This document shows positions 1 through 64,000 of a stretch of DNA of 64,000 nucleotides, in pieces (positions within the stretch are counted from its first letter, which is position 1; each line of letters opens with the position of its first letter). The notes under the pieces were generated by a model. The model worked only from the letters and a program-made list of their open reading frames with translations. It ran no database searches and was not told where the DNA came from. The position numbers were made by a program, and so were the translations under genes. Source of the DNA: an uncultured Clostridia bacterium (GTDB lineage: Bacteria > Bacillota > Clostridia > Oscillospirales > Ruminococcaceae); NCBI GenBank assembly GCA_947389015.1, contig CANDVA010000006.1:83726-147725 (forward strand), read 5' to 3'.

Positions 1-319
1 GGCCGACCGTCTCCTCCGACAGCCGCAGCTGATATTTAGTCAAGCGCAGCGCGGGGTTTATGTCGAGGAAACGAGCCTCGGCGGCATCGGTTTTCGGCAG
101 CCCGACCGTGCTGTGCAGCGCGATTATCTGACGGTTGATGTTTGATACCGCGACCACGTCGCCGTCGACGATATCCAGAGCTCCTATGCCGCTCCGCACC
201 AGAGCCTCGGCGGCGTGACCGCCCACTCCTCCGATACCGAAAACCACCGCGCGACATTCGGAAAGCCGTTTCATTGCGCCCTCTCCGAGCAAACGCTCCG
301 TTCTTGTAAATTCTTCCAT
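1..319 (-). CDS. tcdA: TcdA/ThiF-family tRNA threonylcarbamoyladenosine dehydratase, partial
   Basis: Reading the minus strand from ATG at 319 gives an open frame that runs off the left edge of the window. It starts MEEFTRTERLLGEGAMKRL and contains the nucleotide-binding glycine motif GIGGVGGHAAEALVRSGIG, followed by DIVDGD and an NINRQI segment. This is the N-terminal Rossmann fold of E1-like ThiF/MoeB enzymes. The RLLGEGAMKRL start and the INRQ motif fit the TcdA (CsdL/YgdL) branch, which uses ATP to cyclise t6A37 in tRNA. About 106 residues are visible of roughly 250 expected. It lies just downstream of the 322-816 gene on the same strand, so the two are probably co-transcribed. The ThiF fold is certain; the TcdA subfamily is likely. 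Confidence 0.82.
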   Translation of the reverse strand, partial: MEEFTRTERLLGEGAMKRLSECRAVVFGIGGVGGHAAEALVRSGIGALDIVDGDVVAVSNINRQIIALHSTVGLPKTDAAEARFLDINPALRLTKYQLRLSEETVG

Positions 320-321
320 TT

Positions 322-816
322 TTATCCCTCGCTGTTCATATTTTCCGCTTCGAGCCGCAGCCTGTAAAATATCCTTGCCCATTCGGGAAACGAGTCCTCG
401 TCAAGGCTTTGCAGCGTTCGCCTGCCGACGCGCTTGTCCATTACCGCGAAAATTCGGATAATGCTGTTTTCGCTTTTCAGCGCGTCCTGTACGCGCATAT
501 CGATGAACTCCAGAGCCGCGGCGAGGAAATCCATTTCATAATAGGTACAGCCCTCGTCCCACTTTTTCTCAAGGCTCTTTCCGTCGTATTTTCCTGTCTG
601 CTTATAAAGCTCCGACATATCCCGCTCCTGACTGTACATCTCTATCCATGAAAAGCGAGCAAGCTCGCGCTTGTCAAGAAGTATAGCCGCTCTCCCATAA
701 GAATTATGCACCTCGTGATATCGAGTGAGAAAATATGTCACTCTGCCCCTGAGCCTCTCGCACAGCAGATCCTCAAGCTGATTTTTTAATGCCTTCCACG
801 ATTTGTAGCCCTTCAT
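322..816 (-). CDS. SF0329-like conserved hypothetical protein
   Basis: The protein has 164 residues starting MKGYKSWKALKNQLEDLLC. I chose the ATG at 816 because it overlaps the TGA of the upstream gene in an ATGA arrangement (translational coupling); an earlier in-frame ATG at 837 would lie inside the upstream gene. The sequence is soluble, rich in aromatic and charged residues, and has no signal peptide or membrane segment. It resembles the uncharacterised SF0329 family of bacterial proteins, whose function is unknown. Its position in a 1577-to-1 operon with a CMD-domain protein and TcdA gives no clear pathway. The gene itself is well supported by coupling; the family name is from memory. 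Confidence 0.75.
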   Translation of the reverse strand: MKGYKSWKALKNQLEDLLCERLRGRVTYFLTRYHEVHNSYGRAAILLDKRELARFSWIEMYSQERDMSELYKQTGKYDGKSLEKKWDEGCTYYEMDFLAAALEFIDMRVQDALKSENSIIRIFAVMDKRVGRRTLQSLDEDSFPEWARIFYRLRLEAENMNSEG

Positions 817-1577
817 TTTGCCGCCTCGTTGACGCACCGCAATGCGTTGAGACTTCTCGGATAGCCGATAAACGGCAGACAGTGCGAGATTATCTTGATA
901 AGAAACAGCTTATCGTTGCCGATACGCATATTCGCCGCCGCATGGCTCGTGAGCTGCGGCTCGCACCCTCCCTGCGCTGAGAGAAAACAGAATGTGATAA
1001 GCTCACGCTCGGTGTAGTCAAGACCCTTGCGCGTGTAATAATCGCCAAAGCAGTTATCCGCGAGCCATAGGTTTATATGTCTGCTCTCCTCGGGACCCGA
1101 CCTCCAGAAATCACGCATACCCTCGCCGAATATCTCCTCCTGTACGCGTGAGCCCTCCTCGCGGCGGTTCTCGGAAGTGGTCGTCGACTGCCCCTCCAAG
1201 GGAAGCGGAATACCCTTTTCCGTAAACACCTCGTTTACCGCCTTAAGGAACGGTAATACTCTGCCGATACCGAGATACGCGACCGCCTGATAAACGATCT
1301 CCTTTATCTCCACGGGCGTAACGCCGAAATTCATCGCCGCGGGGATCATCTCTCTGAACTCGTCAATGCCTTGGCAGCCGAGCAGCGTCGCCAACAGCGC
1401 TATATGACGCGTCCTGCCGTCTACTTCCCTACCGCCGATATCGGGCATATTCACGACCTCGTCAAACGCAAAATTGTCAAAAAGCACGATAAATTCGGGG
1501 TCTGTTTTCAGAAGCTCGGAAACCTGCCCCGAGAACATTTTTTCGCGATATTCCTTTGAAAAATTCGAAGTTGCCAT
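813..1577 (-). CDS. Carboxymuconolactone decarboxylase (CMD) family protein
   Basis: A 254-residue protein with two alpha-helical CMD-like halves (about residues 30-115 and 145-245). The first contains TRHIALLATLLGCQGIDEF and the second ERELITFCFLSAQGGCEPQL; both have the helix pattern of the AhpD/CMD fold. The second half has LSAQGGCEPQLTSHAAAN, the position where the family often carries Cys and His active-site residues; a CxxC pair of AhpD type is not present. Such proteins in Clostridia are usually small oxidoreductase-like or uncharacterised enzymes, so the substrate is unknown. The ATG at 1577 follows a good GGAGG site and a sigma-A-like promoter lies upstream (1615-1644). Confidence 0.82.
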   Translation of the reverse strand: MATSNFSKEYREKMFSGQVSELLKTDPEFIVLFDNFAFDEVVNMPDIGGREVDGRTRHIALLATLLGCQGIDEFREMIPAAMNFGVTPVEIKEIVYQAVAYLGIGRVLPFLKAVNEVFTEKGIPLPLEGQSTTTSENRREEGSRVQEEIFGEGMRDFWRSGPEESRHINLWLADNCFGDYYTRKGLDYTERELITFCFLSAQGGCEPQLTSHAAANMRIGNDKLFLIKIISHCLPFIGYPRSLNALRCVNEAAK

Positions 1578-1614
1578 TGATGTCGTACCTCCAAAAAGTT
1601 ATTTTTGTATCTTA

Positions 1615-1644
1615 ATTATATCATAAACAAACCGTAAAATGCAA
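1615..1644 (-). promoter_or_regulatory. Sigma-A-type promoter for the 1577-1 operon
   Basis: On the minus strand a TTGCAT box (1639-1644) is followed after 18 bases by a perfect TATAAT (1615-1620), about 40 bases upstream of the CMD gene start. The surroundings are strongly AT-rich. Confidence 0.6.
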
Positions 1645-1697
1645 TTAATTTTTTGAATATTATCAATAAGTTTTTACGATTAAAATAAAGCAAACCG

Positions 1698-1733
1698 AAA
1701 ACCGCCCGCAAAACTCGGTTTGCGGGCGGTTTT
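1698..1733. terminator. Bidirectional rho-independent terminator
   Basis: A perfect 12-bp stem (1701-1712 with 1719-1730) and a 6-base loop, flanked by an A run on the left and a T run on the right, so it can end transcription on both strands. On the minus strand it closes the terminase gene ending at 1743 and insulates the CMD promoter. Confidence 0.88.
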
Positions 1734-1742
1734 TATATATGA

Positions 1743-2981
1743 TCACAGTCCGAAAAGCTGATTTTCAAATCGTTCTATTGCGTATTCCATCGCATCGAGA
1801 CTGTCAATGTTTGTCGTTCCGTTGTCGAGCCTTATGTCCTTGTTCGGCGAGCGCTCGTCCCAGACCGCGCTTTGTATCGCTTCGATCACGTGAGGGCAGT
1901 CCTCCGATACGAAAAAACGTCCCGCGGAAATCAGGCGGTTAAGCATATTTATCCGCGTGTTGATCGGCTTTTTCTTGGCGTTCAGCACCTCGGCGCGCAC
2001 CGCGCCGCGAAAGCTTTTTACAAGAAGCTGCTCCGCGCTGTCGCAATAGACCGCAGAGAGTCGAGGGAACCGCTCCGTTTCTCGCCCGACATATTCCGCA
2101 AAGCTGTTTATCAGGCACTCGGCGGAACGATTGCGTTTGTCGTAAAATTCCGACAACACATAAACGTTTCGGAATCCCTCGTCAAAGCCGACGTGAACGA
2201 ACGCCGAAGCGCTGCCGCTGCCGCCGTAGTCCACTCCTATAACGGAACGTATCAGCGGCTTTTCCGACAGCCTCTGCTCAAGCTCCCTTGACGTGAGAAC
2301 GCACGCGGAGGAGAAGTCCCCATATATTCTGCCCTCCGCCGCGACCCATTCGCCGAGAATGTATCGGTCGTAGAACACTCCGCAGAACTCCTTTTTAAGC
2401 GCCTCGACGTACTTTGACGGCAGGAATACGTTGTCGGTCAGCGTGAACTTCATAGACAGCAGATCAAGGCTTTTGTTGTCGAGATAATCCTTCTTTACCC
2501 AATGCGCGGGGCAGTCGGGATTGGTAGTCGCGAACAGCTTGGCACCGTCCTCCGAGAGCCTTGACAGCAGCATAGTGAAAAAATCCTCGCCGAAAAGCGT
2601 GAGCTCGTCGCAGTACGCACCCATTAACGTCATTCCGCGTATCTTGTTTTCGGACAGCGCGTTGGACGCTCCCTCGAGATAAATACGTCTGCCGAATAAC
2701 TGCCCATCCTTTTTCCCGAGGCTATAAGTAAAACCGCCTCCGAGCAGCTCGGAAAGCGGTTCGAGAACGTTTCTTTTCAGCGTCGCGAGCGTTTTCGCCG
2801 CCATAAGGTACGACCTTTCCTTCGGCGACCCCGCTACCCAGAACGCCCACAATATCATAGAAATGTAGGTCTTGCCGCTGCGCACGCTGCCCTCAAAAAT
2901 ATTTATTCGCCGCAGTCTGCCGCTTTTCAGCAGCAGGAGCGCTTCTGCCTGTTTCGGTGAAAACATCATATTTTTTATCAT
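1743..2981 (-). CDS. Orphan phage terminase large subunit (PBSX/SPP1 type)
   Basis: A 412-residue protein with an N-terminal packaging ATPase: Walker A EGSVRSGKT (Lys37), Walker B MGAYCDE (Asp125-Glu126) and coupling motif ATTNPDCPAHW. The C-terminal half has the RNase H-like nuclease pattern with VIGVDYGG and later VYCDSAEQ and DSLDAMEYAIE acidic residues. Both domains look complete and the length is normal for the family. It overlaps the upstream small gene by ATGA, as terminase S-L pairs do. No other head or tail genes lie beside it, and it is unrelated in sequence to the main prophage terminase at 53-54 kb, so it is a remnant of another phage or a retained packaging module. The family call is firm; its activity is unknown. 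Confidence 0.88.
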   Translation of the reverse strand: MIKNMMFSPKQAEALLLLKSGRLRRINIFEGSVRSGKTYISMILWAFWVAGSPKERSYLMAAKTLATLKRNVLEPLSELLGGGFTYSLGKKDGQLFGRRIYLEGASNALSENKIRGMTLMGAYCDELTLFGEDFFTMLLSRLSEDGAKLFATTNPDCPAHWVKKDYLDNKSLDLLSMKFTLTDNVFLPSKYVEALKKEFCGVFYDRYILGEWVAAEGRIYGDFSSACVLTSRELEQRLSEKPLIRSVIGVDYGGSGSASAFVHVGFDEGFRNVYVLSEFYDKRNRSAECLINSFAEYVGRETERFPRLSAVYCDSAEQLLVKSFRGAVRAEVLNAKKKPINTRINMLNRLISAGRFFVSEDCPHVIEAIQSAVWDERSPNKDIRLDNGTTNIDSLDAMEYAIERFENQLFGL

Positions 2982-3232
2982 TCCTCCCCAATATCCTTAT
3001 ATTCGCCGATGAGCTCCGCAAGCTGCCCGACGGCGTCCTCGCGGGTATTCTCCTCAAGCATTTCAAGCACGAGCTTCCATGTCTTTGCAAGCTTTTCAAG
3101 GTCTTTTTCGGCACAATTGCGTATCAGCGCTTCATTGTTGAGCAGATCCACAAAGCGTTTGCCAAACCTTAAAATGCGTGTGTTGTTACGATTGAAGAAT
3201 TCCTTTACGGTTGTTTTTTTTCTTACAGCCAA
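2978..3232 (-). CDS. Small protein paired with the orphan terminase, possible small subunit
   Basis: An 84-residue, charged, mostly helical protein (MAVRKKTTVKEFFNRNNTR). It ends in ATGA overlap with the terminase large-subunit gene, the usual position of a small terminase (DNA recognition) subunit. The TVKEFFNRNN segment could be a short helix-turn-helix, but I do not recognise the family. The start follows a GGAGGTGA-type site. The role is inferred from position only; it is shorter than most small terminases, so it may be trimmed. Confidence 0.6.
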   Translation of the reverse strand: MAVRKKTTVKEFFNRNNTRILRFGKRFVDLLNNEALIRNCAEKDLEKLAKTWKLVLEMLEENTREDAVGQLAELIGEYKDIGEE

Positions 3233-3394
3233 GTTGTCACCTCCTTGCTCCGTGATAACAGTCTAGCATGGGTAATACTGCAAAAAGCTGCAAAAATGCC
3301 GCTCCCGCCGACTTGACAAATCAGGGAAAACGGCGTTATAATTTAAGTAGTTAAGCCGAAACAGATTCCAGCATGAAGATCTGAGGAACATAAA

Positions 3395-3514
3395 GCGCAT
3401 TGACGGCAGAGCCACACCCGCGGAAAGCTCTCCGCTCACTATCTGTTCCTTTATCTGCGATACTATCTGTCGGTAAATAGGCTCGTCCGACGAATTGCTC
3501 AATATTAAGTCCAT
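3395..3514 (-). pseudogene. Truncated GntR/YtrA-type regulator (DNA-binding N-terminus only)
   Basis: From ATG 3514 the minus strand encodes MDLILSNSSDEPIYRQIVSQ and then IKEQIVSGELSAGVALPSMR, the start of the winged helix of YtrA-like GntR repressors. After SMR, where RELA and the recognition helix should follow, the frame continues with unrelated residues. So about two thirds of the DNA-binding domain and the whole C-terminal half are missing. In the family this gene normally precedes an ABC transporter or similar, absent here. It keeps an intact promoter (3552-3580). The rest of 3233-3716 holds only that promoter and the GH3 promoter; I see nothing else there. Confidence 0.72.
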
Positions 3515-3551
3515 GAAGCACTTCTGTTGAAATTGTATATATGCCATACAC

Positions 3552-3580
3552 AGTATAGCATAAAAAAACACGGTTGCCAA
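3552..3580 (-). promoter_or_regulatory. Promoter and possible auto-operator of the GntR remnant
   Basis: On the minus strand TTGGCA (3575-3580), 17 bases, then TATACT (3552-3557). Immediately downstream is a GTGTATGGCATATATAC-like imperfect palindrome (around 3535-3552), the position in which YtrA-type repressors bind their own promoter. Confidence 0.5.
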
Positions 3581-3649
3581 AAGGGGGAAGAAAAATTTTT
3601 TTACACATCAAATAAAAACAAAATATGGTAGATAAACGACAAAAAATGA

Positions 3650-3679
3650 TTGGATAAAAAGCCGTTTATGGTCTATAAT
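3650..3679 (+). promoter_or_regulatory. Sigma-A-type promoter for the GH3 gene
   Basis: TTGGAT (3650-3655), 18-base spacer, TATAAT (3674-3679), about 38 bases before the GH3 ATG at 3717. Confidence 0.6.
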
Positions 3680-3716
3680 TTAGTTGACGCCAATCAAATA
3701 TCCGAAGGAGCGGAAT

Positions 3717-5795
3717 ATGGAAAAATATCTTGACGAGACATTAAGCATACAGGAGCGCGCCGAAGCGCTCACCGACGCTATGACAACTGACGAGCAGGCA
3801 AGTCAGCTAAGGTACGACGCGCCCGCGGTAAAGCGGCTCGGCATACCCGCGTATAACTGGTGGAACGAGGGACTGCACGGGCTTGCGCGATCGGGAACTG
3901 CGACTATGTTCCCGCAGGCTGTGGGGCTTGCGGCGATGTTTTCGCCCGAGCTTGTCAAAAGGGCCGGTGAGATCACTGCCGAGGAGACCCGCGCGAAATA
4001 CAATGCCTATCAGAAGCACGGCGACCGCGATATTTACAAGGGCTTGACGCTGTGGGCACCAAACATCAATATTTTCCGCGACCCGCGCTGGGGAAGAGGT
4101 CACGAAACCTACGGCGAGGACCCGTTTCTTACCGCCGAAAACGGCAAGGCGTATGTCAAGGGGCTTCAGGGCAGCGGAGAGGTTCTGAAAACCGCTGCGT
4201 GCGCTAAACATTTTGCCGTTCACAGCGGTCCCGAAGCTATCCGCCATGAATTCAATGCCGAGGTCTCGTCCAAGGATATGGAGGAAACCTATCTTCCCGC
4301 GTTTGAAGAGCTCGTGAAAAACGCACGCGTCGAGGGCGTTATGGGTGCGTACAACTGCGTTAACGGAGAGCCTGCCTGCGCGAGCGGCTTCTTAATGAAC
4401 AAGCTCCGCAACTGGGGCTTTGACGGGTATTTCGTTTCGGATTGCTGGGCGATACGCGATTTTCACGAGCACCACAGGATCACAAGCAATGCCGTGGAGT
4501 CGGCAGCGCTCGCGCTGACAGCAGGCTGCGACGTGAACTGCGGCTGCACATATGTGAACGTCCTCGCGGCGCTGGACAAGGGGCAGATAACGAAAGAGCA
4601 TATCCGAAACGCCTGTGTTCACCTTATGAGAACGAGGATCAGACTTGGTATGTTCAACAAAAAAACGGAATATGATGATATCCCGTACAGCGTTGTATCG
4701 TGCCGTGAGCATAAAGACGTATCCCTTGAATGCGCCGAAAGATCTATGGTGCTGCTGCGCAACAACGGAATACTGCCGCTTGACGAAAAGAAGCTCGGAA
4801 CAATCGCGGTGATAGGACCGAACAGCATGAGCCGTGCGGCATTAGAGGGTAATTACTGCGGCACCGCGGACAGATATGTGACTTTCCTTGACGGTATTCA
4901 AGACCGATTTAAAGGGCGCGTCATTTTCGCCGAGGGGTGTCATCTTTATAAGGACAGAAGCTCGGGGCTCGCTATGGCGGGCGACCTGTACGCCGAAGCG
5001 GAAGCTGCAACCGAAAACTCCGACATTGTGATCCTTTGCGTGGGTCTCGACGCGACTATCGAGGGCGAAGAGGGCGACACGGGCAATGAGTTCTCATCGG
5101 GAGACAAGAACGATCTCCGGCTGCCCGAAAGTCAGCGCGTCCTTATCGACAGAATAATGAAGCTCGGCAAGCCCGTGATAATAGTCTGCGCCGCGGGTAG
5201 CTCGATAAACGTCGAATGTGAGCCCGACGCGCTGCTTCACGTTTGGTATCCCGGCTCGGAGGGCGGCACGGCGCTCGCGGAGATACTGTTCGGCGATGTC
5301 TCGCCCTCGGGAAAGCTTCCCGTTACCTTTTACGAGAGAGCGGAGCTGCTGCCCGAATTCACCGACTACTCAATGAAAAAACGCACCTACCGCTACGCCG
5401 AGAATAACGTGCTGTTCCCGTTCGGGTTCGGGCTGACATATTCGGATATTGTCTGCACGGATATAAAGTATAAGGACGGTCTCGCCGTCGTATGCGCGGA
5501 AAACAGGGGCGGAGCGACAACCGAGGACGTTATCGAGCTGTATATTAAGGATTACAATGAAAACGCCGTGCCAAACACAAGCCTGTGCGGTTTCAAACGG
5601 ATACGTCTCAATGCGGGAGAAAAGCTCTCCGTTGAGATAACCGTTCCCGAAAAAGCGTTCACCGCTGTTGATGAAAACGGCACAAGACAACGCTTCGGTA
5701 ACAAATTTACACTGTACGCGGGAACACATCAGCCCGATCTCATGAGCGAGAGGCTGAGCGGTAATAAATGTATAAGTGTGGAAATTTCCCTGTGA
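3717..5795 (+). CDS. Glycoside hydrolase family 3 beta-glycosidase (xylosidase/glucosidase type)
   Basis: A 692-residue enzyme. The start at 3717 (MEKYLDETLSIQERAEAL) follows GAAGGAGCGG; an upstream in-frame ATG at 3684 would overlap the promoter region. The order is GH3 N-terminal TIM barrel (about 10-290), GH3 C-terminal alpha/beta domain (about 335-560) and a fibronectin III-like domain (about 600-690). Family motifs are NWWNEGLHG, DPRWGRGHETYGEDP, AKHFAVHSGPE and YFVSDCWAI, where Asp242 is the predicted nucleophile. No signal peptide is visible, so it should act in the cytoplasm on imported xylo- or gluco-oligosaccharides. Substrate specificity cannot be fixed from sequence by eye. It is monocistronic with its own promoter and terminator. 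Confidence 0.93.
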   Translation: MEKYLDETLSIQERAEALTDAMTTDEQASQLRYDAPAVKRLGIPAYNWWNEGLHGLARSGTATMFPQAVGLAAMFSPELVKRAGEITAEETRAKYNAYQKHGDRDIYKGLTLWAPNINIFRDPRWGRGHETYGEDPFLTAENGKAYVKGLQGSGEVLKTAACAKHFAVHSGPEAIRHEFNAEVSSKDMEETYLPAFEELVKNARVEGVMGAYNCVNGEPACASGFLMNKLRNWGFDGYFVSDCWAIRDFHEHHRITSNAVESAALALTAGCDVNCGCTYVNVLAALDKGQITKEHIRNACVHLMRTRIRLGMFNKKTEYDDIPYSVVSCREHKDVSLECAERSMVLLRNNGILPLDEKKLGTIAVIGPNSMSRAALEGNYCGTADRYVTFLDGIQDRFKGRVIFAEGCHLYKDRSSGLAMAGDLYAEAEAATENSDIVILCVGLDATIEGEEGDTGNEFSSGDKNDLRLPESQRVLIDRIMKLGKPVIIVCAAGSSINVECEPDALLHVWYPGSEGGTALAEILFGDVSPSGKLPVTFYERAELLPEFTDYSMKKRTYRYAENNVLFPFGFGLTYSDIVCTDIKYKDGLAVVCAENRGGATTEDVIELYIKDYNENAVPNTSLCGFKRIRLNAGEKLSVEITVPEKAFTAVDENGTRQRFGNKFTLYAGTHQPDLMSERLSGNKCISVEISL

Positions 5796-5834
5796 TTTGG
5801 TTTCATCAAACTCCCATAAATGATACTATAGAAT

Positions 5835-5878
5835 GTTGCTGTTCCGTTAAATCAGCGGAACAGCAGCTAATTCTTTTT
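5835..5878 (+). terminator. Rho-independent terminator after GH3
   Basis: The stem GCTGTTCCG (5838-5846) pairs with CGGAACAGC (5856-5864) and can extend outward by three more pairs including a wobble, followed by a T-rich tail. The remaining 5880-6121 is AT-rich and holds only two copies of an AACATTGTAT 10-mer; I see no gene there. Confidence 0.75.
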
Positions 5879-6121
5879 GGTGTGAGAGCTCGTCGCCTTC
5901 CTTACCGAGAACATCTGCCGCTCAGCCGAATGCACGCCACACGCTCCGTTGTTATTCTAAACATTGTATCTTTCTGTGTTCGTTAGCAGAACATTGTATT
6001 CTAATCCGTTAGCGGAGTCTAATTCGGTCGATAATTGGAATTCTTTCAGCGGCTCTTATATCATAAATATTTTATATGAAACCACAATCACAATATTTTG
6101 CAAATTTTTTCAAAAAAACTA

Positions 6122-6150
6122 TTGACAAATCAATAAATATGTGATATAAT
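6122..6150 (+). promoter_or_regulatory. Consensus promoter of tRNA-Leu
   Basis: TTGACA (6122-6127), exactly 17 bases, TATAAT (6145-6150), 16 bases before the tRNA 5' end. It is the best sigma-A promoter in the window. Confidence 0.85.
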
Positions 6151-6166
6151 TATAAAGTCGTTAAAT

Positions 6167-6253
6167 GCGAGTGTGCTGGAATAGGCAGACAGGCTAGCTT
6201 GAGGTGCTAGTGGCAGTATTGCCGTGTGGGTTCAAGTCCCGTCACTCGCACCA
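6167..6253 (+). tRNA. tRNA-Leu (anticodon GAG)
   Basis: An 87-base class II tRNA with the acceptor stem GCGAGTG pairing CACTCGC and an encoded CCA (6251-6253). The anticodon stem CTAGC/GCTAG encloses the loop TTGAGGT, giving anticodon GAG. A long variable arm and the T-arm GGGTTCAAGTCCC follow. It lies just outside the left end of the prophage. Confidence 0.95.
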
Positions 6254-6263
6254 AACGGCGCAA

Positions 6264-6272
6264 ACTTGAACC
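6264..6272. other. Candidate attL of the prophage
   Basis: The 9-mer ACTTGAACC occurs here, between the tRNA-Leu and the first prophage terminator, and again at 57916-57924 at the 3' end of the integrase gene. Large serine integrases leave only a 2-3 bp common core inside partly similar flanks, so a short shared word at both ends is what would be expected. The prophage end must lie between 6254 and 6343 in any case. The exact site is inference. Confidence 0.35.
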
Positions 6273-6343
6273 ACCCGATGCAACTGTATTTCTTCAAAAA
6301 AGCAGTTGCCGTGGTGTTCAGATTTGCGAAAACAAGGTAAAAC

Positions 6344-6379
6344 AAAAAGCCCGCTTCGGACAACCGAGGCGGGCTTTTT
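6344..6379. terminator. Bidirectional terminator between tRNA-Leu and prophage late operon
   Basis: A 12-bp stem (6348-6359 with 6364-6375, one wobble), 4-base loop, flanked by AAAAA and TTTTT. It can stop the prophage late operon (minus strand, last gene ends at 6388) and the plus-strand tRNA transcript. Confidence 0.88.
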
Positions 6380-6387
6380 GCATTGTA

Positions 6388-6732
6388 TTACTTTTGTGCG
6401 TCGCTGATATATGCGGAGAGCTTCGGGTTCTTTTCCCACCGTTCCTTTGCGTCGGCAAGGACGCGCTCGGTCAGCTTTTCAAGCTGCGCCGCCGAAATGA
6501 ACAGCCGGATCACCGCCGGGATTTTCGGGTATAGCTGCTCAATGACCGCCGCCAGTTTCGCCGCGCCCGTGCCGCCGCCGTATTTCTTCTCGGCTTCGGT
6601 GACGAGGGAAAAGACGATTTTGTCAAGTATGGCGTACTGCTTTTTTGCTATCAGGATAATAAGCACAGCCACGAACAGCAGGACAACGAGAACGCTGTCC
6701 CAGTTTACAAGTAAAAAGTTCAAAATATCCAT
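6388..6732 (-). CDS. Phage holin, LLH-like
   Basis: A 114-residue protein with one N-terminal transmembrane helix (about residues 12-30, VLVVLLFVAVLIILIA) followed by a long charged amphipathic region and KLSAYISDAQK at the C-terminus. This fits the LL-H type phage holin family (one TM, C-terminal AIEALLP-like helix). It would form membrane lesions that release the endolysin encoded just upstream at 6748-8247. It is the last gene of the late operon, ending at the terminator. Confidence 0.75.
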   Translation of the reverse strand: MDILNFLLVNWDSVLVVLLFVAVLIILIAKKQYAILDKIVFSLVTEAEKKYGGGTGAAKLAAVIEQLYPKIPAVIRLFISAAQLEKLTERVLADAKERWEKNPKLSAYISDAQK

Positions 6733-6747
6733 TGTGTACCTCCTGCG

Positions 6748-8247
6748 TTAAATCAATTCATTGACTTTTTTCTGAACCTCGGAGTAGTTGTAGCCCGCTG
6801 CTTTAAGGCGGTTTTTCCTTTCAATGCCATTCCCCCACTTACCCGCGATTACTTCCAAAGCAATTTCCTCAATGGCTTTCTTTCCGCTTGATATATTCGC
6901 CGCGTCAACCCACCCATAAACGTCGCTTTTGCTGTCGATATGTACAACGTGGTAGGGGTGCGCCGTTCCCTCGGCAATTAACGTTATTTTCGCCTTGCCG
7001 GGCTTTGCTGCTGTTCCGCGAGTACCCGTGCTTGAGGCGTAATGTGTGCTGCCCGTAAAGTCAACGACATCGCCAACCTTGAACGCCGTGGACGCGGCGG
7101 GCTTGCTTGTCGCTGTGGTTTCCTTGATCTGAACGGGCGGCAAAATAAAGCCCTGAAGCTTATACGCGCCAAAGTTATAACCCGCGCTTTTCTTATAAGT
7201 CTGCGTGTAAAAGCGTGTGCCGCCGTATGCGCTGTTTGAGGTCACGATGTCGCCGTTTGCTTCGATACGTTCCACGACCGCAACGTGTCCCGCGCCGTCC
7301 GCTTCGTTGCCGACCGCGCCCTTGCTCCAACAAGCAACCGCACCGAGGGCGGGAGTGCTTGACCGCTTGTAGCCGTCGGCGGTGTTTCCGTACCACATTT
7401 CGGCGTTACACTTGCTTAATGCGGGCTTTTCGCCGGTGATCTCGTAAAAACGCCCCCACGCATACCCCACGCAGTTTGGCAGACAAGAGCCGCCGCTTAT
7501 GTGTATGCACTCGTTTAAGCCGCCTTTTGAAGTATGCCGCCAGTATTTGTTCGTCGTGTCGGGCGCAGTGAGGCGGGGCGTAAAGCTGACGGTCTTTTGG
7601 GGTTGAGAACCTGCTGAAACAAGACCGCGCTCCCTGCGCCATTCGTTGATGCGCGCGGGGTAGTCGATAAAGCACAGATCGCCGTCAACGTCCATATTGC
7701 CGACCTTGCCGACGCCCCACTGCCACATTTTCTGCCCGTAATTATAGCGGGACTTCTGCGCCGGGTTCTCCGTCCAGTGCGCTAACCATATATCGTGGTT
7801 ACGCATTACGCGCTCTTTGTCGAGAGCGTTTTCCATAAAGTTTGGATTGACATACAAGCCGGTAAAAATCCCCGCGCGGTTCAGCCTTACCTTGAACTCG
7901 TCGGCCATATTGGTAAGTGCCATTTTGCCGACATTGAGGTGCTTTTGTTCCTCAATATCGTAAAATACGGGGTACGACAGTTCATTCTGCAGCTGATATT
8001 TTTTAATTACCGCTACGCAGGCATCCGCCTCCTTTTGAGTTTCGGTCATATTGTAAGCGTAGGAATACCAATACAGACCGAAAGGGATGCCGACCTTTCG
8101 CAACCCGTCAATATGCGTTTTCAGCAGCTTGTCCTCGGTTTCGGAAAATCCCGCGCGGACGATGGCGAATTTCACGCCGTCCGCTTTCAGTTTGTTATAG
8201 TCGATGCCCGCCTGACAATATGAAATGTCAACGCCTTTTATTTCCAT
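6748..8247 (-). CDS. Modular endolysin: GH25 muramidase, CHAP, SH3-like, Cpl-7
   Basis: A 499-residue lysis enzyme with four modules. Residues 1-200 are a GH25 lysozyme domain with GVDIS (Asp7) and the catalytic FYDIEE motif (Asp97, Glu99). Residues about 245-370 are a CHAP amidase/peptidase domain with the nucleophile in NCVGYAWGR (Cys259) and GHVAVVER (His321). Residues about 388-452 are SH3-like and 461-499 are a Cpl-7 wall-binding repeat (IAGKWGNGIERKNRLKAAGY). It would cut both the glycan and the peptide parts of peptidoglycan at the end of the lytic cycle. No signal peptide is seen, consistent with holin-dependent export. The same Cpl-7 module ends the baseplate hub protein at 17174-18217. 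Confidence 0.92.
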   Translation of the reverse strand: MEIKGVDISYCQAGIDYNKLKADGVKFAIVRAGFSETEDKLLKTHIDGLRKVGIPFGLYWYSYAYNMTETQKEADACVAVIKKYQLQNELSYPVFYDIEEQKHLNVGKMALTNMADEFKVRLNRAGIFTGLYVNPNFMENALDKERVMRNHDIWLAHWTENPAQKSRYNYGQKMWQWGVGKVGNMDVDGDLCFIDYPARINEWRRERGLVSAGSQPQKTVSFTPRLTAPDTTNKYWRHTSKGGLNECIHISGGSCLPNCVGYAWGRFYEITGEKPALSKCNAEMWYGNTADGYKRSSTPALGAVACWSKGAVGNEADGAGHVAVVERIEANGDIVTSNSAYGGTRFYTQTYKKSAGYNFGAYKLQGFILPPVQIKETTATSKPAASTAFKVGDVVDFTGSTHYASSTGTRGTAAKPGKAKITLIAEGTAHPYHVVHIDSKSDVYGWVDAANISSGKKAIEEIALEVIAGKWGNGIERKNRLKAAGYNYSEVQKKVNELI

Positions 8248-8262
8248 AAGTATAACCTCCCG

Positions 8263-8550
8263 TTAATTAGTCCCGTTTATGTTGTTTAAATCGATGGGGA
8301 CGTCCTTTGTCGCCTCCGGGTTTTCGTTCTTGATCTTTATAACGTTTTCCGCTTTCGCTTTCCACGCATAGAACCCGATCGCAGTAGCCGTCGGCGCACC
8401 GACAAGCATTGCGAGGGTCGAATACTGCGTGTAGTCAATAAGCGAAAGTCTAATGCCCACACCCACAGCGATAACATACAAAATCATTACCGCCAGTAAA
8501 ACAAGTTTTGAAAACTCAAAAGCCTTTTTCTTTTTTCTGCGTCTGCTCAA
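8263..8550 (-). CDS. Small two-TM phage membrane protein
   Basis: I place the start at TTG 8550 (LSRRRKKKKAFEFSK), because AAAGGAGG lies 8 bases upstream; an in-frame ATG at 8589 has no such site. The 95-residue product has a basic N-terminus, two hydrophobic helices (about residues 14-35 and 45-62) and a polar C-terminal tail. Its position between lysin and RT-side genes suggests a lysis accessory (second holin, antiholin or superinfection membrane protein). No family was recognised. Confidence 0.6.
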   Translation of the reverse strand: MSRRRKKKKAFEFSKLVLLAVMILYVIAVGVGIRLSLIDYTQYSTLAMLVGAPTATAIGFYAWKAKAENVIKIKNENPEATKDVPIDLNNINGTN

Positions 8551-8610
8551 ATTTGCCCCTCCTTTCGGGATAAAAAGCAAGACCGGCAAGCCGCTTGCCG
8601 GTCTGTGCAG

Positions 8611-8937
8611 TTACTGTCCGCGTTCTTTAAGTATAATATCGAGTTTTGTTTCGATACGCACAAGAGCCTCGCCCGTGCTGACCTGATTATTTTCAACCTT
8701 TGTGACGCGCTCTTTGAGTTCGTCAAGTGAAAATTTTATAGCCCGCATTTCCTCGTCCCGCTGCTTGATACGCACCTCCTGCGCGTTGGTCTGTTCCTCG
8801 ATATGCCCCAGTCGTGCGATCTCCCTCGCGTTCTGCTTTACCATACCCTCCAACCGAATAAGCCACACTAACGCGCTTATTAGACCCACTACACCGACGC
8901 CGCCGAGTATTTCACCGACAAGATTTGTAAAGTCCAC
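8611..8937 (-). CDS. Membrane-anchored coiled-coil phage protein
   Basis: The start is GTG 8937 (VDFTNLVGEILGGVGVVGL), 8 bases after an AAAGGAGG site; the longer ATG frame would begin inside the RT gene. The 108-residue product has an N-terminal TM helix (about residues 8-28) and then a continuous heptad-rich coiled coil to the C-terminus (EMRAIKFSLDELKERVTKVE). Similar TM plus coiled-coil proteins (XhlA-like, usually with the TM at the other end) sit in Bacillus and Clostridium phage lysis cassettes. A role with the holin or lysin is inferred from position. Confidence 0.62.
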   Translation of the reverse strand: MDFTNLVGEILGGVGVVGLISALVWLIRLEGMVKQNAREIARLGHIEEQTNAQEVRIKQRDEEMRAIKFSLDELKERVTKVENNQVSTGEALVRIETKLDIILKERGQ

Positions 8938-8962
8938 TGCTGCCGCCTCCTTTCGTTTTTTT

Positions 8963-10075
8963 TTATTGTTTTGGCGGTTCACGCCGTAAAACGAACCACC
9001 CCTCCACCGTGCCGCCCTCGGTACTGCCGCCAAAAATTTTAAAGGTCAGCCGGTAACTGTCGCAGTGCTTGAGCATACCGTTGTAGGAGGCAAGCGACAT
9101 TTTGACCTCCGGCCAGTCCACAGCACCCGCCGCGTAGTCCTTTTGAAGTTTTCGGAGTCGGCGGCGCATTTTCAAAGCGGTAGGTTTACGGAGCATTATG
9201 TGGCTGTCCCATATTCTGTACCCGCAAAAGTCTATGCCGAGCGTAAGCGGACGAATAACCGTTTTATTGTTCAGGTCAAGTTTTAGCCTTTCATTCAGAA
9301 AAGTCTCTATTTTGTGACGGTATTCGTGCAGCTGCTGTTTATCGCCACTTAATATAACCATATCGTCCATATAGCGGACATAGCAGTGCGCCCGCAGTTC
9401 CCGCTTTATGTACTGATCCACGTCGTTAAGGTACAGATTGGCGAACATTTGGCTTGTAAGGTTTCCGATCGGCATACCAACGCCGAAAATGCGCTCCGCT
9501 TCTCCGGGGCTTGCACCTGCGGGAAGTCCGAAAGGTACGGCTGACCGAACGGTGCGCTCCAACAGATCAAGCAGTTCACGGTCGGCAAACCATTTACGGA
9601 GCATTTCCATAAGCACATCGTGGTTTATGCGGTAAAAGTATTTGCTTATATCCAGTTTAAGCGCATACCCGCCGCCGTTGTTTTGGTGTGTCACGAGCTG
9701 CGCAAAATACCGGATGCGTTTTGCGGCGGCGTGAATGCCCCGCCCCTCGATGCAGGCGTAGCCGTCCTCAATGTACTTTTTGGCAAATAGCGGGTTTACT
9801 ATTCTGTAAACAGCCCATTGCGCTACTCTGTCACGAAAGGGCAGAGCCATAATCAGCCGCTTTTTGGGTTCATATACGTAAAATTCGTGATACCTGCCGA
9901 CCGCATAAGTGCCTTGCTGTAAATCTCTTTGCAGGTCAAACAGGCTCGCCTCTAAATTATCAGAAAAAGCAAGCACTTCTTTTCTGAAACGCTTGCCCTT
10001 TGCCGCTGCCCGATAAGCCGCGTAAAGGTTTTCAAAAGAGGTGATCTGTTCCCATAATCCTTTTATCGGCTTCAT
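8963..10075 (-). CDS. Reverse transcriptase of the diversity-generating retroelement
   Basis: A 370-residue RT with fingers-palm motifs in order: YALKLDISKYF (first catalytic Asp142), GMPIGNLTSQMFANLYL (residues 200-216) and the catalytic YVRYMDDMVIL (YMDD at 235-238). The thumb follows, with NNKT and GIDFCGYRIW. The IGxxxSQ form of motif 4 (IGNLTSQ), in place of the QGxxxSP of group II intron and retroviral RTs, is a hallmark of DGR RTs. Length and lack of maturase, RNase H and endonuclease domains fit as well. It copies the adjacent template RNA with errors at adenines to make mutagenised cDNA. It sits downstream of TR and avd on the same strand, in BPP-1-like order. Confidence 0.96.
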   Translation of the reverse strand: MKPIKGLWEQITSFENLYAAYRAAAKGKRFRKEVLAFSDNLEASLFDLQRDLQQGTYAVGRYHEFYVYEPKKRLIMALPFRDRVAQWAVYRIVNPLFAKKYIEDGYACIEGRGIHAAAKRIRYFAQLVTHQNNGGGYALKLDISKYFYRINHDVLMEMLRKWFADRELLDLLERTVRSAVPFGLPAGASPGEAERIFGVGMPIGNLTSQMFANLYLNDVDQYIKRELRAHCYVRYMDDMVILSGDKQQLHEYRHKIETFLNERLKLDLNNKTVIRPLTLGIDFCGYRIWDSHIMLRKPTALKMRRRLRKLQKDYAAGAVDWPEVKMSLASYNGMLKHCDSYRLTFKIFGGSTEGGTVEGWFVLRREPPKQ

Positions 10076-10280
10076 CGGACGCTCCTTTCAAATTTGCCGC
10101 ACTTGACGGATTTCGGCTTTAACCGCCTACTTTCGGCTTCGCGGCGGTTTTTATTTTTCGCCCGCACAACTGCCCCGCCACTATTGCGGCGAGGCGTCGA
10201 ACGCCGGCGCGGAGGTAAGCTCCTTTTTCTTCCCGTACTGAAAGCACACCCCGTAGGTATACAATATCTGACTGCGAGAG
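10076..10280 (-). ncRNA. DGR spacer between TR and RT gene
   Basis: 205 bases without a gene. In studied DGRs the TR transcript continues into this spacer, where it folds and primes cDNA synthesis. On the minus strand this one can fold: a 7-bp GC-rich stem pairs 10121-10127 with 10143-10149, and further GC-rich complementarity lies around 10175-10215. A role as the 3' part of the DGR RNA is inferred from BPP-1; the RNA ends cannot be seen. Confidence 0.5.
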
Positions 10281-10392
10281 AAAGCGGCGCGGAAACCGAT
10301 GTTCGTGTTGACGTTCGACCGCGCATTATTGAGGTACAACGCGAACACACCCGCAGATGCGGCATTGTTCCAGTTGCCACCACGGATCGGTA
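10281..10392 (-). repeat. DGR template repeat (TR)
   Basis: A 112-bp non-coding repeat, read on the minus strand, near-identical to VR1 (10876-10987) and VR2 (35454-35565). It holds 22 adenines, most of them in AAC or AAT codon positions when read in the VR frame (conceptual peptide GGNWNNAASAGVF then ALYLNNARSNVNTNIGFRAAF). VR1 differs from it at 13 positions, 12 of them TR adenines; VR2 differs at 13, all TR adenines. Homology stops exactly at TACC on one side and GCCGCTTT on the other. It lies between avd and the RT gene, the usual place of the template. Confidence 0.96.
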
Positions 10393-10428
10393 TACAGCTT
10401 GCCCCCGAAACAAAAGCGATTTGTAAAT

Positions 10429-10800
10429 TTATCGCTTGTTTTGCATCGGATTTTCAGCGGTATATTTTATCCAACCGCCGAGCATTCTGCCGATCTCGTC
10501 CGTCATTCTTGAAAGAATTTCGTACTTTTTCGGCGGCAAAAAGCCCAGTTCGTGCGACAACCGCAGGTAGTGGCGCAGCTTTTCAAGTTCTACGTCCATT
10601 TCCTGCAATGTGGTCTTTTTGTGGTACTGCTTGCTTGCCTCTATCGCTTTTTCCATTACGGAGTCCATACACCGTTTTATATCGACGACGATTGCGAATT
10701 TCTCACTTTTCGGAAATTGCGCCAAAGCGGGGTATGCGTACTTTGCCATATCGTGGAGTTTTGTCAAAATGGTAAGCTGTGTATAGTCGCTCACGGTCAT
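10429..10800 (-). CDS. avd: Avd, accessory variability determinant of the DGR
   Basis: A 123-residue, basic, all-helical protein (MTVSDYTQLTILTKLHDMAK). Helices fall at about 5-25, 32-60, 65-88 and 93-118, with FPKSEKFAIVVDIKRCMDSVM and LRHYLRLSHELGFLPPKKYE, the pattern of the four-helix-bundle Avd/S23 family. In BPP-1, Avd forms a positively charged pentamer that binds the RT and the DGR RNA and is essential for retrohoming. It sits between the VR1 hairpin and TR. An AAAGGAGA site directly precedes the ATG with unusually short spacing. Confidence 0.9.
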   Translation of the reverse strand: MTVSDYTQLTILTKLHDMAKYAYPALAQFPKSEKFAIVVDIKRCMDSVMEKAIEASKQYHKKTTLQEMDVELEKLRHYLRLSHELGFLPPKKYEILSRMTDEIGRMLGGWIKYTAENPMQNKR

Positions 10801-10813
10801 TCTCCTTTATTAA

Positions 10814-10845
10814 GACCCTCACCCGCCTTTCGGCGGGTGAGGGTC
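10814..10845 (-). other. DGR target hairpin downstream of VR1
   Basis: A perfect inverted repeat: a 14-bp stem (10814-10827 with 10832-10845) and a 4-base loop that reads GAAA on the target-gene strand. In BPP-1 a GC-rich DNA hairpin with a GRNA-type tetraloop just after VR is needed for efficient retrohoming. Position (31 bases after VR1) and loop match. It has no T tract, so it is not a typical terminator. Confidence 0.85.
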
Positions 10846-10862
10846 AAGAAACAAGTTACAAG

Positions 10863-11879
10863 TTACAGGGGACAAAAAGCGGCGCGGAAACCGATGCGCG
10901 CGTGGACGTCCGACCGCGCATCCGTGAGGGACAACGCGAACACACCCGCAGATGCGGCACCGTTCCAGCCGCCACCACGGATCGGTAATCTTTCGCCGGT
11001 GATGTTCGCCCACACCGCATCGTCGCCGTAGTCGGCAGAGGCTGCGCCTGCGTGGGGTATCAATCCGAGGGACTCCAACAGGGTAATGCCCGCGCCGGTT
11101 GCGGCGGGAGTGGTGACAATGCTTGAAAATTTTGTGTCGCTCAAAGACGTGCCATATTTCAGCGTTCCCGCCGTGCCGGGCGCAACCAGTGTGCCATCGG
11201 GCTTGATCGCTCTCCAGAGGGTACTTGTCGGGGTGAGGGGGTTGTTCCAGTCGGCGGCGTCGTTATTCGGGATGATCTGAATTTCACCGTCCACCAAACG
11301 CAGACCGCCGTTCCATTCCCACACGTTGCCGTTCAGGTCGGCAATGCCTGCGGCGGTGTTGTCGTGATACCAAGAGGCGGGACCGCTGCCGGTTGCCGTG
11401 CGCAAAATTCGTCCGTTAGTATCGTAGTAAGAACCCTGCGCTCTCTGCGGCAGCGCGCCCTCGGTGCTGTCCTTTCCGTAATTGTTATTACCTTTCGGCA
11501 TAAAGCCGTTTTTCTTGCACCAAAGAGCGACCGCCGCAAACTCTGCGTTCGTCATTAAATGCCAACCGGGGCCTTTCCGCTTGCAATACTGCCACGCCTG
11601 ATCGAAATTCAGCGAGGCGGCGGGGTCTTGCATCGGTAAGCTGTACGCCCTGCCGTTGTTTACAACATTCTGATACTTGCTAATGTAGATGCAGTCCAAT
11701 TCTTTGCCGTTGACGATAAAAGCGGGGTGCGTACCGTCCCCGCCGCCCTCGATCACGTCCCCGATCTTAATTTTCGGAATGCGTACCATTACGGACGGAT
11801 CGCCGAGGTCGTCATACATAAGCACGTTATTAGGCGCGGCAATTTGCAAAGCAAGGTTCGTTAAATCATAATTAGGCAT
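10863..11879 (-). CDS. DGR target protein 1, C-type-lectin/FGE-sulfatase fold, tail-associated
   Basis: A 338-residue protein. The middle and C-terminal parts have the formylglycine-generating-enzyme/C-type lectin fold seen in DGR variable proteins (KGPGWHLMTNAEFAAVALW, then GIADLNGNVWEWNGGLRL). The last about 40 residues hold the variable region (residues 298-335: GGGWNGAASAGVFALS, then LTDARSDVHARIGFRAAF), where nine residues differ from the TR-coded peptide. The fold displays variable residues on a surface that binds a ligand or receptor. The N-terminal 60 residues probably attach it to the tail. It is the last gene of the tail-fibre section, so it is the likely receptor-binding tip. It is homologous throughout to the second target at 34640-35578. 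Confidence 0.93.
   Translation of the reverse strand: MPNYDLTNLALQIAAPNNVLMYDDLGDPSVMVRIPKIKIGDVIEGGGDGTHPAFIVNGKELDCIYISKYQNVVNNGRAYSLPMQDPAASLNFDQAWQYCKRKGPGWHLMTNAEFAAVALWCKKNGFMPKGNNNYGKDSTEGALPQRAQGSYYDTNGRILRTATGSGPASWYHDNTAAGIADLNGNVWEWNGGLRLVDGEIQIIPNNDAADWNNPLTPTSTLWRAIKPDGTLVAPGTAGTLKYGTSLSDTKFSSIVTTPAATGAGITLLESLGLIPHAGAASADYGDDAVWANITGERLPIRGGGWNGAASAGVFALSLTDARSDVHARIGFRAAFCPL
10876..10987 (-). repeat. DGR variable repeat VR1
   Basis: 112 bp aligned without gaps to TR. There are 13 differences: 12 at TR adenines (to G, C), and one T-to-G inside an AAT codon that became ACG. All other positions, including the 3' GC-rich end ATCGGTTTCCGCGCCGCTTT that acts as the initiation-of-homing region in the family, are identical. 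It lies at the 3' end of target gene 1. Confidence 0.95.
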
Positions 11880-11897
11880 TGTTTATGCTCCTTTCTC

Positions 11898-12314
11898 TTA
11901 TACACCGATCGCCCAAAGCGACAGGGTGACTTTTTCCATATCAAGCGGCAGGGGTACGGGCGGCTCGGTTTCCGTGTGTTCAGGCTCGACCGCCGCTGCC
12001 TCCGTTTCCTCGCCGTCAAGACCTGCGAGGTCTGCGGGGTCTGCGGGATCTGCGGGAATAACGGGGGCAGCTTCGGCGGGTTCGGGGTAAAGATATTCAC
12101 GCGCGGGAATATCCAACTGCGCGACGTATTTCTGCCCGCTTTCCGTCCCCATTACAAGGTTGCCGTCCGCGTTTTCGCATACGTCCAAATGTACGCCCCA
12201 GTCCTTTTGATAAAGGGCGCAGTCGAGGGAGAGCCTGCCGCCCGCAAAGCTGACGACTGTTCCGTTTTGGGTGTAAGGGATTTTTTCGCCCTCGTTCTTT
12301 TCAATAACTATCAT
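11898..12314 (-). CDS. Tail-fibre-region phage protein, unknown
   Basis: A 138-residue acidic protein. Residues 1-75 look folded (beta-rich, starting MIVIEKNEGEKIPYTQNGT). Residues 78-125 are a low-complexity Pro/Ala/Glu segment with the repeat ADPADPADLAG, then a short C-terminal hydrophobic segment. The family was not recognised. It lies between a fibre-like gene and the DGR target and overlaps the upstream gene by 4 bases, so it may be a chaperone or connector of the variable protein. That role is a guess from position. Confidence 0.6.
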   Translation of the reverse strand: MIVIEKNEGEKIPYTQNGTVVSFAGGRLSLDCALYQKDWGVHLDVCENADGNLVMGTESGQKYVAQLDIPAREYLYPEPAEAAPVIPADPADPADLAGLDGEETEAAAVEPEHTETEPPVPLPLDMEKVTLSLWAIGV

Positions 12315-12808
12315 ACCGAAATACCTCCTGTTACTTTGTATTTAATGGTTACGCTTGCCGAGCTGCCGCTGTACGACAGGGCGAACCCGTTCAACTGCTT
12401 TCCGTTTGCCACAATGTCACCGATGGGATTTGCGTCGGAGGCGGTCGCCTCGATAATTTCAACATTGTAGTCCAATGTTCGCCGGGTCTTTTTCAGGGCA
12501 ATAGTTTTGCGGGAATTGTTGAACGGCAGGCTCTTTGTGTTTTTCAATGTGACCGTGCCGATCTCCGTTGCTCCCTGCGCGTCCTTGAGCATTTGCAGGT
12601 CGATAGCGATCAGCGATGCCGCAGTTTGCGCGTCGAGTACGCCGCATTCGAGGTGGTTAAAGTTCACCGCGCTTTGCGGCGTTCCCACTGTGTCAACCGT
12701 GCCGGGTGACGGGGTGAGGTTCACCATACCGCCGGAGAGGGTCTGCATCGCGAACCTGTCCGGGTATTGCACCGCCTCGTCCACCCACTGTTTGCGGGCA
12801 TAGTTCAT
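12311..12808 (-). CDS. Putative tail fibre protein
   Basis: A 165-residue protein starting MNYARKQWVDEAVQYPDRF. The N-terminal RKQWVDEAVQYPDRF motif recurs in Firmicutes phage proteins just downstream of baseplate genes. The rest is beta-rich, with a cluster of basic residues in NSRKTIALKKTRRTLD. No membrane segment. A fibre or fibre-adaptor role is inferred from position between the tail genes and DGR target 1. Confidence 0.6.
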   Translation of the reverse strand: MNYARKQWVDEAVQYPDRFAMQTLSGGMVNLTPSPGTVDTVGTPQSAVNFNHLECGVLDAQTAASLIAIDLQMLKDAQGATEIGTVTLKNTKSLPFNNSRKTIALKKTRRTLDYNVEIIEATASDANPIGDIVANGKQLNGFALSYSGSSASVTIKYKVTGGISV

Positions 12809-12827
12809 AAAAATTCACTTCCTTTCA

Positions 12828-13157
12828 TTATGTTGCGGCGGCTGCTACTGATACGGTAAACTCGATGTCAAGTCTGTACCGTAAGGATTGCAGAACCGCC
12901 GCAAGCGAATAATTAACCTTGTCGGTGTACCAAAGCCGCCCCGCCCGATCGTAAAGCTGAATTTCGGTAATTACGATATTTCCCTCGGTAGGGTGATCGC
13001 ACTGTACACGGATCAGCATTTTGCCGTTCGGCAAAATTTCTTTACTTAAAATCGTGAGCGGGTAGTAGGCGTTTCCGACGCGGTATTTGCCCGATACAAC
13101 GTTATCGATCGTATACTGCTTATAGCCCTGTATCGCGGCATTTGTAAGCTGCGTCAT
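12828..13157 (-). CDS. Putative phage tail-fibre/collar protein
   Basis: A 109-residue protein: MTQLTNAAIQGYKQYTIDNV, then a beta-rich body with GNIVITEIQLYDRAGRLWYTDK. That pattern resembles the N-terminal domains of tail-collar/fibre proteins. It follows the DUF2612 gene with a normal ribosome site. The exact role is unknown. Confidence 0.55.
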   Translation of the reverse strand: MTQLTNAAIQGYKQYTIDNVVSGKYRVGNAYYPLTILSKEILPNGKMLIRVQCDHPTEGNIVITEIQLYDRAGRLWYTDKVNYSLAAVLQSLRYRLDIEFTVSVAAAAT

Positions 13158-13173
13158 AAAGAAAAACCTCCTT

Positions 13174-14406
13174 TTAAGATTTTGTTCGCCCCGTGCCGCA
13201 CTTTCGGTACTTTACCGAATATGTGATGGGGCTAACCTGTGTGGCTACTCCTGCCGCGTCGCCCGATCCCAAAAGGGACGGCTGCGGCTCTGCGCCTGAA
13301 CGTGTAACCTCAACGCCAAACACCTCCTTGTTGATTATTTCACGAACATCGGCCGCCGCTATATCAATAACCACTGCATCGGACGGCTCTTTGCCGGAGC
13401 GTTCAAACTCAATGCTGAACGCCTCCGCGCTTACCCTTTGCGCGATACCCGCCGCACCCTCGTCCAAGAACACGATGCGCGCGGGGTTTGTGCCGCTGTG
13501 CAGTTCCTCGCTTGTTCCCGGCGGTTCTATGATAAATCGGCTTGCTTCGCCGTGTTCGTTTACTTTGATATGCTCCGTGCCGATTATTACGGCGTCGCGC
13601 GGTTTTGTTCCCGCTCGGTCAAATACCTGCGTATACGCTGAACGGCTCACCTCCGCGTTGATAACCGCCCCGTCCGTATCAAGAAAAATGATCCGCGTCG
13701 GGTTTGTGCCGCTGTGGAGGTGTTTGCTTGTCGGTTCGTGCCGCTCCTTGAATACTTTCGGGGACAGCAGTTCGTCAACGACAATGCCGTCAAAGGTCAG
13801 CACGACTGCCCGCCGAGGCTTTGTACCCGTTTTTATGTGTGTAATGATAAACGCCGACGGTCGAAAGTCGGCGTTTATAGAAATTTTTTCCTTTGCGGTC
13901 GCCGCGAAATGCAGCTGCACACCCGCCGGGCGTATTTCCCAAAGCCCCAAAAAAGTTGACGTTTCGTCAAACGAGGAAAGCGCGGGGACAGTCATCGTTA
14001 TAGTTGCGGGTTCGTCTATGCTCTCGGAGTACCATATCGGGGTCTTTCCCCAAAGAATGACCATCGCATTGTAAATATCCCGATAAGTGCAGTTTGTCAT
14101 ATTCGCCATTATTTTCTGCACGAGGTACAGCCTGTAAATTTCGTCCGTCATTTTGGTAAACGTCGAACTTTTCAAAGCAAGAACGGTCGCCTCGTCGCGC
14201 GTCAGCACGGCGATGTTTCCTATACCGTCAAGCTGCTTTCCTGCGGCGGTACGCAGGGAGCGCGTGTCGTTCAACTGCTTGTATACGTCCCGCACGGCGT
14301 TCAACTGCCGGGAAAGCGCATAGATCAGCCCCTCGATTTTTTCCTTGTTCTTGAATTGACTCGGCAGGTCTGCAAGCATTTTCCCGTAAAATTCGGTATC
14401 AGCCAT
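13174..14406 (-). CDS. DUF2612-type baseplate/fibre-attachment protein with six internal repeats
   Basis: The start is ATG 14406 (MADTEFYGKMLADLPSQF), overlapping the baseplate J stop by 8 bases and preceded by GAGGTGG; 410 residues. Residues about 1-150 match the DUF2612 family (LNAVRDVYKQLNDTRSLRTA, GKQLDGIGNIAVLTRDEA), placed like P2 gpI at the baseplate edge. Residues about 190-405 are six tandem repeats of 33-39 residues, each opening with a (S/T/A)G-x-x-P turn (TGTKP, SGTNP, AGTKP, SGTNP, SGKEP, SGAEP) and followed by an RAVVL/RIIFL-like strand. Such beta repeats suit a rod or fibre shaft. This repeat part is not usual for DUF2612 and looks like a fusion. Confidence 0.8.
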   Translation of the reverse strand: MADTEFYGKMLADLPSQFKNKEKIEGLIYALSRQLNAVRDVYKQLNDTRSLRTAAGKQLDGIGNIAVLTRDEATVLALKSSTFTKMTDEIYRLYLVQKIMANMTNCTYRDIYNAMVILWGKTPIWYSESIDEPATITMTVPALSSFDETSTFLGLWEIRPAGVQLHFAATAKEKISINADFRPSAFIITHIKTGTKPRRAVVLTFDGIVVDELLSPKVFKERHEPTSKHLHSGTNPTRIIFLDTDGAVINAEVSRSAYTQVFDRAGTKPRDAVIIGTEHIKVNEHGEASRFIIEPPGTSEELHSGTNPARIVFLDEGAAGIAQRVSAEAFSIEFERSGKEPSDAVVIDIAAADVREIINKEVFGVEVTRSGAEPQPSLLGSGDAAGVATQVSPITYSVKYRKCGTGRTKS

Positions 14407-15847
14407 CCAACACCACCTCAATTCTTGAGGCGTCGGTCACAGCCCTTTGCCGTAACGTTACGGGGATCGGGTCTTGCTTATACTGCGCCGCCGTCGGCGT
14501 TTCCGTGGGGTCGGCGGTGTAATATGACAAGATGTCAACGTGGGCTAAATTCGGAATTTGCCGGAACATTTCGCCTATAAACTGCTGCGGTGCTATTTCG
14601 TCCACATTGCCGAGGCTTGAAAGACCGCTTGTAATTATTGCTTTTATGGTGTCCGCATAGTCGGTGGGGAGATTTCCGAGCGACTCAACGGAAACGCGAA
14701 ACCACACATACAACAAAACGGGGCGGGTAAAGCGAATTGTAAGACTTTCGCCGCTGTTCAGCTTTAAGTCAACCTCGGTATTACCGTAAGAACTGATACC
14801 GCCCGCTTTGGTGTTAAGTATCTGTGTGGCGATCTCGTTGTTATCGCCGCCCGAAACGACCGCCTCAACGCTGTGCGGCGGTCTGCCGTATTCGTCCGTT
14901 TCGTTGGTCGGGTTGTCCTGCACCTCGCAAAACTCGACGCCCTGCACGTTTTGCAGAATTGCCGCCCGTATGCTGTCGTTCATACGGCTTGACCGCTGAA
15001 AGATTTTCGCGGCATACGAGGCGCGGAGTTCTGCGTCGCTTTCCTGCAAGCTGCCCGCGATGCGCGGAATGAGATTATTGACGGCAAGCAAACCCGGAAC
15101 AGCGGTTTTTATTTCGGTGATCGTGCTGTCCGGGAGGTCGGTGTCCCCGACTGTAAGCGTTTCAAAATTCACTATGCCGGTGACGCTTTGCGTTGTCAAA
15201 TTCGGGCTTAACGTCATACTGTGCCGCTCCTCGCAGGAAACGTCGGCAAGCGTAAGCACTCCGTCCGCACATTCGGCAGTAATCCGATCGCCCTTTATTT
15301 CGTCCGCTAATGCCCCTAAAATCGCTCCTGCGGTCGGGTTTGACGTACTTATTACCGAATACGTCAAGCCGTCTACAATGACCGTATACGCCGCGTTTGG
15401 CTGTATCGCGGCTATAACAACCTTTGCGGAATTAAAAGCGGCACGGGAAACCGTTGTCGATGTTCTGCTCTGAAAGTCAACGGCGGGTTTTGTTATACTG
15501 TTTATCAGCGTTCCCTCCGGGATCACCGTGCCGTCGACGCATTCACAATGCACCGGATAAATTGTCGGCTGTGCCTCCCGTCGCGCGATCCCGCCGAATT
15601 GTACGGCATTGTCGAGGCTCAAGCCCTCGGCAGAAAACGGGTACATCGCATTGTAAACGTCCTGCGCAGTGTCCCATAATTCGGCGAGGCTGTCCGCAAA
15701 ATTCGTTATAAGCACGTTTAAAAACGACTGCGGGTTCTGCCGGGTATTGACGCCCCACTTTTCCGAAAGGTCGCCGTGCAGCTCGTCAACGATTGTATCA
15801 AGCCTTTTTGGTACAAAACCGGTGGGCGTTACACCATATTCAGACAT
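14399..15847 (-). CDS. Baseplate J-like protein
   Basis: A 482-residue protein (MSEYGVTPTGFVPKRLDTIV). It has the Mu gp47/P2 gpJ pattern: an N-terminal helical part with SLAELWDTAQDVYNAMYPFSA, an RREAQPTIYPVHCECVDGTVIPEG segment split across strands, and the conserved GRPPHSVEAVVSGGD motif near residue 320. It forms the baseplate wedge ring of contractile tails. Both ends overlap neighbours by 8 bases (W-like 15840-16196 upstream, DUF2612 downstream), a typical tail operon. Confidence 0.9.
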   Translation of the reverse strand: MSEYGVTPTGFVPKRLDTIVDELHGDLSEKWGVNTRQNPQSFLNVLITNFADSLAELWDTAQDVYNAMYPFSAEGLSLDNAVQFGGIARREAQPTIYPVHCECVDGTVIPEGTLINSITKPAVDFQSRTSTTVSRAAFNSAKVVIAAIQPNAAYTVIVDGLTYSVISTSNPTAGAILGALADEIKGDRITAECADGVLTLADVSCEERHSMTLSPNLTTQSVTGIVNFETLTVGDTDLPDSTITEIKTAVPGLLAVNNLIPRIAGSLQESDAELRASYAAKIFQRSSRMNDSIRAAILQNVQGVEFCEVQDNPTNETDEYGRPPHSVEAVVSGGDNNEIATQILNTKAGGISSYGNTEVDLKLNSGESLTIRFTRPVLLYVWFRVSVESLGNLPTDYADTIKAIITSGLSSLGNVDEIAPQQFIGEMFRQIPNLAHVDILSYYTADPTETPTAAQYKQDPIPVTLRQRAVTDASRIEVVLDG

Positions 15848-16196
15848 TTATTTTCACCTCCTCGGTAAACGTTCCGTATTCCGTAACCATTGTAAAAGAA
15901 ATAACGGCGTTTCTTGTCATTTCGTCATAGTTGACGCGTACATCTTTCACTTCGGTAACATCGGCGACTTTCGATGCCTCCTCGCGTATGATCTGCGCTA
16001 TTCGCTCGGTGTTCGGATTTTTAACAAACACCTCGTCAAAATACGGCACACCATACTCCGGGGCGAACCGCCACTCCTCGAAAAACCATTGTAGCCGAAT
16101 TTTCACATCCTGCCGTATGCTGTACTGCGGTGTAATATCAGCGGCGGCGTTTACAAGAATATCGCCGCCGCTGTCAAGCAATATGTCAACAGGCAT
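15840..16196 (-). CDS. Baseplate wedge protein, gpW/gp25-like
   Basis: A 118-residue protein with QYSIRQDVKIRLQWFFEEWR and FAPEYGVPYFDEVFVKNP, matching the gp25/gpW-like lysozyme-related wedge family that precedes the J protein in myovirus operons. It initiates sheath assembly on the baseplate in relatives. The 8-base overlap with baseplate J supports the pairing. Confidence 0.82.
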   Translation of the reverse strand: MPVDILLDSGGDILVNAAADITPQYSIRQDVKIRLQWFFEEWRFAPEYGVPYFDEVFVKNPNTERIAQIIREEASKVADVTEVKDVRVNYDEMTRNAVISFTMVTEYGTFTEEVKINV

Positions 16197-16216
16197 AAAG
16201 CCGCCCTCCTTTCTGT

Positions 16217-16507
16217 TTACCCACCAATAAACACGTTGCTGCTGCCCTCTGCGACTGAACCGCCGAGGACTACCGCATCGCCTATGCGGGCAGCTTTCAA
16301 GCCGTTAATGAAAACTGTCGCGCTCCCCGCGTTTATGCTGTCTTGATGTGCGGGGTGTACGAGGCAGCCGTGGGATGCGTATTTGTCCGTAATGCGCCCT
16401 GCGCCTTTTCCGTTTATATTGACGTTCGGGCTTGCTGTAACAAGCGGAACTGCACCGCAGGCGTCGTGTCCCATGCAGTTGTCGCCGAGCCGTGTTGCTC
16501 CTGCCAT
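16217..16507 (-). CDS. PAAR-type spike-tip protein
   Basis: A 96-residue protein starting MAGATRLGDNCMGHDACG. It has PAAR-like glycine-rich strands (SPNVNINGKGAGRITDKY, GSATVFINGLKAARIGDAVV) and potential metal ligands His14, Cys17 and the HGCLVHPAH cluster. PAAR proteins cap the central spike of contractile tails and needle complexes with a metal-bound tip. Its place next to the gp138-like spike gene fits. Confidence 0.88.
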   Translation of the reverse strand: MAGATRLGDNCMGHDACGAVPLVTASPNVNINGKGAGRITDKYASHGCLVHPAHQDSINAGSATVFINGLKAARIGDAVVLGGSVAEGSSNVFIGG

Positions 16508-16519
16508 CTGTTCCCCTCC

Positions 16520-17161
16520 TTATGGATTGAGATTGATCGCGGGTGCGGTTTCGGTAATTGAAACGCCCGCCGCCTCGGTGATCGTCGTCGCCGAAACCGT
16601 GTTTATCATATCGGCGGCGATATTTAAAATCTGCGTTTTTATTGTCATTCCCGTAGGGTTCAGCAGAATAAAATTAGCGGGACTGTACCGCACCATAAGT
16701 TCATCGGGCTTTATGTGAATGCGGTGGTCGTTTTTCTGAATTATGATCTTATCCTCGTCCTGCGCCTCCTGTGCAAGCGGCTGTGGTTTGGCGAACATTC
16801 CCATTATAGCGACCGCGTTTGTGAGGTCAAAGCGCAGGTCGTTGTTGCTTTCAGAACCGCCGCCGCGCCAAGTGTCAAGGGTCTGCTCCTGTGCCAAAAT
16901 AAGGCACTCGTCGCCGGGATTTATCGGGTAAACCATTGTGCAGTCCTGCCCCATAGACTGCGGGAACAGGATCGGAATGTGGTTCAACTGCGGGTAGTCG
17001 ATAAATTCACCGTTTGGCTTTTTAAACTTACAAAAAGGCAGTATTTCAGCCTCGCACTTGTCGGGATAATATTTGACGATCTTCCCCGGTATTGCCGTAT
17101 GTACGCCGTTTAGCAATTCCGTGACTGTGTTTTTGACTTCCTGTACAAATTCCTGCTGCAT
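16520..17161 (-). CDS. Central spike protein, Gp138/gpV-like
   Basis: A 213-residue protein. Residues about 10-115 match the Gp138 N-terminal OB-fold domain of tail spikes (IPGKIVKYYPDKCEAEILPF, PILFPQSMGQDCTMVYPINPG, GDECLILAQEQTLDTWRGGG). The C-terminal part is a threonine/isoleucine-rich beta-helix-like stretch that would trimerise as the membrane-piercing spike. It is adjacent to the PAAR tip gene. Confidence 0.87.
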   Translation of the reverse strand: MQQEFVQEVKNTVTELLNGVHTAIPGKIVKYYPDKCEAEILPFCKFKKPNGEFIDYPQLNHIPILFPQSMGQDCTMVYPINPGDECLILAQEQTLDTWRGGGSESNNDLRFDLTNAVAIMGMFAKPQPLAQEAQDEDKIIIQKNDHRIHIKPDELMVRYSPANFILLNPTGMTIKTQILNIAADMINTVSATTITEAAGVSITETAPAINLNP

Positions 17162-17173
17162 TGTGCCTCTCCT

Positions 17174-18217
17174 TTACTCCTTATAGGTCCCTGCAAGCAT
17201 TTGATTGACAATACCCTGAATTGTTGAGTAGTCATAGCCTGCGGCGGTCAATTTGTCCACGCGCTCCTGTCCGTTTCCCCAGTCGCCGCGAATGACCGCA
17301 CGGGCGATGTCCGCATCATTACCGCCGCCGCTGTCGTTTGACACGGGCGGGGCGGCGGGTTCTTTTGCGGTGATCTCATAAAGGTGCGCCGTGCTTAACC
17401 AGTCGCCCTCGATGTTGTCGCCGTCGTGTTCGACGGTGTGAACCCTGAAAAAACCCGTCACGGTTTCACTTTCGATTTTCACATAATCACCGACGCCGAT
17501 CGCACCGTTAAGGAGGTACACGACCTCCCACCCCTTGCTGTTCTCGTCCGTGTCGTTTTCCGCACCCTGCGTCAGCTTTTTGGGTATTCCTATAAGTCCG
17601 CTGTCGGGTGAAAGTAAAAATACCTGTTGGCTCATTACATCGCCTTTGCGCTTAACTTGCAGTATGCCGTTTTGTATTTCCCAAATTAAACCGGTCGGGG
17701 CGCATACCTTGTCGAGTACCGCCTTGCCCGCTCCGATAAAAGAAAAGCCGTTCGGGTAGTCCGTAAATGTGGCGTTGTATGAAAAAGTAATTGAAACGCC
17801 CATTTGCGCCGCTACGTCCTGCATTATCTTTTTTGCGCTTATTACGCCTTTATATGAAAGGCTTACAAACGTGTCGCGCAGTTCGACGCGCCCATCGATC
17901 GCTTCAATTTCTGTCATTCTGTCCGCACCGTCGATCGTTGTTTCAACACGGGAAACTGCTCCGACAAAAATTAGCGGCATTGTCGAACCGTACCCCGCTT
18001 TCAGAGTTACGATGCAGTCCTTTTCGTTTAGTGTGGCGAGCTGCGCCTTGTTTAAGTTCCAAAGGGTTATTTTTGAGGTGTTTGCGGACGAAACGTCGGC
18101 TTTCTGAACATTAAAAGCGATATGCAGGGCAACAGGGGCGGTAACGCCGACCTCAAAGCCCTCGCTGCCTGCCTTTCCCGCCGAAAATCTGTATTGACGA
18201 TCAAACTGTAAACCCAT
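17174..18217 (-). CDS. Baseplate hub protein with C-terminal Cpl-7 wall-binding repeat
   Basis: The start is ATG 18217 (MGLQFDRQYRFSAGKAGS), 9 bases after AAGGAGG; 347 residues. Residues 1-290 have the late-control gpD/gp27-like hub pattern (LHIAFNVQKADVSSANTSKI, NFN-like WNLNKAQL, TEIEAIDGR). After a Gly/Asp linker, residues about 305-342 are a Cpl-7 repeat (AVIRGDWGNGQERVDKLTAAGY). That module binds peptidoglycan in the phage lysin family. So the hub probably grips the wall during injection. No catalytic wall-hydrolase motif is seen. A longer frame to 18295 would run into the upstream gene. Confidence 0.85.
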   Translation of the reverse strand: MGLQFDRQYRFSAGKAGSEGFEVGVTAPVALHIAFNVQKADVSSANTSKITLWNLNKAQLATLNEKDCIVTLKAGYGSTMPLIFVGAVSRVETTIDGADRMTEIEAIDGRVELRDTFVSLSYKGVISAKKIMQDVAAQMGVSITFSYNATFTDYPNGFSFIGAGKAVLDKVCAPTGLIWEIQNGILQVKRKGDVMSQQVFLLSPDSGLIGIPKKLTQGAENDTDENSKGWEVVYLLNGAIGVGDYVKIESETVTGFFRVHTVEHDGDNIEGDWLSTAHLYEITAKEPAAPPVSNDSGGGNDADIARAVIRGDWGNGQERVDKLTAAGYDYSTIQGIVNQMLAGTYKE

Positions 18218-18218
18218 A

Positions 18219-18539
18219 TCACTTTGCCTCCTTGCTTGATACAAAAGCAAATACCGCTTTGCCGTTTGCAAAATCCGACCGTCCCACCGCCTCAAGGTTT
18301 GTGTATACTCCGAAAATTCCCGACGGCAGCCGCTTGTCTATGTACTGCATATTGATCGGGAACTGTGGGACGAGTTTCAACCCCTGCACTATCGGTTCGC
18401 GCAAAACCGTATAAATGCCGAAATACCACCGCCCCTTTGTATCATTCCAAGTAAAGCGCAACAGGTACTCCGTGCCGTCAAGCAGCACCCGTGAAAAGCT
18501 GTCGTTCATATCAGGCACATATATTTCCAAACGTTTCAT
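18219..18539 (-). CDS. Baseplate plug-like protein
   Basis: A 106-residue protein (MKRLEIYVPDMNDSFSRVLL). The pattern DGTEYLLRFTWNDTKGRWYFGIY is typical of small phage proteins now assigned as baseplate plug (Pam3 gp18-like). It sits between the Dit-like and hub genes, the expected place. Confidence 0.72.
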   Translation of the reverse strand: MKRLEIYVPDMNDSFSRVLLDGTEYLLRFTWNDTKGRWYFGIYTVLREPIVQGLKLVPQFPINMQYIDKRLPSGIFGVYTNLEAVGRSDFANGKAVFAFVSSKEAK

Positions 18540-18553
18540 AAAGCCGCCCTCCG

Positions 18554-19138
18554 TTAAAGCATTCCCGCACTTTTGGCGAGATTGTACGCCACCGAGCCTT
18601 TACTCCCGCCGCCTGCTGTGTCGCTGTTGCCGCTGCTTGAGGGCGGGGTGCTGCCCGTGCTTGTTGATGCTGTTCCGGCGTTCGTTCCGCTTTCGCCGCT
18701 TTTCCCGTAACTGTCGGGGATCGTGGTTTTCTTTGACTGTGTGACCCTTATTTCCTTAAAGGTGATGGGGATTTGCCGCGCATATCCCACATCCGCAGAC
18801 TTTGCAATGGAAATACTTTGTATCGCCATACTTTTATAGGTTTTTTCAGAGGTTACGACAGTAACGATCTGCCTTGAAAAATAAAGGTTTTCCAATCTTT
18901 GTATAATGCTGTCAGCCCACCCCCCGCCGCCGTGTCCGCGATTTTTCCACGTTACGGGCGTGTCAGTGACGTATAGCGTCATAGACAGCATAAGCGGCTT
19001 TAAAATTATGGTATCGTGAACGACAAAGCCGCTCTCCACGGGGTAGTCCGGGGACTCTGCCTCGTATGTGCGCTCCTCGTCAATTAGCGCGTCAAACGGT
19101 ATGCCGTTAATTGTCACGGGCTTTTTTGCTTTTGCCAT
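18554..19138 (-). CDS. Dit-like baseplate/tail protein
   Basis: A 194-residue protein. Residues 1-130 resemble the phage Dit-like N-terminal domain (GIPFDALIDEERTYEAESPD, DTIILKPLMLSMTLYVTD). Residues about 140-185 are a Ser/Thr/Gly-rich flexible tail, ending in VAYNLAKSAGML. It lies directly after the tape measure gene, the canonical place for the tail-tube to baseplate adaptor (like T4 gp53/gp48 or SPP1 Dit). Confidence 0.78.
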   Translation of the reverse strand: MAKAKKPVTINGIPFDALIDEERTYEAESPDYPVESGFVVHDTIILKPLMLSMTLYVTDTPVTWKNRGHGGGGWADSIIQRLENLYFSRQIVTVVTSEKTYKSMAIQSISIAKSADVGYARQIPITFKEIRVTQSKKTTIPDSYGKSGESGTNAGTASTSTGSTPPSSSGNSDTAGGGSKGSVAYNLAKSAGML

Positions 19139-19142
19139 AATA

Positions 19143-22100
19143 TCACCTCGAAAAAGCTAACGCACGGGCAAGCTGACCCGTCGCATCATCGGCACTCTTG
19201 CTCATAGCTTCCGAGCTGCGCTGCTGTCCCGCCCGGTCGCCGTTGAAGGTGCTTTCAAAATAGTTGTTCTGCGTAATACTGCGGTTTGTGGTGCTTGTCA
19301 CCATCGTTTGTGCCGTGCCGGGGCTTGCCGTCGCATTTTTGGCGAGGGCTGAAACACTTGATACAAAGGACTTTAAAGCCCCGCCCAAGTCGCCGTTTGG
19401 TTTGTTTTTGTCGGGATCATCCTTGTCCTGCTTGTCTTTGTCCGTGATTTTGCCGGCAACTGTTTTTATAACGTTACCGACTGCCCCGCCGATGCTCTTG
19501 ACGGTATCGAGCAGGCTCGACCCGCTTTCCGTGTCCTTGCTTGTAACCTTTTCGGCTACGGTTTTTACAGCATTACCGACAACGCCGCCGATGTTCTTGA
19601 CGGCCTCAATTAAACCGCCCGCGCCGCTGTTGCTGTCGCCGCCGTCTATATCTTTCTTGAACAGCGCGGCAACCTTTTTGATCCACTCTGTGTTCTTTTC
19701 AAGCGGTACGACAGCCTCTGCGCCATCGCCCTCAAGGTAGCCTGTCTGTCCTTTTTTCAGAACGCCGCCCTTTGCAAGTTCGGGAATATGCGGAATGTTA
19801 AAGCCCGCGCCGCCAATACCCGGCACCCAGTCGGGTATTTTAATGCTGTTTATGCCGTCAATAAAGCCATTGATGCCGCCTATTATCCAGTTAATAGGTG
19901 CTTTGACAACATTAACGATCGACTCAAAAATGTTGCTGAAAAAGTCCTTGACGCCTGAAAAAACATTCTTGATACCGTCAACCGCGCCTTTAAAAATATT
20001 GCTGAAAAAGTCGCCTACTCCGCTGAATATGTTTTTAATGCCGTCCCAAATTCCCGAAAAGAAATCGGAAATCCCGCTCCAGATGTTTTTGAAAAAGTCC
20101 GAAACGGCGGTAAAGGCTGATTTGAACATATCAACAAAGCCGTTGACAACGTTCAGCAGACCGTCCCAAAGACCTTTGAAAAAGTCGGCTATACCGTTCC
20201 AGATACCCTTGAAAAAGTCGCCGACAGCGGTAAATATGCCCTTGACCGTTTCGATCGCACCGTTTACGACATCGACGATCTTGTCCCAAATGCCCTTGAA
20301 AAACGAAACGATGGCGTTCCAAATATTTTTGAAAAAGTCCCCGACTGCTTTAAATACTGCCTTGCAGGTTTCGATGTTCTTTTGTACTGTCTGAACAATA
20401 CCGTCCCAAATGCCTTTGAAAAAGTTTTTGACACCCTCCCAAATGCCCTTAAAGAAATCTACGATGCCGTTCCAAATGTTTTTGAAAAAGTCGGCGATGC
20501 CTTTAAATGCGGATTTGAACATATCCACAAAGCCGCCGATTATGTCACCCATTCCGCTAAAAATCGCGCCAAAGCCCTCAATTATCGCACCGATAATTTG
20601 CGGTATAGCTTTCACCAGTTCGGGGATCGCTTGTACAAGCCCCGTAGCGAGGGCGATAATTATTTCAATTCCCGCTTGAATAAGCTGCGGCAGGGCGTCG
20701 ATCAAGGCTTTTACAATAACAGGGATCAACTCGATTATTGCCTTGATAATTTGCGGAATTGCCTTTACAATGCCGGTTATCAGCGAAATAATGATCTGAA
20801 TACCTGCTTTAATGATTTTCGGCAGGTTGCTCACAATAGCGGTTATCAGTTTGGGAATTAACCCGACGACCGCTTTAATGATGTCGGGCAATGCGCTGAT
20901 AATGCCGTCCAAAAGTGACATAATCAACTGAATACCCGCATCAATAAGCTGCGGCAGCATATCAACGATCGCTGTAATTAACGAGGTTACAAGCTGTATA
21001 ATCGCTTCAATTATTTGCGGGAGCATTGAAACAATGCCCTCTATGAGGGAAACGATCAGCTTGACACCCGCATCAATTATCTGCGGGAGCATACCGACGA
21101 TGGCATTTATTAACGACATAATCAAATTGATTATTGCGTCAATAATCTGCGGGAGCATTGAAACAATGCCCTTTAACAGCGACATAATCAATTTAATTCC
21201 TGCGTCAAGCAGTTTCGGCAGCAGTTGAATAATTGCCTGCACTATTGCCAAAATCAGCTTTATAGCCGCGTCAATTATTTTTGGGAGCATTCGCATAATT
21301 CCGTCTAATAGGGACGTAATCAGCTTTATTCCCATATCAATAAACAAAGGCAGCTTTTCAACAATGGAATTTAAAACCTTTGTTACAACACCCACCACGG
21401 TGTCAATTATCTGCGGCAGCTTTTCCGAAATTCCCGCAACAACCTTGTCAACTATTCCGGTGAATTTTGTCAAGCCATCGGAAAACTGCTGAACAAGCGC
21501 GTCCACGTCGCCGCCGTTCTTTATCAGCATTGCAATAATGCCGATAAGTGCCGCTATTGCTATGACCGCCAGTCCTGCGGGGCTTGCAAGGAATTTGAAC
21601 GCAGAGCCTAAACCCTTTGTAACCGCCGATCCCGCCTTTGCCGCAACATTCCACGCCTTTTGTGCCGCTGCTCCGGCTTTTGTTGCAACAGTGTTTGCCA
21701 CACGCGCCGCCGTATTTCCGACCAGTTTAACCGTATCTTTTGCAACTTTAGCAGTTCCTTTTACAAGTTCTTTTGTTGCCGAGCCTATTTTCCACGTTGC
21801 GAAAGCAATTCCAACCGCCTTGACGACCGGCGCAAATTTGCCGAAACCTGCCGCCAAAAAATCAAGTGTGCTGCCTACAAGAGTTTTAAGACCGTCAAAA
21901 GCTGTTTTCCAATCACCGCTAATAACGCCTTTTATAAACTGCCCAAGCCCACTGAACGCTTTTTTTAGTGCCTCCCATTTTTCCAATAAAACAGATTTTA
22001 GCTTATCCCATACACCGATTATCTTTTTGCGAACGGCATCAGCGTCTACGCCCCATTTTTCAAAAATAACCCCTATAACGCTGTCGTTGCCTTTCATAAA

Positions 22101-23111
22101 GTTTATGAAGTCATCGACTGCGAGAGCGATCAGCATAATAGCCGCAACGAGCGCAACAGTTTTCAGGTTTATGCCCGTTATTGCTTTTTTTGCAAGGGTT
22201 AGAAAATCAAGAATTTTTCCCGCATTTAACGCTATAAAAATTGCCCCCGCTGCCATTGCAAGCAGCTTGAGGGCATTTTCCGCACCGCCTACTTTTTTGA
22301 CGAACCTTTCCGTGTAGGTCTGTGCCTTTCGCAGAACGTTCATAAACTGTGTAAAGGTGCGGGTCATTACTTTAGCGATTGTTTTTGTAACACCGAGGGT
22401 TTTGTCCATCTGTGTAAGCCAAAGCCCCCACTGATTGCGTATATTTAAAAGAGCATCGCTGATCGTCAGGTCAACGTTAGCGAAAGCCGCTTCAATCTCA
22501 TCGGCATTATCAAAAAAAGCATCGCGCAGTTGTTCCAGTGATATTTTGCCGTCGCTTGCCATCTGTTCAAGTTCCGAACGCGCAACGCCTACGTGCTTTG
22601 CAAGCATATTCGCTCCGGCGGGCGACTGTTCAAGAATTTGGCTGATAGTTTCAGAGTCCACTGCGCCCTTTGCGAATGATTTATTGATAGCTTCCTGCAA
22701 GCCTAATATTTCGCCCTGCTCCTTGTTTTCACTTTTGAAAAGTTTTGTAGTCAGTTCGGCGTATTTAGCCGCACTTGATACGTCAAAAAGTTCATTGTTT
22801 TCCTGCACAAGTTTTGTCGTAAGTTTGGCAATATCAGCATAAGAGGTGCGCGCCGCGTTTGCGGCGTCAACAATTTCTCTTTGCGCCGCCTCTTGATTGC
22901 CGAGTTCCTTTGTAGCGTTTTTGATCTGTGCATTTATTTTTCCAAACTCTTCAATGATTTGTTTTGCATTTACAAGGGAAAACCCGATGCCGATCGCTCC
23001 GAGGGCTTTGGTGGCAACGGATTTTAACTTGTCAATACTTTCATTTACTTTCTTTTCGCTTTTTTCGTCTACCTCATAGCCAAAGGCAATAGCGATGTCG
23101 CGTATAGTCAT
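19143..23111 (-). CDS. Tail tape measure protein
   Basis: A 1322-residue protein, the longest of the window. Residues about 60-250 are the tape measure N-terminal domain (QILEQSPAGANMLAKHVGVA). Residues about 275-345 and 470-530 have hydrophobic helices. Residues about 545-880 are many tandem copies of a 20-21 residue amphipathic unit (LPQIIDAGIKLIMSLLKGIV type). Residues about 900-1140 are FFKNIWNGI/FFKGIWDGI repeats, and a GGVLKKGQTGYLEGDGAEA motif follows near 1190. It sets the tail length and is ejected first into the host membrane. The predicted tail is about 200 nm if the usual 0.15 nm per residue holds (inference). Confidence 0.93.
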   Translation of the reverse strand: MTIRDIAIAFGYEVDEKSEKKVNESIDKLKSVATKALGAIGIGFSLVNAKQIIEEFGKINAQIKNATKELGNQEAAQREIVDAANAARTSYADIAKLTTKLVQENNELFDVSSAAKYAELTTKLFKSENKEQGEILGLQEAINKSFAKGAVDSETISQILEQSPAGANMLAKHVGVARSELEQMASDGKISLEQLRDAFFDNADEIEAAFANVDLTISDALLNIRNQWGLWLTQMDKTLGVTKTIAKVMTRTFTQFMNVLRKAQTYTERFVKKVGGAENALKLLAMAAGAIFIALNAGKILDFLTLAKKAITGINLKTVALVAAIMLIALAVDDFINFMKGNDSVIGVIFEKWGVDADAVRKKIIGVWDKLKSVLLEKWEALKKAFSGLGQFIKGVISGDWKTAFDGLKTLVGSTLDFLAAGFGKFAPVVKAVGIAFATWKIGSATKELVKGTAKVAKDTVKLVGNTAARVANTVATKAGAAAQKAWNVAAKAGSAVTKGLGSAFKFLASPAGLAVIAIAALIGIIAMLIKNGGDVDALVQQFSDGLTKFTGIVDKVVAGISEKLPQIIDTVVGVVTKVLNSIVEKLPLFIDMGIKLITSLLDGIMRMLPKIIDAAIKLILAIVQAIIQLLPKLLDAGIKLIMSLLKGIVSMLPQIIDAIINLIMSLINAIVGMLPQIIDAGVKLIVSLIEGIVSMLPQIIEAIIQLVTSLITAIVDMLPQLIDAGIQLIMSLLDGIISALPDIIKAVVGLIPKLITAIVSNLPKIIKAGIQIIISLITGIVKAIPQIIKAIIELIPVIVKALIDALPQLIQAGIEIIIALATGLVQAIPELVKAIPQIIGAIIEGFGAIFSGMGDIIGGFVDMFKSAFKGIADFFKNIWNGIVDFFKGIWEGVKNFFKGIWDGIVQTVQKNIETCKAVFKAVGDFFKNIWNAIVSFFKGIWDKIVDVVNGAIETVKGIFTAVGDFFKGIWNGIADFFKGLWDGLLNVVNGFVDMFKSAFTAVSDFFKNIWSGISDFFSGIWDGIKNIFSGVGDFFSNIFKGAVDGIKNVFSGVKDFFSNIFESIVNVVKAPINWIIGGINGFIDGINSIKIPDWVPGIGGAGFNIPHIPELAKGGVLKKGQTGYLEGDGAEAVVPLEKNTEWIKKVAALFKKDIDGGDSNSGAGGLIEAVKNIGGVVGNAVKTVAEKVTSKDTESGSSLLDTVKSIGGAVGNVIKTVAGKITDKDKQDKDDPDKNKPNGDLGGALKSFVSSVSALAKNATASPGTAQTMVTSTTNRSITQNNYFESTFNGDRAGQQRSSEAMSKSADDATGQLARALAFSR

Positions 23112-23120
23112 AGTCCGTTG

Positions 23121-23812
23121 TCACCTCCTCCCCGTTTTAGCGTTCTTGTCGGCTAATTCTTTTGACTGCGCCGCCTCGATGTCGGTTTCCATTCGTATAA
23201 GCGCATACAGTTTCAGAGCTTCGTCAAGCGTGTAGCAGGTTTTTAATTCCCACATTGATGCTTTGCCCGATTTTATAAGCGCGTACATTCGCAGCTCAAG
23301 CTCCGAAAATTGGTTTGTGTCTAATCTGCCGTATTTGTCAACGGCATCGCCACCGCTTTGGGCTGCGCCTTTTGGAGTCCAAATTGGCCGCTGATTTTCT
23401 TGAAAAAACCCTCAAAGTTTACGTTGATAACGTCCACAGCGAGAATAAACATATCCTGCGCCGACCCGCAAAATATCTCATTTGCAAGATCGTTGTCGAG
23501 GCGTTTCACACCGTCCTCGGTTTCAACCGAAACGTTCCCGTGTTTTGTGAGCAGCTTTTTCAACAGGTTTTCCACCTTATCACCCGAAAGCCCCGATATT
23601 GCGCCGGAGAATGACGCAACATCAAGGTTCATAATATCGGGTTCGGCGTTGCTGTCGCTCGCGCTCATTGCAAGGGGCGCAAGACCCGCAACAGCGGGCG
23701 CGAGCATTGCAATAAGTTCACCGCTGATATTTGCCGCTGTGAAAGCGGGGAAAGGGCGAATGTAAAAGGTGTTTTCACCGATTTTCTTTTCTGTGGTTTC
23801 GTGCTGTTTCAT
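23121..23812 (-). CDS. Tail assembly chaperone, -1 frameshift product (G-T fusion)
   Basis: Starting as the 23812 chaperone gene, a -1 shift at the slippery T TTT TTC (23402-23408) leaves the stop at 23321 unused and opens a frame to TGA at 23121-23123. The extension is about 95 residues (QENQRPIWTPKGAAQSGGDA, later FSELELRMYALIKSGKAS and LDEALKLYALIRMETDIEAA). It is helical and ends just before the tape measure start, exactly like lambda gpG-gpGT and many Firmicutes phages. The extension has no good start site of its own. The frameshift is inferred; the open frame and heptamer are seen. Confidence 0.8.
23321..23812 (-). CDS. Tail assembly chaperone (gpG-like, XkdN-like)
   Basis: A 163-residue protein starting MKQHETTEKKIGENTFYIRP with a central alanine/leucine-rich helical region and KVENLLKKLLTKHGNVSV. 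Located directly before the tape measure gene, it should keep that protein soluble during tail assembly. The 0-frame product is the abundant form. Its 3' end contains the frameshift heptamer. Confidence 0.85.
   Translation of the reverse strand: MKQHETTEKKIGENTFYIRPFPAFTAANISGELIAMLAPAVAGLAPLAMSASDSNAEPDIMNLDVASFSGAISGLSGDKVENLLKKLLTKHGNVSVETEDGVKRLDNDLANEIFCGSAQDMFILAVDVINVNFEGFFKKISGQFGLQKAQPKAVAMPLTNTAD
23402..23408 (-). promoter_or_regulatory. Programmed -1 frameshift slippery heptamer
   Basis: T TTT TTC in the 0 frame of the chaperone gene (codons GGT TTT TTC AAG). It is a canonical X XXY YYZ site, followed by an open -1 frame of about 95 codons. In the 0 frame the stop comes about 85 bases later. 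Confidence 0.8.
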
Positions 23813-23841
23813 AAGTGCTGACCTCCTAAAAAACTAAAATT

Positions 23842-24276
23842 TTACTTCCATTCCGCGCTGTCAACAAGGGTTGCCTCGCCGGTGCGGAGCGACCATTCTC
23901 TGTTCTGCGCGGTCTTACCGAACGGACGAGCCGCCGCAGTAGTTACCCACGCCTGCTCACAACTGAACAGCGTACCGCCGCGCAGGTCCTTGATCGTAAC
24001 GGGGAACATCCCCGACCCGTCGTTGCGGTCTTTGTCGTGCATATTCTGCAACCAAGCGTTGGTAACGCTTTCCTGCAAGAGTGAAAGCGTAATGTTCCAA
24101 GTGTCATCCGGGTCAAGTGAGCGGATTTGTTCGCCATCACAGCCGATAACATCGGAAATGCCGTCGCCGTTCTTTTCAAGGTTTACAAAGCTGTCCTCTG
24201 CGTAGCCCGTGACGGAATGCGTACCGAAAGAGATCAATACCTCTTTCGGGTTATAGGTTCTGACTTTACCTGCCAT
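23842..24276 (-). CDS. Tail tube protein (DUF3277-like)
   Basis: A 144-residue protein (MAGKVRTYNPKEVLISFGTH) with the tube-family features FVNLEKNGDGISDVIGCDGE and WNITLSLLQESVTNAWLQNM. Together with the DUF3383 sheath gene next to it, it forms the contractile tail tube. Confidence 0.85.
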   Translation of the reverse strand: MAGKVRTYNPKEVLISFGTHSVTGYAEDSFVNLEKNGDGISDVIGCDGEQIRSLDPDDTWNITLSLLQESVTNAWLQNMHDKDRNDGSGMFPVTIKDLRGGTLFSCEQAWVTTAAARPFGKTAQNREWSLRTGEATLVDSAEWK

Positions 24277-24289
24277 CGTTTATCCCTCC

Positions 24290-25381
24290 TTAATATGTCA
24301 ATTCGCCGTTGACGGTAACGACGTGAATTGCTCCCGCCAGTCGCGCGGAAAATTTACAGCCGCTTAACGCCCTGCTTGCCTTTTCGGAGGCTGACAAGTC
24401 CATAGAGTTAGGCACTTCCACGGTAAAGCCGGGGTTCAGTACGCCGTCGCTGTCAAACTCATCGGGAGCGATGCCGCCCGCCGCCTGTCCCGCTTTCAGG
24501 CTTGCGATCATTTGATTTTCAACAAGCGCGATGCCGGAGTTGGTGTACGGGATTTTTGTATTCATAATCAGCAGATTATAAATTCGATACTGCATATCAT
24601 CCTGCAACCAGTCACGGAAACGGATCACATCGATCCATTCTCCCGCCAATACCTGACCGTTCATTGTGATGTTGCGCCCACCGTATTCAGCGAAATAATT
24701 CAAATGATCCTTTTCCAGATTGTCACTCGTTGTCGAGGTGATATTATTCGGCACAACCGACGCGAGCTGCTTAAACTTCCACGTTTCGCTGCCTGCGGGA
24801 TAAGCGAGGCACTTTGCAACTGCCGCGACGTGCATATAAAGGTTAGACTGCGGAACATCGGCGGCTGCCTGTGTTTCTGTTACTTTGCCATACCACCCCA
24901 TCGAACGGTAGTAAATTCCAAGCGTAACGGGGCAGGTGACACTCGTATAGGTAAAGGCGAAAAGTTTTGTCTGCGCCTCCGTCCATTCTGCGATCGTTTC
25001 AAAGTCCTTTTCGGGAACACCCGCAGGACAAACGACATACCACCCGCTCGTAGACAGGGCGCGGTTCAATGTTGTGCCGATCGGCTCTGTCGTTCCCTCG
25101 GCGGTCTGCTGAACTGCAATAAAGATTTTTGCGGGGCGCGGGTTCTGCGAAAATGCGATGCGCGCCGCCACGCCTACGGGATCGGCATTGTCGCCGACCG
25201 TCACCCACCCTGCCTCTGTCACGCCCTCAAGGTCGGTGTACGATCCAACGGCGGGAGGTGCGGTTTCGGGTGCGGTTGCGGGGGCGGGGCCGACAATTAA
25301 CAAATTATCGAAACTCGCCGCGCTGACCGCAGGGGTTTTAATGTCAATGTTTATATTGACAATTCGGTTTAAATTGCCCAT
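24290..25381 (-). CDS. Tail sheath protein (DUF3383)
   Basis: A 363-residue protein. It begins MGNLNRIVNINIDIKTPAVS and has FDNLLIVGPAPATAPE, KIFIAVQQTAEG, YYRSMGWYGKVTETQAA and GEWIDVIRFRDWLQDDMQYRIYNLL (over two motifs), characteristic of DUF3383 sheath proteins of myoviruses. It polymerises around the tube and contracts during injection. Complete length. Confidence 0.9.
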   Translation of the reverse strand: MGNLNRIVNINIDIKTPAVSAASFDNLLIVGPAPATAPETAPPAVGSYTDLEGVTEAGWVTVGDNADPVGVAARIAFSQNPRPAKIFIAVQQTAEGTTEPIGTTLNRALSTSGWYVVCPAGVPEKDFETIAEWTEAQTKLFAFTYTSVTCPVTLGIYYRSMGWYGKVTETQAAADVPQSNLYMHVAAVAKCLAYPAGSETWKFKQLASVVPNNITSTTSDNLEKDHLNYFAEYGGRNITMNGQVLAGEWIDVIRFRDWLQDDMQYRIYNLLIMNTKIPYTNSGIALVENQMIASLKAGQAAGGIAPDEFDSDGVLNPGFTVEVPNSMDLSASEKASRALSGCKFSARLAGAIHVVTVNGELTY

Positions 25382-26026
25382 TTAATACTCCTCCTGTATT
25401 TGATTGATCGGTGTTTCGTCAAAAGCACCGGATTTAACGCGGGCGAGTTCTTCCGTACCGCCCCCGCTTGCTGTGGGCTGCCAGTTTGCATTGTTGACGC
25501 CTACCGGAATACCCGCATCGTTAAAAATAATATTTGCCTCGGTCAATACGCCGTTATATTCTGCCGCCCACTGTGTGAACGTCAAGCGTATTTCAGCCAT
25601 TGCCCGATATTGCCATCGGCTGTCGTTGATTATCTCCGACAAGTCCTGCACCCCGCCCATAAGCGATAGTCCGATATTGTTTTTATTGCTCCACTCAATG
25701 GTTGCGGTGCTGTCAAGATAATTTACGAAATCAAGCAGATCGCTCTCCGCCGTATTTTCGGTATACTGACCCTCCGGGGCGTCGACCGTGTTTCCTTTGG
25801 TGAACAGGTCAATTTGCAGGGGTACTTCCGAGGGATAAGCGGAAAAAACGATGCCGCTTATCATTTGTGTGATCGGCTGCGTCGCCCGTGTGACCGTGCC
25901 GAGCCGTAAAACAACAAGCGGCGCGAGGGGCTTCACCTTGTCGGTCGCTCCCCACACCACCGTAGCCCCGCCCCAGTATGCGGAAATGTGCAAAAATATA
26001 ACCTGTTTGAGTTGGTTAATCGTCAA
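25382..26026 (-). CDS. LIC_12616-like neck/tail-terminator protein
   Basis: The start is TTG 26026 (LTINQLKQVIFLHISAYWGG), placed 8 bases after GGAGG and overlapping the upstream gene by 11 bases; the ATG at 26095 lies deep inside that gene. The 214-residue product resembles the phage LIC_12616 family (VLRLGTVTRATQP, then SAYPSEVPLQIDLFTKGNT), found before sheath genes. It probably caps the tail or joins head and tail. Confidence 0.75.
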   Translation of the reverse strand: MTINQLKQVIFLHISAYWGGATVVWGATDKVKPLAPLVVLRLGTVTRATQPITQMISGIVFSAYPSEVPLQIDLFTKGNTVDAPEGQYTENTAESDLLDFVNYLDSTATIEWSNKNNIGLSLMGGVQDLSEIINDSRWQYRAMAEIRLTFTQWAAEYNGVLTEANIIFNDAGIPVGVNNANWQPTASGGGTEELARVKSGAFDETPINQIQEEY

Positions 26027-26405
26027 CCGCTTCACCTCCTGCTTTGGGCGGCTTTTGCCCGCTTTGATCTGCAAGAACAACAAACTCGCCCTCATAGTGC
26101 TTTAGCGGGGTGTGCTGCCAGTGTATGCAGGACTTACACTCGTACCATTTGCCGGAAACGAAAAGCAGGTCGCCGGGCGTCCCGCTGTGTTCGTCTGCCG
26201 GGATCAGTCTATCCGCGCCAAAGGTTTTGACCCTTGCCACGGAGCGTTCGCCCTCCGGCAAGGCAAGCAGCTCGTCCGAGGAAAGCGGCTGCACATTCAG
26301 CATAAAGGTGAGGTCGGCGCTGCCGTTTACGGCGTACCCGTTCACAAATTTCTGTTTATCGTGCCGCCGTACCGTGTACGGACGGCGAAAAATGCCGATT
26401 GCCAT
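26016..26405 (-). CDS. Head-tail connector region protein, unknown
   Basis: A 129-residue protein (MAIGIFRRPYTVRRHDKQKF) with a WYECKSCIHWQHTPLKHYEG segment containing two Cys and two His residues. It sits between a gp10/gpG-like gene and the terminator-like gene, so it is a likely neck protein. No family name can be given with confidence. Confidence 0.65.
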   Translation of the reverse strand: MAIGIFRRPYTVRRHDKQKFVNGYAVNGSADLTFMLNVQPLSSDELLALPEGERSVARVKTFGADRLIPADEHSGTPGDLLFVSGKWYECKSCIHWQHTPLKHYEGEFVVLADQSGQKPPKAGGEAVDD

Positions 26406-26872
26406 CAGTCGCCGCCCCCTTTCGGGGTAATAACATAATTAACGGATTGTAACAGGTGGCTTTCGTCAATAAGAGGAACATCCGATCCCTTTTTCTTGAT
26501 CGTGCTTTCGGCATTAGCCTCTGCCCAGCTCTTGCTTTTGGTGATAGTGTCCCGTATCAAATCTTTTTGTGTAACGCCGATCGCGTTCAAGGCCTGCTCC
26601 GCTGTTTCGCCCTGCGCCACTTTTTGCAGCTGCGCCTTGCACATTTTCTCGATAGCGGCTTTGTTACCGTCTGCGCTTTGACGCATAAAAGGACGGGCGG
26701 GGATCGTGTCTGTACCGACTTCATTCCAAACGGCGATGTCGAGAATGTCAACGCCCTCATCAGACTGCGCCGCGCCCGCCTGAATGCCGACGCGGACTTG
26801 CAGTTTTTTCAGTTCCTCGATCTGTTCAAAGAACCGTCTGCCCTCTACCGTCATTCTGTCGTGTCCTGCCAT
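26405..26872 (-). CDS. Virion morphogenesis/tail completion protein, HK97 gp10-like
   Basis: The start at ATG 26872 (MAGHDRMTVEGRRFFEQIEE) follows a GGGGG-rich site; 155 residues. It has QVRVGIQAG near residue 25, DILDIAVWNEVGTDTIPARP and FMRQSADGN, the hallmark of the HK97-gp10/Mu gpG-like family of head-tail joining proteins. Confidence 0.85.
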   Translation of the reverse strand: MAGHDRMTVEGRRFFEQIEELKKLQVRVGIQAGAAQSDEGVDILDIAVWNEVGTDTIPARPFMRQSADGNKAAIEKMCKAQLQKVAQGETAEQALNAIGVTQKDLIRDTITKSKSWAEANAESTIKKKGSDVPLIDESHLLQSVNYVITPKGGGD

Positions 26873-26874
26873 TT

Positions 26875-27285
26875 TTACCCCCTTTCTCCGGCGTTTATAA
26901 TTGATATTGCGCACCGATTGCGGAGGGAAACGTATTGAACGCCATACATCGTTTGCGTGTATTCGGCGTCCGCGCTTAACTGCGACGTTAGGGCGGCATT
27001 GTTAAAGCTGACGGACTCGCCGCCGCTCGTATAGCTGCCGATCTTAAAAGCAACACCCGCACCGCCTATATCGTCAAACGCCCCGCCTGCGCTTTCGTCC
27101 GAGCCGACCGCCGCTAACTTCATACGGTGAGCCGTAAGCAGGGCGAGAGCCTGTTCGTACAGTTTGCCGAAACGCTTACGGCTAACAAGCGGCGCGGTTA
27201 AATCGAGCCAAACGTTCACCGTTTCGTCATCGACTGTTGAAAACTCGGCGGCAACAATGCGAAAAACTTTCAAAGGCTGTGCCAT
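26875..27285 (-). CDS. Head completion protein, DUF4054-like
   Basis: A 136-residue protein. It has RIVAAEFSTVDDETVNVWLD, LYEQALALLTAHRMKL, and AAVGSDESAG..GVAFKIGSYTSGGESVSF with the YGVQYVSLRNRCA end, matching the DUF4054 adaptor family (head-tail connector, gp6/gp15-like). It lies directly after capsid genes as expected. Confidence 0.85.
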   Translation of the reverse strand: MAQPLKVFRIVAAEFSTVDDETVNVWLDLTAPLVSRKRFGKLYEQALALLTAHRMKLAAVGSDESAGGAFDDIGGAGVAFKIGSYTSGGESVSFNNAALTSQLSADAEYTQTMYGVQYVSLRNRCAISIINAGERG

Positions 27286-27299
27286 AAGGCGTTACCTCC

Positions 27300-27683
27300 T
27301 TACTCCTCCGCCGACTGCGCCGCCCTGATCTTTTCAATCAGCATTGCCTTTGTGTCGGTTTCCACAAATTCAACGCCGCACTCGAATGCGAGGGCTTGCA
27401 GCTCCTCCTTGTTCATTCTGTCGATGGGCTTGTTCTGACCGCCGCCAGTGCTTTCAGCGGGTGCGTTTGGGTCGCCGTTAAGGTTCACACCAACATTTAC
27501 GGCGGCAGGTGCGCCCCCGTTTTTATTTGTGCCTCCTACCACCTTGATCCAGTTACGGGAAAGGTAATATTTGACGGTGGGGTGATCCTGATCGTAACCC
27601 TGCGGCAATGTGCCAACGTCATCGGGCAAAATAATGGTTGAGCCAAAACCCATAGGCTTGACGGTTAAGTTCTTTACTTTCAT
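27300..27683 (-). CDS. Phage protein with C-terminal HeH/LEM-like helix-extended-helix motif
   Basis: A 127-residue protein. Residues 1-55 form a small beta-rich domain (VKPMGFGSTIILPDDVGTL); a Gly/Ala/Asn-rich linker follows. The C-terminus DRMNKEELQALAFECGVEFV plus TKAMLIEKIR resembles HeH/SAP-like DNA- or protein-binding motifs found next to capsid genes. The role is unknown. Confidence 0.7.
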   Translation of the reverse strand: MKVKNLTVKPMGFGSTIILPDDVGTLPQGYDQDHPTVKYYLSRNWIKVVGGTNKNGGAPAAVNVGVNLNGDPNAPAESTGGGQNKPIDRMNKEELQALAFECGVEFVETDTKAMLIEKIRAAQSAEE

Positions 27684-27704
27684 AGCGTCGTGTTTCTCCT
27701 TTCC

Positions 27705-28766
27705 TTAAATTCCGGGAATGATAAGCATTGAAAGCGGATAGTAGATCAGCGCACCCGCTGTTTTTGCCTCGCAGGGGACTACAAACTCAAGCCCCGTAGG
27801 CTGCACGGGGTGCTGATAGAACGGCAGGGGATGCTCGATTGTGAATTTTTTCGGATCTTTCGTGAACATAAAGCCCACACCCTGCGGGTTTTCGCCCTTT
27901 GCATAAGGCGAGATGCCGCTGTCGGCGTTCAGTTCGGGGGCCTCCACAATGCTTTTCAGGCGAGGCGAATTATCAAGCACCCACGACAGGATCGTCTTGT
28001 CGCTCTGATCGGAGCGGGGGGTGTTTGCAATGTGCAAATACGCCTCGGTGGGAATTGCGAGAACGTCAGGACGCTCAACGCTTTTTGTAAGCGTCGCTAT
28101 GTACGACTGCATCAAAGCGACGTCGTTCAGAATTTCCGCAGGGGTTTTATCAACCCACTTTGTGGAGGTTTTCGCCGCATTCGTGGGCAGGGTAAGCACC
28201 GGCACGTTATTACTTTCGGACAATACGCCGACAAGTCCGGTGCTTTCGTCGCCCGCCCACGCGATACGGTTCAACTCACGCTCGATCGCATAGCGCGCGC
28301 TTTCGCCTTTGCGAATGTCAAGGGACTTTCTCGCATAACGGCTTGCCCTCATTTCGTCCACGGAATAACCGAAACTGTCACCGATGCCGTAAATGCCGGC
28401 GGTGGTGGGCTTTCCCTTTACGTCGGTGCGGGGGAGATCGGTCGCATAGTTCTGAATGATTTTCGCAAACCCGCTCTTATCGTAATAATAGAACGTGACG
28501 GACTGCGCACCGGGATCAACCTCGCTTGTATGCGGAAACAAGGATGCCGCTGTAAATTCGGGGTACAGCACATCGTAGGTTTCGGTCTTGATATAATCAA
28601 GTTCACGGGCAAAGAACACGCTCGCGTCCTCCGCACTGTCAAAGTGCAGAGAACCCTGACGCGCAAGCGTCGCGGGTATCTGCGACATTCTTAACGCCTC
28701 ATAATCAGCCTGATCGTAAGTTGCGGAGGGGCTGTCGGCGTTGTATCTTTTTCTTTTGATAGCCAT
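27705..28766 (-). CDS. Major capsid protein (DUF2184-like)
   Basis: A 353-residue protein starting MAIKRKRYNADSPSATYDQA. It has FDSAEDASVFFARELDYIKT, SEVDPGAQSVTFYYYDKSG and EHPLPFYQHPVQPTGLEFVV, and follows the cement and protease genes. These are features of the DUF2184 major capsid family (HK97 fold) of Firmicutes myoviruses. Confidence 0.9.
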   Translation of the reverse strand: MAIKRKRYNADSPSATYDQADYEALRMSQIPATLARQGSLHFDSAEDASVFFARELDYIKTETYDVLYPEFTAASLFPHTSEVDPGAQSVTFYYYDKSGFAKIIQNYATDLPRTDVKGKPTTAGIYGIGDSFGYSVDEMRASRYARKSLDIRKGESARYAIERELNRIAWAGDESTGLVGVLSESNNVPVLTLPTNAAKTSTKWVDKTPAEILNDVALMQSYIATLTKSVERPDVLAIPTEAYLHIANTPRSDQSDKTILSWVLDNSPRLKSIVEAPELNADSGISPYAKGENPQGVGFMFTKDPKKFTIEHPLPFYQHPVQPTGLEFVVPCEAKTAGALIYYPLSMLIIPGI

Positions 28767-28784
28767 TGTTGTAAACTCCTTTCT

Positions 28785-29276
28785 TTATTCGGCCGCCTGC
28801 TGATTGTAAATCTCAACAGGGGCGATGCCTACCGAGTCAGCAGCACCGACAAACCGACCGTTTACGGCGAGGTTGCCGGACGCCTTATTGGTAAACAGTC
28901 CCGCCTCGTCGCCGCTTGTAACCAAATACAGCTTGTCGCCGTAGGAGGCATCCGCGTCTTTTGACAGACGCGCCCACGCCTTACCGTAGCGCAGTACGCC
29001 CACGGTCTGTTTGGGTCTGATCGTAACCTCGCCCGTGCTGTCCATCTCCTGCGTAAAGCCGGTAAGCAGCAAGCCCTCGAACTTGTCAGCGGTTGCCGCC
29101 GCAGTAGGGAGCGCAACATTTGTGCCGGGCGTCGCACCCTGCACAACGCCCATTCCAAACTTAAGCGCACCGGGTTCAGTTTCGCCGTTGATGCGGCTGT
29201 CAACCGAATAGGGCGACAAGTCCATAAGACCGCCCGCAACACCTTTCGGCGTTGTATAACTATAAGATTTCTGCAT
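28785..29276 (-). CDS. Capsid decoration/structural cement protein
   Basis: A 163-residue beta-rich protein (MQKSYSYTTPKGVAGGLMDL) with RPKQTVGVLRYGKAWARLS, typical of DUF2190-like or Gp24-like cement proteins that bind between capsomers. It sits between the maturation protein and major capsid genes. Confidence 0.82.
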   Translation of the reverse strand: MQKSYSYTTPKGVAGGLMDLSPYSVDSRINGETEPGALKFGMGVVQGATPGTNVALPTAAATADKFEGLLLTGFTQEMDSTGEVTIRPKQTVGVLRYGKAWARLSKDADASYGDKLYLVTSGDEAGLFTNKASGNLAVNGRFVGAADSVGIAPVEIYNQQAAE

Positions 29277-30649
29277 TATTCGTCCCCTCCGTTCGTCATT
29301 CTTTCGATCATACGGTCACGCGCCGACATTGCGGAGTTGCCGGAATTAGTGCGGTTTCTTCCGTCGGCGTTAAACATCTGCCTGCGCTGATAGTCTGTAT
29401 CTTTGCGGCTGTCGAGTTCCTGCAAAGCAATGTCAAACGCTGTGTTGACATAGTGCTTGCTTTTACCGTCAAGGCGCAGGTCGGGCTTGATAGCCTTAAT
29501 AATGCGCTTTTTGGCGTCAATGGGCTTGAGGGTTTCCAAGCCGTCAAGGTTCAGCCTGTCGCCGATCCTGCCGAGTTTCAGCCGCTCCGCAATTACCGCA
29601 TCCACGCTGTCAGCATTCATCGGCTTTTCGCCGCTGTCGGGCTTGTCGTCCTCATCCTTGTTTTCCTCGCCGCCGTTGTCGGTGTCGGTGTTAGTTGCGG
29701 CAATGTCATTTGCCGCCTGCAATTCCTCGACAATTTCAATAAGCTGCTCGATGTCCTCGTCCTGTTCAGCGATCGCCGCCTTTGCCGCTTCAAGGTCTGC
29801 GGCGTCGCCGTCAGCATCGCGGCGGTCGCGCCTGTCCTTGATAAGCGAAACGCGCTCCTCAACGGAGGGCTTGTCGTTATCAGCGGGCGGGGTGTCGCCG
29901 TTTTCCTTGATCTCTTCGGTCACTTCGCTGTCGGTGTCGGCATTTGCCGCCGCCTCCTCTTTTTCCTTTTCTGCCTCGGCTTCGTCAAGGCGGCGTTTGC
30001 GCCTTGCTTCAAAAGCGGCGATCTTTTTGCGGTTTTCGTCGCTGTTAGTAGCCTTTGTCTGCTTTGTTGCTTTTCCTGCCATTGCACTTGCTCCTTTCTG
30101 CAAAGCCTTGTTTTCTGTGCTGTCTATATTCAGCCGAGCCTGCTCACCCGCCCTTGCTTCCCGCACGATTGCAAGGTGGTTTATTACAATTTCGGTCTGT
30201 ATAGCGTCGTAAGATTGCCCGTTCCATTCGCCGGGCGTTTCGTCCAGAACGAGGTCGTAACCGAGCGAAAGTTCGCGCAGTCCCGACTGTTTCACGGCAT
30301 CGATGTCGTGTATAACGATTTTCGCTCTTACATTGTCGCCGTCGGGTTCGCCCTTTGACAAGATAGTGCCGACGATCTCATCGCCCACATTGTCCTTGCT
30401 TACCCGCCCCGCCTCGTGCGTGATTATAACGGGTTTCCCCTCATACGTTGCGAGGCTCTTTTCGTCAAAAACGTGTTCCGGTAGCCGGAGTTCTTTGCGG
30501 ACGCTCCCATCGGGGTTGGTGTATTCAAACACGCCGACGCTTGTCACGATGGGGTGGTCTATCAAGAACCCCTCCGGGGTGTACTCCACTTTTTCAAGCG
30601 GAACACTGTCAAGGCGTTTAACCCTATTCAGTTTAGGTTCATCACCCAT
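29276..30649 (-). CDS. DUF2213 capsid maturation protease/scaffold fusion
   Basis: The start is ATG 30649 (MGDEPKLNRVKRLDSVPLEK), after the upstream gene stop; 457 residues. Residues 1-150 are the DUF2213 domain (YTPEGFLIDHPIVTSVGVFE, LAIVREARAGEQARLNID), a phage protease-like fold. Residues about 155-330 are a highly charged Lys/Glu/Asp-rich coiled coil, typical of internal scaffolds. Residues 340-440 include TLKPIDAKKRIIKAIKPDLR. The fusion would cleave itself during head maturation, in analogy to other phage protease-scaffold proteins (inference). Confidence 0.85.
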   Translation of the reverse strand: MGDEPKLNRVKRLDSVPLEKVEYTPEGFLIDHPIVTSVGVFEYTNPDGSVRKELRLPEHVFDEKSLATYEGKPVIITHEAGRVSKDNVGDEIVGTILSKGEPDGDNVRAKIVIHDIDAVKQSGLRELSLGYDLVLDETPGEWNGQSYDAIQTEIVINHLAIVREARAGEQARLNIDSTENKALQKGASAMAGKATKQTKATNSDENRKKIAAFEARRKRRLDEAEAEKEKEEAAANADTDSEVTEEIKENGDTPPADNDKPSVEERVSLIKDRRDRRDADGDAADLEAAKAAIAEQDEDIEQLIEIVEELQAANDIAATNTDTDNGGEENKDEDDKPDSGEKPMNADSVDAVIAERLKLGRIGDRLNLDGLETLKPIDAKKRIIKAIKPDLRLDGKSKHYVNTAFDIALQELDSRKDTDYQRRQMFNADGRNRTNSGNSAMSARDRMIERMTNGGDE

Positions 30650-30666
30650 AGTAAAAACCTGCCTTT

Positions 30667-31611
30667 CTATTTGGTTTGTTGTTTGGCTTCTGCCTCCCAC
30701 GGGAGCGTCAAGCCGTCTATGTCAAAAACAGGCAGCGCAACGCACCGGCATTGGTAGTCCTCGCCGGGGTTTGCCCGTCTGCCTGTTTTGGGGTCAACAA
30801 TCGGAGGGTCGCTGTATTTGAACCGCTTACCGTTCAGGTGGCGGTGGCTTTCGCGTACACGACCATCGCCGACGGTGCGCCACACGTACTCGGTTATACC
30901 TGCGTCGGTCTGTTGCCGCTGTGTAATTTGGGCGTTCAGCTTTGCCATTTGATCGCGGGCGATAAAACGGGCGTGGCTTTTTGAAACGTTGTAAGATGCC
31001 TGTATCTGCCGTCCGATCTCTGCCGCAGTCTTACCCGCATACTGCCCGCCCGATATGACGTTATACATACGCTTGAGGGTTTCTTTCGGTATCGTTGTTA
31101 TTAAATCAACGTTTTGCAGAACCCACTGCCGAGTATTTTCCCGAAAGAATTTCCCGTCGTAGTAGTCGTCAAAGATATTGATCCCCAAAGTCTGCCGTAC
31201 AACCCTTTTCCATTCGCGGATGGAGTATTTATGCGCCCGGTTTTCAAGGTCGTTAAGTCTGCGTACAAGATCAAAGTTCGCGGTCTTTTTCTTTAGGTCA
31301 ACCTCGGCGCGCTCCAACACCCGACGGAGCATACGGGAGAACTCCTGCCAGTCGCCGTTCTTTCCTTTGGCGTCGGGGCGGTCGGCGTTTGCCGCTTCGT
31401 CCCGGTAATCGTCCAAAAGCGCCTTTATTTCGGGGATATATTCGCGGAGCGTATCGTTCAGCAGTCCCATATATGCGTTAGTTATACGGGTATAGTCGCG
31501 CTCAAGGTGTTGTGGGTACTTCATAGGGGAGCGGCTTACAAGATACCGTTTCCCGTGGAATTTCTTTTTTACCGCGTCCCGCGTTGCCTCCTGCATTGCC
31601 TGAACATTCAC
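30667..31611 (-). CDS. Minor head protein, Mu gpF-like
   Basis: A 314-residue protein (MNVQAMQEATRDAVKKKFHG). The C-terminal half carries the SPP1 gp7/Mu gpF domain: RFIARDQMAKLNAQITQRQQ, EYVWRTVGDGRVRESHRHLN and the YQCRCVA motif near residue 287. It assists portal insertion and DNA ejection in relatives. It overlaps the portal gene by 4 bases. The 55071-55958 protein carries a Cys-motif domain resembling the same C-terminus. Confidence 0.88.
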   Translation of the reverse strand: MNVQAMQEATRDAVKKKFHGKRYLVSRSPMKYPQHLERDYTRITNAYMGLLNDTLREYIPEIKALLDDYRDEAANADRPDAKGKNGDWQEFSRMLRRVLERAEVDLKKKTANFDLVRRLNDLENRAHKYSIREWKRVVRQTLGINIFDDYYDGKFFRENTRQWVLQNVDLITTIPKETLKRMYNVISGGQYAGKTAAEIGRQIQASYNVSKSHARFIARDQMAKLNAQITQRQQTDAGITEYVWRTVGDGRVRESHRHLNGKRFKYSDPPIVDPKTGRRANPGEDYQCRCVALPVFDIDGLTLPWEAEAKQQTK

Positions 31612-32978
31612 AGCGGATCACCGCCTTGCTCCTCCTCGCTTTCCGCATTTGACGGCGCGGGCTGATCTTCCCACCCCGTCATTAAGTCCTCCTCCGGCAG
31701 GTCGTCAAGCATTTTCTCAATGTCAAAGTCGCCCTCGTCAGCAAGTCCGCACCGTACCTCTTTTGGGTCAAGCGCGCCCATATCTACATAAATTTGCGCT
31801 GTCTGCGCCTTGATCTGTGAAACGGTGGCGCGCGTCTGTTCAACCGTTGCCTGCTCGGTTTCGGACAAGCTCCACAGCGGATTAAATTTGATTTTGACCC
31901 GTGGGGTTTCGTCTATGTCGCCTTTTGCGTATGCGGCGGCAAATATGATCTCGGCAAGCGTTTTCAAATTGCCGTAAAGCATCATTTTCTGAATGCGTTC
32001 GCATAGGTTGTAAAAGTTTTCGAGGTCGCCCTGTCCCGTGGCGTTCATACCTGCGGGCGAACGTCCGAAAAGGATCGTCTGCGGTATGCTCGTGACCGCC
32101 GACAGCATATTGCAGGTAGTGTCGATTATATCCTTGACCCCCGCGAATGTCACGCTCTTAAAGTCGTAGCTTTCGCCGTCCGCGTCGATCGCCATACTGT
32201 TTAACACGCCGCGCGCCTTGTCTATAAGCTGCATACGCCGCAGAACGATGTCCTCGCCCTCCTCGGTTTGCATTAGCTCGGCAAGTCCTTTCATAGCATA
32301 GACCGCCTGCACCGAACGGTCGAGCAGCTTCACGCCCAAGCCGTGAGCGGTCGAGCATTCGCGCAGTTCGTTTCGTATGCGGATATATTCGGGCTGCCCC
32401 CAAAAACGGTATTGCGCGTTTGTCGTATATTCGGGCAGTATGCCGTTTTTGAAAACAAGACAGCGGCTTGCGTGAACGGTAAAAAAACCGTTTATGCTGC
32501 TTACGTTGTAATATTGCGGCAGACCGTAAAGAGCCGCCGTCCAGTCGGGTTGAACGACTGCACGTTCGTAAACGTGGATGCCGCCTATGCCCTTTATCGC
32601 GGCACGGTTCAGCGGCTCGTCCAAACCGCCGCCGTCGTCAATCAGCATAACGATGACCGCTCCGCCATACAGCCGCGCCCACTTAATAGCCGTCGCCGCT
32701 TTTTCCGTCCAGTCGAGGGCATCAAGAGCATCCGTCAAAAGCTGCTCCGCGTCGGGGTGTTCGGTATCGAGTTCAAACCCGTGCTTGATCGCCTCCTCTG
32801 CGGGCGCGTCAATGATTTTGGCGAACAGCCCGTTTTCCTCGTAATGCTCCGTCAAAAGTGCGTCCGGCACAAATCCCTCGGACTGAAAACGGTACGCCGT
32901 GGAATTGTCCTGCGGCGTACCGTACTTGTTTAGCATATTCGCGTAGCCATCGGCGCGCTGCCCTGCTTTTTTATTCAA
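31608..32978 (-). CDS. Portal protein (DUF1073-type)
   Basis: A 456-residue protein with TTG start at 32978 (SD GAGGTGAAAGGG). It has NSTAYRFQSEGFVPDALLTE, ARLYGGAVIVMLIDDGGGLD, QTILFGRSPAGMNATGQGDL and ENFYNLCERIQK, typical of DUF1073 phage portals. It is the first gene of the minus-strand late cluster; no promoter was recognised in the 77-base gap upstream, which holds a terminator. Confidence 0.9.
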   Translation of the reverse strand: MNKKAGQRADGYANMLNKYGTPQDNSTAYRFQSEGFVPDALLTEHYEENGLFAKIIDAPAEEAIKHGFELDTEHPDAEQLLTDALDALDWTEKAATAIKWARLYGGAVIVMLIDDGGGLDEPLNRAAIKGIGGIHVYERAVVQPDWTAALYGLPQYYNVSSINGFFTVHASRCLVFKNGILPEYTTNAQYRFWGQPEYIRIRNELRECSTAHGLGVKLLDRSVQAVYAMKGLAELMQTEEGEDIVLRRMQLIDKARGVLNSMAIDADGESYDFKSVTFAGVKDIIDTTCNMLSAVTSIPQTILFGRSPAGMNATGQGDLENFYNLCERIQKMMLYGNLKTLAEIIFAAAYAKGDIDETPRVKIKFNPLWSLSETEQATVEQTRATVSQIKAQTAQIYVDMGALDPKEVRCGLADEGDFDIEKMLDDLPEEDLMTGWEDQPAPSNAESEEEQGGDPL

Positions 32979-33009
32979 ACCCTTTCACCTCGCTATTTGC
33001 AGGCAACAG

Positions 33010-33040
33010 AAAACCCCGCCCAAAATCGGAGCGGGGTTTT
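33010..33040. terminator. Terminator between resolvase and portal genes
   Basis: A perfect 10-bp stem AAAACCCCGC (33010-33019) / GCGGGGTTTT (33031-33040), 11-base loop, with T or A runs inside the stem ends. It would stop resolvase transcription, so late transcription either starts just after it or reads through. Confidence 0.8.
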
Positions 33041-33055
33041 CCGCAGTTCTGCGGT

Positions 33056-33619
33056 TTATTTTCCCTCGTATTGTTTCACACGGCGGTAGAACGTCGGAGC
33101 GGTCAGGTTCAACGCCTTTTGCATTGCAACGGCGGTGATCTTCCCGGACTTCCATTCGGCGTACAGCCGCGCGAATTTATCACGGTCAACATCGATCGGT
33201 TTTCTGCCCTTGTACTTCCCGGCTTTCTTTGCCTCCCGTATGCCCTCGGCTTGACGTTCAAGCGTACTTTCGCGCTCGAATTGATACAGCCCCGCAAAGA
33301 TAGTCAGCATAAGCCTACCGGCAGGGGTGCAGGTGTCGATCGCTTCTTTCTTGCTGATAAACTCCACGCCTTTACTTTTCAGCGTTTCCACTATGTCAAG
33401 CAGATCGCGCGTGGAGCGGGCAAGCCGCGAATAGCTTTCCACTATCACGGTATCGCCGACGCGCACGAATTGGAGCATATTTTGAAGCTCCTTTCGGGCA
33501 GTGTTCTTGCCGCTTGCCTTATCAATAAAAATCTTGTCAACCCCTAATTCCCGCATCAGGACTTCCTGCCGGATCGTGTTCTGCTCCTCCGTCGAAACCC
33601 GCACATAACCAACTTTCAT
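33056..33619 (-). CDS. Small serine recombinase (resolvase/invertase family)
   Basis: The start at ATG 33619 (MKVGYVRVSTEEQNTIRQ) is 9 bases after AAAGGAGG; 187 residues. The catalytic domain has YVRVS (Ser9), DTVIVESYSRLARSTRDLLD, and FAGLYQFERESTLERQAEGI. The C-terminal helix-turn-helix is DKFARLYAEWKSGKITAVAM and following. Length and layout match Hin/Tn3 resolvase-type enzymes that act on paired short sites. The prophage has a separate large integrase, so this one may resolve dimers or invert DNA; its sites are not identified. It has its own strong promoter (33642-33671) and terminator. Confidence 0.92.
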   Translation of the reverse strand: MKVGYVRVSTEEQNTIRQEVLMRELGVDKIFIDKASGKNTARKELQNMLQFVRVGDTVIVESYSRLARSTRDLLDIVETLKSKGVEFISKKEAIDTCTPAGRLMLTIFAGLYQFERESTLERQAEGIREAKKAGKYKGRKPIDVDRDKFARLYAEWKSGKITAVAMQKALNLTAPTFYRRVKQYEGK

Positions 33620-33641
33620 AAGCCGCGCCTCCTTTTGCTCC

Positions 33642-33671
33642 ATTATAGCACAAAACGGCGCGGTGTGTCAA
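33642..33671 (-). promoter_or_regulatory. Promoter of the serine resolvase gene
   Basis: On the minus strand TTGACA (33666-33671), 18 bases, TATAAT (33642-33647), 23 bases before the start codon. Confidence 0.8.
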
Positions 33672-33715
33672 TAGGATAGGACGGGAATTTTGATATATTT
33701 CAAAACAATAAAAAA

Positions 33716-33754
33716 CACTCTATTGATAGATTATAGCTGTCTATCAATAGAGTG
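33716..33754. promoter_or_regulatory. Operator-like palindrome before the early operon
   Basis: Perfect 14-base arms (33716-33729 and 33741-33754, arm CACTCTATTGATAG) around an 11-base spacer. The same CTATCAATAG core and a neighbouring GTGTAGTCTAT word recur at 54369-54400 before the repressor gene. Repressor binding at both places is inferred. Confidence 0.7.
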
Positions 33755-33785
33755 TAGTCTATCGGATATTATTTTCACTTTTTCC

Positions 33786-33837
33786 CGGTTTAGTGCATAG
33801 TCTTGAGGTTCATCACTTATATTATAGCACTAAACCG
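33786..33837 (+). promoter_or_regulatory. Second palindrome with candidate early promoter
   Basis: 11-base arms CGGTTTAGTGC (33786-33796) and GCACTAAACCG (33827-33837) are separated by 30 bases that contain a TATTAT box at 33820-33825; no good -35 is seen at the right distance. It lies about 30 bases before the first early gene, so it is a likely regulated early promoter. Confidence 0.5.
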
Positions 33838-33868
33838 AGGAAAAGTCAAGTAGAAAGAGGTGAAACGT

Positions 33869-34060
33869 GTGGAAAAATTTTTGACCTGTGAGCAGGTCGC
33901 GGAAAAATACAGCGTTACGGTTTGCACCGTGCGTGAGTGGATCAAAGGCAAGAAGCTCCCTGCGTTGAAACTTGCCGGTGCTGCCGGCTATCGCATACGC
34001 ACCGCAGACTTGGATGCCTTTGAAAAGCAATACCGCACCACGGCGCAAAAGGAGGATTGA
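33869..34060 (+). CDS. Small excisionase-like helix-turn-helix protein
   Basis: Start GTG 33869 (VEKFLTCEQVAEKYSVTVCT), since AGAAAGAGGTG serves as the ribosome site for it. The 63-residue product has the MerR/excisionase-type winged helix: LTCEQVAEKYSVTVCTVREW, IKGKKLPALKL, GYRIRTADLDAFEKQ. First gene of the early operon; it may act as excisionase or as a regulator of the divergent resolvase. Confidence 0.8.
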   Translation: MEKFLTCEQVAEKYSVTVCTVREWIKGKKLPALKLAGAAGYRIRTADLDAFEKQYRTTAQKED

Positions 34061-34066
34061 GGAACG

Positions 34067-34276
34067 GTGAAAGCCACTGAACAGCTTACGGCGTCGACCC
34101 CGCCCTCTGCGGTAAAAATCGATGTGAACGCAATGCCAAAGCACGAAACGGATGCCCTCTGCCGCGTTTTGATCCGCAGTGTTACCGAAGCATTTAAAAA
34201 CCCGGCGTTCGCTGCCGAGTACGAGGCGTGGCGCATAAAGCGGTACGGAGGACAGGCGCAGAGCGTTAGTCCATAA
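34067..34276 (+). CDS. Small early phage protein, unknown
   Basis: A 69-residue protein with GTG start (VKATEQLTASTPPSAVKIDV). The C-terminal half is helical and charged (EAFKNPAFAAEYEAWRIKRY). No family recognised. It follows the HTH gene by 6 bases, in the same operon. Confidence 0.6.
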   Translation: MKATEQLTASTPPSAVKIDVNAMPKHETDALCRVLIRSVTEAFKNPAFAAEYEAWRIKRYGGQAQSVSP

Positions 34277-34312
34277 GTAAAAAAAAACTTTTAAGGTAGG
34301 AAACTTTGACCC

Positions 34313-34612
34313 GTGAAAGCTATTGTAACAGAGGCCGAATTTCAAAAACTTTCAGAAGCTAATGAAAAGGTAAAAGGCACAAACAGCTATGCCAAATATC
34401 GAATGATGATGGAATATAAAACCAAAACAGACGGTCGTTGGAGTGCGTGGAGGTTTTTTGGTTGGGGTGTTCCTGTTCCCGTTGATATGAAAGTGAAAAA
34501 AGTCGGTGACAAAATTTATTTAATGAAAGAGGGCATCACCGTTTTTGATGAAACAGAACTCACAAGATATACGCTTACCGAGGCTTGCAATGAAGTCTTA
34601 AAAGTGTATTAA
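34313..34612 (+). CDS. Small early phage protein, unknown
   Basis: A 99-residue protein with GTG start. It has a cluster of aromatic residues in the middle (GRWSAWRFFGWGVPVPVDMK) and a helical end (RYTLTEACNEVLKVY). The gene is slightly more AT-rich than its neighbours. It lies directly upstream of DGR target 2, so a partner role for that protein is possible but unsupported. Confidence 0.6.
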   Translation: MKAIVTEAEFQKLSEANEKVKGTNSYAKYRMMMEYKTKTDGRWSAWRFFGWGVPVPVDMKVKKVGDKIYLMKEGITVFDETELTRYTLTEACNEVLKVY

Positions 34613-34639
34613 GAAAACGACATTTTAAGGAGGTTCACA

Positions 34640-35578
34640 ATGAACACAGTGTTAGTACGCGACCAAAACGGCAACGTTGACGTAATGGAGCGCATTCCTA
34701 AATTTAAGCTGTCGGACGTTATCGACGGCGCAAGCGATGCCGTACACCCGGCGTTTATCGTTGGTGGGAAAGAGGTTGATGAAATCTATGTGAGCAAGTA
34801 CCTGAACAGCATCCACAACCGCCTCCCGTACAGCTTGCCCTATCAGAAAGCGGCAACGTCCATAAGCTACACCGATGCGGTTAGAGCCTGTGCCTTAAAG
34901 GGCAAAGGGTGGCACTTGATGTCGAACGCAGAATGGGCGGCGATCGCCCTTTGGAGTAAGAAAAACGGCACACTGCCCCACGGTAACACTTGTCGGGGAG
35001 CATATCACGCAGAACCTAACGAGCGCGGTATGACTTACGACGATTATTTCACCCTTACCGGCAGCGGCCCCAAAACGTGGGCGCACGATCACACCGAGGA
35101 CGGTATTTTCGACCTCTGCGGCAATGTTTGGGAGTGGGTGTCCGGTTTACGTATCAAGGACAGCGTTATACAGACAATCGCAAATAATGACGTTGCGCTG
35201 AATGTGGATCAGTCGATAAACAGCGCGGCGTGGCAGGATATGATCGACCCCTCAAGCGGTAAGAGCATTAAATTCACCTGCGGCGATGAAAATGTAGGAT
35301 TTACGATCGGCGAGGCAGAGCGTGACTGGAACGGTGTAGACTGGAAAGACATTTACACTGACTTTGAGATCACCGAACAAATGAAAGCCCTCGCATTATT
35401 CCCCGGTGAACCGGATGCCCTTTTCTACGCTGACAGCACCGAGGGCGAGTATGTACCGGTCCGTGGTGGCAACTGGACCGATGCCGCTTCTGCGGGTGTG
35501 TTCGCGTTGTCCCTCGATAATGCGCGGTCGCTCGTCGGCTCGTGCATCGGTTTCCGCGCCGCTTTTTGTCCCCTGTAA
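34640..35578 (+). CDS. DGR target protein 2 (remote), C-type-lectin/FGE fold
   Basis: A 312-residue homologue of target 1 (shared HPAFIVGGKEVDEIYVSKYL, KGKGWHLMSNAEWAAIALW, FDLCGNVWEWVSGLRIKD). The C-terminal residues 272-309 are VR2 (GGNWTDAASAGVFALS, LDNARSLVGSCIGFRAAF). It has no signal peptide or TM segment and no C-terminal anchor. It is on the opposite strand to the DGR core, about 24 kb away, and inside the early/replication operon, not the tail operon. It ends CPL just like target 1. So a diversified protein expressed early or from the lysogen is possible. GAGG site directly before the ATG. Confidence 0.93.
   Translation: MNTVLVRDQNGNVDVMERIPKFKLSDVIDGASDAVHPAFIVGGKEVDEIYVSKYLNSIHNRLPYSLPYQKAATSISYTDAVRACALKGKGWHLMSNAEWAAIALWSKKNGTLPHGNTCRGAYHAEPNERGMTYDDYFTLTGSGPKTWAHDHTEDGIFDLCGNVWEWVSGLRIKDSVIQTIANNDVALNVDQSINSAAWQDMIDPSSGKSIKFTCGDENVGFTIGEAERDWNGVDWKDIYTDFEITEQMKALALFPGEPDALFYADSTEGEYVPVRGGNWTDAASAGVFALSLDNARSLVGSCIGFRAAFCPL
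35454..35565 (+). repeat. DGR variable repeat VR2
   Basis: 112 bp aligned without gaps to TR (10281-10392, minus strand). It differs at 13 positions, every one a TR adenine (to G, C or T). One change is silent (GCA to GCT) and one lies outside the variable codons (ATC to GTC). All 90 non-adenine positions are identical. Homology with VR1 continues about 38 bases past the stop codon. Confidence 0.95.
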
Positions 35579-35604
35579 CTTGACCCTTGTTTCTTGACCC
35601 TTGT

Positions 35605-35627
35605 CTGTGCGGCTTTACGCCGTGCGG
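35605..35627 (+). other. Weaker hairpin downstream of VR2
   Basis: A 9-bp stem (35605-35613 with 35619-35627; three G-U type pairs) and a 5-base loop, 40 bases after VR2. It sits at the place of the perfect VR1 hairpin but is imperfect, and the VR1 loop GAAA is not conserved. The rest of 35579-35657 is leader for the next gene. Confidence 0.45.
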
Positions 35628-35657
35628 TAAGTAAATAAATTTTAGGAGGATTTTACA

Positions 35658-36209
35658 ATGTACGAAATCACGATCAAAGGCAATACTCCGGCGGAACTTT
35701 TCGCCAACCTTGCACAGATGGCGGCGGCTAATGCGAACACCGCACCTGCGGCAGTTCCCCAAATGCCCGCAACCCCTGCAAGCCCCGCACCCACAGCGGT
35801 AAACCCTACGGCGGCGCAGGTCCCCGTTGCAGTTCCTGCGGCAGCCGCGACTGTTCCGAGTGCTGCGCCTGCCCCTGTTTCCCCGGCAAATTCTAACCTT
35901 GCGCCCGCTCCTGCACCTGTTGCGCCTGCGCCTGTGGCAGCACCCGCACCCACTGCGCCTGCACCTGCGGCAGCTCCCGCACCCGTTGCGCCTGCACCCA
36001 CAGCAGCCCCTGCCGCTGTACCTACCGTCGCCCCTACTTATACGCTTGATGCGCTTGCTCGTGCGGGTGCTGCTCTTGCGCAGGCGGGTAAGATGCAGGA
36101 GGCTCTTGCCCTGCTTGCAAAGTACGGCGTACAGACTGTAAATCAGTTAAAGCCTGAACAGTACGGCGCATTTGCTACGGAGTTGCGCGCGCTCGGCGCA
36201 CAGATATAG
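35658..36209 (+). CDS. Phage protein with long Pro/Ala linker
   Basis: A 183-residue protein. Residues 1-28 (MYEITIKGNTPAELFANLAQ) and 130-183 (TLDALARAGAALAQAGKMQE and LLAKYGVQTVNQLKPEQYGA) look folded; residues 29-128 are almost only Ala, Pro and Val. The C-terminal part resembles short helical regions of phage proteins next to ssDNA-binding genes. Probably two binding ends joined by an extended arm in the replication complex (inference). Confidence 0.75.
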   Translation: MYEITIKGNTPAELFANLAQMAAANANTAPAAVPQMPATPASPAPTAVNPTAAQVPVAVPAAAATVPSAAPAPVSPANSNLAPAPAPVAPAPVAAPAPTAPAPAAAPAPVAPAPTAAPAAVPTVAPTYTLDALARAGAALAQAGKMQEALALLAKYGVQTVNQLKPEQYGAFATELRALGAQI

Positions 36210-36210
36210 G

Positions 36211-37452
36211 ATGGCGGCTATGGAACACGCTTTGTTGTCTGCGTCCTCTGCAAGCAGGTGGTTGACGTGTACTGCGTCACCCCGCTTTGAGGCGCAGTTC
36301 CCCGAAACCACGTCCGAATATGCCGAGGAGGGCAGACTGGCGCACTCGTTTTGCGAGTTAAAGGTCTTGAAAAAGTTCACCACCTCGATCAAACCGAGCG
36401 CATACAAGACCCGGCTTAGTAAGCTGAAAAAAGAGCCTTTGTACACTGACGAAATGGATCAGACAAGCGATCTCTATGTTGAACACCTTACCGAAAAGGC
36501 GATGGGCTACGACAGTACCCCGCTTGTCAACGCCGAGGTCAGGGTCGATTTTTCGGAATATGTACCCGATGGCTTTGGCACGTGTGACTGCATTATGATC
36601 GGCGGTGATCTGCTTGACATTACAGACTATAAGCACGGAAAGGGCGTCCCCGTATCAGCGGAGGGCAACCCCCAAATGCGGCTTTACGCCCTCGGTGCGC
36701 TGAAAAAGTACGAGCCTTTTTACGGCGGTATGATAAAGCGGGTGCGTATGACGATCGACCAACCCCGCATACAGTCCGAACTGTCAAGCGAAACAATCAC
36801 GGTTGACGAGTTGAAAGCGTGGGGCGAAACAATCAAGCCGATCGCACAAATGGCATTTAGCGGCTTTGGTGAATTTAAGCCCGGCGATCACTGCCGTTTC
36901 TGTCGTGGGAAAGCACAGTGCCGCGCCCGCGCCGATGTCAATACCGCCCTTGAGGATTTTAAGGACTGCCTGCTGCCGACAGCAAAGAACATTGAACAGG
37001 CACAGCAGAACGCCGGGACAGATGCCCCCGCAATGCTTACCAATGACGAGATCGGCGAGCTGCTTGTTCGCGGTCAGCACCTTGTACAGTGGTATAACGA
37101 CCTTGAGGAATATGCGCTCAATGCCTTGCTGAACGGCGAGGAAATAGCGGGATGGAAGGTCGTTGCGGGTCGCAGTAACAGAACATTCAGCGATCAGGAA
37201 GCCGCCCTCGCCGCCGTTATCGCCGCAGGCTATGATGAGTCGCTTGTTTATGAACGCAAACCGAAAACCCTCACGGGGCTTGAGGAATTGATGGGCAAGA
37301 AAGACTTTGCGGAAAAGATCGGACAGTTTGTTGTAAAGCCGCTTGGTAAGCCTACGCTTGCCCCGATGTCGGACAAGCGCGAACCGTACAGCACCGCCGC
37401 CGCTGATTTTTCGGGAGCGGCGCAGGGGGAACAGCCGGGGGCGTCCTCGTAA
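36211..37452 (+). CDS. DUF2800 family PD-(D/E)XK nuclease-like protein
   Basis: The start is ATG 36211 or 36220 (MEHALLSASSASRWLTCTAS); a frame from 36172 overlaps the previous gene. It has the DUF2800 N-terminal ASSASRW motif, VRVDFSEYVPDGFGTCDCIM, and the nuclease core DITDYKHGKGVPVSAEGNPQ plus MRLYALGAL. Cys residues at HCRFCRGKAQCRARA near residue 230 suggest a Cys cluster as in AddB/Cas4-like nucleases. It probably takes part in phage recombination with the DUF2815 protein two genes on. Confidence 0.87.
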   Translation: MAAMEHALLSASSASRWLTCTASPRFEAQFPETTSEYAEEGRLAHSFCELKVLKKFTTSIKPSAYKTRLSKLKKEPLYTDEMDQTSDLYVEHLTEKAMGYDSTPLVNAEVRVDFSEYVPDGFGTCDCIMIGGDLLDITDYKHGKGVPVSAEGNPQMRLYALGALKKYEPFYGGMIKRVRMTIDQPRIQSELSSETITVDELKAWGETIKPIAQMAFSGFGEFKPGDHCRFCRGKAQCRARADVNTALEDFKDCLLPTAKNIEQAQQNAGTDAPAMLTNDEIGELLVRGQHLVQWYNDLEEYALNALLNGEEIAGWKVVAGRSNRTFSDQEAALAAVIAAGYDESLVYERKPKTLTGLEELMGKKDFAEKIGQFVVKPLGKPTLAPMSDKREPYSTAAADFSGAAQGEQPGASS

Positions 37453-37868
37453 TGCCGGAAAGGGTTTTAATTCAGTACGATGCTTGCCGAATGGTGTTAT
37501 ACCTGCCCGCATTCTTTGACGGCAGCTCGTTGGCAAATATCCGCAAAGCGTTCAAGCTGTTGAGCGAACGCCCCCACCAAAATGCGCCTGCATTTGAAAC
37601 ATTCGACCGCTTTTTCCCTGCGTGGGAACAGTACCTCAAGCAGCAGCTTGAAAGCGACACGCAGGAAAAGAAAGAGGCAGAACAGACTGCGAGGGCGACA
37701 GAAAGTCAAGTCGCTTGCTTTGGCACTATGGCAACAAAGGAAATGAAAGACAAGTTGCAAAAGGCACAAAGCAAATTGAAGAAAGCCGCCCTCAAGGTAA
37801 AACGTGCAAAATCCGCTTTAGAGCGTTGCGGCAAAATCAAAAACGCTTACAACGAAATTTTAAGGTAA
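37452..37868 (+). CDS. Coiled-coil phage replication-region protein
   Basis: A 138-residue protein. Residues 1-60 look folded (VLIQYDACRMVLYLPAFFDG); residues 65-138 are a Lys/Glu/Ala-rich coiled coil (KDKLQKAQSKLKKAALKVKR). It overlaps the end of the DUF2800 gene and precedes the ssDNA-binding protein. No family recognised. Confidence 0.65.
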   Translation: MPERVLIQYDACRMVLYLPAFFDGSSLANIRKAFKLLSERPHQNAPAFETFDRFFPAWEQYLKQQLESDTQEKKEAEQTARATESQVACFGTMATKEMKDKLQKAQSKLKKAALKVKRAKSALERCGKIKNAYNEILR

Positions 37869-37887
37869 TAAAGGAGATTTAAGGACT

Positions 37888-38637
37888 ATGTATCAGAATG
37901 ACGCATTGAAAGTTTTAACCGGCGAGGTTCGCTTGTCGTATGTGAATGTAATCACACCTCGCGCCTCACAGCAGGGCGGTGAGCCTAAATACTCGGTAAC
38001 GCTGCTTATTCCTAAAAGCGACTACGCAACAAAAGCGGACATTGACTCCGCTATTCAGGCGGCAATGCAGGAAGCAGTCGGCAAAGTGTGGGGCGGCGTT
38101 CGTCCCCCGCAGCCCCGCATCCCTATTTGGGACGGTGACGGCGTTCGTCAATCGGGCGTTCCTTTCGGTGAGGAATGCAAGGGTCACTGGGTAATCACGG
38201 CATCCACCAAAATGAAACCGCAGGTCGTTGGTATGGATAACATAAACGCCGAACTCGCCCCCTCCGACATTTACAGCGGTATGTATGGGCGTGTAACAAT
38301 TCGCTTTTTCGGTTATTCCAACAGCGGCAACAAGGGCGTAGGTTGCGGACTCGGTAACATTATGAAAACCCGTGACGGTGAGCCTTTGGCGGGTAATGCC
38401 TCGGCAGCCTCCGACTTTGCAACGGTTGGAAATGCGATCGTACAGCCGCAGAACACCGCCGCCCCCGCTTATCAGCAGCCCGCCGCAGCTCCTGCATATC
38501 AGCAGACAGCCGCACCCGCTCCCAATTATCAGCAAGCCGCCGCGCCTGCTCCTGTTTATCAGCAACCCACCGCCCCCGCATATCAGGCGCAACAGCAGAC
38601 CGGCGAAATTAACCCTTTCACGGGCTTACCGTTTTAA
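37888..38637 (+). CDS. DUF2815 ssDNA-binding protein
   Basis: A 249-residue protein (MYQNDALKVLTGEVRLSYVN). The folded part (1-175) has EPKYSVTLLIPKSD, WDGDGVRQSGVPFGEECKGH and GMYGRVTIRFFGYSNSGNKG, typical of DUF2815, an SSB-like family in phage replication modules. Residues 180-235 are tandem YQQ-A-PAP repeats, a flexible linker as in SSBs, ending in INPFTGLPF, which may recruit partners as SSB tails do (inference). Confidence 0.87.
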   Translation: MYQNDALKVLTGEVRLSYVNVITPRASQQGGEPKYSVTLLIPKSDYATKADIDSAIQAAMQEAVGKVWGGVRPPQPRIPIWDGDGVRQSGVPFGEECKGHWVITASTKMKPQVVGMDNINAELAPSDIYSGMYGRVTIRFFGYSNSGNKGVGCGLGNIMKTRDGEPLAGNASAASDFATVGNAIVQPQNTAAPAYQQPAAAPAYQQTAAPAPNYQQAAAPAPVYQQPTAPAYQAQQQTGEINPFTGLPF

Positions 38638-38649
38638 GGAGGGGCAAAT

Positions 38650-40629
38650 ATGGCTCACCATTTGAGTATTGACCTTGAAACTTATTCAAGTGTTGATCTT
38701 AAAAAGTCGGGAATGTTCAAATACATTGAAAGTCCCGATTATCAAATATTGCTTTTTGCCTATTCGATCGATGGAGAGCTTGTGCAGGTGATCGACCTCG
38801 CCACGGGGGAGCAAATTCCTCCGTGGTTGACGGCGGCACTGCGCGATCCCGAATTTATCAAACACGCATATAACGCGGCGTTTGAATGGGGCGGGCTTTC
38901 AAAGTATTTCGGTACGCTGCCTGTCGATCAATGGCGTTGCACAATGTTTCACGGTCTTTACTGCGGCTATACCGCAGGACTTGAGGCGACCGGCAAGGCG
39001 TTAGGGCTTGCCGCCGACAAGCAGAAGCTGAACAGCGGCAAAGCACTGATCCGTTATTTCTGCGTACCGTGCCGACCGACGAAAACCAACGGCGGCAGAA
39101 CGCGAAACCTCCCGCACCACGATCCCGAAAAATGGGCGTTGTTTAAGGAATACAACCGTCGGGACGTTGAAACCGAGATGGAAATCGAACGGCGGCTCTC
39201 GGCGTTTCCCGTCCCCGATTTTGTACAAAAGGAGTGGGAAACCGACCTGCGGATCAATGCGCGCGGCGTTATGGTGGATATGAACCTCGTATCGGGCGCG
39301 CTTACTATGGGCGCAAATACCCGCGCCGCTCTTATCGACGAAGCGGAAAGAATTTCGGGACTGCGTAACCCTAACAGCGTGAAGCAGCTGCGGGAATGGC
39401 TCGGCAAGGAGCTTGATGAGAAAGTGACGAACCTCAACAAGGAAACCGTGGCGCACCTGCTGAACCGTGACGACAACAGCGACGCCGTTCAGCGTATGCT
39501 TGAAATACGGCAGGAACTTGGAAAAACCTCGACAAAGAAGTATGACGCAATCGAGGCAGCGGTGTGTTCCGATGGGCGCGTGAGAGGGCTTTTACAGTTC
39601 TACGGCGCAAACCGTACCGGCAGATGGGCGGGACGGTTGGTGCAGGTGCAAAACCTGCCGCGAACGTACACCGAGCCGCTATCCTTTGCCCGTGAGTTGG
39701 TGATAAACAATCAACCCGATGCCCTGCGCCTTGTATGCGGCAGTATACCGGACACGCTTTCGCAGCTTATACGCACCTCGTTCACATCCTCCCCCGGCAA
39801 CCTTTTGGTGGACGCCGACTTTTCGGCGATCGAGGCGAGGGTTATTTCGTGGCTTGCAGGCGAACAGTGGCGGCTTGACGTATTCCGCACACACGGCAAA
39901 ATTTACGAGGCGTCGGCATCTCAAATGTTCGGCGTTCCGATCGAGAAAATCAAGAAAGGCAGCCCCGAATATGCGCTCCGGCAAAAGGGAAAGGTTGCGG
40001 AGTTGGCGTTGGGCTATCAGGGCAGCACCGGCGCGCTTATCAAAATGGGCGCATTCGATATGGGGCTGACCGAGGAGGAACTTCCCGACATCGTGACCCG
40101 TTGGCGTGAGGCGAACCGCCGTATCCGCGATCTGTGGTACACAATGGAAAACGCAGCCGTGCGGGTTATTTCCGAGGGCGGCAGTGTTGGCGTGGGGTGC
40201 GTTCTGCTGTCCCGTGAGTACGACCAAAACACGGGCGCGGACTGTATGACGATCCTCTTACCGTCCGGGCGCAAGCTGTATTATATCAGCCCAAAACTCG
40301 GTGTAAATAAGTGGGACAAGCCCTCGATCGTTTATATGGGGTTGAACGACAAGAACAAGTGGAACGAAATTGAAACCTACGGCGGCAAACTCGTGGAGAA
40401 CTGCGTTCAGGCGATCGCCCGTGACTGTTTGGCGTGTTCTATTGAACGATTAGAGGCGGCAGGAATGCCGGTCGTGTTCCACGTTCACGATGAGGTTGTT
40501 ATTGATATACCCGCCGATCGTGCCGATCTTGACGCGGTGGTGCAGATTATGCGCGCACCGATACCGTGGGCGGCCGACCTGCCGCTTAATGCGGACGGGT
40601 GGACGGGACTATTTTTCAGAAAGGATTAA
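38650..40629 (+). CDS. Phage family A DNA polymerase
   Basis: A 659-residue protein starting MAHHLSIDLETYSSVDLKKS. The 3'-5' exonuclease domain has the DLETY motif and NRRDVETEMEI. The polymerase domain has motif A VDADFSAIEARVISWLAGE, motif B RQKGKVAELALGYQG and motif C VFHVHDEVVIDIP. Short for PolA, no 5'-3' exonuclease, as in phage polymerases. It should replicate the phage genome with the VapE primase-helicase at 47.7 kb. Confidence 0.93.
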   Translation: MAHHLSIDLETYSSVDLKKSGMFKYIESPDYQILLFAYSIDGELVQVIDLATGEQIPPWLTAALRDPEFIKHAYNAAFEWGGLSKYFGTLPVDQWRCTMFHGLYCGYTAGLEATGKALGLAADKQKLNSGKALIRYFCVPCRPTKTNGGRTRNLPHHDPEKWALFKEYNRRDVETEMEIERRLSAFPVPDFVQKEWETDLRINARGVMVDMNLVSGALTMGANTRAALIDEAERISGLRNPNSVKQLREWLGKELDEKVTNLNKETVAHLLNRDDNSDAVQRMLEIRQELGKTSTKKYDAIEAAVCSDGRVRGLLQFYGANRTGRWAGRLVQVQNLPRTYTEPLSFARELVINNQPDALRLVCGSIPDTLSQLIRTSFTSSPGNLLVDADFSAIEARVISWLAGEQWRLDVFRTHGKIYEASASQMFGVPIEKIKKGSPEYALRQKGKVAELALGYQGSTGALIKMGAFDMGLTEEELPDIVTRWREANRRIRDLWYTMENAAVRVISEGGSVGVGCVLLSREYDQNTGADCMTILLPSGRKLYYISPKLGVNKWDKPSIVYMGLNDKNKWNEIETYGGKLVENCVQAIARDCLACSIERLEAAGMPVVFHVHDEVVIDIPADRADLDAVVQIMRAPIPWAADLPLNADGWTGLFFRKD

Positions 40630-40637
40630 GGCGCAGT

Positions 40638-41363
40638 ATGAAACACATTGCATCTGTCAGTTTTGGCAAGGACAGCCTTTATATGCTGTTGCGATTGATT
40701 GAAACGGGCGCACCGCTTGACGAGGTTGTTTTCTATGACACAGGGATGGAATTTCAAGCGATTTACGACACCCGCGATGCTGTCCTGCCTTTGCTTGCTA
40801 AACACGGCATCGCTTATAAAGAATTGACACCCCCCCCGGACTGTGCCTTTTTGTATAAAATGTTTGACAAGCCTGTCAAGGGTCGCACAAACGGTTTTCA
40901 TTACGGTTATTCGTGGTGCGGCGGTCGTTGTCGGTGGGGTACTACTGACAAGCTGAAAGCCCTTGACAAATACGCCGAGAAAAGCGGGGCGGTCGTTTAT
41001 ATCGGCATAGCCGCAGACGAAACAGACCGACTCACCAAAGAACGCAAAGAGTACAAGCGTTTTCCGCTTGCACAATGGGGCGCAGTTGAGGCTGACTGCC
41101 TGCGCGGGTGCTACGATCGGGGCTTTGAATGGTTGGAAAACGGGCATCGTTTGTATGACCTTTTAGACCGTGTTTCTTGTTGGTGCTGTACAAACAAAAA
41201 CCTGCGGGAACTGCGGAACATTCGACAATATCTGCCCGAATATTGGGAAAAGCTGAAAGACCTGCAACGACGAACAGACCGCCCGATGAAAGGCGAGGGC
41301 AAAAGTGTATTTGAACTTGACGCTCGTTTTGAAATGGAGGAGAAAAAGAAAAATGACCCCTAA
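40638..41363 (+). CDS. PAPS-reductase-like PP-loop protein
   Basis: The start is ATG 40638 (MKHIASVSFGKDSLYMLLRL); 241 residues. SFGKDS is the PP-loop that binds ATP or PAPS. Two cysteine clusters, SWCGGRCRWG and SCWCCTNKN, suggest a metal or iron-sulphur site as in PAPS-reductase-like phage proteins and DndC. It may help modify phage DNA or nucleotides, given four methyltransferases after it; substrate unknown. A C8 tract (40830-40837) encodes its PPP residues in frame. Confidence 0.82.
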   Translation: MKHIASVSFGKDSLYMLLRLIETGAPLDEVVFYDTGMEFQAIYDTRDAVLPLLAKHGIAYKELTPPPDCAFLYKMFDKPVKGRTNGFHYGYSWCGGRCRWGTTDKLKALDKYAEKSGAVVYIGIAADETDRLTKERKEYKRFPLAQWGAVEADCLRGCYDRGFEWLENGHRLYDLLDRVSCWCCTNKNLRELRNIRQYLPEYWEKLKDLQRRTDRPMKGEGKSVFELDARFEMEEKKKNDP

Positions 41364-42027
41364 CATCTTGATAAACGGCGACGCCCTGACGGTTCTCCGT
41401 CAAATGGAAGCTGAAAGCGTTAATTTTATCATAACCGATCCGCCTTACGGCGTGGACTTTCAGAGCGGGCGCGTGGAAAAGGCACGACGTAAGGATAAAA
41501 CCGCCAATGACAAAGCCCCTTTTATTTGGTGGTTGTATGATGCCTTTCGGGTCTTGACCGTAGGGGGGGGACTCCTTTGTTTCAGCCGATGGGATGTTCA
41601 GCAGGTGTTTATTGACGCTATGAAGATCGCCGGGTTTTCGGTCAAGTCGGTTATTGTGTGGGATCGTGTGGTTCACGGTATGGGCGACTTGAAAAGCACA
41701 TTTGCACCGCGTTATGATACTTGCATTTTTGCGGTAAAAGGTTCTTACGCATTCCCGAACGGCAGACCTGCCGACGTTATCCAATGCCAAAGGATCAACG
41801 GCGCAGACCTGCGACATCCAAACGAAAAGCCCCTTGACCTTATGCGGCGATTGATTGAGGCGACGACAAAACCGAACGACTTAATACTTGACCCATTCGC
41901 AGGCAGCGGCACAACGCTTGTAGCGGCTCTCCAAAGCGGCAGACGGTACATAGGGGTGGAACTATCCCCGCAACATCATGAAACGGCACAGCGGCGTTTA
42001 TACGAGGCGGCGTTCGCCGTAAAATAG
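41353..42027 (+). CDS. DNA N4/N6 methyltransferase (beta-class order)
   Basis: The start is ATG 41353 (MTPNILINGDALTVLRQMEA), overlapping the previous stop by 11 bases; 224 residues. The catalytic motif FIITDPPYGVDF precedes the AdoMet motif LILDPFAGSGTTLVAALQSG, the beta-class order. Target recognition lies between. It would methylate adenine N6 or cytosine N4. The in-frame G8 tract (41563-41570) encodes GGG just before the LLCFSRWD motif; one-base slippage would truncate the enzyme. Confidence 0.88.
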   Translation: MTPNILINGDALTVLRQMEAESVNFIITDPPYGVDFQSGRVEKARRKDKTANDKAPFIWWLYDAFRVLTVGGGLLCFSRWDVQQVFIDAMKIAGFSVKSVIVWDRVVHGMGDLKSTFAPRYDTCIFAVKGSYAFPNGRPADVIQCQRINGADLRHPNEKPLDLMRRLIEATTKPNDLILDPFAGSGTTLVAALQSGRRYIGVELSPQHHETAQRRLYEAAFAVK

Positions 42028-42040
42028 GAGGTTACAAACA

Positions 42041-42785
42041 TTGAGCATAGAACCAAATACCCTTGTAAACGGCGATGCGCTGATAATTTTACAGCAGATA
42101 CCGCCAAACACGGTGGACGCGGTCATAACCGACCCGCCGTACAGCAGCGGCGGGCAATACCGCGGCGATCGGTCACGGAGTACGCGGGACAAGTACCTGA
42201 CCTCCGGCGAAATAGCCGCAGACTACGCACAGCACTCTTTCACGGGTGACAACCTCGATCAGCGGTCGTGGATGAGTTGGTCCGCCGAACGGCTTTCACT
42301 CGCCCGTGAAGCTACAAAGTCCGGAGGCGTTGCGGCGATTTTCACCGACTGGCGGCAGCTTGGCGCACTTACCGATGCAATACAGTGGGCGGGGTGGGTA
42401 TGGCGCGGCATTATGGTGTGGGACAAGAAGAACAGCCGCCCACAACCGGGCAGACCCCGGCAGCAGTGCGAGTTTATTGTGTGGGCATCCAACGGTGCGC
42501 TTGATATAAAGCGCGATGCCCCGTTTATGCCCGGAATATTCAGTGTACCCCCCCCCCACGGGAGAAAAACGCCTGCACCAAACCGAAAAGCCGCTTGTAC
42601 TTATGCGTGAAATCGTGCATATTTGCGAAAAAGGCGGCACGGTGTTAGACCCTTTTATGGGGAGCGGTTCGACGGTCGCCGCCGCTGCTTTGGAGGGCTA
42701 CACATACATAGGGATCGAAAAAGACCCGCACTTTTACAACGTATCGCAAAAGCGCGTATATGACACCGCTTTTGCCGTAGAATAG
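42041..42785 (+). pseudogene. Beta-class DNA methyltransferase, frameshifted at a C10 tract (possibly phase-variable)
   Basis: TTG start at 42041 after GGAGG (LSIEPNTLVNGDALIILQQI). It has the VITDPPYSSGG catalytic motif. After FSVPP the C10 tract (42548-42557) shifts the frame and the protein stops at 42608-42610. With nine Cs the frame would read PPPTGEKRLHQTEKPLVLM, then TVLDPFMGSGSTVAAAALEG (AdoMet motif) to 42785, giving a full enzyme of about 247 residues. The break is exactly one base in a homopolymer: phase-off state, recent mutation or assembly error. Confidence 0.85.
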
Positions 42786-42795
42786 GAGGCTTTTA

Positions 42796-43410
42796 ATGCA
42801 ACAGAAGCTCAACACAATAAAGGAATGGTTTAAAAACCTGAACAGCTTACAGCGCACGATCCTTGTCGCAGTTGCGGCGGTGGTAATAACTGCGGTGCTG
42901 ACCGCCTGCGTTTTACATAGCGATCAACCGCAGGCTGAAAATGTTCCCGACACCCCGCCCGCGTCAACTGCGGTGCAGGTCCCTACAACTGGTGTAGAAA
43001 TCAGCGACAGCGTAACAGTCGAAAGCGGCGACCCCTCAACTGAAACGACCAAAACGCCGTTGACGAGTTCAGACGTTACCCTATTAGCTAAAACGGTATG
43101 GGGCGAGGCGCGAGGCTGTACGCCGGAGGAACAGCGGCTCGTGGTGTGGACGGTTCTCCAACGTGTGGACGCAGACGGCGCATTCGCACAGTATAACACC
43201 ATAGAGGCAGTAATTACCGCACCGGGGCAGTTTGTAGGCTATGACGAAAAGCACCCGGTTGATCCCGATATATACAACCTTTGTCTTGAGGCTCTTGCAG
43301 AGTGGCAAAGCGGCGCAGAACCTCCCACGCACGAAATATACGCACCGACTGCCCCCTACTACTTTTTTGACGGTGACGGTCGCCACAACTGGTTCAGGGA
43401 GGAATGGTGA
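42796..43410 (+). CDS. Cell wall hydrolase, SleB-like, membrane-anchored
   Basis: A 204-residue protein. An N-terminal TM helix (about 20-43, with TACVLHSD) suggests an anchor or lipobox-like signal. The C-terminal domain has LLAKTVWGEARGCTPEEQRL and TAPGQFVGYDEKHP, typical of SleB/Hydrolase_2 lytic transglycosylases. Located in the early region, away from the lysis genes; it may act during entry or replication-stage wall remodelling. Confidence 0.85.
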   Translation: MQQKLNTIKEWFKNLNSLQRTILVAVAAVVITAVLTACVLHSDQPQAENVPDTPPASTAVQVPTTGVEISDSVTVESGDPSTETTKTPLTSSDVTLLAKTVWGEARGCTPEEQRLVVWTVLQRVDADGAFAQYNTIEAVITAPGQFVGYDEKHPVDPDIYNLCLEALAEWQSGAEPPTHEIYAPTAPYYFFDGDGRHNWFREEW

Positions 43411-43733
43411 TGGTTTTTGAAAATCCGAACGATCGGGCATTGCTTGAGGCTGAAATTGAAAAATACGGCTTAACTTTAAAGCAGTTTGAAAATATCGTTG
43501 ACTCGGTTGTGCCTGCTATTTCACAGGCTGTCAAAATCGTTATGGAAACAGCCGCAGAAATAGCCGCAGTGATACGCCCTACGGTGCATAACGTGATGCA
43601 ATGTACAGCCGATGCCAACCCCAAATATTGGCACTACTACAAACACGCAAAGAAACTCCGAACCCGTAAGAAATACCGAAACAAGTTACTGCGGTATGCC
43701 ACCGCAGCTATTGAGAAAGGGGCTTTAATATGA
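43410..43733 (+). CDS. Phage protein, unknown
   Basis: Start ATG 43410, directly overlapping the previous stop (TGATG) and 6 bases after GGGAGGA; 107 residues. Helical, ending in a basic stretch (KHAKKLRTRKKYRNKLLRYA). No family recognised; it is probably DNA- or RNA-associated. Confidence 0.6.
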   Translation: MVFENPNDRALLEAEIEKYGLTLKQFENIVDSVVPAISQAVKIVMETAAEIAAVIRPTVHNVMQCTADANPKYWHYYKHAKKLRTRKKYRNKLLRYATAAIEKGALI

Positions 43734-43912
43734 AGATTACAACAGCGGCGGTTCTGATAAATGCCGCAATGTGGCTCGGCGTAAGTGCGGCAGTTATTAC
43801 CGCCATCGTATCAACCGGCAGCACAGCCGCCCTTTGGTTTTTCATTATTCCCTTATTCGGAACAGTCAGCATCAAGCAGACCGAAAAATCCAAAAACGAT
43901 AAAGAGGGGTGA
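43730..43912 (+). CDS. Small two-TM membrane protein
   Basis: 60 residues with two hydrophobic helices (LINAAMWLGVSAAVITAIV and AALWFFIIPLFGTVSI) and a charged KSKNDKEG tail. 4-base overlap with the previous gene. The role is unknown. Confidence 0.6.
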   Translation: MKITTAAVLINAAMWLGVSAAVITAIVSTGSTAALWFFIIPLFGTVSIKQTEKSKNDKEG

Positions 43913-43916
43913 CGCT

Positions 43917-44541
43917 ATGGAACACATACCCTTTCCGAATAAAAAATACAGTGTTATTTATGCCGATCCGCCGTGGAGTTATTCCGACAAAAACTGTATA
44001 GGTGTGGCAGAGGCGCAGTATCACTGTATGAATGTAAATGACATTTGCGCCCTGCCCGTCAAGGACATCGCCGCTGATAACTGCGTTTTGTTCCTTTGGG
44101 CGACCTACCCGATGCTGAAAGAGGCTTTAAAAGTAATCGAGGCGTGGGGCTTTACCTATAAAAGTATTGCTTTTCAGTGGGTGAAGCTGAACCGCTCCGG
44201 CTTTGGCTTTTTCTACGGTTTAGGACGGTGGACGCGCGGCAACACCGAGCCTTGTCTTTTGGCGGTCAAGGGTAAGCCCTCCCGCAACAGTAACAGCGTG
44301 AGTCAGCTTATATTTGCCCCCGTAGGACGGCACAGCCAAAAGCCCGCCGAAACACGCGACCGCATTATTCAGCTTATGGGGGGGGGATCACTCGTGTATA
44401 AAACTTTTTGCCCGCGAAACCGCCGCAGGGTGGGATGCGTGGGGCGACGAAGTACCGACCGACCCCTTGAATGCGCCCACTCCTACGTGGGGAACGCAGG
44501 GCGACGAGATACCGATTGACCCGTGGGAGGTGATAAAGTGA
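43917..44541 (+). pseudogene. MT-A70 adenine methyltransferase, frameshifted at a G9 tract (possibly phase-variable)
   Basis: ATG 43917 (MEHIPFPNKKYSVIYADPPW). It has DPPWSY, typical of MT-A70 N6-adenine methyltransferases, and GFTYKSIAFQWVKLN, FYGLGRWTRGNTE, and HSQKPAETRDRIIQLMG. The G9 tract (44378-44386) shifts the frame; with eight Gs it continues KLFARETAAGWDAWGDEVP to TGA 44539-44541, whose last bases overlap the next gene's GTG. As assembled it runs to 44519 with an altered tail. The core is intact, so activity may survive. Confidence 0.83.
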
Positions 44542-45113
44542 GAGAACATAAACGCTATTATTACATGGACGAAAAGCGGTTGACAATTCTCTATGAGTTT
44601 GACACCGAGGCAGAAATGAATGAAAGCAGGTTTTTGAACGACCCGCGCCGCACGACCTGCTTTGAAAGCGGCGGTAAGTATTACATTGGAGGGCATTTTG
44701 AAGAAATGAAAAAGGTTTATATTTGTTCGCGTTATCGTGCGGACGATCAGCACACTGTTGAGGATAACATACAAAGGGCATTATTCGCTTGCAATTACGC
44801 CGCAACAAAGGGCTACGCCCCGTATGCTCCGCACCTTTACCTGCCGCAGTGCCTTGACGATAACGACCCTGCGGAGCGGGAGTTAGGGCTTGCAATCGGG
44901 CAGGAATTTCTGAAAATCTGTGATGAGGTTTGGCAATGGGGCGAAACGATCAGCGCAGGAATGGCGGCAGAACTTGCCCGCGCAAAGGAACTCGGAATAC
45001 CGATCAAGGTTTTTAACAGTATAGGCATACCCCACGAAATGTGGAACTCGGTCAAGGGTGCAAACGATCCGGAGTATGTAGCAGCTTGCAAGGAAGCGGG
45101 TAAAAGATTATGA
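44538..45113 (+). CDS. Protein with DUF4406/DUF7768 deoxyribosyltransferase-like domain
   Basis: GTG start at 44538 (VREHKRYYYMDEKRLTILYE) after GGGAGGTG; 191 residues. Residues 1-60 form an N-terminal extension. Residues 63-170 have KVYICSRYRADDQHTVEDNI, ATKGYAPYAPHLYLPQCLDD and ETISAGMAAELARAKELGIP, the nucleoside 2-deoxyribosyltransferase-like fold. In phages these often sit with DNA-modification genes; a role in nucleotide supply is possible. Confidence 0.78.
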   Translation: MREHKRYYYMDEKRLTILYEFDTEAEMNESRFLNDPRRTTCFESGGKYYIGGHFEEMKKVYICSRYRADDQHTVEDNIQRALFACNYAATKGYAPYAPHLYLPQCLDDNDPAERELGLAIGQEFLKICDEVWQWGETISAGMAAELARAKELGIPIKVFNSIGIPHEMWNSVKGANDPEYVAACKEAGKRL

Positions 45114-46264
45114 AACACTACGGCGATGTAACAAAAATACAGGGCGCAGCCGTTGAACCCGTCAACGTGATAATCGGCGGCAGCCCTTGTCAAGACCTTT
45201 CGGTTGCGGGTAAGCAAAAGGGCATAAAGCACACTGACAACGGCGACGACGAAACAACCCGCAGTGGCTTGTTTATGGAGCAGCTGCGAATTATTAAGGA
45301 AATGAGGCGAAACGACATTGAACACGGCAGAACAGGCATTTACACCCGACCCCGCTTTATGGTGTGGGAAAACGTTCCCGGAGCATTCAGTTCCAACAAA
45401 GGCGCAGACTTTGGCGCAGTCCTTGAAGAAACGATCAAAGTCGTGTGCGAAAAAGCCCCCTCTGTTCCTATCCCTAAACACGGATGGCCAAACGCCGGAT
45501 GCCTTACCGACGTGGGAGGAAAATGGAGCGTTGCGTGGCGAGTTTTCGACGCACAGTTTTGGGGAGTCCCCCAAAGAAGAAAGAGGATCGCACTTGTCGC
45601 AGATTTTGGAGGCCTCGCCGCACCCGAAGTATTATTTGAGCGCGAAAGCGTGTGCGGGAATACTGAACCGTGCGGATCGGCGGGGAAAGATACTGCCGCC
45701 GAAACTGCGGGAGGCGTTGGAGCGGCAGTCCGGGCTTTCTGCTTTCAAGGTAACGGGATCGACAGAGCCGAAACCGCAGGCTGTAACGGAAAAGGATGGA
45801 CAGAGGGAGTCAGTTACACCCTCAACACCGTTGACCGCCCCGCAGTCGCCGTCATTCCCATCGACCTGCGAAACGCCACCCGTAACACAGCAAGCGGCGA
45901 CACCTGCGGGGGGGGGATCGGTGAAATAGGCGACCCTGCGTTCACCATTACCGCAGATTACAGCCACGCCGTGGCGTTGGAAAACCACCCTCAAGACAGC
46001 CGCATTAAAATAAGCGAAAACGGCGTGGTGCAGACTTTGGCAAGCAATATGGGGATGGGCGGTAACAACGTACCGCTTGTAATGGAAGCTCAAGACAGCG
46101 CAGCCTTTGCGCCTCCTACTGATCCCCCCCCCGTGATAACAGCAACCTGCGGCAGTTTCATACAGACAGCATTCGGGGTGAGCAGCACCCTGTTAGCAAG
46201 GGACTATAAAGACCCGCAGATCGTTTGCTGTCCGACAAATAAGGAGGCAAAGTATGGTATATAG
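45110..46264 (+). CDS. Circularly permuted C5 cytosine methyltransferase, first part
   Basis: A 384-residue protein, ATGA overlap with the previous gene. It begins MKHYGDVTKIQGAAVEPVNV and immediately has the catalytic GGSPCQDLSVAGKQKG (motif IV), then ENVPGAFSS (motif VI), FWGVPQRRKRIALVADF (motif VIII) and a target-recognition stretch. Motif I (AdoMet binding) is absent here and lies at the end of the next frame (46254-46919). The two reading frames differ by one base at 46254-46264 (stop TAG within GGTATATAGGG). G9 and C9 tracts in frame lie at 45908 and 46124. Confidence 0.85.
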   Translation: MKHYGDVTKIQGAAVEPVNVIIGGSPCQDLSVAGKQKGIKHTDNGDDETTRSGLFMEQLRIIKEMRRNDIEHGRTGIYTRPRFMVWENVPGAFSSNKGADFGAVLEETIKVVCEKAPSVPIPKHGWPNAGCLTDVGGKWSVAWRVFDAQFWGVPQRRKRIALVADFGGLAAPEVLFERESVCGNTEPCGSAGKDTAAETAGGVGAAVRAFCFQGNGIDRAETAGCNGKGWTEGVSYTLNTVDRPAVAVIPIDLRNATRNTASGDTCGGGIGEIGDPAFTITADYSHAVALENHPQDSRIKISENGVVQTLASNMGMGGNNVPLVMEAQDSAAFAPPTDPPPVITATCGSFIQTAFGVSSTLLARDYKDPQIVCCPTNKEAKYGI

Positions 46265-46919
46265 GGAAAGCAGTTTCGGCACGTATGCCGAGGACGTTTT
46301 CGGCACATTAAGAGCCTGCGGCGGCAATAATGGGGGGGGGAGCGAGAGCCTGATCGTGCTGAACGATCAAGGCGGCAGCAGTATGAACATTGAAAAAGAC
46401 TGTATCAGCCCTACCTTGAGGGCAGAGTCCCACAATAATGAGCCTATTGTTTTTCACACAATGCAAGACCCGATCACCTCGGAAACAGTGACGCCGTGTT
46501 TGTCGTCCGGCAGTCCGAACGGTCAAGCTGTTGTCGGCGTTAATGTTGACTACGCCGTGCGCAGGCTGACCCCGCTTGAATGTGAACGCTTGCAGGGCTA
46601 CCCCGACGGGTGGACAGACATCGGCGAGTGGGTAGACACCAACGGCAAAACCCACGCAGAAAGCACCGACTCCGCACGGTATAAGGCAATAGGTAACAGC
46701 ATAGCCCTCCCGCCGTGGGCGTATGTTCTGCAACGGTTAAGTATCTGTTGCGGCGACGATATAACGATGGCGAGTTTGTTTGACGGCCTCGGCGGTTTTC
46801 CGCTGATATGGGAGAGGCTGAACGGCGCGGGGTCGTGTTTGTGGGCAAGTGAAATTGAAGAATTTCCGATCGCTGTGACAAAGCGACGGTTTAACGGGGA
46901 GGGTTCAGACAATGGGTGA
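46254..46919 (+). CDS. Circularly permuted C5 cytosine methyltransferase, second part with motif I
   Basis: A 221-residue protein with its own AAGGAGG site 6 bases upstream of ATG 46254. It starts RESSFGTYAEDVFGTLRA, continues the target-recognition region, then LTPLECERLQGYPDGWTDIG (motif IX side), YKAIGNSIALP (motif X), and ends with MASLFDGLGGFPLIWER (motif I). Motif I after motif X means circular permutation, as known for M.BssHII. Both halves together make one enzyme: separate subunits, or one polypeptide split by a frameshift. Confidence 0.83.
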   Translation: MVYRESSFGTYAEDVFGTLRACGGNNGGGSESLIVLNDQGGSSMNIEKDCISPTLRAESHNNEPIVFHTMQDPITSETVTPCLSSGSPNGQAVVGVNVDYAVRRLTPLECERLQGYPDGWTDIGEWVDTNGKTHAESTDSARYKAIGNSIALPPWAYVLQRLSICCGDDITMASLFDGLGGFPLIWERLNGAGSCLWASEIEEFPIAVTKRRFNGEGSDNG

Positions 46920-47415
46920 AATGGCTGATTTTATGCTATTTTCGCATTATGATGTCGACAATTTCGATGACGACGCATTAAGCAATTATTACCGCCGCCG
47001 TTATCGTTACAATACGCGCCCTTGTGACCCCACATATTATTCGCGGCGGGCGGCTGTGTGCGAAAGGTGCGGGGCAAAATATGAAAACTTGTACCGTTCC
47101 GTAGCTGACACGGCGAGAGCGGCACGGAGTGACGGGTGGCAAATAGAACATAACACAAAAGGCTATGAATGGTACTGCCCTGACTGCAAGGCAGCGCACG
47201 ACTTTGAAAGCGTTATAAATTCGGAGGAAAACACAATGGACGAGAACACTAAACCGCCCACGAATGCGATCAGGTGGGAGCATTTAGGCGGCGACGAATG
47301 GTGCTGCCCCTGCTGTGCCTTTGTTATCACCACCGAGGGCAGTTGGCAGTACCCGACCGACAAATATTGCCGTGAATGCGGTCAAAAAATGGACGTTGAC
47401 AACGAGGAGTATTAA
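46912..47415 (+). CDS. Zinc-ribbon phage protein
   Basis: 167 residues (MGEMADFMLFSHYDVDNFDD). Three to four CxxC pairs: CERCG, CPDC, CCPCC and CRECG. The last 90 residues resemble a stand-alone zinc-ribbon with IRWEHLGGDEWCCPCCAFVI. It may bind DNA or proteins in the modification cassette. Overlaps the methyltransferase end by 8 bases. Confidence 0.68.
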   Translation: MGEMADFMLFSHYDVDNFDDDALSNYYRRRYRYNTRPCDPTYYSRRAAVCERCGAKYENLYRSVADTARAARSDGWQIEHNTKGYEWYCPDCKAAHDFESVINSEENTMDENTKPPTNAIRWEHLGGDEWCCPCCAFVITTEGSWQYPTDKYCRECGQKMDVDNEEY

Positions 47416-47431
47416 TAGGAGGGCGGCTCTT

Positions 47432-47638
47432 ATGAAAGATAAAGAGTTATTTTACAACGGCAGCGGGTGCGCCGACCCTACGGCGTACAACGCTATACGG
47501 AAAGTGGAACACGATCGGGCGGTCGAGAACGTCAACCGCTTAATCAAGGAAATTAAAGCCCTTATCGCGGACAACGGTTTTGTGCTGCTTAACCGCATTG
47601 AACTGAAAGACGAAAAAAGCGGCATAATTTTCAAGTGA
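47432..47638 (+). CDS. Small phage protein, unknown
   Basis: Start ATG 47432 (MKDKELFYNGSGCADPTAYN); 68 residues. Helical with a short beta end (LKDEKSGIIFK). Such 65-70-residue proteins starting with a YNGSGxxDPTA motif occur before VapE genes in Firmicutes prophages; the function is unknown. A C8 tract follows directly after its stop. Confidence 0.7.
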   Translation: MKDKELFYNGSGCADPTAYNAIRKVEHDRAVENVNRLIKEIKALIADNGFVLLNRIELKDEKSGIIFK

Positions 47639-47684
47639 TCCCCCCCCTACAAATGAGGGCAAGGGGAGGATAGGAGCGAACGCA

Positions 47685-50099
47685 ATGAACAACGACCGAA
47701 TAATTCAAATATCACACGGCAATAACCGCCGTTCAACCAACTGGCAGCCGCAAACCCTGCTGCTGTCCGAATTATGGGAAAAACTGCGCATACCGACGAG
47801 AGGCACGGAAACCCTCGCCGACTATATGTCAATGAAAAAGGCACAGCAGGACGACCTCAAGGACGTGGGCGGCTATGTATGCGGAATGCTGAACAGCCCC
47901 CGCAGAAAGTCCAACAACGTGACCGGTAGGGACGTTATAACGCTTGATCTCGATAATATCCCCGTGGGCGGCACGGCTGACGTACTGCGGCGCGTTGAGG
48001 GTTTGGGTGTTGGCTACTGCGTGTATAGCACCCGTAAGCACTGCGACACTGCCCCGCGCCTGCGTGTGCTTATTCCCTTTGATCGTACCGTCACGCCTGA
48101 CGAGTACGAACCCTGCGCCCGCAAAATGGCTGAATATATCGGGCTTGAAATGGCAGACCCCACCACCTTTGAGGTTGCGCGCCTTATGTACTGGCCCTCC
48201 TGCTGTTCCGACAGCAAATACGTGTATTATTATGCAGACAAACCCTTTGTGTCGGCTGACGGTTTACTGGCGCAATATTCCGACTGGCACGACGTGTCGC
48301 AGTGGCCCGCTCTGCCGAATGCGCAGGCATTCACTAAAATAGCGGTAAAGCAAGGCGATCCTGAAACCAAAGCGGGCATTGTGGGCGCATTCTGCCGCAC
48401 TTATGACATATACCGGGCGATGGACGAACTGATCCCCGGCATATATGAAGCAGTAGACAACAGCCCCGGCAGATACACCTATTTAGGCGGCAGCACGACG
48501 GGCGGCGCGGTTATTTACGACGACGGCAGGTTCTTATATAGCCACCACGCCACCGACCCCTGCGGAGGGCGGCTTGTCAATGCCTTTGACCTCGTTCGCC
48601 TGCATCGTTTCGCAGACCTTGACGACGATGCACAGCCTAACACACCAAACAACCGCCTGCCGTCCTACACGGCAATGCTTGAGGCGGCGACGCAGCTCCC
48701 CGATGTGTTGGTGCGTATCAATCAGGAACGATCCGCCGAGGCGCAGAAAGACTTTGACGGCATAGCCGCCACCAACGACGACACCGCCGGGAACTGGGAG
48801 CAGTTGCTTTCAATCAGTTCACAAACCGCCTACCCAAAGGCTACGATCGACAACGTTTGTATCATTCTTGAACACGACCCGAACCTCAAGGGTAAATTTG
48901 CGCTGAATATGTTCGCCGGTCGCGGTGAGGTGCTTGGTGCGCTACCGTGGGACGTGCGGACGGGGCGGCGGCTTTGGGACGATAACGACAATAACGGTCT
49001 TTACTGGTATATGGAAAAGCGTCACCATATCACGGGCAACGGCAAGATCGACGCGGGGCTGTCCCTGCATTCAAATAAATTCGCTTTTAACGACGTGCAG
49101 GACTACCTGACAGCGCGTGTGTGGGACGGTACGCCCCGCCTTGACCGTTTATATATAGATTACCTCGGCGCGGCTGATACGCCCTATAATCGCATTGTGG
49201 CGCGTAAGGGGTTTGTTGCGGCGGTTGCAAGGGCAATGACCCCCGGCTGTAAGTTCGACAATATGACGATCCTTGTTGGTCCGCAGGGCATAGGAAAAAG
49301 TTCCTTGCTTGACATTATGTCGCGCGGGTGGTTTAACGACAGCATCCGCACATTCGAGGGCAAGGAGGCGTCGGAGCTGCTGCAGGGCGTGTGGATCGTG
49401 GAAATATCGGAGCTTGACGCATTTCGGCGCACGGACGTTGCGCGTATCAAGCAGTTTTTAAGCCTGCGCGCCGATCGTTTCCGCGCGGCTTATGGGCGGC
49501 ACGTCAAGGAGCTGCCGCGCCCCTGCGTATTTTTCGGCACGACCAACACTAAAGCCTTTTTGCAGGACACCACGGGAAACCGCCGCTTTTGGCCCGTGGA
49601 CGTCGGCGAACGCCCTGCGATCAAGAACGTTTGGCGCGGACTTCCCGAGGAGGTAGATCAGATATGGGCGGAGGCGGTCTTTTACTGGAAAATGGGCGAG
49701 AGCCTTTATCTGTCGGGCGACGTTGAGGACGATGCCAAAGAAAAGCAGGAAGAACACCGCGAAGCGTCCTCTTTTGAGGGCATTACGATTGATTTTATCA
49801 ACCGTGAAGTGCCGGAGGACTGGGAGTCCTACAAGCTCGACAGACGGCGTATGTATTGGAGCGGCGGCATTACGGGCGAGATCAAGACCGTGCCGCGTCA
49901 AAGGGTTTGCGCTGCCGAAGTGTGGTGCGAGGCTTTGAACGGTCTGCCAAAAGACTTGACGAAAGCGATCTCCCGTGAAATAAATGCCGTTATTGAACGG
50001 CAGGAGGATTGGAGCAGAGCCGCCGCAACGTTAAGGTTCGGCCCGCACGGTCCGCAGCGCGGCTTTATCAGAAAAGACCCGCATTCTCCCGACAAATGA
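47685..50099 (+). CDS. VapE-type primase-helicase
   Basis: An 804-residue protein. The N-terminal third has an archaeo-eukaryotic primase-like pattern (DVITLDLDNIPV, TRKHCDTAPRLRVLIPFDRT). The C-terminal half is a VapE superfamily 3-like helicase: Walker A GPQGIGKSS (residues 532-540), WIVEISELDAF, IKQFLSLRADRFRAAYGRHV and FFGTTNTKAFLQDTTGNRRF. It opens and primes the phage origin. No other replicative helicase is seen. Confidence 0.92.
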   Translation: MNNDRIIQISHGNNRRSTNWQPQTLLLSELWEKLRIPTRGTETLADYMSMKKAQQDDLKDVGGYVCGMLNSPRRKSNNVTGRDVITLDLDNIPVGGTADVLRRVEGLGVGYCVYSTRKHCDTAPRLRVLIPFDRTVTPDEYEPCARKMAEYIGLEMADPTTFEVARLMYWPSCCSDSKYVYYYADKPFVSADGLLAQYSDWHDVSQWPALPNAQAFTKIAVKQGDPETKAGIVGAFCRTYDIYRAMDELIPGIYEAVDNSPGRYTYLGGSTTGGAVIYDDGRFLYSHHATDPCGGRLVNAFDLVRLHRFADLDDDAQPNTPNNRLPSYTAMLEAATQLPDVLVRINQERSAEAQKDFDGIAATNDDTAGNWEQLLSISSQTAYPKATIDNVCIILEHDPNLKGKFALNMFAGRGEVLGALPWDVRTGRRLWDDNDNNGLYWYMEKRHHITGNGKIDAGLSLHSNKFAFNDVQDYLTARVWDGTPRLDRLYIDYLGAADTPYNRIVARKGFVAAVARAMTPGCKFDNMTILVGPQGIGKSSLLDIMSRGWFNDSIRTFEGKEASELLQGVWIVEISELDAFRRTDVARIKQFLSLRADRFRAAYGRHVKELPRPCVFFGTTNTKAFLQDTTGNRRFWPVDVGERPAIKNVWRGLPEEVDQIWAEAVFYWKMGESLYLSGDVEDDAKEKQEEHREASSFEGITIDFINREVPEDWESYKLDRRRMYWSGGITGEIKTVPRQRVCAAEVWCEALNGLPKDLTKAISREINAVIERQEDWSRAAATLRFGPHGPQRGFIRKDPHSPDK

Positions 50100-50123
50100 C
50101 CGTATCAGAATAGCCGCAACATT

Positions 50124-50394
50124 AAAAATCAGGGGGATTTATATAAAAACGTTACACGGGCGGATGTAATTTTTTAAAAATTGTTGCGTTTTGCGTTACG
50201 CTTGAAAGTTACGCCGTAAAACCGCATTACAAAAGGCTTTTTAACCTTAATGTAACAATGTAACATTTATTATATAATGAGTATTAAATTAGAGCGTAGA
50301 GCGTATATATACCCCCTGTCATGTCATGATGCGGCGTGTGTACGCGCCCGCGCGTGCGCACACGCGCGCGTGTTATATATAAAGCGGCAAAGAA
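50124..50394. repeat. Left copy of a roughly 260-bp inverted repeat
   Basis: It fills the non-coding gap between VapE and VRR-NUC genes. Its first about 104 bases (to 50227) match the reverse complement of 56133-56236 with two mismatches; weaker similarity goes on to 50394. Inside are many GTTAC/GTAAC words (GTTACA, GTTACG, TGTAACAATGTAACAT). The end is alternating CG/TG DNA (50338-50371), which can adopt Z-form. Candidate replication origin or regulator-binding region; I see no gene inside. Confidence 0.88.
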
Positions 50395-50408
50395 TAAGGA
50401 GGCTCAAA

Positions 50409-50696
50409 ATGCTTGAAAAGGAAATAGAGCGGCGAATGTGTGAAATGATACGAAAGCGCGGAGGACTTTCGTATAAGTTCACAAGTCCCGGAAACCCCGG
50501 CGTACCCGATCGCCTTATAATAACCCCGGCGGGCGTTGTTTGGTTTGTTGAATTAAAAACCGAGGTAGGTCGGTTGGCTAAAATTCAGAAATGGCAGAAA
50601 AGCGAACTTGAAAAAAGGGGCGCGAACGTGCGGGTCATTCACGGGTGGGATGCCGCGAAAGAATTTGTAAACGAGGTGATGCCGAATGAAGTATGA
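50409..50696 (+). CDS. VRR-NUC nuclease
   Basis: 95 residues, ATG 50409 after AAGGAGG. PGNPGVPDRLIITPAGVVWF and VELKTEVGRLAKIQKWQK are the VRR-NUC PD-(D/E)XK core (catalytic Asp and E-x-K). Phage VRR-NUC proteins pair with a SNF2-like helicase as here and process branched DNA. Overlaps the helicase start by 11 bases. Confidence 0.9.
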   Translation: MLEKEIERRMCEMIRKRGGLSYKFTSPGNPGVPDRLIITPAGVVWFVELKTEVGRLAKIQKWQKSELEKRGANVRVIHGWDAAKEFVNEVMPNEV

Positions 50697-52074
50697 ACCG
50701 CATAATTATCAAAGCTACTGCATACAGCGGATTGTTCAAGACCCGGCGGTCGGGCTGTTTCTCCGTCCGGGGTTGGGCAAAACGTCTATAACGCTGACGG
50801 CTGTAAACGTTCTGCGGTATTTGCGGTGGGAAATCGCGAGGGTGCTTGTTATCGCCCCGAAAAAGGTTGCGGAGGCGACGTGGAGCAAGGAGGCGGCAAA
50901 GTGGGATCACCTGCAACACTTGAAAGTCGTTACCGTGCTTGGCAATACGGCGAAACGTATTCGGGCATTGAATACCCCCGCCGACGTGTACGTTATCAAC
51001 CGCGAGAATGTGTCGTGGCTTGTTGATTATTACAAGCAGGCGTGGCCGTTTGATATGTTGGTGTGCGACGAGTCAACAAGTTTTAAGAACCCCCAAAGTA
51101 AACGCTTTAAGGCTTTGAAGCTGATCCGGCGGTTTTGCAAAAAGGTTGTACTGCTGACCGGCACACCGTCAAGCAAAGGATTGATCGATTTATGGGCGCA
51201 GGTATATTTGCTTGACGAGGGCGCGCGGCTCGGCAAGACGATCAGCCAATATCGGGAGCGGTATTTTATCGCCAATACGCACGGCGGGCATTTCACCGAC
51301 TACAAACCCAAAACCGACGCGGAGAGCGCAGTCCTTACGGCGATAAGTGACATTTGCGTAAGTATGAAAGCCGAGGATTATTTGGAATTGCCGGAATGCG
51401 TTGAACACGAAATCCCCGTGGTGCTTGAGGAAAAGGCAAAACGTGAATACGATCAGTTTGAGCGTGACCTGCTGCTTGAAATCGAGGACGAAACAATAAC
51501 GGCGCAGGGTGCGGCGGTTCTTACAGGTAAACTGTTACAGTTCTGCAACGGTGCGGTGTACAATGCGGACAAGCAGGGGCTAATCGTTCACGACTGTAAA
51601 CTGGATGCATATATGGAGCTGCTTGAACGGCTTGACGGTGAGCCGGTCATAACGTTTTACAGCTTTAAGCACGACCTTGACCGCCTGCTTGAAAGACTGG
51701 AAAAGACAAAGCGGCGGGTGCGTGTGTATCAGGGACCGCAGGACGAGGACGACTGGAACGCCGGAAAAATTGATGTTCTGTTAGCGCACCCCGCCTCCTG
51801 CGCCTACGGTCTGAACCTGCAAGCGGGCGGGCGGCATATCGTGTGGTTTGGGTTGAATTGGAGTTTTGAATTAAACGATCAAGGCAAATGCAGACTGTGG
51901 CGACAAGGGAGCGAGTTCGACAAGGTTTTCATTCATTACCTTGTTGCGCAGGGGTGCGTGGACGAGGACGTGATGGCGGCAATACGCAGTCGGGCAGATA
52001 CGCACGAGGCTGTTATGTCGGCATTGAAAGCAAGGTTGAAAAAATTACACGGTCGGGAGGGATCAACGGTATGA
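50686..52074 (+). CDS. SNF2-like phage helicase
   Basis: 462 residues (MKYEPHNYQSYCIQRIVQDP). Motif I LRPGLGKTS (Lys32), motif II MLVCDESTSFKN, motif III LLTGTPSSKG, and C-terminal motifs with VYQGPQDEDDWN, PASCAYGLNLQAGGRHIVWF and QGKCRLWRQGS. It is a superfamily 2 translocase often paired with VRR-NUC in phages; likely fork processing. Confidence 0.92.
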   Translation: MKYEPHNYQSYCIQRIVQDPAVGLFLRPGLGKTSITLTAVNVLRYLRWEIARVLVIAPKKVAEATWSKEAAKWDHLQHLKVVTVLGNTAKRIRALNTPADVYVINRENVSWLVDYYKQAWPFDMLVCDESTSFKNPQSKRFKALKLIRRFCKKVVLLTGTPSSKGLIDLWAQVYLLDEGARLGKTISQYRERYFIANTHGGHFTDYKPKTDAESAVLTAISDICVSMKAEDYLELPECVEHEIPVVLEEKAKREYDQFERDLLLEIEDETITAQGAAVLTGKLLQFCNGAVYNADKQGLIVHDCKLDAYMELLERLDGEPVITFYSFKHDLDRLLERLEKTKRRVRVYQGPQDEDDWNAGKIDVLLAHPASCAYGLNLQAGGRHIVWFGLNWSFELNDQGKCRLWRQGSEFDKVFIHYLVAQGCVDEDVMAAIRSRADTHEAVMSALKARLKKLHGREGSTV

Positions 52075-52475
52075 CGCTGAAAGAATTATCGCAGCTGTAT
52101 TACCTGAACAGGGAAATTGAAATGGACAAGCGGCGGCTTGAGAGTTTGAAAATGAAATCTCAAAGCCCATCGTCGGCACGACTTGACGGTATGCCGCACA
52201 GTACAAGCATTGAAAGCCGCGTCGAACGGTACGCCGCAGAAATAGCCGACCTTGAGGCGATCATTGCCGCAAAGTGTGAGCAGTACATTCACGAACGGAA
52301 CAGACTGGAACGGTACATAAGCGATATTGACGACAGCTTGACCCGGCAAATTTTTACTTTTCGGTTCGTGAACGGGTTGTCGTGGACGCAGGTTGCGGCG
52401 CATATCGGCGGGAGCAATACCGAGAAAAGCGTTAGTAAAGCCTGCTACCGCTATCTTGAAAAACACCCCGAATAA
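52071..52475 (+). CDS. DUF1492/sigma-like late gene regulator
   Basis: ATG 52071 overlapping the helicase stop (ATGA); 134 residues. N-terminal coiled coil, then a sigma-70 region 4-like helix-turn-helix at the C-terminus: RQIFTFRFVNGLSWTQVAAH, GGSNTEKSVSKACYRYLEK. Such ArpU/RinA/DUF1492 proteins immediately precede terminase and switch on late genes. Confidence 0.8.
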   Translation: MTLKELSQLYYLNREIEMDKRRLESLKMKSQSPSSARLDGMPHSTSIESRVERYAAEIADLEAIIAAKCEQYIHERNRLERYISDIDDSLTRQIFTFRFVNGLSWTQVAAHIGGSNTEKSVSKACYRYLEKHPE

Positions 52476-52539
52476 AATTTTTTTGGATTTTGGGAAAGAT
52501 GTCGCAAATGTCGCAAATGGATGTGGTATAATGATATTG

Positions 52540-52620
52540 TGGACGTGTGGCCGAAAGGCAAAAGCGCACGGACCTCCTTAAAATCGGCATCGGGCGGGGG
52601 TTCTCCCCTGCTTGGTGCTG
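52540..52620 (+). other. tRNA-like segment upstream of terminase
   Basis: A TATAAT box (52527-52532) is followed by GTGGCCGAAAGGCAAAAGCG, the D-arm pattern of tRNA-Leu/Ser, then CTTAAAATC, like a TAA anticodon loop, and a GGGGGTTCTCCCC stem. The acceptor ends do not pair and the T-loop is not canonical. Not a functional tRNA by eye; a decayed tRNA or structured leader of the packaging operon. Confidence 0.35.
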
Positions 52621-52668
52621 TATTTATTTTGAACGGAAACGCACTCGCACGGAAAGGAGGAAACAATC

Positions 52669-53100
52669 GTGGGAGAAATCGGCAGACCGAGAAAGTTTAA
52701 AACGCCGGAAGAATTAAAGGCGGCGTGGGAATGGTACAAAACTGACTGTGACAATCAAATCGTGCTGACCCACGAGTTCAGCGCAAAGAATAGCGAATTT
52801 GTCAGCAAAGAACTCCGCAGAGCCATAACATACACCATCGAGGGTTTTTGTGATTTTGCGGATATTTCGCGGCAGTCATTCTATGACACATACGGCAGCG
52901 ATCCTGAATTTGCTGACATCGTAACGCGCATCCGCGAGTCCTGCGAGGTTGACGCCCGCAAAAAGTTTGAACTCGGTATCATTCCGTCGCAGCTTGCCGG
53001 GCTTTGGATGTCCAAACACGGGTACAGCACAAAGACCGACAACACTGTAACCGGCGCGCTGCCCGTTGTTATTACCGGCGGTGATGACCTTGAGGACTAA
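52669..53100 (+). CDS. Terminase small subunit
   Basis: 143 residues, GTG start after AAAGGAGG. MGEIGRPRKFKTPEELKAAW, then an HTH (EGFCDFADISRQSFYDTYGS) and VDARKKFELGIIPSQLAGLW. This is the Firmicutes phage DNA-packaging small subunit family, which recognises pac/cos DNA. It overlaps the large-subunit start. Confidence 0.88.
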   Translation: MGEIGRPRKFKTPEELKAAWEWYKTDCDNQIVLTHEFSAKNSEFVSKELRRAITYTIEGFCDFADISRQSFYDTYGSDPEFADIVTRIRESCEVDARKKFELGIIPSQLAGLWMSKHGYSTKTDNTVTGALPVVITGGDDLED

Positions 53101-54358
53101 ACCGGCAGGGCGGCGCATATACCTCCCCGACATTGTGGGGAAAGGGTACGGGCGGTACTGGAATTGTAAAACAAATTACAGGGTCTGCAAGGGCAGCCGT
53201 GCCTCCAAAAAGTCAAAGACCACCGCGCTAAATTTCATTTGCCGCATTATCGAATACCCGCAAAGTAATTTGTTGGTGGTGCGGAAAACCTTTCGATCCC
53301 TGAAAGACAGTTGTTTCACCGAGTTAAAGTGGGCGATACATCGCCTTGAGTTGGATCAGTGGTTCGACATAAAGGAAAGCCCTCTCGAAATGACATACAC
53401 TCCGACGGGGCAAAAAATTCTTTTCCGAGGACTGGACGACCCGCTGAAAGTCGCGTCGATCACCGTTGAGCACGGGGTGCTGTGTTGGCTGTGGATTGAG
53501 GAGGCTTACGAAATCAGCAACAAAGCGGATTTTGATACGCTGAACGAGTCGATCCGTGGTGAAATGCCGGAGGGGTTGTTTCGGCAGATCACGCTGACCT
53601 TTAACCCGTGGAACGAGCGGCACTGGCTGAAAAAGCGATTTTTCGACAACCCGCCCGACCCGGAGGACGTGTTCACCCTCACCACCGACTACCGTTGCAA
53701 CGAATGGTTGAGCGACGACGACCTAAAGCTGTTTGAAACTATGAAGATAGAAAACCCCCGCCGCTATGCCGTTGCAGGTCTTGGTGACTGGGGCATAGTT
53801 GACGGGGTTGTTTATGAGAAATTCGAGGAGCGGGCGTTTGACTTTGACGCGGTACGGCGGCAGCCGGGCGTCAAGTCGGCGTTTGGGCTTGACTTTGGAT
53901 ATACCAACGACCCCTCCGCGCTGTTCTGCGGCTTGGTTAATGCCTCCGAAAAAACAATATACGTCTTTGACGAATTGTACGAGCGCGGCTTGACAAATAT
54001 AATGCTTTATAACCGTATCAAAGAAAAAGGACTTGCAAAAGAGCGCATAACCGCTGACTCGGCAGCACCGAAAGATATTGACGAGTTGAAAGCGTTAGGG
54101 CTTACCCGCATACGGGGAGCGCGCAAAGGTAAAGACTCCGTGGCGAATGGTATTCAGTATATACAGAATTACACGATCGTAATTCACCCGCAGTGTGTGA
54201 ATTTTCTGCGTGAAATCGCAAACTATACGTGGGCAGTCGATAAAACCGGCACACGGTTAAATGTTCCGATCGACGACGAAAACCACTTGATGGACGCTAT
54301 GCGCTACGCTGTGGAGGATATGATAACGCCCGTGTGGGACGTTCGGAAACTGCTATAA
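53084..54358 (+). CDS. Terminase large subunit
   Basis: ATG 53084, overlapping the small subunit by 17 bases; 424 residues. It has a Walker A-like CKGSRASKKSKTT, Walker B CWLWIEEAYEI, TFNPWNERHWLKKRF and the nuclease SAFGLDFGYTNDPSALFCG and ENHLMDAMRYAVEDM. PBSX-type. It is on the plus strand and not next to the portal (32978, minus strand). Different from the orphan terminase at 1.7 kb. Confidence 0.93.
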   Translation: MTLRTKPAGRRIYLPDIVGKGYGRYWNCKTNYRVCKGSRASKKSKTTALNFICRIIEYPQSNLLVVRKTFRSLKDSCFTELKWAIHRLELDQWFDIKESPLEMTYTPTGQKILFRGLDDPLKVASITVEHGVLCWLWIEEAYEISNKADFDTLNESIRGEMPEGLFRQITLTFNPWNERHWLKKRFFDNPPDPEDVFTLTTDYRCNEWLSDDDLKLFETMKIENPRRYAVAGLGDWGIVDGVVYEKFEERAFDFDAVRRQPGVKSAFGLDFGYTNDPSALFCGLVNASEKTIYVFDELYERGLTNIMLYNRIKEKGLAKERITADSAAPKDIDELKALGLTRIRGARKGKDSVANGIQYIQNYTIVIHPQCVNFLREIANYTWAVDKTGTRLNVPIDDENHLMDAMRYAVEDMITPVWDVRKLL

Positions 54359-54368
54359 ACAATAAAAA

Positions 54369-54400
54369 CTCTATCAATAGACTACACCCTATTGATAGAG
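54369..54400. promoter_or_regulatory. Operator-like palindrome before the repressor
   Basis: 12-base arms CTCTATCAATAG (54369-54380) and CTATTGATAGAG (54389-54400). It shares the CTATCAATAG core, the GTGTAGTCTAT word (inverted) and an upstream AACAATAAAAA with 33704-33765. A likely repressor site; autoregulation inferred. Confidence 0.7.
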
Positions 54401-54516
54401 ATGGCTTTCCTCGATAAGGTTGTATTTATCGGGATTAAGTACAGTATACCTCGATTAGCCGCATTTGTCAAGTGGTTTTTTAAAATTTCTTTTGTTTTTT
54501 TTTCGGAGGTATCTTT

Positions 54517-55071
54517 ATGACTTTTTACGAAAGGGTTAAAAGCCTTTGCGATCAACGGGGTATTTCGGTTTCAAAATTGGTTTCTGATTTAGGCTATTCA
54601 AAGTCCACGGGTACCTCGTGGAAAGCGTCAAGCAATATGCCTCGACCGGGGACGATCAAAAAAGTTGCTGACTATCTCGGAATGACGATTGACGAATTGA
54701 AAAGCGGCATTGACTACATAGACTATGACAGCATAGACACATCAAGTTTTAACCAGTCTGTTTTTAAACATTTGCTTGAGCAGCACGGCGGTAACGAGAA
54801 AAAAGCTATAAAGGCGTATTTGGATTTTGAAAAGGCACAAGCGCAGGATGCCTTATCAGAACAGCCTCCTATTTTTCAAAATTATGCAAACAACATACAC
54901 AACTCCAACGTGGTGCAGGGTGATAATGTTTCAAGCACAAATCATACCGAAAAAATATTGACCGATAATGAAAAGGAGTTGTTGCGCCTGTTTTCCAAAC
55001 TCGGAATTGTCGATCAGGCGAGAGTTCTTGCCTATGTGGCCGACTTAAAGGAAAAGGGAGGCAAAGCATAA
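54517..55071 (+). CDS. XRE/CI-like phage repressor
   Basis: 184 residues (MTFYERVKSLCDQRGISVSK). N-terminal HTH_3 domain (residues 1-65, LVSDLGYSKSTGTSWKASSN, IKKVADYLGMTIDELKSG). Residues 110-150 are linker-like with repeated Asn/Ser (NNIHNSNVVQGDN). The C-terminus (ILTDNEKELLRLFSKLG) is helical; no S24 autoprotease motif, so induction would be RecA-independent or via another factor. Operators lie upstream. Confidence 0.85.
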   Translation: MTFYERVKSLCDQRGISVSKLVSDLGYSKSTGTSWKASSNMPRPGTIKKVADYLGMTIDELKSGIDYIDYDSIDTSSFNQSVFKHLLEQHGGNEKKAIKAYLDFEKAQAQDALSEQPPIFQNYANNIHNSNVVQGDNVSSTNHTEKILTDNEKELLRLFSKLGIVDQARVLAYVADLKEKGGKA

Positions 55072-55958
55072 TGCCTCGTAGCAGTAAAAAGCCGAAAGTG
55101 CCGAGGGCTGAATTTACCCGGCAAACAACCGAGCGCACCCTTGCCAATTTTAGGGATGCGGGCATAACTGCCTATCAAATACGAACCTGCGGCGATGGTC
55201 GAGTTTGCGAGGTATGTAAAAAGCAGAATGGCAAGAATTACAAAACAACGGATGCAGTTATTGGCAAGAACGCTCCGCCGTTCTGTGATGAGTGCCGCTG
55301 TGTAATTCTGCCACTGTCCGACGATGTTAAAACGCCGTGGGATAAGCGCAAAAATAGCCCCCGACCTAAAACAGCCGAGGGCAACAAAATAAATATTACG
55401 GAGGACATCACTATGGGAACTAAAAACACGGTAACAGCCGGGGACTACAAGGGCGGTCAGCTTGAATGGAAAGTAAGAATTACAAAAGCTAACGAGGTTA
55501 TTTTACATAAACCGGGCGCATTTGCGGGAAAATTCACACTTGACGCAACCACCGTTGCCTCTTATGAAGTCATTGACTCTGAAAGCAAAACAAGCGCGGC
55601 AAGTGCGATCGCCCGTGGCGGCCTCGGTGCGGCATTGCTCGGACCGGTAGGAATTGCCGCTGCACTTTCAGCTAAAAAGAAAGGACTGTACACCATTGCG
55701 CTCCAATTTACTGACGCTAAAAGCAGTTTGATCGAGGTCGATAAGGATATTTATAAAACCCTTGTTGAGAATTTATTCAATGCCATTCCAACAGCAACGG
55801 AGGCGCAGACTGCGACACCACCCGAACAACCCGCGCCTACCACAAACCAACCGCTTGACCCTGCCGCCGAAATTGCAAAGTATAAGTCCCTTTTAGACAG
55901 CGGGGCAATAACGCAGGACGAGTACGAGGCAAAGAAAAAGCAGCTTTTAGGCTTATGA
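55071..55958 (+). CDS. gpF-like Cys-motif + PH-like + SHOCT fusion protein
   Basis: 295 residues, start overlapping the repressor stop (TAATG). Residues 10-90 resemble the Cys motif end of Mu gpF-like proteins (TCGDGRVCEVCKKQNGKNYK, APPFCDECRCVILPL). Residues about 120-220 form a PH-like domain (WKVRITKANEVILHKPGAFA, YEVIDSESKTSAASAIARGG) with a glycine-rich hydrophobic hairpin. Residues 263-295 are a SHOCT domain (YKSLLDSGAITQDEYEAKKK). Coupled to the repressor, so expressed in the lysogen. The role is unknown; superinfection exclusion is a guess. Confidence 0.75.
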   Translation: MPRSSKKPKVPRAEFTRQTTERTLANFRDAGITAYQIRTCGDGRVCEVCKKQNGKNYKTTDAVIGKNAPPFCDECRCVILPLSDDVKTPWDKRKNSPRPKTAEGNKINITEDITMGTKNTVTAGDYKGGQLEWKVRITKANEVILHKPGAFAGKFTLDATTVASYEVIDSESKTSAASAIARGGLGAALLGPVGIAAALSAKKKGLYTIALQFTDAKSSLIEVDKDIYKTLVENLFNAIPTATEAQTATPPEQPAPTTNQPLDPAAEIAKYKSLLDSGAITQDEYEAKKKQLLGL

Positions 55959-55979
55959 CAGACCAAACGCAGGCGGCAG

Positions 55980-56236
55980 GCTTTATATATAATACGCGCG
56001 CGTGCGCGCACGCGTACACATTACGCATACATGGGTGTGTGGGGGGATATATACGCCCTACTCCCTATATTTAATACTCTATAAGGAATAAATGTTACAT
56101 CTGCTACATCAAGGTATAAAACCCCTTTACAATGCGGTTTTACGGCGTAACTTTCAAGCGTAACGCAAAACGCAACAATTTTTAAAAAATTACATCTGCC
56201 CGTGTAACGTTTTTATATAAATCTCCCTGATTTTTT
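55980..56236. repeat. Right copy of the inverted repeat
   Basis: Reverse complement of the 50124-50394 element, filling the gap before the integrase. 56133-56236 is the near-identical part; the alternating CG stretch is at 55993-56014. It contains GTTACA and GTAAC words as in the left copy. I see no gene inside. Confidence 0.88.
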
Positions 56237-56265
56237 GGCTGTTTCATTAAATAGGTGGTGACTTT

Positions 56266-57921
56266 ATGGCAGACAAGAAAAAGAACGATAAAAGCGGCAA
56301 CGCCGAAACGCCGCTTATTCGCGCGGTGATTTACGCCCGGTATTCCTCAAGCGGTCAGCGGGAGGAGTCGATCGAGGGGCAGCTTCGCGACTGTTACGAC
56401 TTCGCCCGAAAAAACGGAATAAACGTGATCGGTGAGTACATAGACAAGGCCATTTCGGGTAAGACCGACAAACGCCCCGACTTTCAGCGAATGCTCCGGG
56501 ACAGTGAGCGCGGGCATTTTGACGCGGTTATAATGTGGAAGATGGATCGCTTTGCCCGTAACCGTTACGACTCCGCGATATACAAGTATAAGCTGAAAAA
56601 GAACGGCGTCCGCATTTTTTACGCTAAGGAAACGATCCCCGACGGACCGGAGGGCATTATTCTTGAAAGCGTAATGGAGGGGTATGCCGAATATTACAGC
56701 GAGAATTTAAGCCAAAACGTGCGGCGCGGAATGTACGACAGCGCGCTCGAATTGAAAACCCTCGGTCGTAAAATCATAGGCTATAAAACAGGCGTGGACG
56801 GTAAATTTGAAATTGATCCGGGGCAGGCGGCGGTCGTGCGCCGGATATTCGAGGAATACGCCGCCGGCGAATGTGCAAAGGATATTTACACACGGCTGAA
56901 CGAGGAGGGGTATCGGACAAGCCGAAACGGTTTGTTTAACAAGAACAGCCTGCGCCGCATTTTGGAAAATGAAAAATATATCGGCGTTTATGAATATGAG
57001 GACATACGGGTAGAGGGCGGCATTCCCGCCATTGTTGACCGTCCTCTGTTTGAAAAGGTGCAAAAAATGATAAAGAAAAATCACACCTCACCCGCCGCAA
57101 AGCGTGAACAATTCCTATTGACGACTAAGCTGTTCTGCGGTCACTGCGGAGCGGCAATGACCGGCGATGGGGGGACAAGCCGAGTCGGTAAAGTTTACTA
57201 TTATTACACTTGCAACAACCGAAAGTATAAGCGAACCTGCAAAAAAGAACGAGCGGCAAAGGATAAGATCGAGCAGCTTGTTGTTGACGCCCTCGTTCAG
57301 TTGGTGCATTCCGACGACTTTATAAACGAGGTTGCGGACAAGGTGATGGAGTATCAAGAACGGGAGCGGGACCGTTCGGCACTGGACGCTTTGGAGGCAC
57401 GGCAAAAGGAAAATGAAAAAGCGATCGCCAATATGCTTGCCGCTATCGAGGCGGGGATCGTAACGCCAAGCACAAAAACCCGCCTTATGGAGCTTGAGGC
57501 AGAGCGCGCTAATATCGATAAAGGGATCGCGCGTGAATTGATTTCAGACCCCACACTTGAACGGGATCAAATTGTTTTCTTTTTGGAGCGGTTCAGAAAA
57601 GGCGACCCAAACGATGAGGCGTACCGCCTTATGCTTGTTGATACTTTCTTAAATTCAGTATTTTTATATGACGATGGCAAAATGGTAATTGTCTTGAATT
57701 ACTGCGGCGAACACAGCAAGGTCACGCTGTCAACGGTTGAAAAAGCCGTTGACGGTGGGGCTGCGGAGTGTTCGAGCATTGCGCCGCCGAGCGCACCAAC
57801 ATTCATTGACAAAAAAGATATTATGCCCACAAACGGCTGTACAAAGCCATTTGTGGGCATAAATCTTGCGAAAAACAGGATTCACGATCCACAGATATTT
57901 TCGACACGAAAGTGGACTTGA
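56266..57921 (+). CDS. Large serine integrase
   Basis: 551 residues. The catalytic domain has YARYSSSGQREESIEGQ (Ser27 as predicted nucleophile), AISGKTDKRPDFQRML and MDRFARNRYDS. Then the recombinase domain (YKTGVDGKFEIDPGQAAVVR), the zinc ribbon (LFCGHCGAAMTGDGG, CNNRKYKRTCKKE) and a coiled coil (residues 365-425). The last about 40 residues are unusual and include a palindromic DNA stretch (57823-57862). The stop lies within the candidate att core, so integration may set the C-terminus. Confidence 0.94.
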   Translation: MADKKKNDKSGNAETPLIRAVIYARYSSSGQREESIEGQLRDCYDFARKNGINVIGEYIDKAISGKTDKRPDFQRMLRDSERGHFDAVIMWKMDRFARNRYDSAIYKYKLKKNGVRIFYAKETIPDGPEGIILESVMEGYAEYYSENLSQNVRRGMYDSALELKTLGRKIIGYKTGVDGKFEIDPGQAAVVRRIFEEYAAGECAKDIYTRLNEEGYRTSRNGLFNKNSLRRILENEKYIGVYEYEDIRVEGGIPAIVDRPLFEKVQKMIKKNHTSPAAKREQFLLTTKLFCGHCGAAMTGDGGTSRVGKVYYYYTCNNRKYKRTCKKERAAKDKIEQLVVDALVQLVHSDDFINEVADKVMEYQERERDRSALDALEARQKENEKAIANMLAAIEAGIVTPSTKTRLMELEAERANIDKGIARELISDPTLERDQIVFFLERFRKGDPNDEAYRLMLVDTFLNSVFLYDDGKMVIVLNYCGEHSKVTLSTVEKAVDGGAAECSSIAPPSAPTFIDKKDIMPTNGCTKPFVGINLAKNRIHDPQIFSTRKWT

Positions 57922-57924
57922 ACC
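57916..57924. other. Candidate attR of the prophage
   Basis: ACTTGAACC, as at 6264-6272; it overlaps the integrase stop codon. Surrounding sequence (57898-57963) resembles a second segment at 58046-58100: both have TCGAC, TTGAACCCT, CAAAATTTT and GTTGAA in order. Confidence 0.35.
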
Positions 57925-57977
57925 CTCCCCTACAAAATTTTTCCGGTTGAAATTGGATATTTTGACGAAATTGCCTG

Positions 57978-58025
57978 TGAATAATTTCTCGTTTGCGAGA
58001 GATTATTCATGGGCGTTTTTTTGTT
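57978..58025 (+). terminator. Terminator after the prophage
   Basis: A 14-bp stem (57978-57991 with 57996-58009, one wobble), 4-base loop, then T7. Just outside the predicted right end of the prophage. Confidence 0.75.
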
Positions 58026-58045
58026 GCACAGAGTTCTGACAAAAA

Positions 58046-58100
58046 AGATATCGACGGGATTTGAACCCTTTGGCAACAAAATTTTAGCAGTTGAATTTGT
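58046..58100. repeat. Second att-like direct repeat
   Basis: It shares an ordered set of words with 57898-57963 and TGACAAAAAAGATAT with 57808-57824. The GGGATTTGAACCC word resembles the antisense of a tRNA T-arm, but no tRNA can be drawn. Possible scar of an earlier integration at the same place. Confidence 0.4.
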
Positions 58101-58132
58101 GCAGATTGCACATTATAAGTATTGCAAGCATG

Positions 58133-58188
58133 GGCGCCTGTAAGTTGCACCTCATCAAAATGAGATGCGATTTACGGGCGCCTTTTTT
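58133..58188 (+). terminator. Very long hairpin with T tail
   Basis: A 23-bp stem (58133-58155 with 58160-58182; four G-U pairs and no bulge as RNA), CAAA loop, then six T. A strong terminator, or the 3' end of a small RNA. No gene ends directly before it. Confidence 0.75.
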
Positions 58189-58265
58189 GTTTTCCGACAT
58201 AATTCGGAGAAGTAAATCGGTCATCGAGCCGTTACGGGCTTGAAATAAAATACGGAGGTAACACA

Positions 58266-58514
58266 ATGAGCAACGAAAATAAGCAGACCAGACCGGACTG
58301 CCCGCTGATCGGGCAAAATGGCAATATCTATAACCTCGTCGGGATCGCGGCAAAAACCTTGAAAAGAAACGGCTTATTAGCCGAAGCGTCCGAAATGACG
58401 GAAAAGGTCTTCGGCAGCGGCAGCTACGATGAGGCGCTCGGTATCATCGGCGAGTACGTCAATATAACCTCGGTCGATGAACCCAATGAGGATATGGACA
58501 TGAGGATGGGATAA
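58266..58514 (+). CDS. Small mobile-element protein
   Basis: 82 residues, ATG after GGAGG. RPDCPLIGQNGNIYNLVGIA, TLKRNGLLAEASEMTEKVF and YDEALGIIGEYVNI, acidic end. Similar short proteins open accessory operons of Clostridia conjugative elements; the function is unknown. Confidence 0.75.
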   Translation: MSNENKQTRPDCPLIGQNGNIYNLVGIAAKTLKRNGLLAEASEMTEKVFGSGSYDEALGIIGEYVNITSVDEPNEDMDMRMG

Positions 58515-58527
58515 CGGAGGTATCAAA

Positions 58528-59973
58528 ATGATCAAAGCAACAATTCAGAACAGCCCGTACTGTACGGAGATACGCTTTCCCTGCACGGAAACGGAACTGT
58601 CGAAAAAGCTCGGCGAGCTTGGCATGAATCTGGAGCACCTCGCGCCGATGGCAACGGTTATCGAAATAGAGCCGTCCGAGCTGTCGGCATTGGAAGATTG
58701 CGAAGTAAGTCTGGACGCGCTCAACTATCTCGGCAAGCGCATGGACGGTATGTGCAAGACGGAGCGCAGACAGTTTTTCGCTGTGCTGTCGTGCGATGAA
58801 GCGGAAATCGGTTACGGACTGAAAAATATAATCAATCTCACCTACAACCTCGCGCGCTTTACGCTGATAGAAGATACGAGCGATCTGGAGCGCGTCGGGC
58901 GAATCCATATGCTCAGCGTTCACGGCTCACTTTCCGAGTCCGAATACAAAAACAGCGACTGGCTCACTGCCGAGGGCAGGAAGCTGCTGGATTCGGGCAA
59001 AGGGATCGACACCGAATACGGAAAGCTGTATATCAATGAGGATGTACCGTTCGAGGAAATTTTCAACGGAACGACATTCCCCGCTTATTATTCCGAACCG
59101 GATTCGGTCGCGGCGGTCGAACTCGAATTTTTCGATCAGACGGAGCTGGTCCAACTGCCGTGCGAGGATATCGCGATCAGAAAGGCGCTGTGCAGATTGG
59201 GCGCGGAAAGCATAAGGGACTGTACGGTTATTGTCGATTCGATCGAAGATATTTCCGAGGAGTGGATCGGCAAAATCTGTAAGGTTGAAAAAACAAAAGA
59301 ACTGTTTGAACTGAACCGCAAACTGAAGTCCGAGGGCGTTTGTTTGAATCGGGAGCAGCCCGCGAGCCTATTTAATAAGGAAGTTGCGAGAATTTTGAGG
59401 GAAAACGACTTTACCGTTTCCGAGAACAGCGGCTATATCAGCGTTTTTTCGGACGGCAAAGAGGCTGCGAAAATCTTCGGCAACGGAATGATAAGCGCGC
59501 CCGATAACACTTCGGACGACACATATTTTGAGATCAAGAAAATCGCAGGTACCGTCAGCGAATACTGCTCCGCCTACGAAAAAGCCGCGCCGCTGAAAGC
59601 GGAGGGCTTGTCGGGAAATTACCGCTGCCTTGCGGAATTTAACGGCACGGTCTTAGCCGCAAAGCACACCGAATACGGCTTTGAGTTCGTCACTTGGGAC
59701 AGAACGTTTGACGGCAAAGCGGTTTGTCAGGGCAATTATTACACCGATTATGCTTCGGCAAAGGAGAACTTTGCGGTGCGGTCGGGAATGGTGGATAAGA
59801 ATAAAATATTCAGCACGAAAGAACTTGAGCAGCTTGAAAAGTGCGTGAATTTCACGATGAGGCATAACGGCGATCTGAAGTTTGACGACTGCGATTTTCT
59901 CAAAAAAATAAGCGAAAAAATATCCGAAAATATTCCGGAGCAGCAGAACGAAGCTCCGGAAATGTCGATGTGA
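58528..59973 (+). CDS. Large mobile-element protein of unknown function, ArdA-like N-terminus possible
   Basis: 481 residues (MIKATIQNSPYCTEIRFPCT). The N-terminal 130 residues resemble the 60364-60741 protein. A second acidic domain has SDWLTAEGRKLLDSGKGIDT and then LPAYYS-like residues; residues 345-440 are another unit (GNYRCLAEFNGTVLAAKHTE). It ends EMSM like two neighbours. Possible antirestriction or polyvalent protein; not certain. Confidence 0.7.
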   Translation: MIKATIQNSPYCTEIRFPCTETELSKKLGELGMNLEHLAPMATVIEIEPSELSALEDCEVSLDALNYLGKRMDGMCKTERRQFFAVLSCDEAEIGYGLKNIINLTYNLARFTLIEDTSDLERVGRIHMLSVHGSLSESEYKNSDWLTAEGRKLLDSGKGIDTEYGKLYINEDVPFEEIFNGTTFPAYYSEPDSVAAVELEFFDQTELVQLPCEDIAIRKALCRLGAESIRDCTVIVDSIEDISEEWIGKICKVEKTKELFELNRKLKSEGVCLNREQPASLFNKEVARILRENDFTVSENSGYISVFSDGKEAAKIFGNGMISAPDNTSDDTYFEIKKIAGTVSEYCSAYEKAAPLKAEGLSGNYRCLAEFNGTVLAAKHTEYGFEFVTWDRTFDGKAVCQGNYYTDYASAKENFAVRSGMVDKNKIFSTKELEQLEKCVNFTMRHNGDLKFDDCDFLKKISEKISENIPEQQNEAPEMSM

Positions 59974-59981
59974 GGTGTGTG

Positions 59982-60362
59982 ATGAAGATAAAATTTAAAA
60001 GCGCTTGGCACAGAAAAACGTTTACGGAGTTTATCGCCGCGAATGTCCATAACCCTTATAACAGCCGCAATGAATATGTCGCGGCTGTTTTTTTATTATC
60101 CGCGGATAAGTTTTTGTGGAAAAAAGCACGGAGCGCGCTGACGGGATATTCCGTAAACTTCAAAAGCATTGATATCGCGGGAATATACACCGAGGGCTAT
60201 GCGCTGTTTACAGCGGCAAAAGCGGTATATCACGGCGGCGCGGATATCTCGTTAAATGAATTATGCGACGCGAATCTTATCGACGACTCGACCGTGATGA
60301 CGATATTTGCGGGGGTTATGCTGTTCAGGGACGGCATTGGACTGCTGAATTGGAGGAATTGA
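59982..60362 (+). CDS. DUF6075-like protein
   Basis: 126 residues from ATG 59982 (MKIKFKSAWHRKTFTEFIAA). The layout with AVFLLSADKFLWKKARSALT and a final VMLFRDGIGLLNWRN resembles the DUF6075 family of Clostridia mobile elements. Unknown function. Confidence 0.6.
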   Translation: MKIKFKSAWHRKTFTEFIAANVHNPYNSRNEYVAAVFLLSADKFLWKKARSALTGYSVNFKSIDIAGIYTEGYALFTAAKAVYHGGADISLNELCDANLIDDSTVMTIFAGVMLFRDGIGLLNWRN

Positions 60363-60363
60363 T

Positions 60364-60741
60364 ATGATAAGATTTGAAATTAAAAACGGAAACGACTGGC
60401 TGAAATTTGATATGCCCACTTGCGAGTTGGCGGATCATCTGGGCAGTATCGGAATTTGTAAGGATATTCCGATAGGCGGCACGGAGAATATCTCCGTGGA
60501 TTATTATCCGACCGAGGTGGATGACGAGATCGCGGAAATCGTCTGCGACAGGCTCTCGCCCGAGGATAAGATTTCCGATGTGAATCGGCTCTGTGATAAG
60601 CTTGACGGGCAATGGCAGATTACCGACGAGGAATTTGAAAGCGCCCTCTCGGAAAATGATGTTCGCGGCGCTCTGAACATAAATGCGGCTTATGAGAAGC
60701 TGCGCGAGGATTTGACGCAAACAAACGATTTGAGTATGTGA
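60364..60741 (+). CDS. Acidic mobile-element protein
   Basis: 125 residues starting 1 base after the previous stop. MIRFEIKNGNDWLKFDMPTC and LADHLGSIGICKD parallel the N-terminus of the 58528 protein. Very acidic; ends DLSM. Possibly a DNA mimic or antirestriction type. Confidence 0.65.
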   Translation: MIRFEIKNGNDWLKFDMPTCELADHLGSIGICKDIPIGGTENISVDYYPTEVDDEIAEIVCDRLSPEDKISDVNRLCDKLDGQWQITDEEFESALSENDVRGALNINAAYEKLREDLTQTNDLSM

Positions 60742-60789
60742 CGGCGTGAGCCTTAGCATAAAAAATTATACAGATGGGGGGGTGTTATT

Positions 60790-61047
60790 ATGGCAATGAG
60801 CAGAGGACGTATCGAGTTCTACAAAGAGCATTATCCTGCAGGAACGCGCATTTGTCTTGATTCGATGGGCGACGATCCGAATCCCGTTCCCAACGGGTCA
60901 AAAGGCGTTGTTTCATTTGTCGATGACTGCGGAACTGTTTTCGCGGATTTCGACTGCGGCAGGTCGCTCGGGATTTGTCCCGAGGTGGACGGCTTCCACA
61001 AGATCACGGAGCAGACGGAATCGCAGGAGCCGAAAATGTCGATGTAA
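60790..61047 (+). CDS. DUF4314 protein
   Basis: 85 residues. GRIEFYKEHYPAGTRICLDS, MGDDPNPVPNGSKGVVSFVD and DFDCGRSLGICPEVDGFHKI are the DUF4314 pattern, small SH3-like proteins of conjugative elements. Ends KMSM. A G7 tract lies just upstream. Confidence 0.88.
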   Translation: MAMSRGRIEFYKEHYPAGTRICLDSMGDDPNPVPNGSKGVVSFVDDCGTVFADFDCGRSLGICPEVDGFHKITEQTESQEPKMSM

Positions 61048-61081
61048 AAATCGACGCGAAAATTTGTAAGGGAGTGATTTT

Positions 61082-62173
61082 ATAGCAATTAAATTTTTCG
61101 ACTGCTTTGCGGGAATCGGCGGTTTTCGCAGCGGTCTCGAAAAAGCGGGCGGCTTTGAGTGCGTAGGCTTCTGCGAGATAGACAAGTACGCCGCGGCGGC
61201 TTACAAAGCCATTTATGACACGGAGGGGGAGATTTATTATAGCGACGTTACAAGAATTGACACAGCAGGAATGCCCGATTTCGACCTGTTCGTCGGCGGT
61301 TTTCCCTGCCAACCCTACTCGATATCTTCGGCTAATCCCCGAGGATTTGCAGACCCTCGAGACGCTCTTTTCTTTGAGCTTGCCCGAATTATCAAGGAAA
61401 AACGACCTGCAGCTTTTCTGCTTGAAAATGTTCCCCGACTCATATCTCATGACGGCTTCAGGACGTTTCAGACCGTCCTCCGTACGCTTTCGGAATTGGG
61501 GTATTGTATTGAATGGATGGTGTTTAACAGCGCAGCCTTTGATCTTGCACAGTCGAGGAACAGGGTGTACATTGTCGGACATCGCCGTCCCGAACGCGCC
61601 GGAAAAATATTCCCTGTCGAATGCGGCGATTACCAAACTCCTGTCCAACTCATCGGTGGTTCGCAAGGCTCGAGAATATACTCCGCCGAGGGAACTGCTG
61701 TGACACAGTGCGCCGGATCGGGCGGCGGAGGCGGCAAAACGGGATTGTATTTCTTTGATATGAACCCCGATTTTGATTTTACCGAAAACGCGCGCTGTCT
61801 GCTCGCCCGATACGATTCGGGAGCAAGCAACCATAAGGGTGTAAATTCCGGAATATTTGTCGAGGGAGATTTCCCGGGCGCGGTAAGATTTATCGACAAA
61901 AACGGAGTGCTGCGAGTCGGTATTCTTCGCAAACTTATGCCATTGGAATCGTGGCGGCTGCAAGGCTTTGATGACGCTCAGTTCAATAAAGCTGCGGCGC
62001 TCGGACTGAGCGACGGGCAGCTCTACAAAATGGCGGGAAACGCGGTTTCCGTACCCGTTATCAAGGCGATCGGCGAAAAAATCCGCGATGTAATTTTTGA
62101 CGGAGGGAGTGAGATAATTGCCGAACCATATTATGAACCGCCTGCGCTTGGAGGGGGCTCGGAACAGAATTGA
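61082..62173 (+). CDS. C5 cytosine DNA methyltransferase with apparent ATA start
   Basis: The frame opens after a stop at 61067 and encodes AIKFFDCFAGIGGFRSGLEK (motif I), GGFPCQPYSIS (motif IV), LLENVPRLISHDG (motif VI), AQSRNRVYIVGHR (motif VIII), WRLQGFDDAQFNKAA and YKMAGNAVSVPVIKAI (motif X). No ATG, GTG or TTG precedes motif I. AAGGGAG at 61068-61074 points to ATA at 61082, where relatives have ATG. An internal ATG at 61271 would lose motif I. The start is either ATA or lost. Confidence 0.85.
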   Translation: MAIKFFDCFAGIGGFRSGLEKAGGFECVGFCEIDKYAAAAYKAIYDTEGEIYYSDVTRIDTAGMPDFDLFVGGFPCQPYSISSANPRGFADPRDALFFELARIIKEKRPAAFLLENVPRLISHDGFRTFQTVLRTLSELGYCIEWMVFNSAAFDLAQSRNRVYIVGHRRPERAGKIFPVECGDYQTPVQLIGGSQGSRIYSAEGTAVTQCAGSGGGGGKTGLYFFDMNPDFDFTENARCLLARYDSGASNHKGVNSGIFVEGDFPGAVRFIDKNGVLRVGILRKLMPLESWRLQGFDDAQFNKAAALGLSDGQLYKMAGNAVSVPVIKAIGEKIRDVIFDGGSEIIAEPYYEPPALGGGSEQN

Positions 62174-62849
62174 CGAGCTGCTGAAAAGCGTTAAGGGCAA
62201 AGACAGCGTGCTTGACTTTAACAAAATAATCCCGATGCCGGAATCGCTGAGCATTGAAGCGGGAAGCCGCACGGAAAAAGGGATGAAAGCGTATAAGGAT
62301 TTTGTGTACGTTTACACCTTTGCCGGAACCGAGCAGAAAGACCTGCTGAATATCCCGAAAGAAAAAGAGGAAGTTTTCCTCCGAACACGGCAGGATATCA
62401 GGCGCGACGAATGGGAGCTCGGCAAGGCGGCATTCCGGAACGAGCAGAAATACGGCGCGGCGACATGGTACGAATGGGCGCGAGAGAATTGGGGAACAAA
62501 ATGGTCGGCATATAACGCGGAAATCGGCGAAGATAACACGATCATGTTCAACACGGCTTGGTCGAGGGCAATGCCCGTGATCCAAAAGCTCGCGGAGAAC
62601 TTTCCCGACTTGTATTTCGAATACTGCTGGGCTGACGAGGATTTGGGCGTGAACGTCGGAATGGCTGAATTTGAAAACGGAGAAGTCACCTTTGACGAAT
62701 TCTACAACGCCCATTCCTATGACGCGTATGAGCTTGCCGCGGATCTTTGGGATATCGATCTTGCGGAAGAAGGCTTCGTTTTTAATGAGGAAACGCGGTC
62801 ATATGATTACCGCCCCGACGAACCGGACGAAAGCCCGAAAATGGAATGA
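62118..62849 (+). CDS. Api92-like ferredoxin-fold protein
   Basis: 243 residues with TTG start (LPNHIMNRLRLEGARNRIDE) after GGGAGTGAG, overlapping the methyltransferase end. It has VLDFNKIIPMPESL, WSAYNAEIGEDNTIMFNTAW, and PVIQKLAENFPDLYFEYCWADEDLG, the Api92/DUF1281 family of conjugative elements and phages. Function unknown. Ends SPKME. Confidence 0.85.
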   Translation: MPNHIMNRLRLEGARNRIDELLKSVKGKDSVLDFNKIIPMPESLSIEAGSRTEKGMKAYKDFVYVYTFAGTEQKDLLNIPKEKEEVFLRTRQDIRRDEWELGKAAFRNEQKYGAATWYEWARENWGTKWSAYNAEIGEDNTIMFNTAWSRAMPVIQKLAENFPDLYFEYCWADEDLGVNVGMAEFENGEVTFDEFYNAHSYDAYELAADLWDIDLAEEGFVFNEETRSYDYRPDEPDESPKME

Positions 62850-62858
62850 GGTGAGTTT

Positions 62859-63188
62859 TTGAAACCGATAAACGCTAACGAAACCGATTACGAACGCTTT
62901 GAAATCCTCGGTCACGACGCGCTTTTTACTTGCTTACGGATAGACCGCAAGACGCTCCCCGAGGGGCTTCACGCGTATGATTTACGCGATGAGGATTCTA
63001 CGGGAGAAATATGCGAACTGAAAAGCCATGTCATGGTAAATCATTGGGGAACGGTCGTCACGCGCGAACCTATCGAGGGCGCGGATGAGGGTATCGTGCT
63101 TGAAGATAACGATTATAATTATCTCGGTGAGAATATGACGCTCGACGAGTTCGCAAATCCCGCTCCGAAGATGGAGCAAACCATGTAA
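62859..63188 (+). CDS. LPD28 domain protein
   Basis: 109 residues with TTG start. FEILGHDALFTCLRIDRKTL, PEGLHAYDLRDEDSTGEIC, VNHWGTVVTREPIEGADEGI and LGENMTLDEF match LPD28 (large polyvalent protein associated domain), found in conjugative elements. Function unknown. Confidence 0.85.
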   Translation: MKPINANETDYERFEILGHDALFTCLRIDRKTLPEGLHAYDLRDEDSTGEICELKSHVMVNHWGTVVTREPIEGADEGIVLEDNDYNYLGENMTLDEFANPAPKMEQTM

Positions 63189-63331
63189 ATAAAAATTGTG
63201 TTGCCTGTAAAACAGCAGAACGACTATATTCACGGTGCAGCACAACTCCAAATTAAATATATGTTGATCAGTCACCTCGGATAAAGGCGTTATTGCTGTT
63301 TTGTGGGAAACGCGATTTGGAGGTGATCAAA

Positions 63332-63952
63332 ATAAATAGTTTTTTAAGTTGGATCGGCGGTAAAAAGAGCAGCCGCGATATCATTATTCCGAGATTTCCG
63401 ATATATTATGAAAAATACATCGAAGTCTTCGGCGGAGGCGGCTGGATACTCTTTGCAAAACCGCCCTGTAACGACCATGAAATATTTAACGACGCAAATT
63501 CGAATATATCCAATTTGTTTTACTGCGTCCGCGAACACAGTGAGGAACTGATCGAGAAGCTGCGGTATGTGCTGAATTGCCGTGAAGATTTCGATAGGAT
63601 CAAGCACATCATCAGCGAAAAAGCCGAGATCGGCGATGTGCAAAGAGCCGCGAATTTTTATCAGCTTATCCGTTACAGTTACGCAAGCGGGTGCGACAGT
63701 TTCGGCGGAAAGCCGCACAGTATGTGGGGTAATTTCCCGCTGATTGAACAAGCTTCGCGGCGGCTTCAAAAGGTCGTGATCGAGAATAAGGATTTCGAGA
63801 AACTCATCTCTGCACAGGACAGCGAGGTGAGCTTTTTTTATTGCGATCCGCCGTATTTTTCGACCGAGAGCTACTACGAAAATGTGGGCTTTACGACCGC
63901 CGATCATGAGCGACTCCGCGATACGCTGAAAAATATTTCGGGAAAGTTTTGA
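63332..63952 (+). CDS. D12-class (Dam-type) adenine methyltransferase, apparent ATA start and early stop
   Basis: A GGAGG at 63319-63323 points to ATA 63332 (INSFLSWIGGKKSSRDIIIP), where relatives have ATG; GTG 63323 is the other choice, with a poor ribosome site. Motifs: FLSWIGGKKS (motif X), YIEVFGGGGWILF (motif I), FFYCDPPYFSTESYYE (motif IV). It stops after KNISGKF at about 207 residues; family members go on 50-60 residues. In the +2 frame the sequence continues LILSISLDTIYAKNFSK to the edge, so a one-base frameshift near 63945 is likely. Confidence 0.82.
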   Translation: MNSFLSWIGGKKSSRDIIIPRFPIYYEKYIEVFGGGGWILFAKPPCNDHEIFNDANSNISNLFYCVREHSEELIEKLRYVLNCREDFDRIKHIISEKAEIGDVQRAANFYQLIRYSYASGCDSFGGKPHSMWGNFPLIEQASRRLQKVVIENKDFEKLISAQDSEVSFFYCDPPYFSTESYYENVGFTTADHERLRDTLKNISGKF

Positions 63953-64000
63953 TTTTGTCAATATCACTTGACACAATTTACGCAAAGAATTTTAGCAAGT

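Follow-up and report, generated by a model that had tools for sequence, protein, structure and literature searches.

A diversity-generating retroelement with one template and two recipient genes in a Ruminococcaceae prophage

The tail-end cassette

The window, the whole 64,000-nucleotide stretch of DNA analysed here, carries a prophage in which a diversity-generating retroelement (DGR) lies on the minus strand. Read along that strand, the cassette opens with the target gene T1 (10863 to 11879), encoding a protein of 338 amino acids with an FGE/C-type lectin fold and an N-terminal leader helix; its variable region, VR1, covers 111 bp (10876 to 10986). There follow a hairpin 3' of VR1 with a GAAA loop on a 14-bp stem (10814 to 10845), avd (10429 to 10800), the 112-bp template, TR (10280 to 10391), a TR-RT spacer delimited by coordinates (10076 to 10279), and the gene for the DGR reverse transcriptase, RT (8963 to 10075), with the motifs YMDD and IGNLTSQ. 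The first-pass annotation had claimed a complete DGR with this gene order and these motifs; each part was found where it had been placed on the minus strand, and both order and motifs held. Its description of a myovirus-type prophage is supported by matches to tail sheath, baseplate, and portal PHROGs upstream of the cassette, and T1 does lie, as it proposed, at the tail end of the late operon. No direct repeat of at least 12 bp that might mark attachment sites was found between 5700-6760 and 55950-64000, and GC skew and gene strand gave no signal of replication direction on the host contig.

Within the 111-bp comparison TR has 22 adenines, and 12 of the 13 differences between TR and VR1 fall on them (binomial p = 4e-8), the same count that had earlier been given for 112 bp. 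The single exception, T>G, adjoins two adenine changes, and directly 3' of the alignment TR and VR1 differ further by C>T and then C>G. Twelve TR codons have adenine at position 1 or 2, a coding capacity of 6.6e11 possible protein variants. The RT matched Pfam RVT_1 and PHROG 1423. In a phylogeny in which the tree tool flagged four long branches, it fell into a 20-row clade with Brt of Bordetella phage BPP-1 (support 98/96), with YADD-type RTs outside, so that its placement agrees with the DGR identity first assigned to it. Avd matched Pfam bAvd and NCBIfam DivGenRetAVD (NF033474; 117.7 bits, cut-off 80). The lectin fold attributed to T1 was borne out by an FGE-type domain in the profile search and by the Thermus aquaticus protein TaqVP (PDB 5vf4) as best match by sequence and by fold. 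The cassette is confirmed as a genuine and complete DGR.

A second target gene in the early region

The same template also matches the 3' end of a gene that the first-pass annotation, in implying a DGR with a single target, had missed. This gene, T2 (34640 to 35578), lies on the plus strand, opposite to T1 and about 25 kb away (24.6 kb from RT), and encodes a 312-residue protein with an FGE/C-type lectin fold but without the leader helix. Its variable region, VR2 (35455 to 35565, plus strand, 111 bp), differs from TR at 13 positions, every one of them a TR adenine (p = 7e-10); between VR1 and VR2 there are 16 differences, 15 of them at TR adenines. A 39-bp, IMH-like stretch on the plus strand, made up of the 3' end of VR2 and a common flank beyond the stop codon (35544 to 35582), is repeated identically in inverted orientation at 10859-10897. 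In the 2.9-Mb, 49-contig genome to which the window belongs, TR had only three matches at E<=0.001, namely TR itself, VR1, and VR2, and the RT query had a single match. The DGR of this prophage therefore has one template and two recipient genes, T1 and T2.

AlphaFold2 modeled both proteins, with a pLDDT of 91.5 for T1 and 87.1 for T2. The leader of T1 appears as a helix at residues 4-14, the first ten residues having a pLDDT of 68, and the T2 model opens with a strand at residues 2-7 and has no leader helix. The best solved match in the fold search was TaqVP for both (E of 2e-37 for T1 and 3e-29 for T2), with Mtd variants at about 1e-3. Both proteins also matched PHROG 2889, as well as PHROG 5302, labeled tail protein (60 bits for T1, 52 bits for T2); a PADLOC search with T2 returned no match. 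T2 sits in the early region, its neighbors being an excisionase-like gene and genes for an exonuclease, a single-stranded-DNA-annealing protein, and a DNA polymerase, the last three on the plus strand from 36172 to 40629.

Natural variation in both proteins was concentrated where TR has adenines. This comparison was made at the protein level, not from reads, with database proteins lacking genome context. Among the matches listed, the closest relative of T2 is P0001 (96% identical). It departs from T2 at 11 of the 12 TR-adenine codons, at none of the remaining 26 codons of VR, and, outside VR, at 3 of 274 sites, so VR2 has changed recently in this lineage. The 14 closest relatives tested for T2 differed at 7-11 of the 12 TR-adenine codons and at 0-4 of the 26 others; the corresponding ranges for the 8 closest T1 relatives tested were 9-11 and 0-2. 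VR1 variants had been expected at TR adenines alone, and in these eight proteins they are indeed concentrated there.

The sequences 3' of the two variable regions are less alike in their hairpins than in the 39-bp stretch. The hairpin at VR1 has a computed energy of -20.5, versus -6.6 for the stem 3' of VR2 (35607 to 35625, plus strand), a weak, non-canonical structure of 7 pairs, including two G-T, around the 5-nt loop TTTAC. A strict hairpin finder reported none after VR2 in the window, where the GRNA loop described for hairpins of phage DGRs (PMC3240598) is absent. GRNA-loop hairpins were present at six of seven T1 genes compared, including that of the window, and at five of eight T2 genes (those of Dulem virus 37, G200, G201, G202, and G203), two of them identical to the hairpin of their own T1; the T2 genes of FP_Lagaffe and G060 have no canonical hairpin after VR2. 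Because the hairpin at VR2 is weak and has no GRNA loop, homing to VR2 may be less frequent, or poor, in this prophage.

Distal targets in other records

Other records show the same layout. Two such target genes each are present in Dulem virus 37 and in Faecalibacterium phage FP_Lagaffe, and six further genome records contain an RT together with a T2-type gene, including G060, where the two lie on different contigs; of 22 more virus records with T2-like matches, ten have an RT and twelve, many of them fragments, have none. RT and T2 occur together in 18 records, the window included, and in these 221 of 244 mismatches from TR to VR2 fall on TR adenines. The mainly-adenine pattern is found in all 18, from 9/15 in G225 to 14/14, with two pairs of near kin among the records (G216 with G217, and G211 with G221). 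TR was chosen in each record as the best HSP of at least 70 bp by adenine share, a rule that favors TR, and the chosen site adjoins RT in every one of the 18. RT and T2 share a contig in 17 records, 4 to 39 kb apart, and lie on the same strand in 16 of these, being opposed only in the window.

Altogether, 33 records with T2-like matches (11 + 22) were searched for an RT, which was present in 16; one of the records with an RT, G209, has a weak RT-adjacent target and not the distal type. No RT was found in the other 17, many of which are short pieces, and since two of them reach 46 and 40 kb, some records may hold T2 without an RT. A search of 200 relatives with T2 gave 8 matches, with the distal type confined to the window's own genome and G060; G015, holder of the closest RT (69%), has no distal type.

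Distal targets are shown to be a recurrent, separate lineage without the leader. When 36 targets were placed in a tree after removal of leader and VR, a single branch divided 19 RT-adjacent from 17 distal targets (support 100/99, recovered in 200/200 bootstrap trees); its rows were hand-picked from those available, and several distal rows came from distal queries. Given this split, the distal genes have not been copied afresh in each phage from its own tail protein. The leader follows the same division. RT-adjacent targets of at least 250 amino acids and at least 120 bits, with a local score not below the distal one, numbered 94, many from loci that are near-copies; 3 were dropped for poor start signals, and two weak ones that score higher with T2 (L037 and L173) lay below the bit limit. 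All 91 scorable RT-adjacent targets have at least 16 residues before the first strand, 16-25 in 87 of them and 54-158 in the remaining 4, versus none of 18 distal targets with a leader of 16-25 residues. Ten of the 18 distal proteins begin with 2-8 residues and seven with an unrelated domain of 66-73 residues, and the start of the last, from G200, is ambiguous, its close relative P0058 starting without a leader. By tree and leader count alike, T2 of the window falls with the other distal targets.

The genomic surroundings of the distal genes vary: in Lagaffe the gene lies beside an exonuclease gene and in Dulem virus 37 between genes for a methyltransferase and an integrase, and no partner gene is common to all T2 loci compared. 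Several candidate links were discarded. A Rosetta-stone relation between the domain of 66-73 residues in seven distal targets and the protein encoded just after T2 (35658-36209) was not supported (hhalign probability 0.3), and an apparent likeness between the genes before T2 in the window and in Dulem virus 37 spans 18 residues. In G201 the T2 frame continues upstream without a stop through a nucleoside-deoxyribosyltransferase-like stretch, which suggested a domain fusion, but the Pfam matches were below cut-off, T2 there is served by a ribosome-binding site of its own, and P0084, the database entry that matches it, is 312 amino acids long.

Comparable systems and possible roles of the two targets

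One known counterpart is the DGR of BPP-1 (mtd-avd-TR-brt), which the cassette resembles in gene order, in its minus-strand late position, and in Brt, 35% identical to the RT over 339 amino acids; the polymerase, exonuclease, annealing protein, and a helicase of the prophage also resemble early genes of that phage, the similar ones being bbp38, bbp40, bbp42, and bbp47. However, the TR of BPP-1 matches mtd only, and no T2-type target is found among its early genes. An annotated VR2 in bbp36 of that phage was considered as a second target and rejected, sequence comparison showing that it is not derived from TR. TaqVP, the best solved match of T1 and T2 by profile as well as fold, is described as the only variable protein of a prophage DGR in T. 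aquaticus (PMC6328139).

Phage DGRs with two targets have already been published. FP_Lagaffe and relatives have two variable regions (PMC11792537, PMC5883640), with a local FGE-type target beside avd-TR-RT and a distal one whose VR2 mismatches are adenine-only (11/11), but there the distal gene is 7 kb off on the same strand, has a C-terminal extension, and is followed by an exonuclease gene. The second region, and variation of both regions among relatives, were reported in one of these papers (PMC11792537); in the accessible text of both, the distal gene is not treated as a separate lineage. The Quimbyvirus DGR likewise has two variable repeats, of which the second lies on the opposite strand and away from the structural module, and its authors suggest that the second target is a non-structural protein in a defense-related island; it differs in belonging to a Bacteroides phage and in having its RT in three overlapping frames (PMC8008677). 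The window shares this layout, with a second VR that is distal, on the opposite strand, and outside the structural module, a likeness in arrangement. Tentaclin-type gut phages nd4 and nd12 also pair one TR with two C-type lectin target genes, but as described the second target belongs to another protein family and has its VR at the 5' end (PMC10743442). In the literature searched, where subscription journals are thinly covered, we found no paper on distal targets as a lineage or on the missing leader.

On balance, we favor a reading in which one DGR feeds both targets: T1 would probably be a receptor-binding protein of the tail, and T2 probably an early-made binding protein that stays in the cytoplasm and is not part of the virion. 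As is known from BPP-1, RT and Avd would copy the TR transcript, miscopying adenines, to give a cDNA that would take the place of VR1 or VR2; the homing signal, by analogy with that phage, would be carried by the 3' end common to both, and homing is presumably active in this prophage. The distribution of the leader suggests that the helix docks T1 on the tail, a function that T2, lacking it, would not share. By analogy with BPP-1, T1 may plausibly serve to retarget the phage. The early-region place, separate lineage, and missing leader point to T2 as a non-virion early binder, so that the variable lectin surface would be used twice, outside the cell for receptors and inside it for a changing host or rival-phage factor, perhaps in counter-defense or exclusion. 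Some observations count against a non-virion T2: the tail-protein label of PHROG 5302 extends to it, the N-terminal domain of seven distal targets could itself dock, and neither PADLOC nor the comparison of T2 loci supplied a defense match or a shared partner gene.

T2 could instead be a second receptor-binding protein of the virion with another contact, the two targets together widening or tuning adsorption. It has the fold of T1 and the same best match in TaqVP, it shares the PHROG labeled tail protein, and two differing tail-type targets have been proposed in other gut phages (PMC10743442), but its early position on the strand opposite the late operon, its separate lineage, and its want of the leader typical of RT-adjacent targets lead us to consider this rather unlikely. 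A soluble decoy, released at lysis to bind receptors on debris or rival cells, would suit a lectin fold with a variable surface and a sequence of 312 residues that shows, by eye, neither a signal sequence nor a membrane segment; we think it improbable, since placement in the early region suggests early rather than lysis-time expression.

Nor do we give much weight to VR2 as a relic, in a former target to which homing in this prophage has ended. The weak, non-canonical hairpin would fit such a history, but P0001 departs from T2 at nearly every TR-adenine codon with little change elsewhere, and the T2 genes of Lagaffe and G060 have no canonical hairpin either, although both variable regions of Lagaffe_CP are reported to vary (PMC11792537). 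An ordinary single-target DGR, with the VR2 match owed to chance or to misassembly of a contig that is perhaps part of a 49-contig metagenome bin, can be practically dismissed: the match spans 111 bp, differs only at adenines, and lies in an intact gene, and the explanation is refuted by 17 further records with their genes arranged in this way.

The preferred reading, with T1 on the tail and T2 as an early binder in the cytoplasm, can be carried further, and we offer the extension as speculation that may well prove wrong: temperate phages would keep an ancient class of leaderless early lectins, never on the virion and rewritten from the tail protein's template, as antibody-like intracellular binders against host defense or rival phages, and the opposed orientation of the targets in this prophage would let replication direction separate their mutation rates. 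DGR editing is reported to depend on the orientation of the target relative to replication, with an effect reaching 44-fold at one locus, and the suggestion has been made that a single DGR might diversify several targets at unequal rates (PMC12875486). The opposed T1/T2 pair is a natural case for testing this effect.

Phage DGRs are interpreted as switches of host range. Should many of them also serve a second, early, leaderless lectin of a lineage of its own, part of the diversity that they generate would be spent beyond adsorption. If distal targets are common, surveys confined to the neighborhood of the RT would miss them; one survey itself states that remote targets would escape its scan (PMC8144416).

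Related elements in other genomes

Among the 200 relatives searched, the reverse transcriptase (RT) closest to that of the prophage lies at locus L303 (G015:C1), in a genome of the same genus, and is 69% identical. The G015 enzyme serves a local, RT-adjacent target, and a search of the G015 genome for a target of the distal type gave no match. In the two-target element of genome G201, an in-frame TGA interrupts the reading frame of the RT (L292 15607-16737); despite this, all 12 of the 12 differences between its template repeat (TR) and VR2 fall at adenines.

In Bordetella phage BPP-1, the place that T2 occupies in the window prophage, upstream of the exonuclease, is held by bbp36 (L388 32776-33705). 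This gene is variable in a different manner, carrying tandem GTATAGYR-like repeats annotated as VR2, and it has no sequence similarity to the BPP-1 TR.

Genes in and around the early region

The early operon includes a phosphoadenosine-phosphosulfate-reductase-like gene (40599-41363, plus strand; PHROG 424), and several DNA-methyltransferase PHROG matches lie on the plus strand at 41305-46919. Two of these frames (45110-46264 and 46254-46919) each match a different segment of PHROG 116, one segment following the other, and look like a single enzyme split into two overlapping frames. Outside the described operons, left of tRNA-Leu, a minus-strand gene (1743-2981) judged by eye to encode a putative terminase-like protein is possibly a remnant of another phage.

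Recombinase gene and inverted repeats

The stretch separating the portal gene from the T2 operon contains a small serine recombinase gene (33056-33643, minus strand) with a DNA-invertase PHROG match, preceded by two near-consensus promoter-like sites (33671-33642 and 33849-33821) that match at 12 and 11 of 12 positions. VR1, VR2, and TR form the longest inverted repeats detected between the two prophage halves, VR1 and VR2 sharing 39 bp exactly. These repeats could allow a 24.7-kb inversion.
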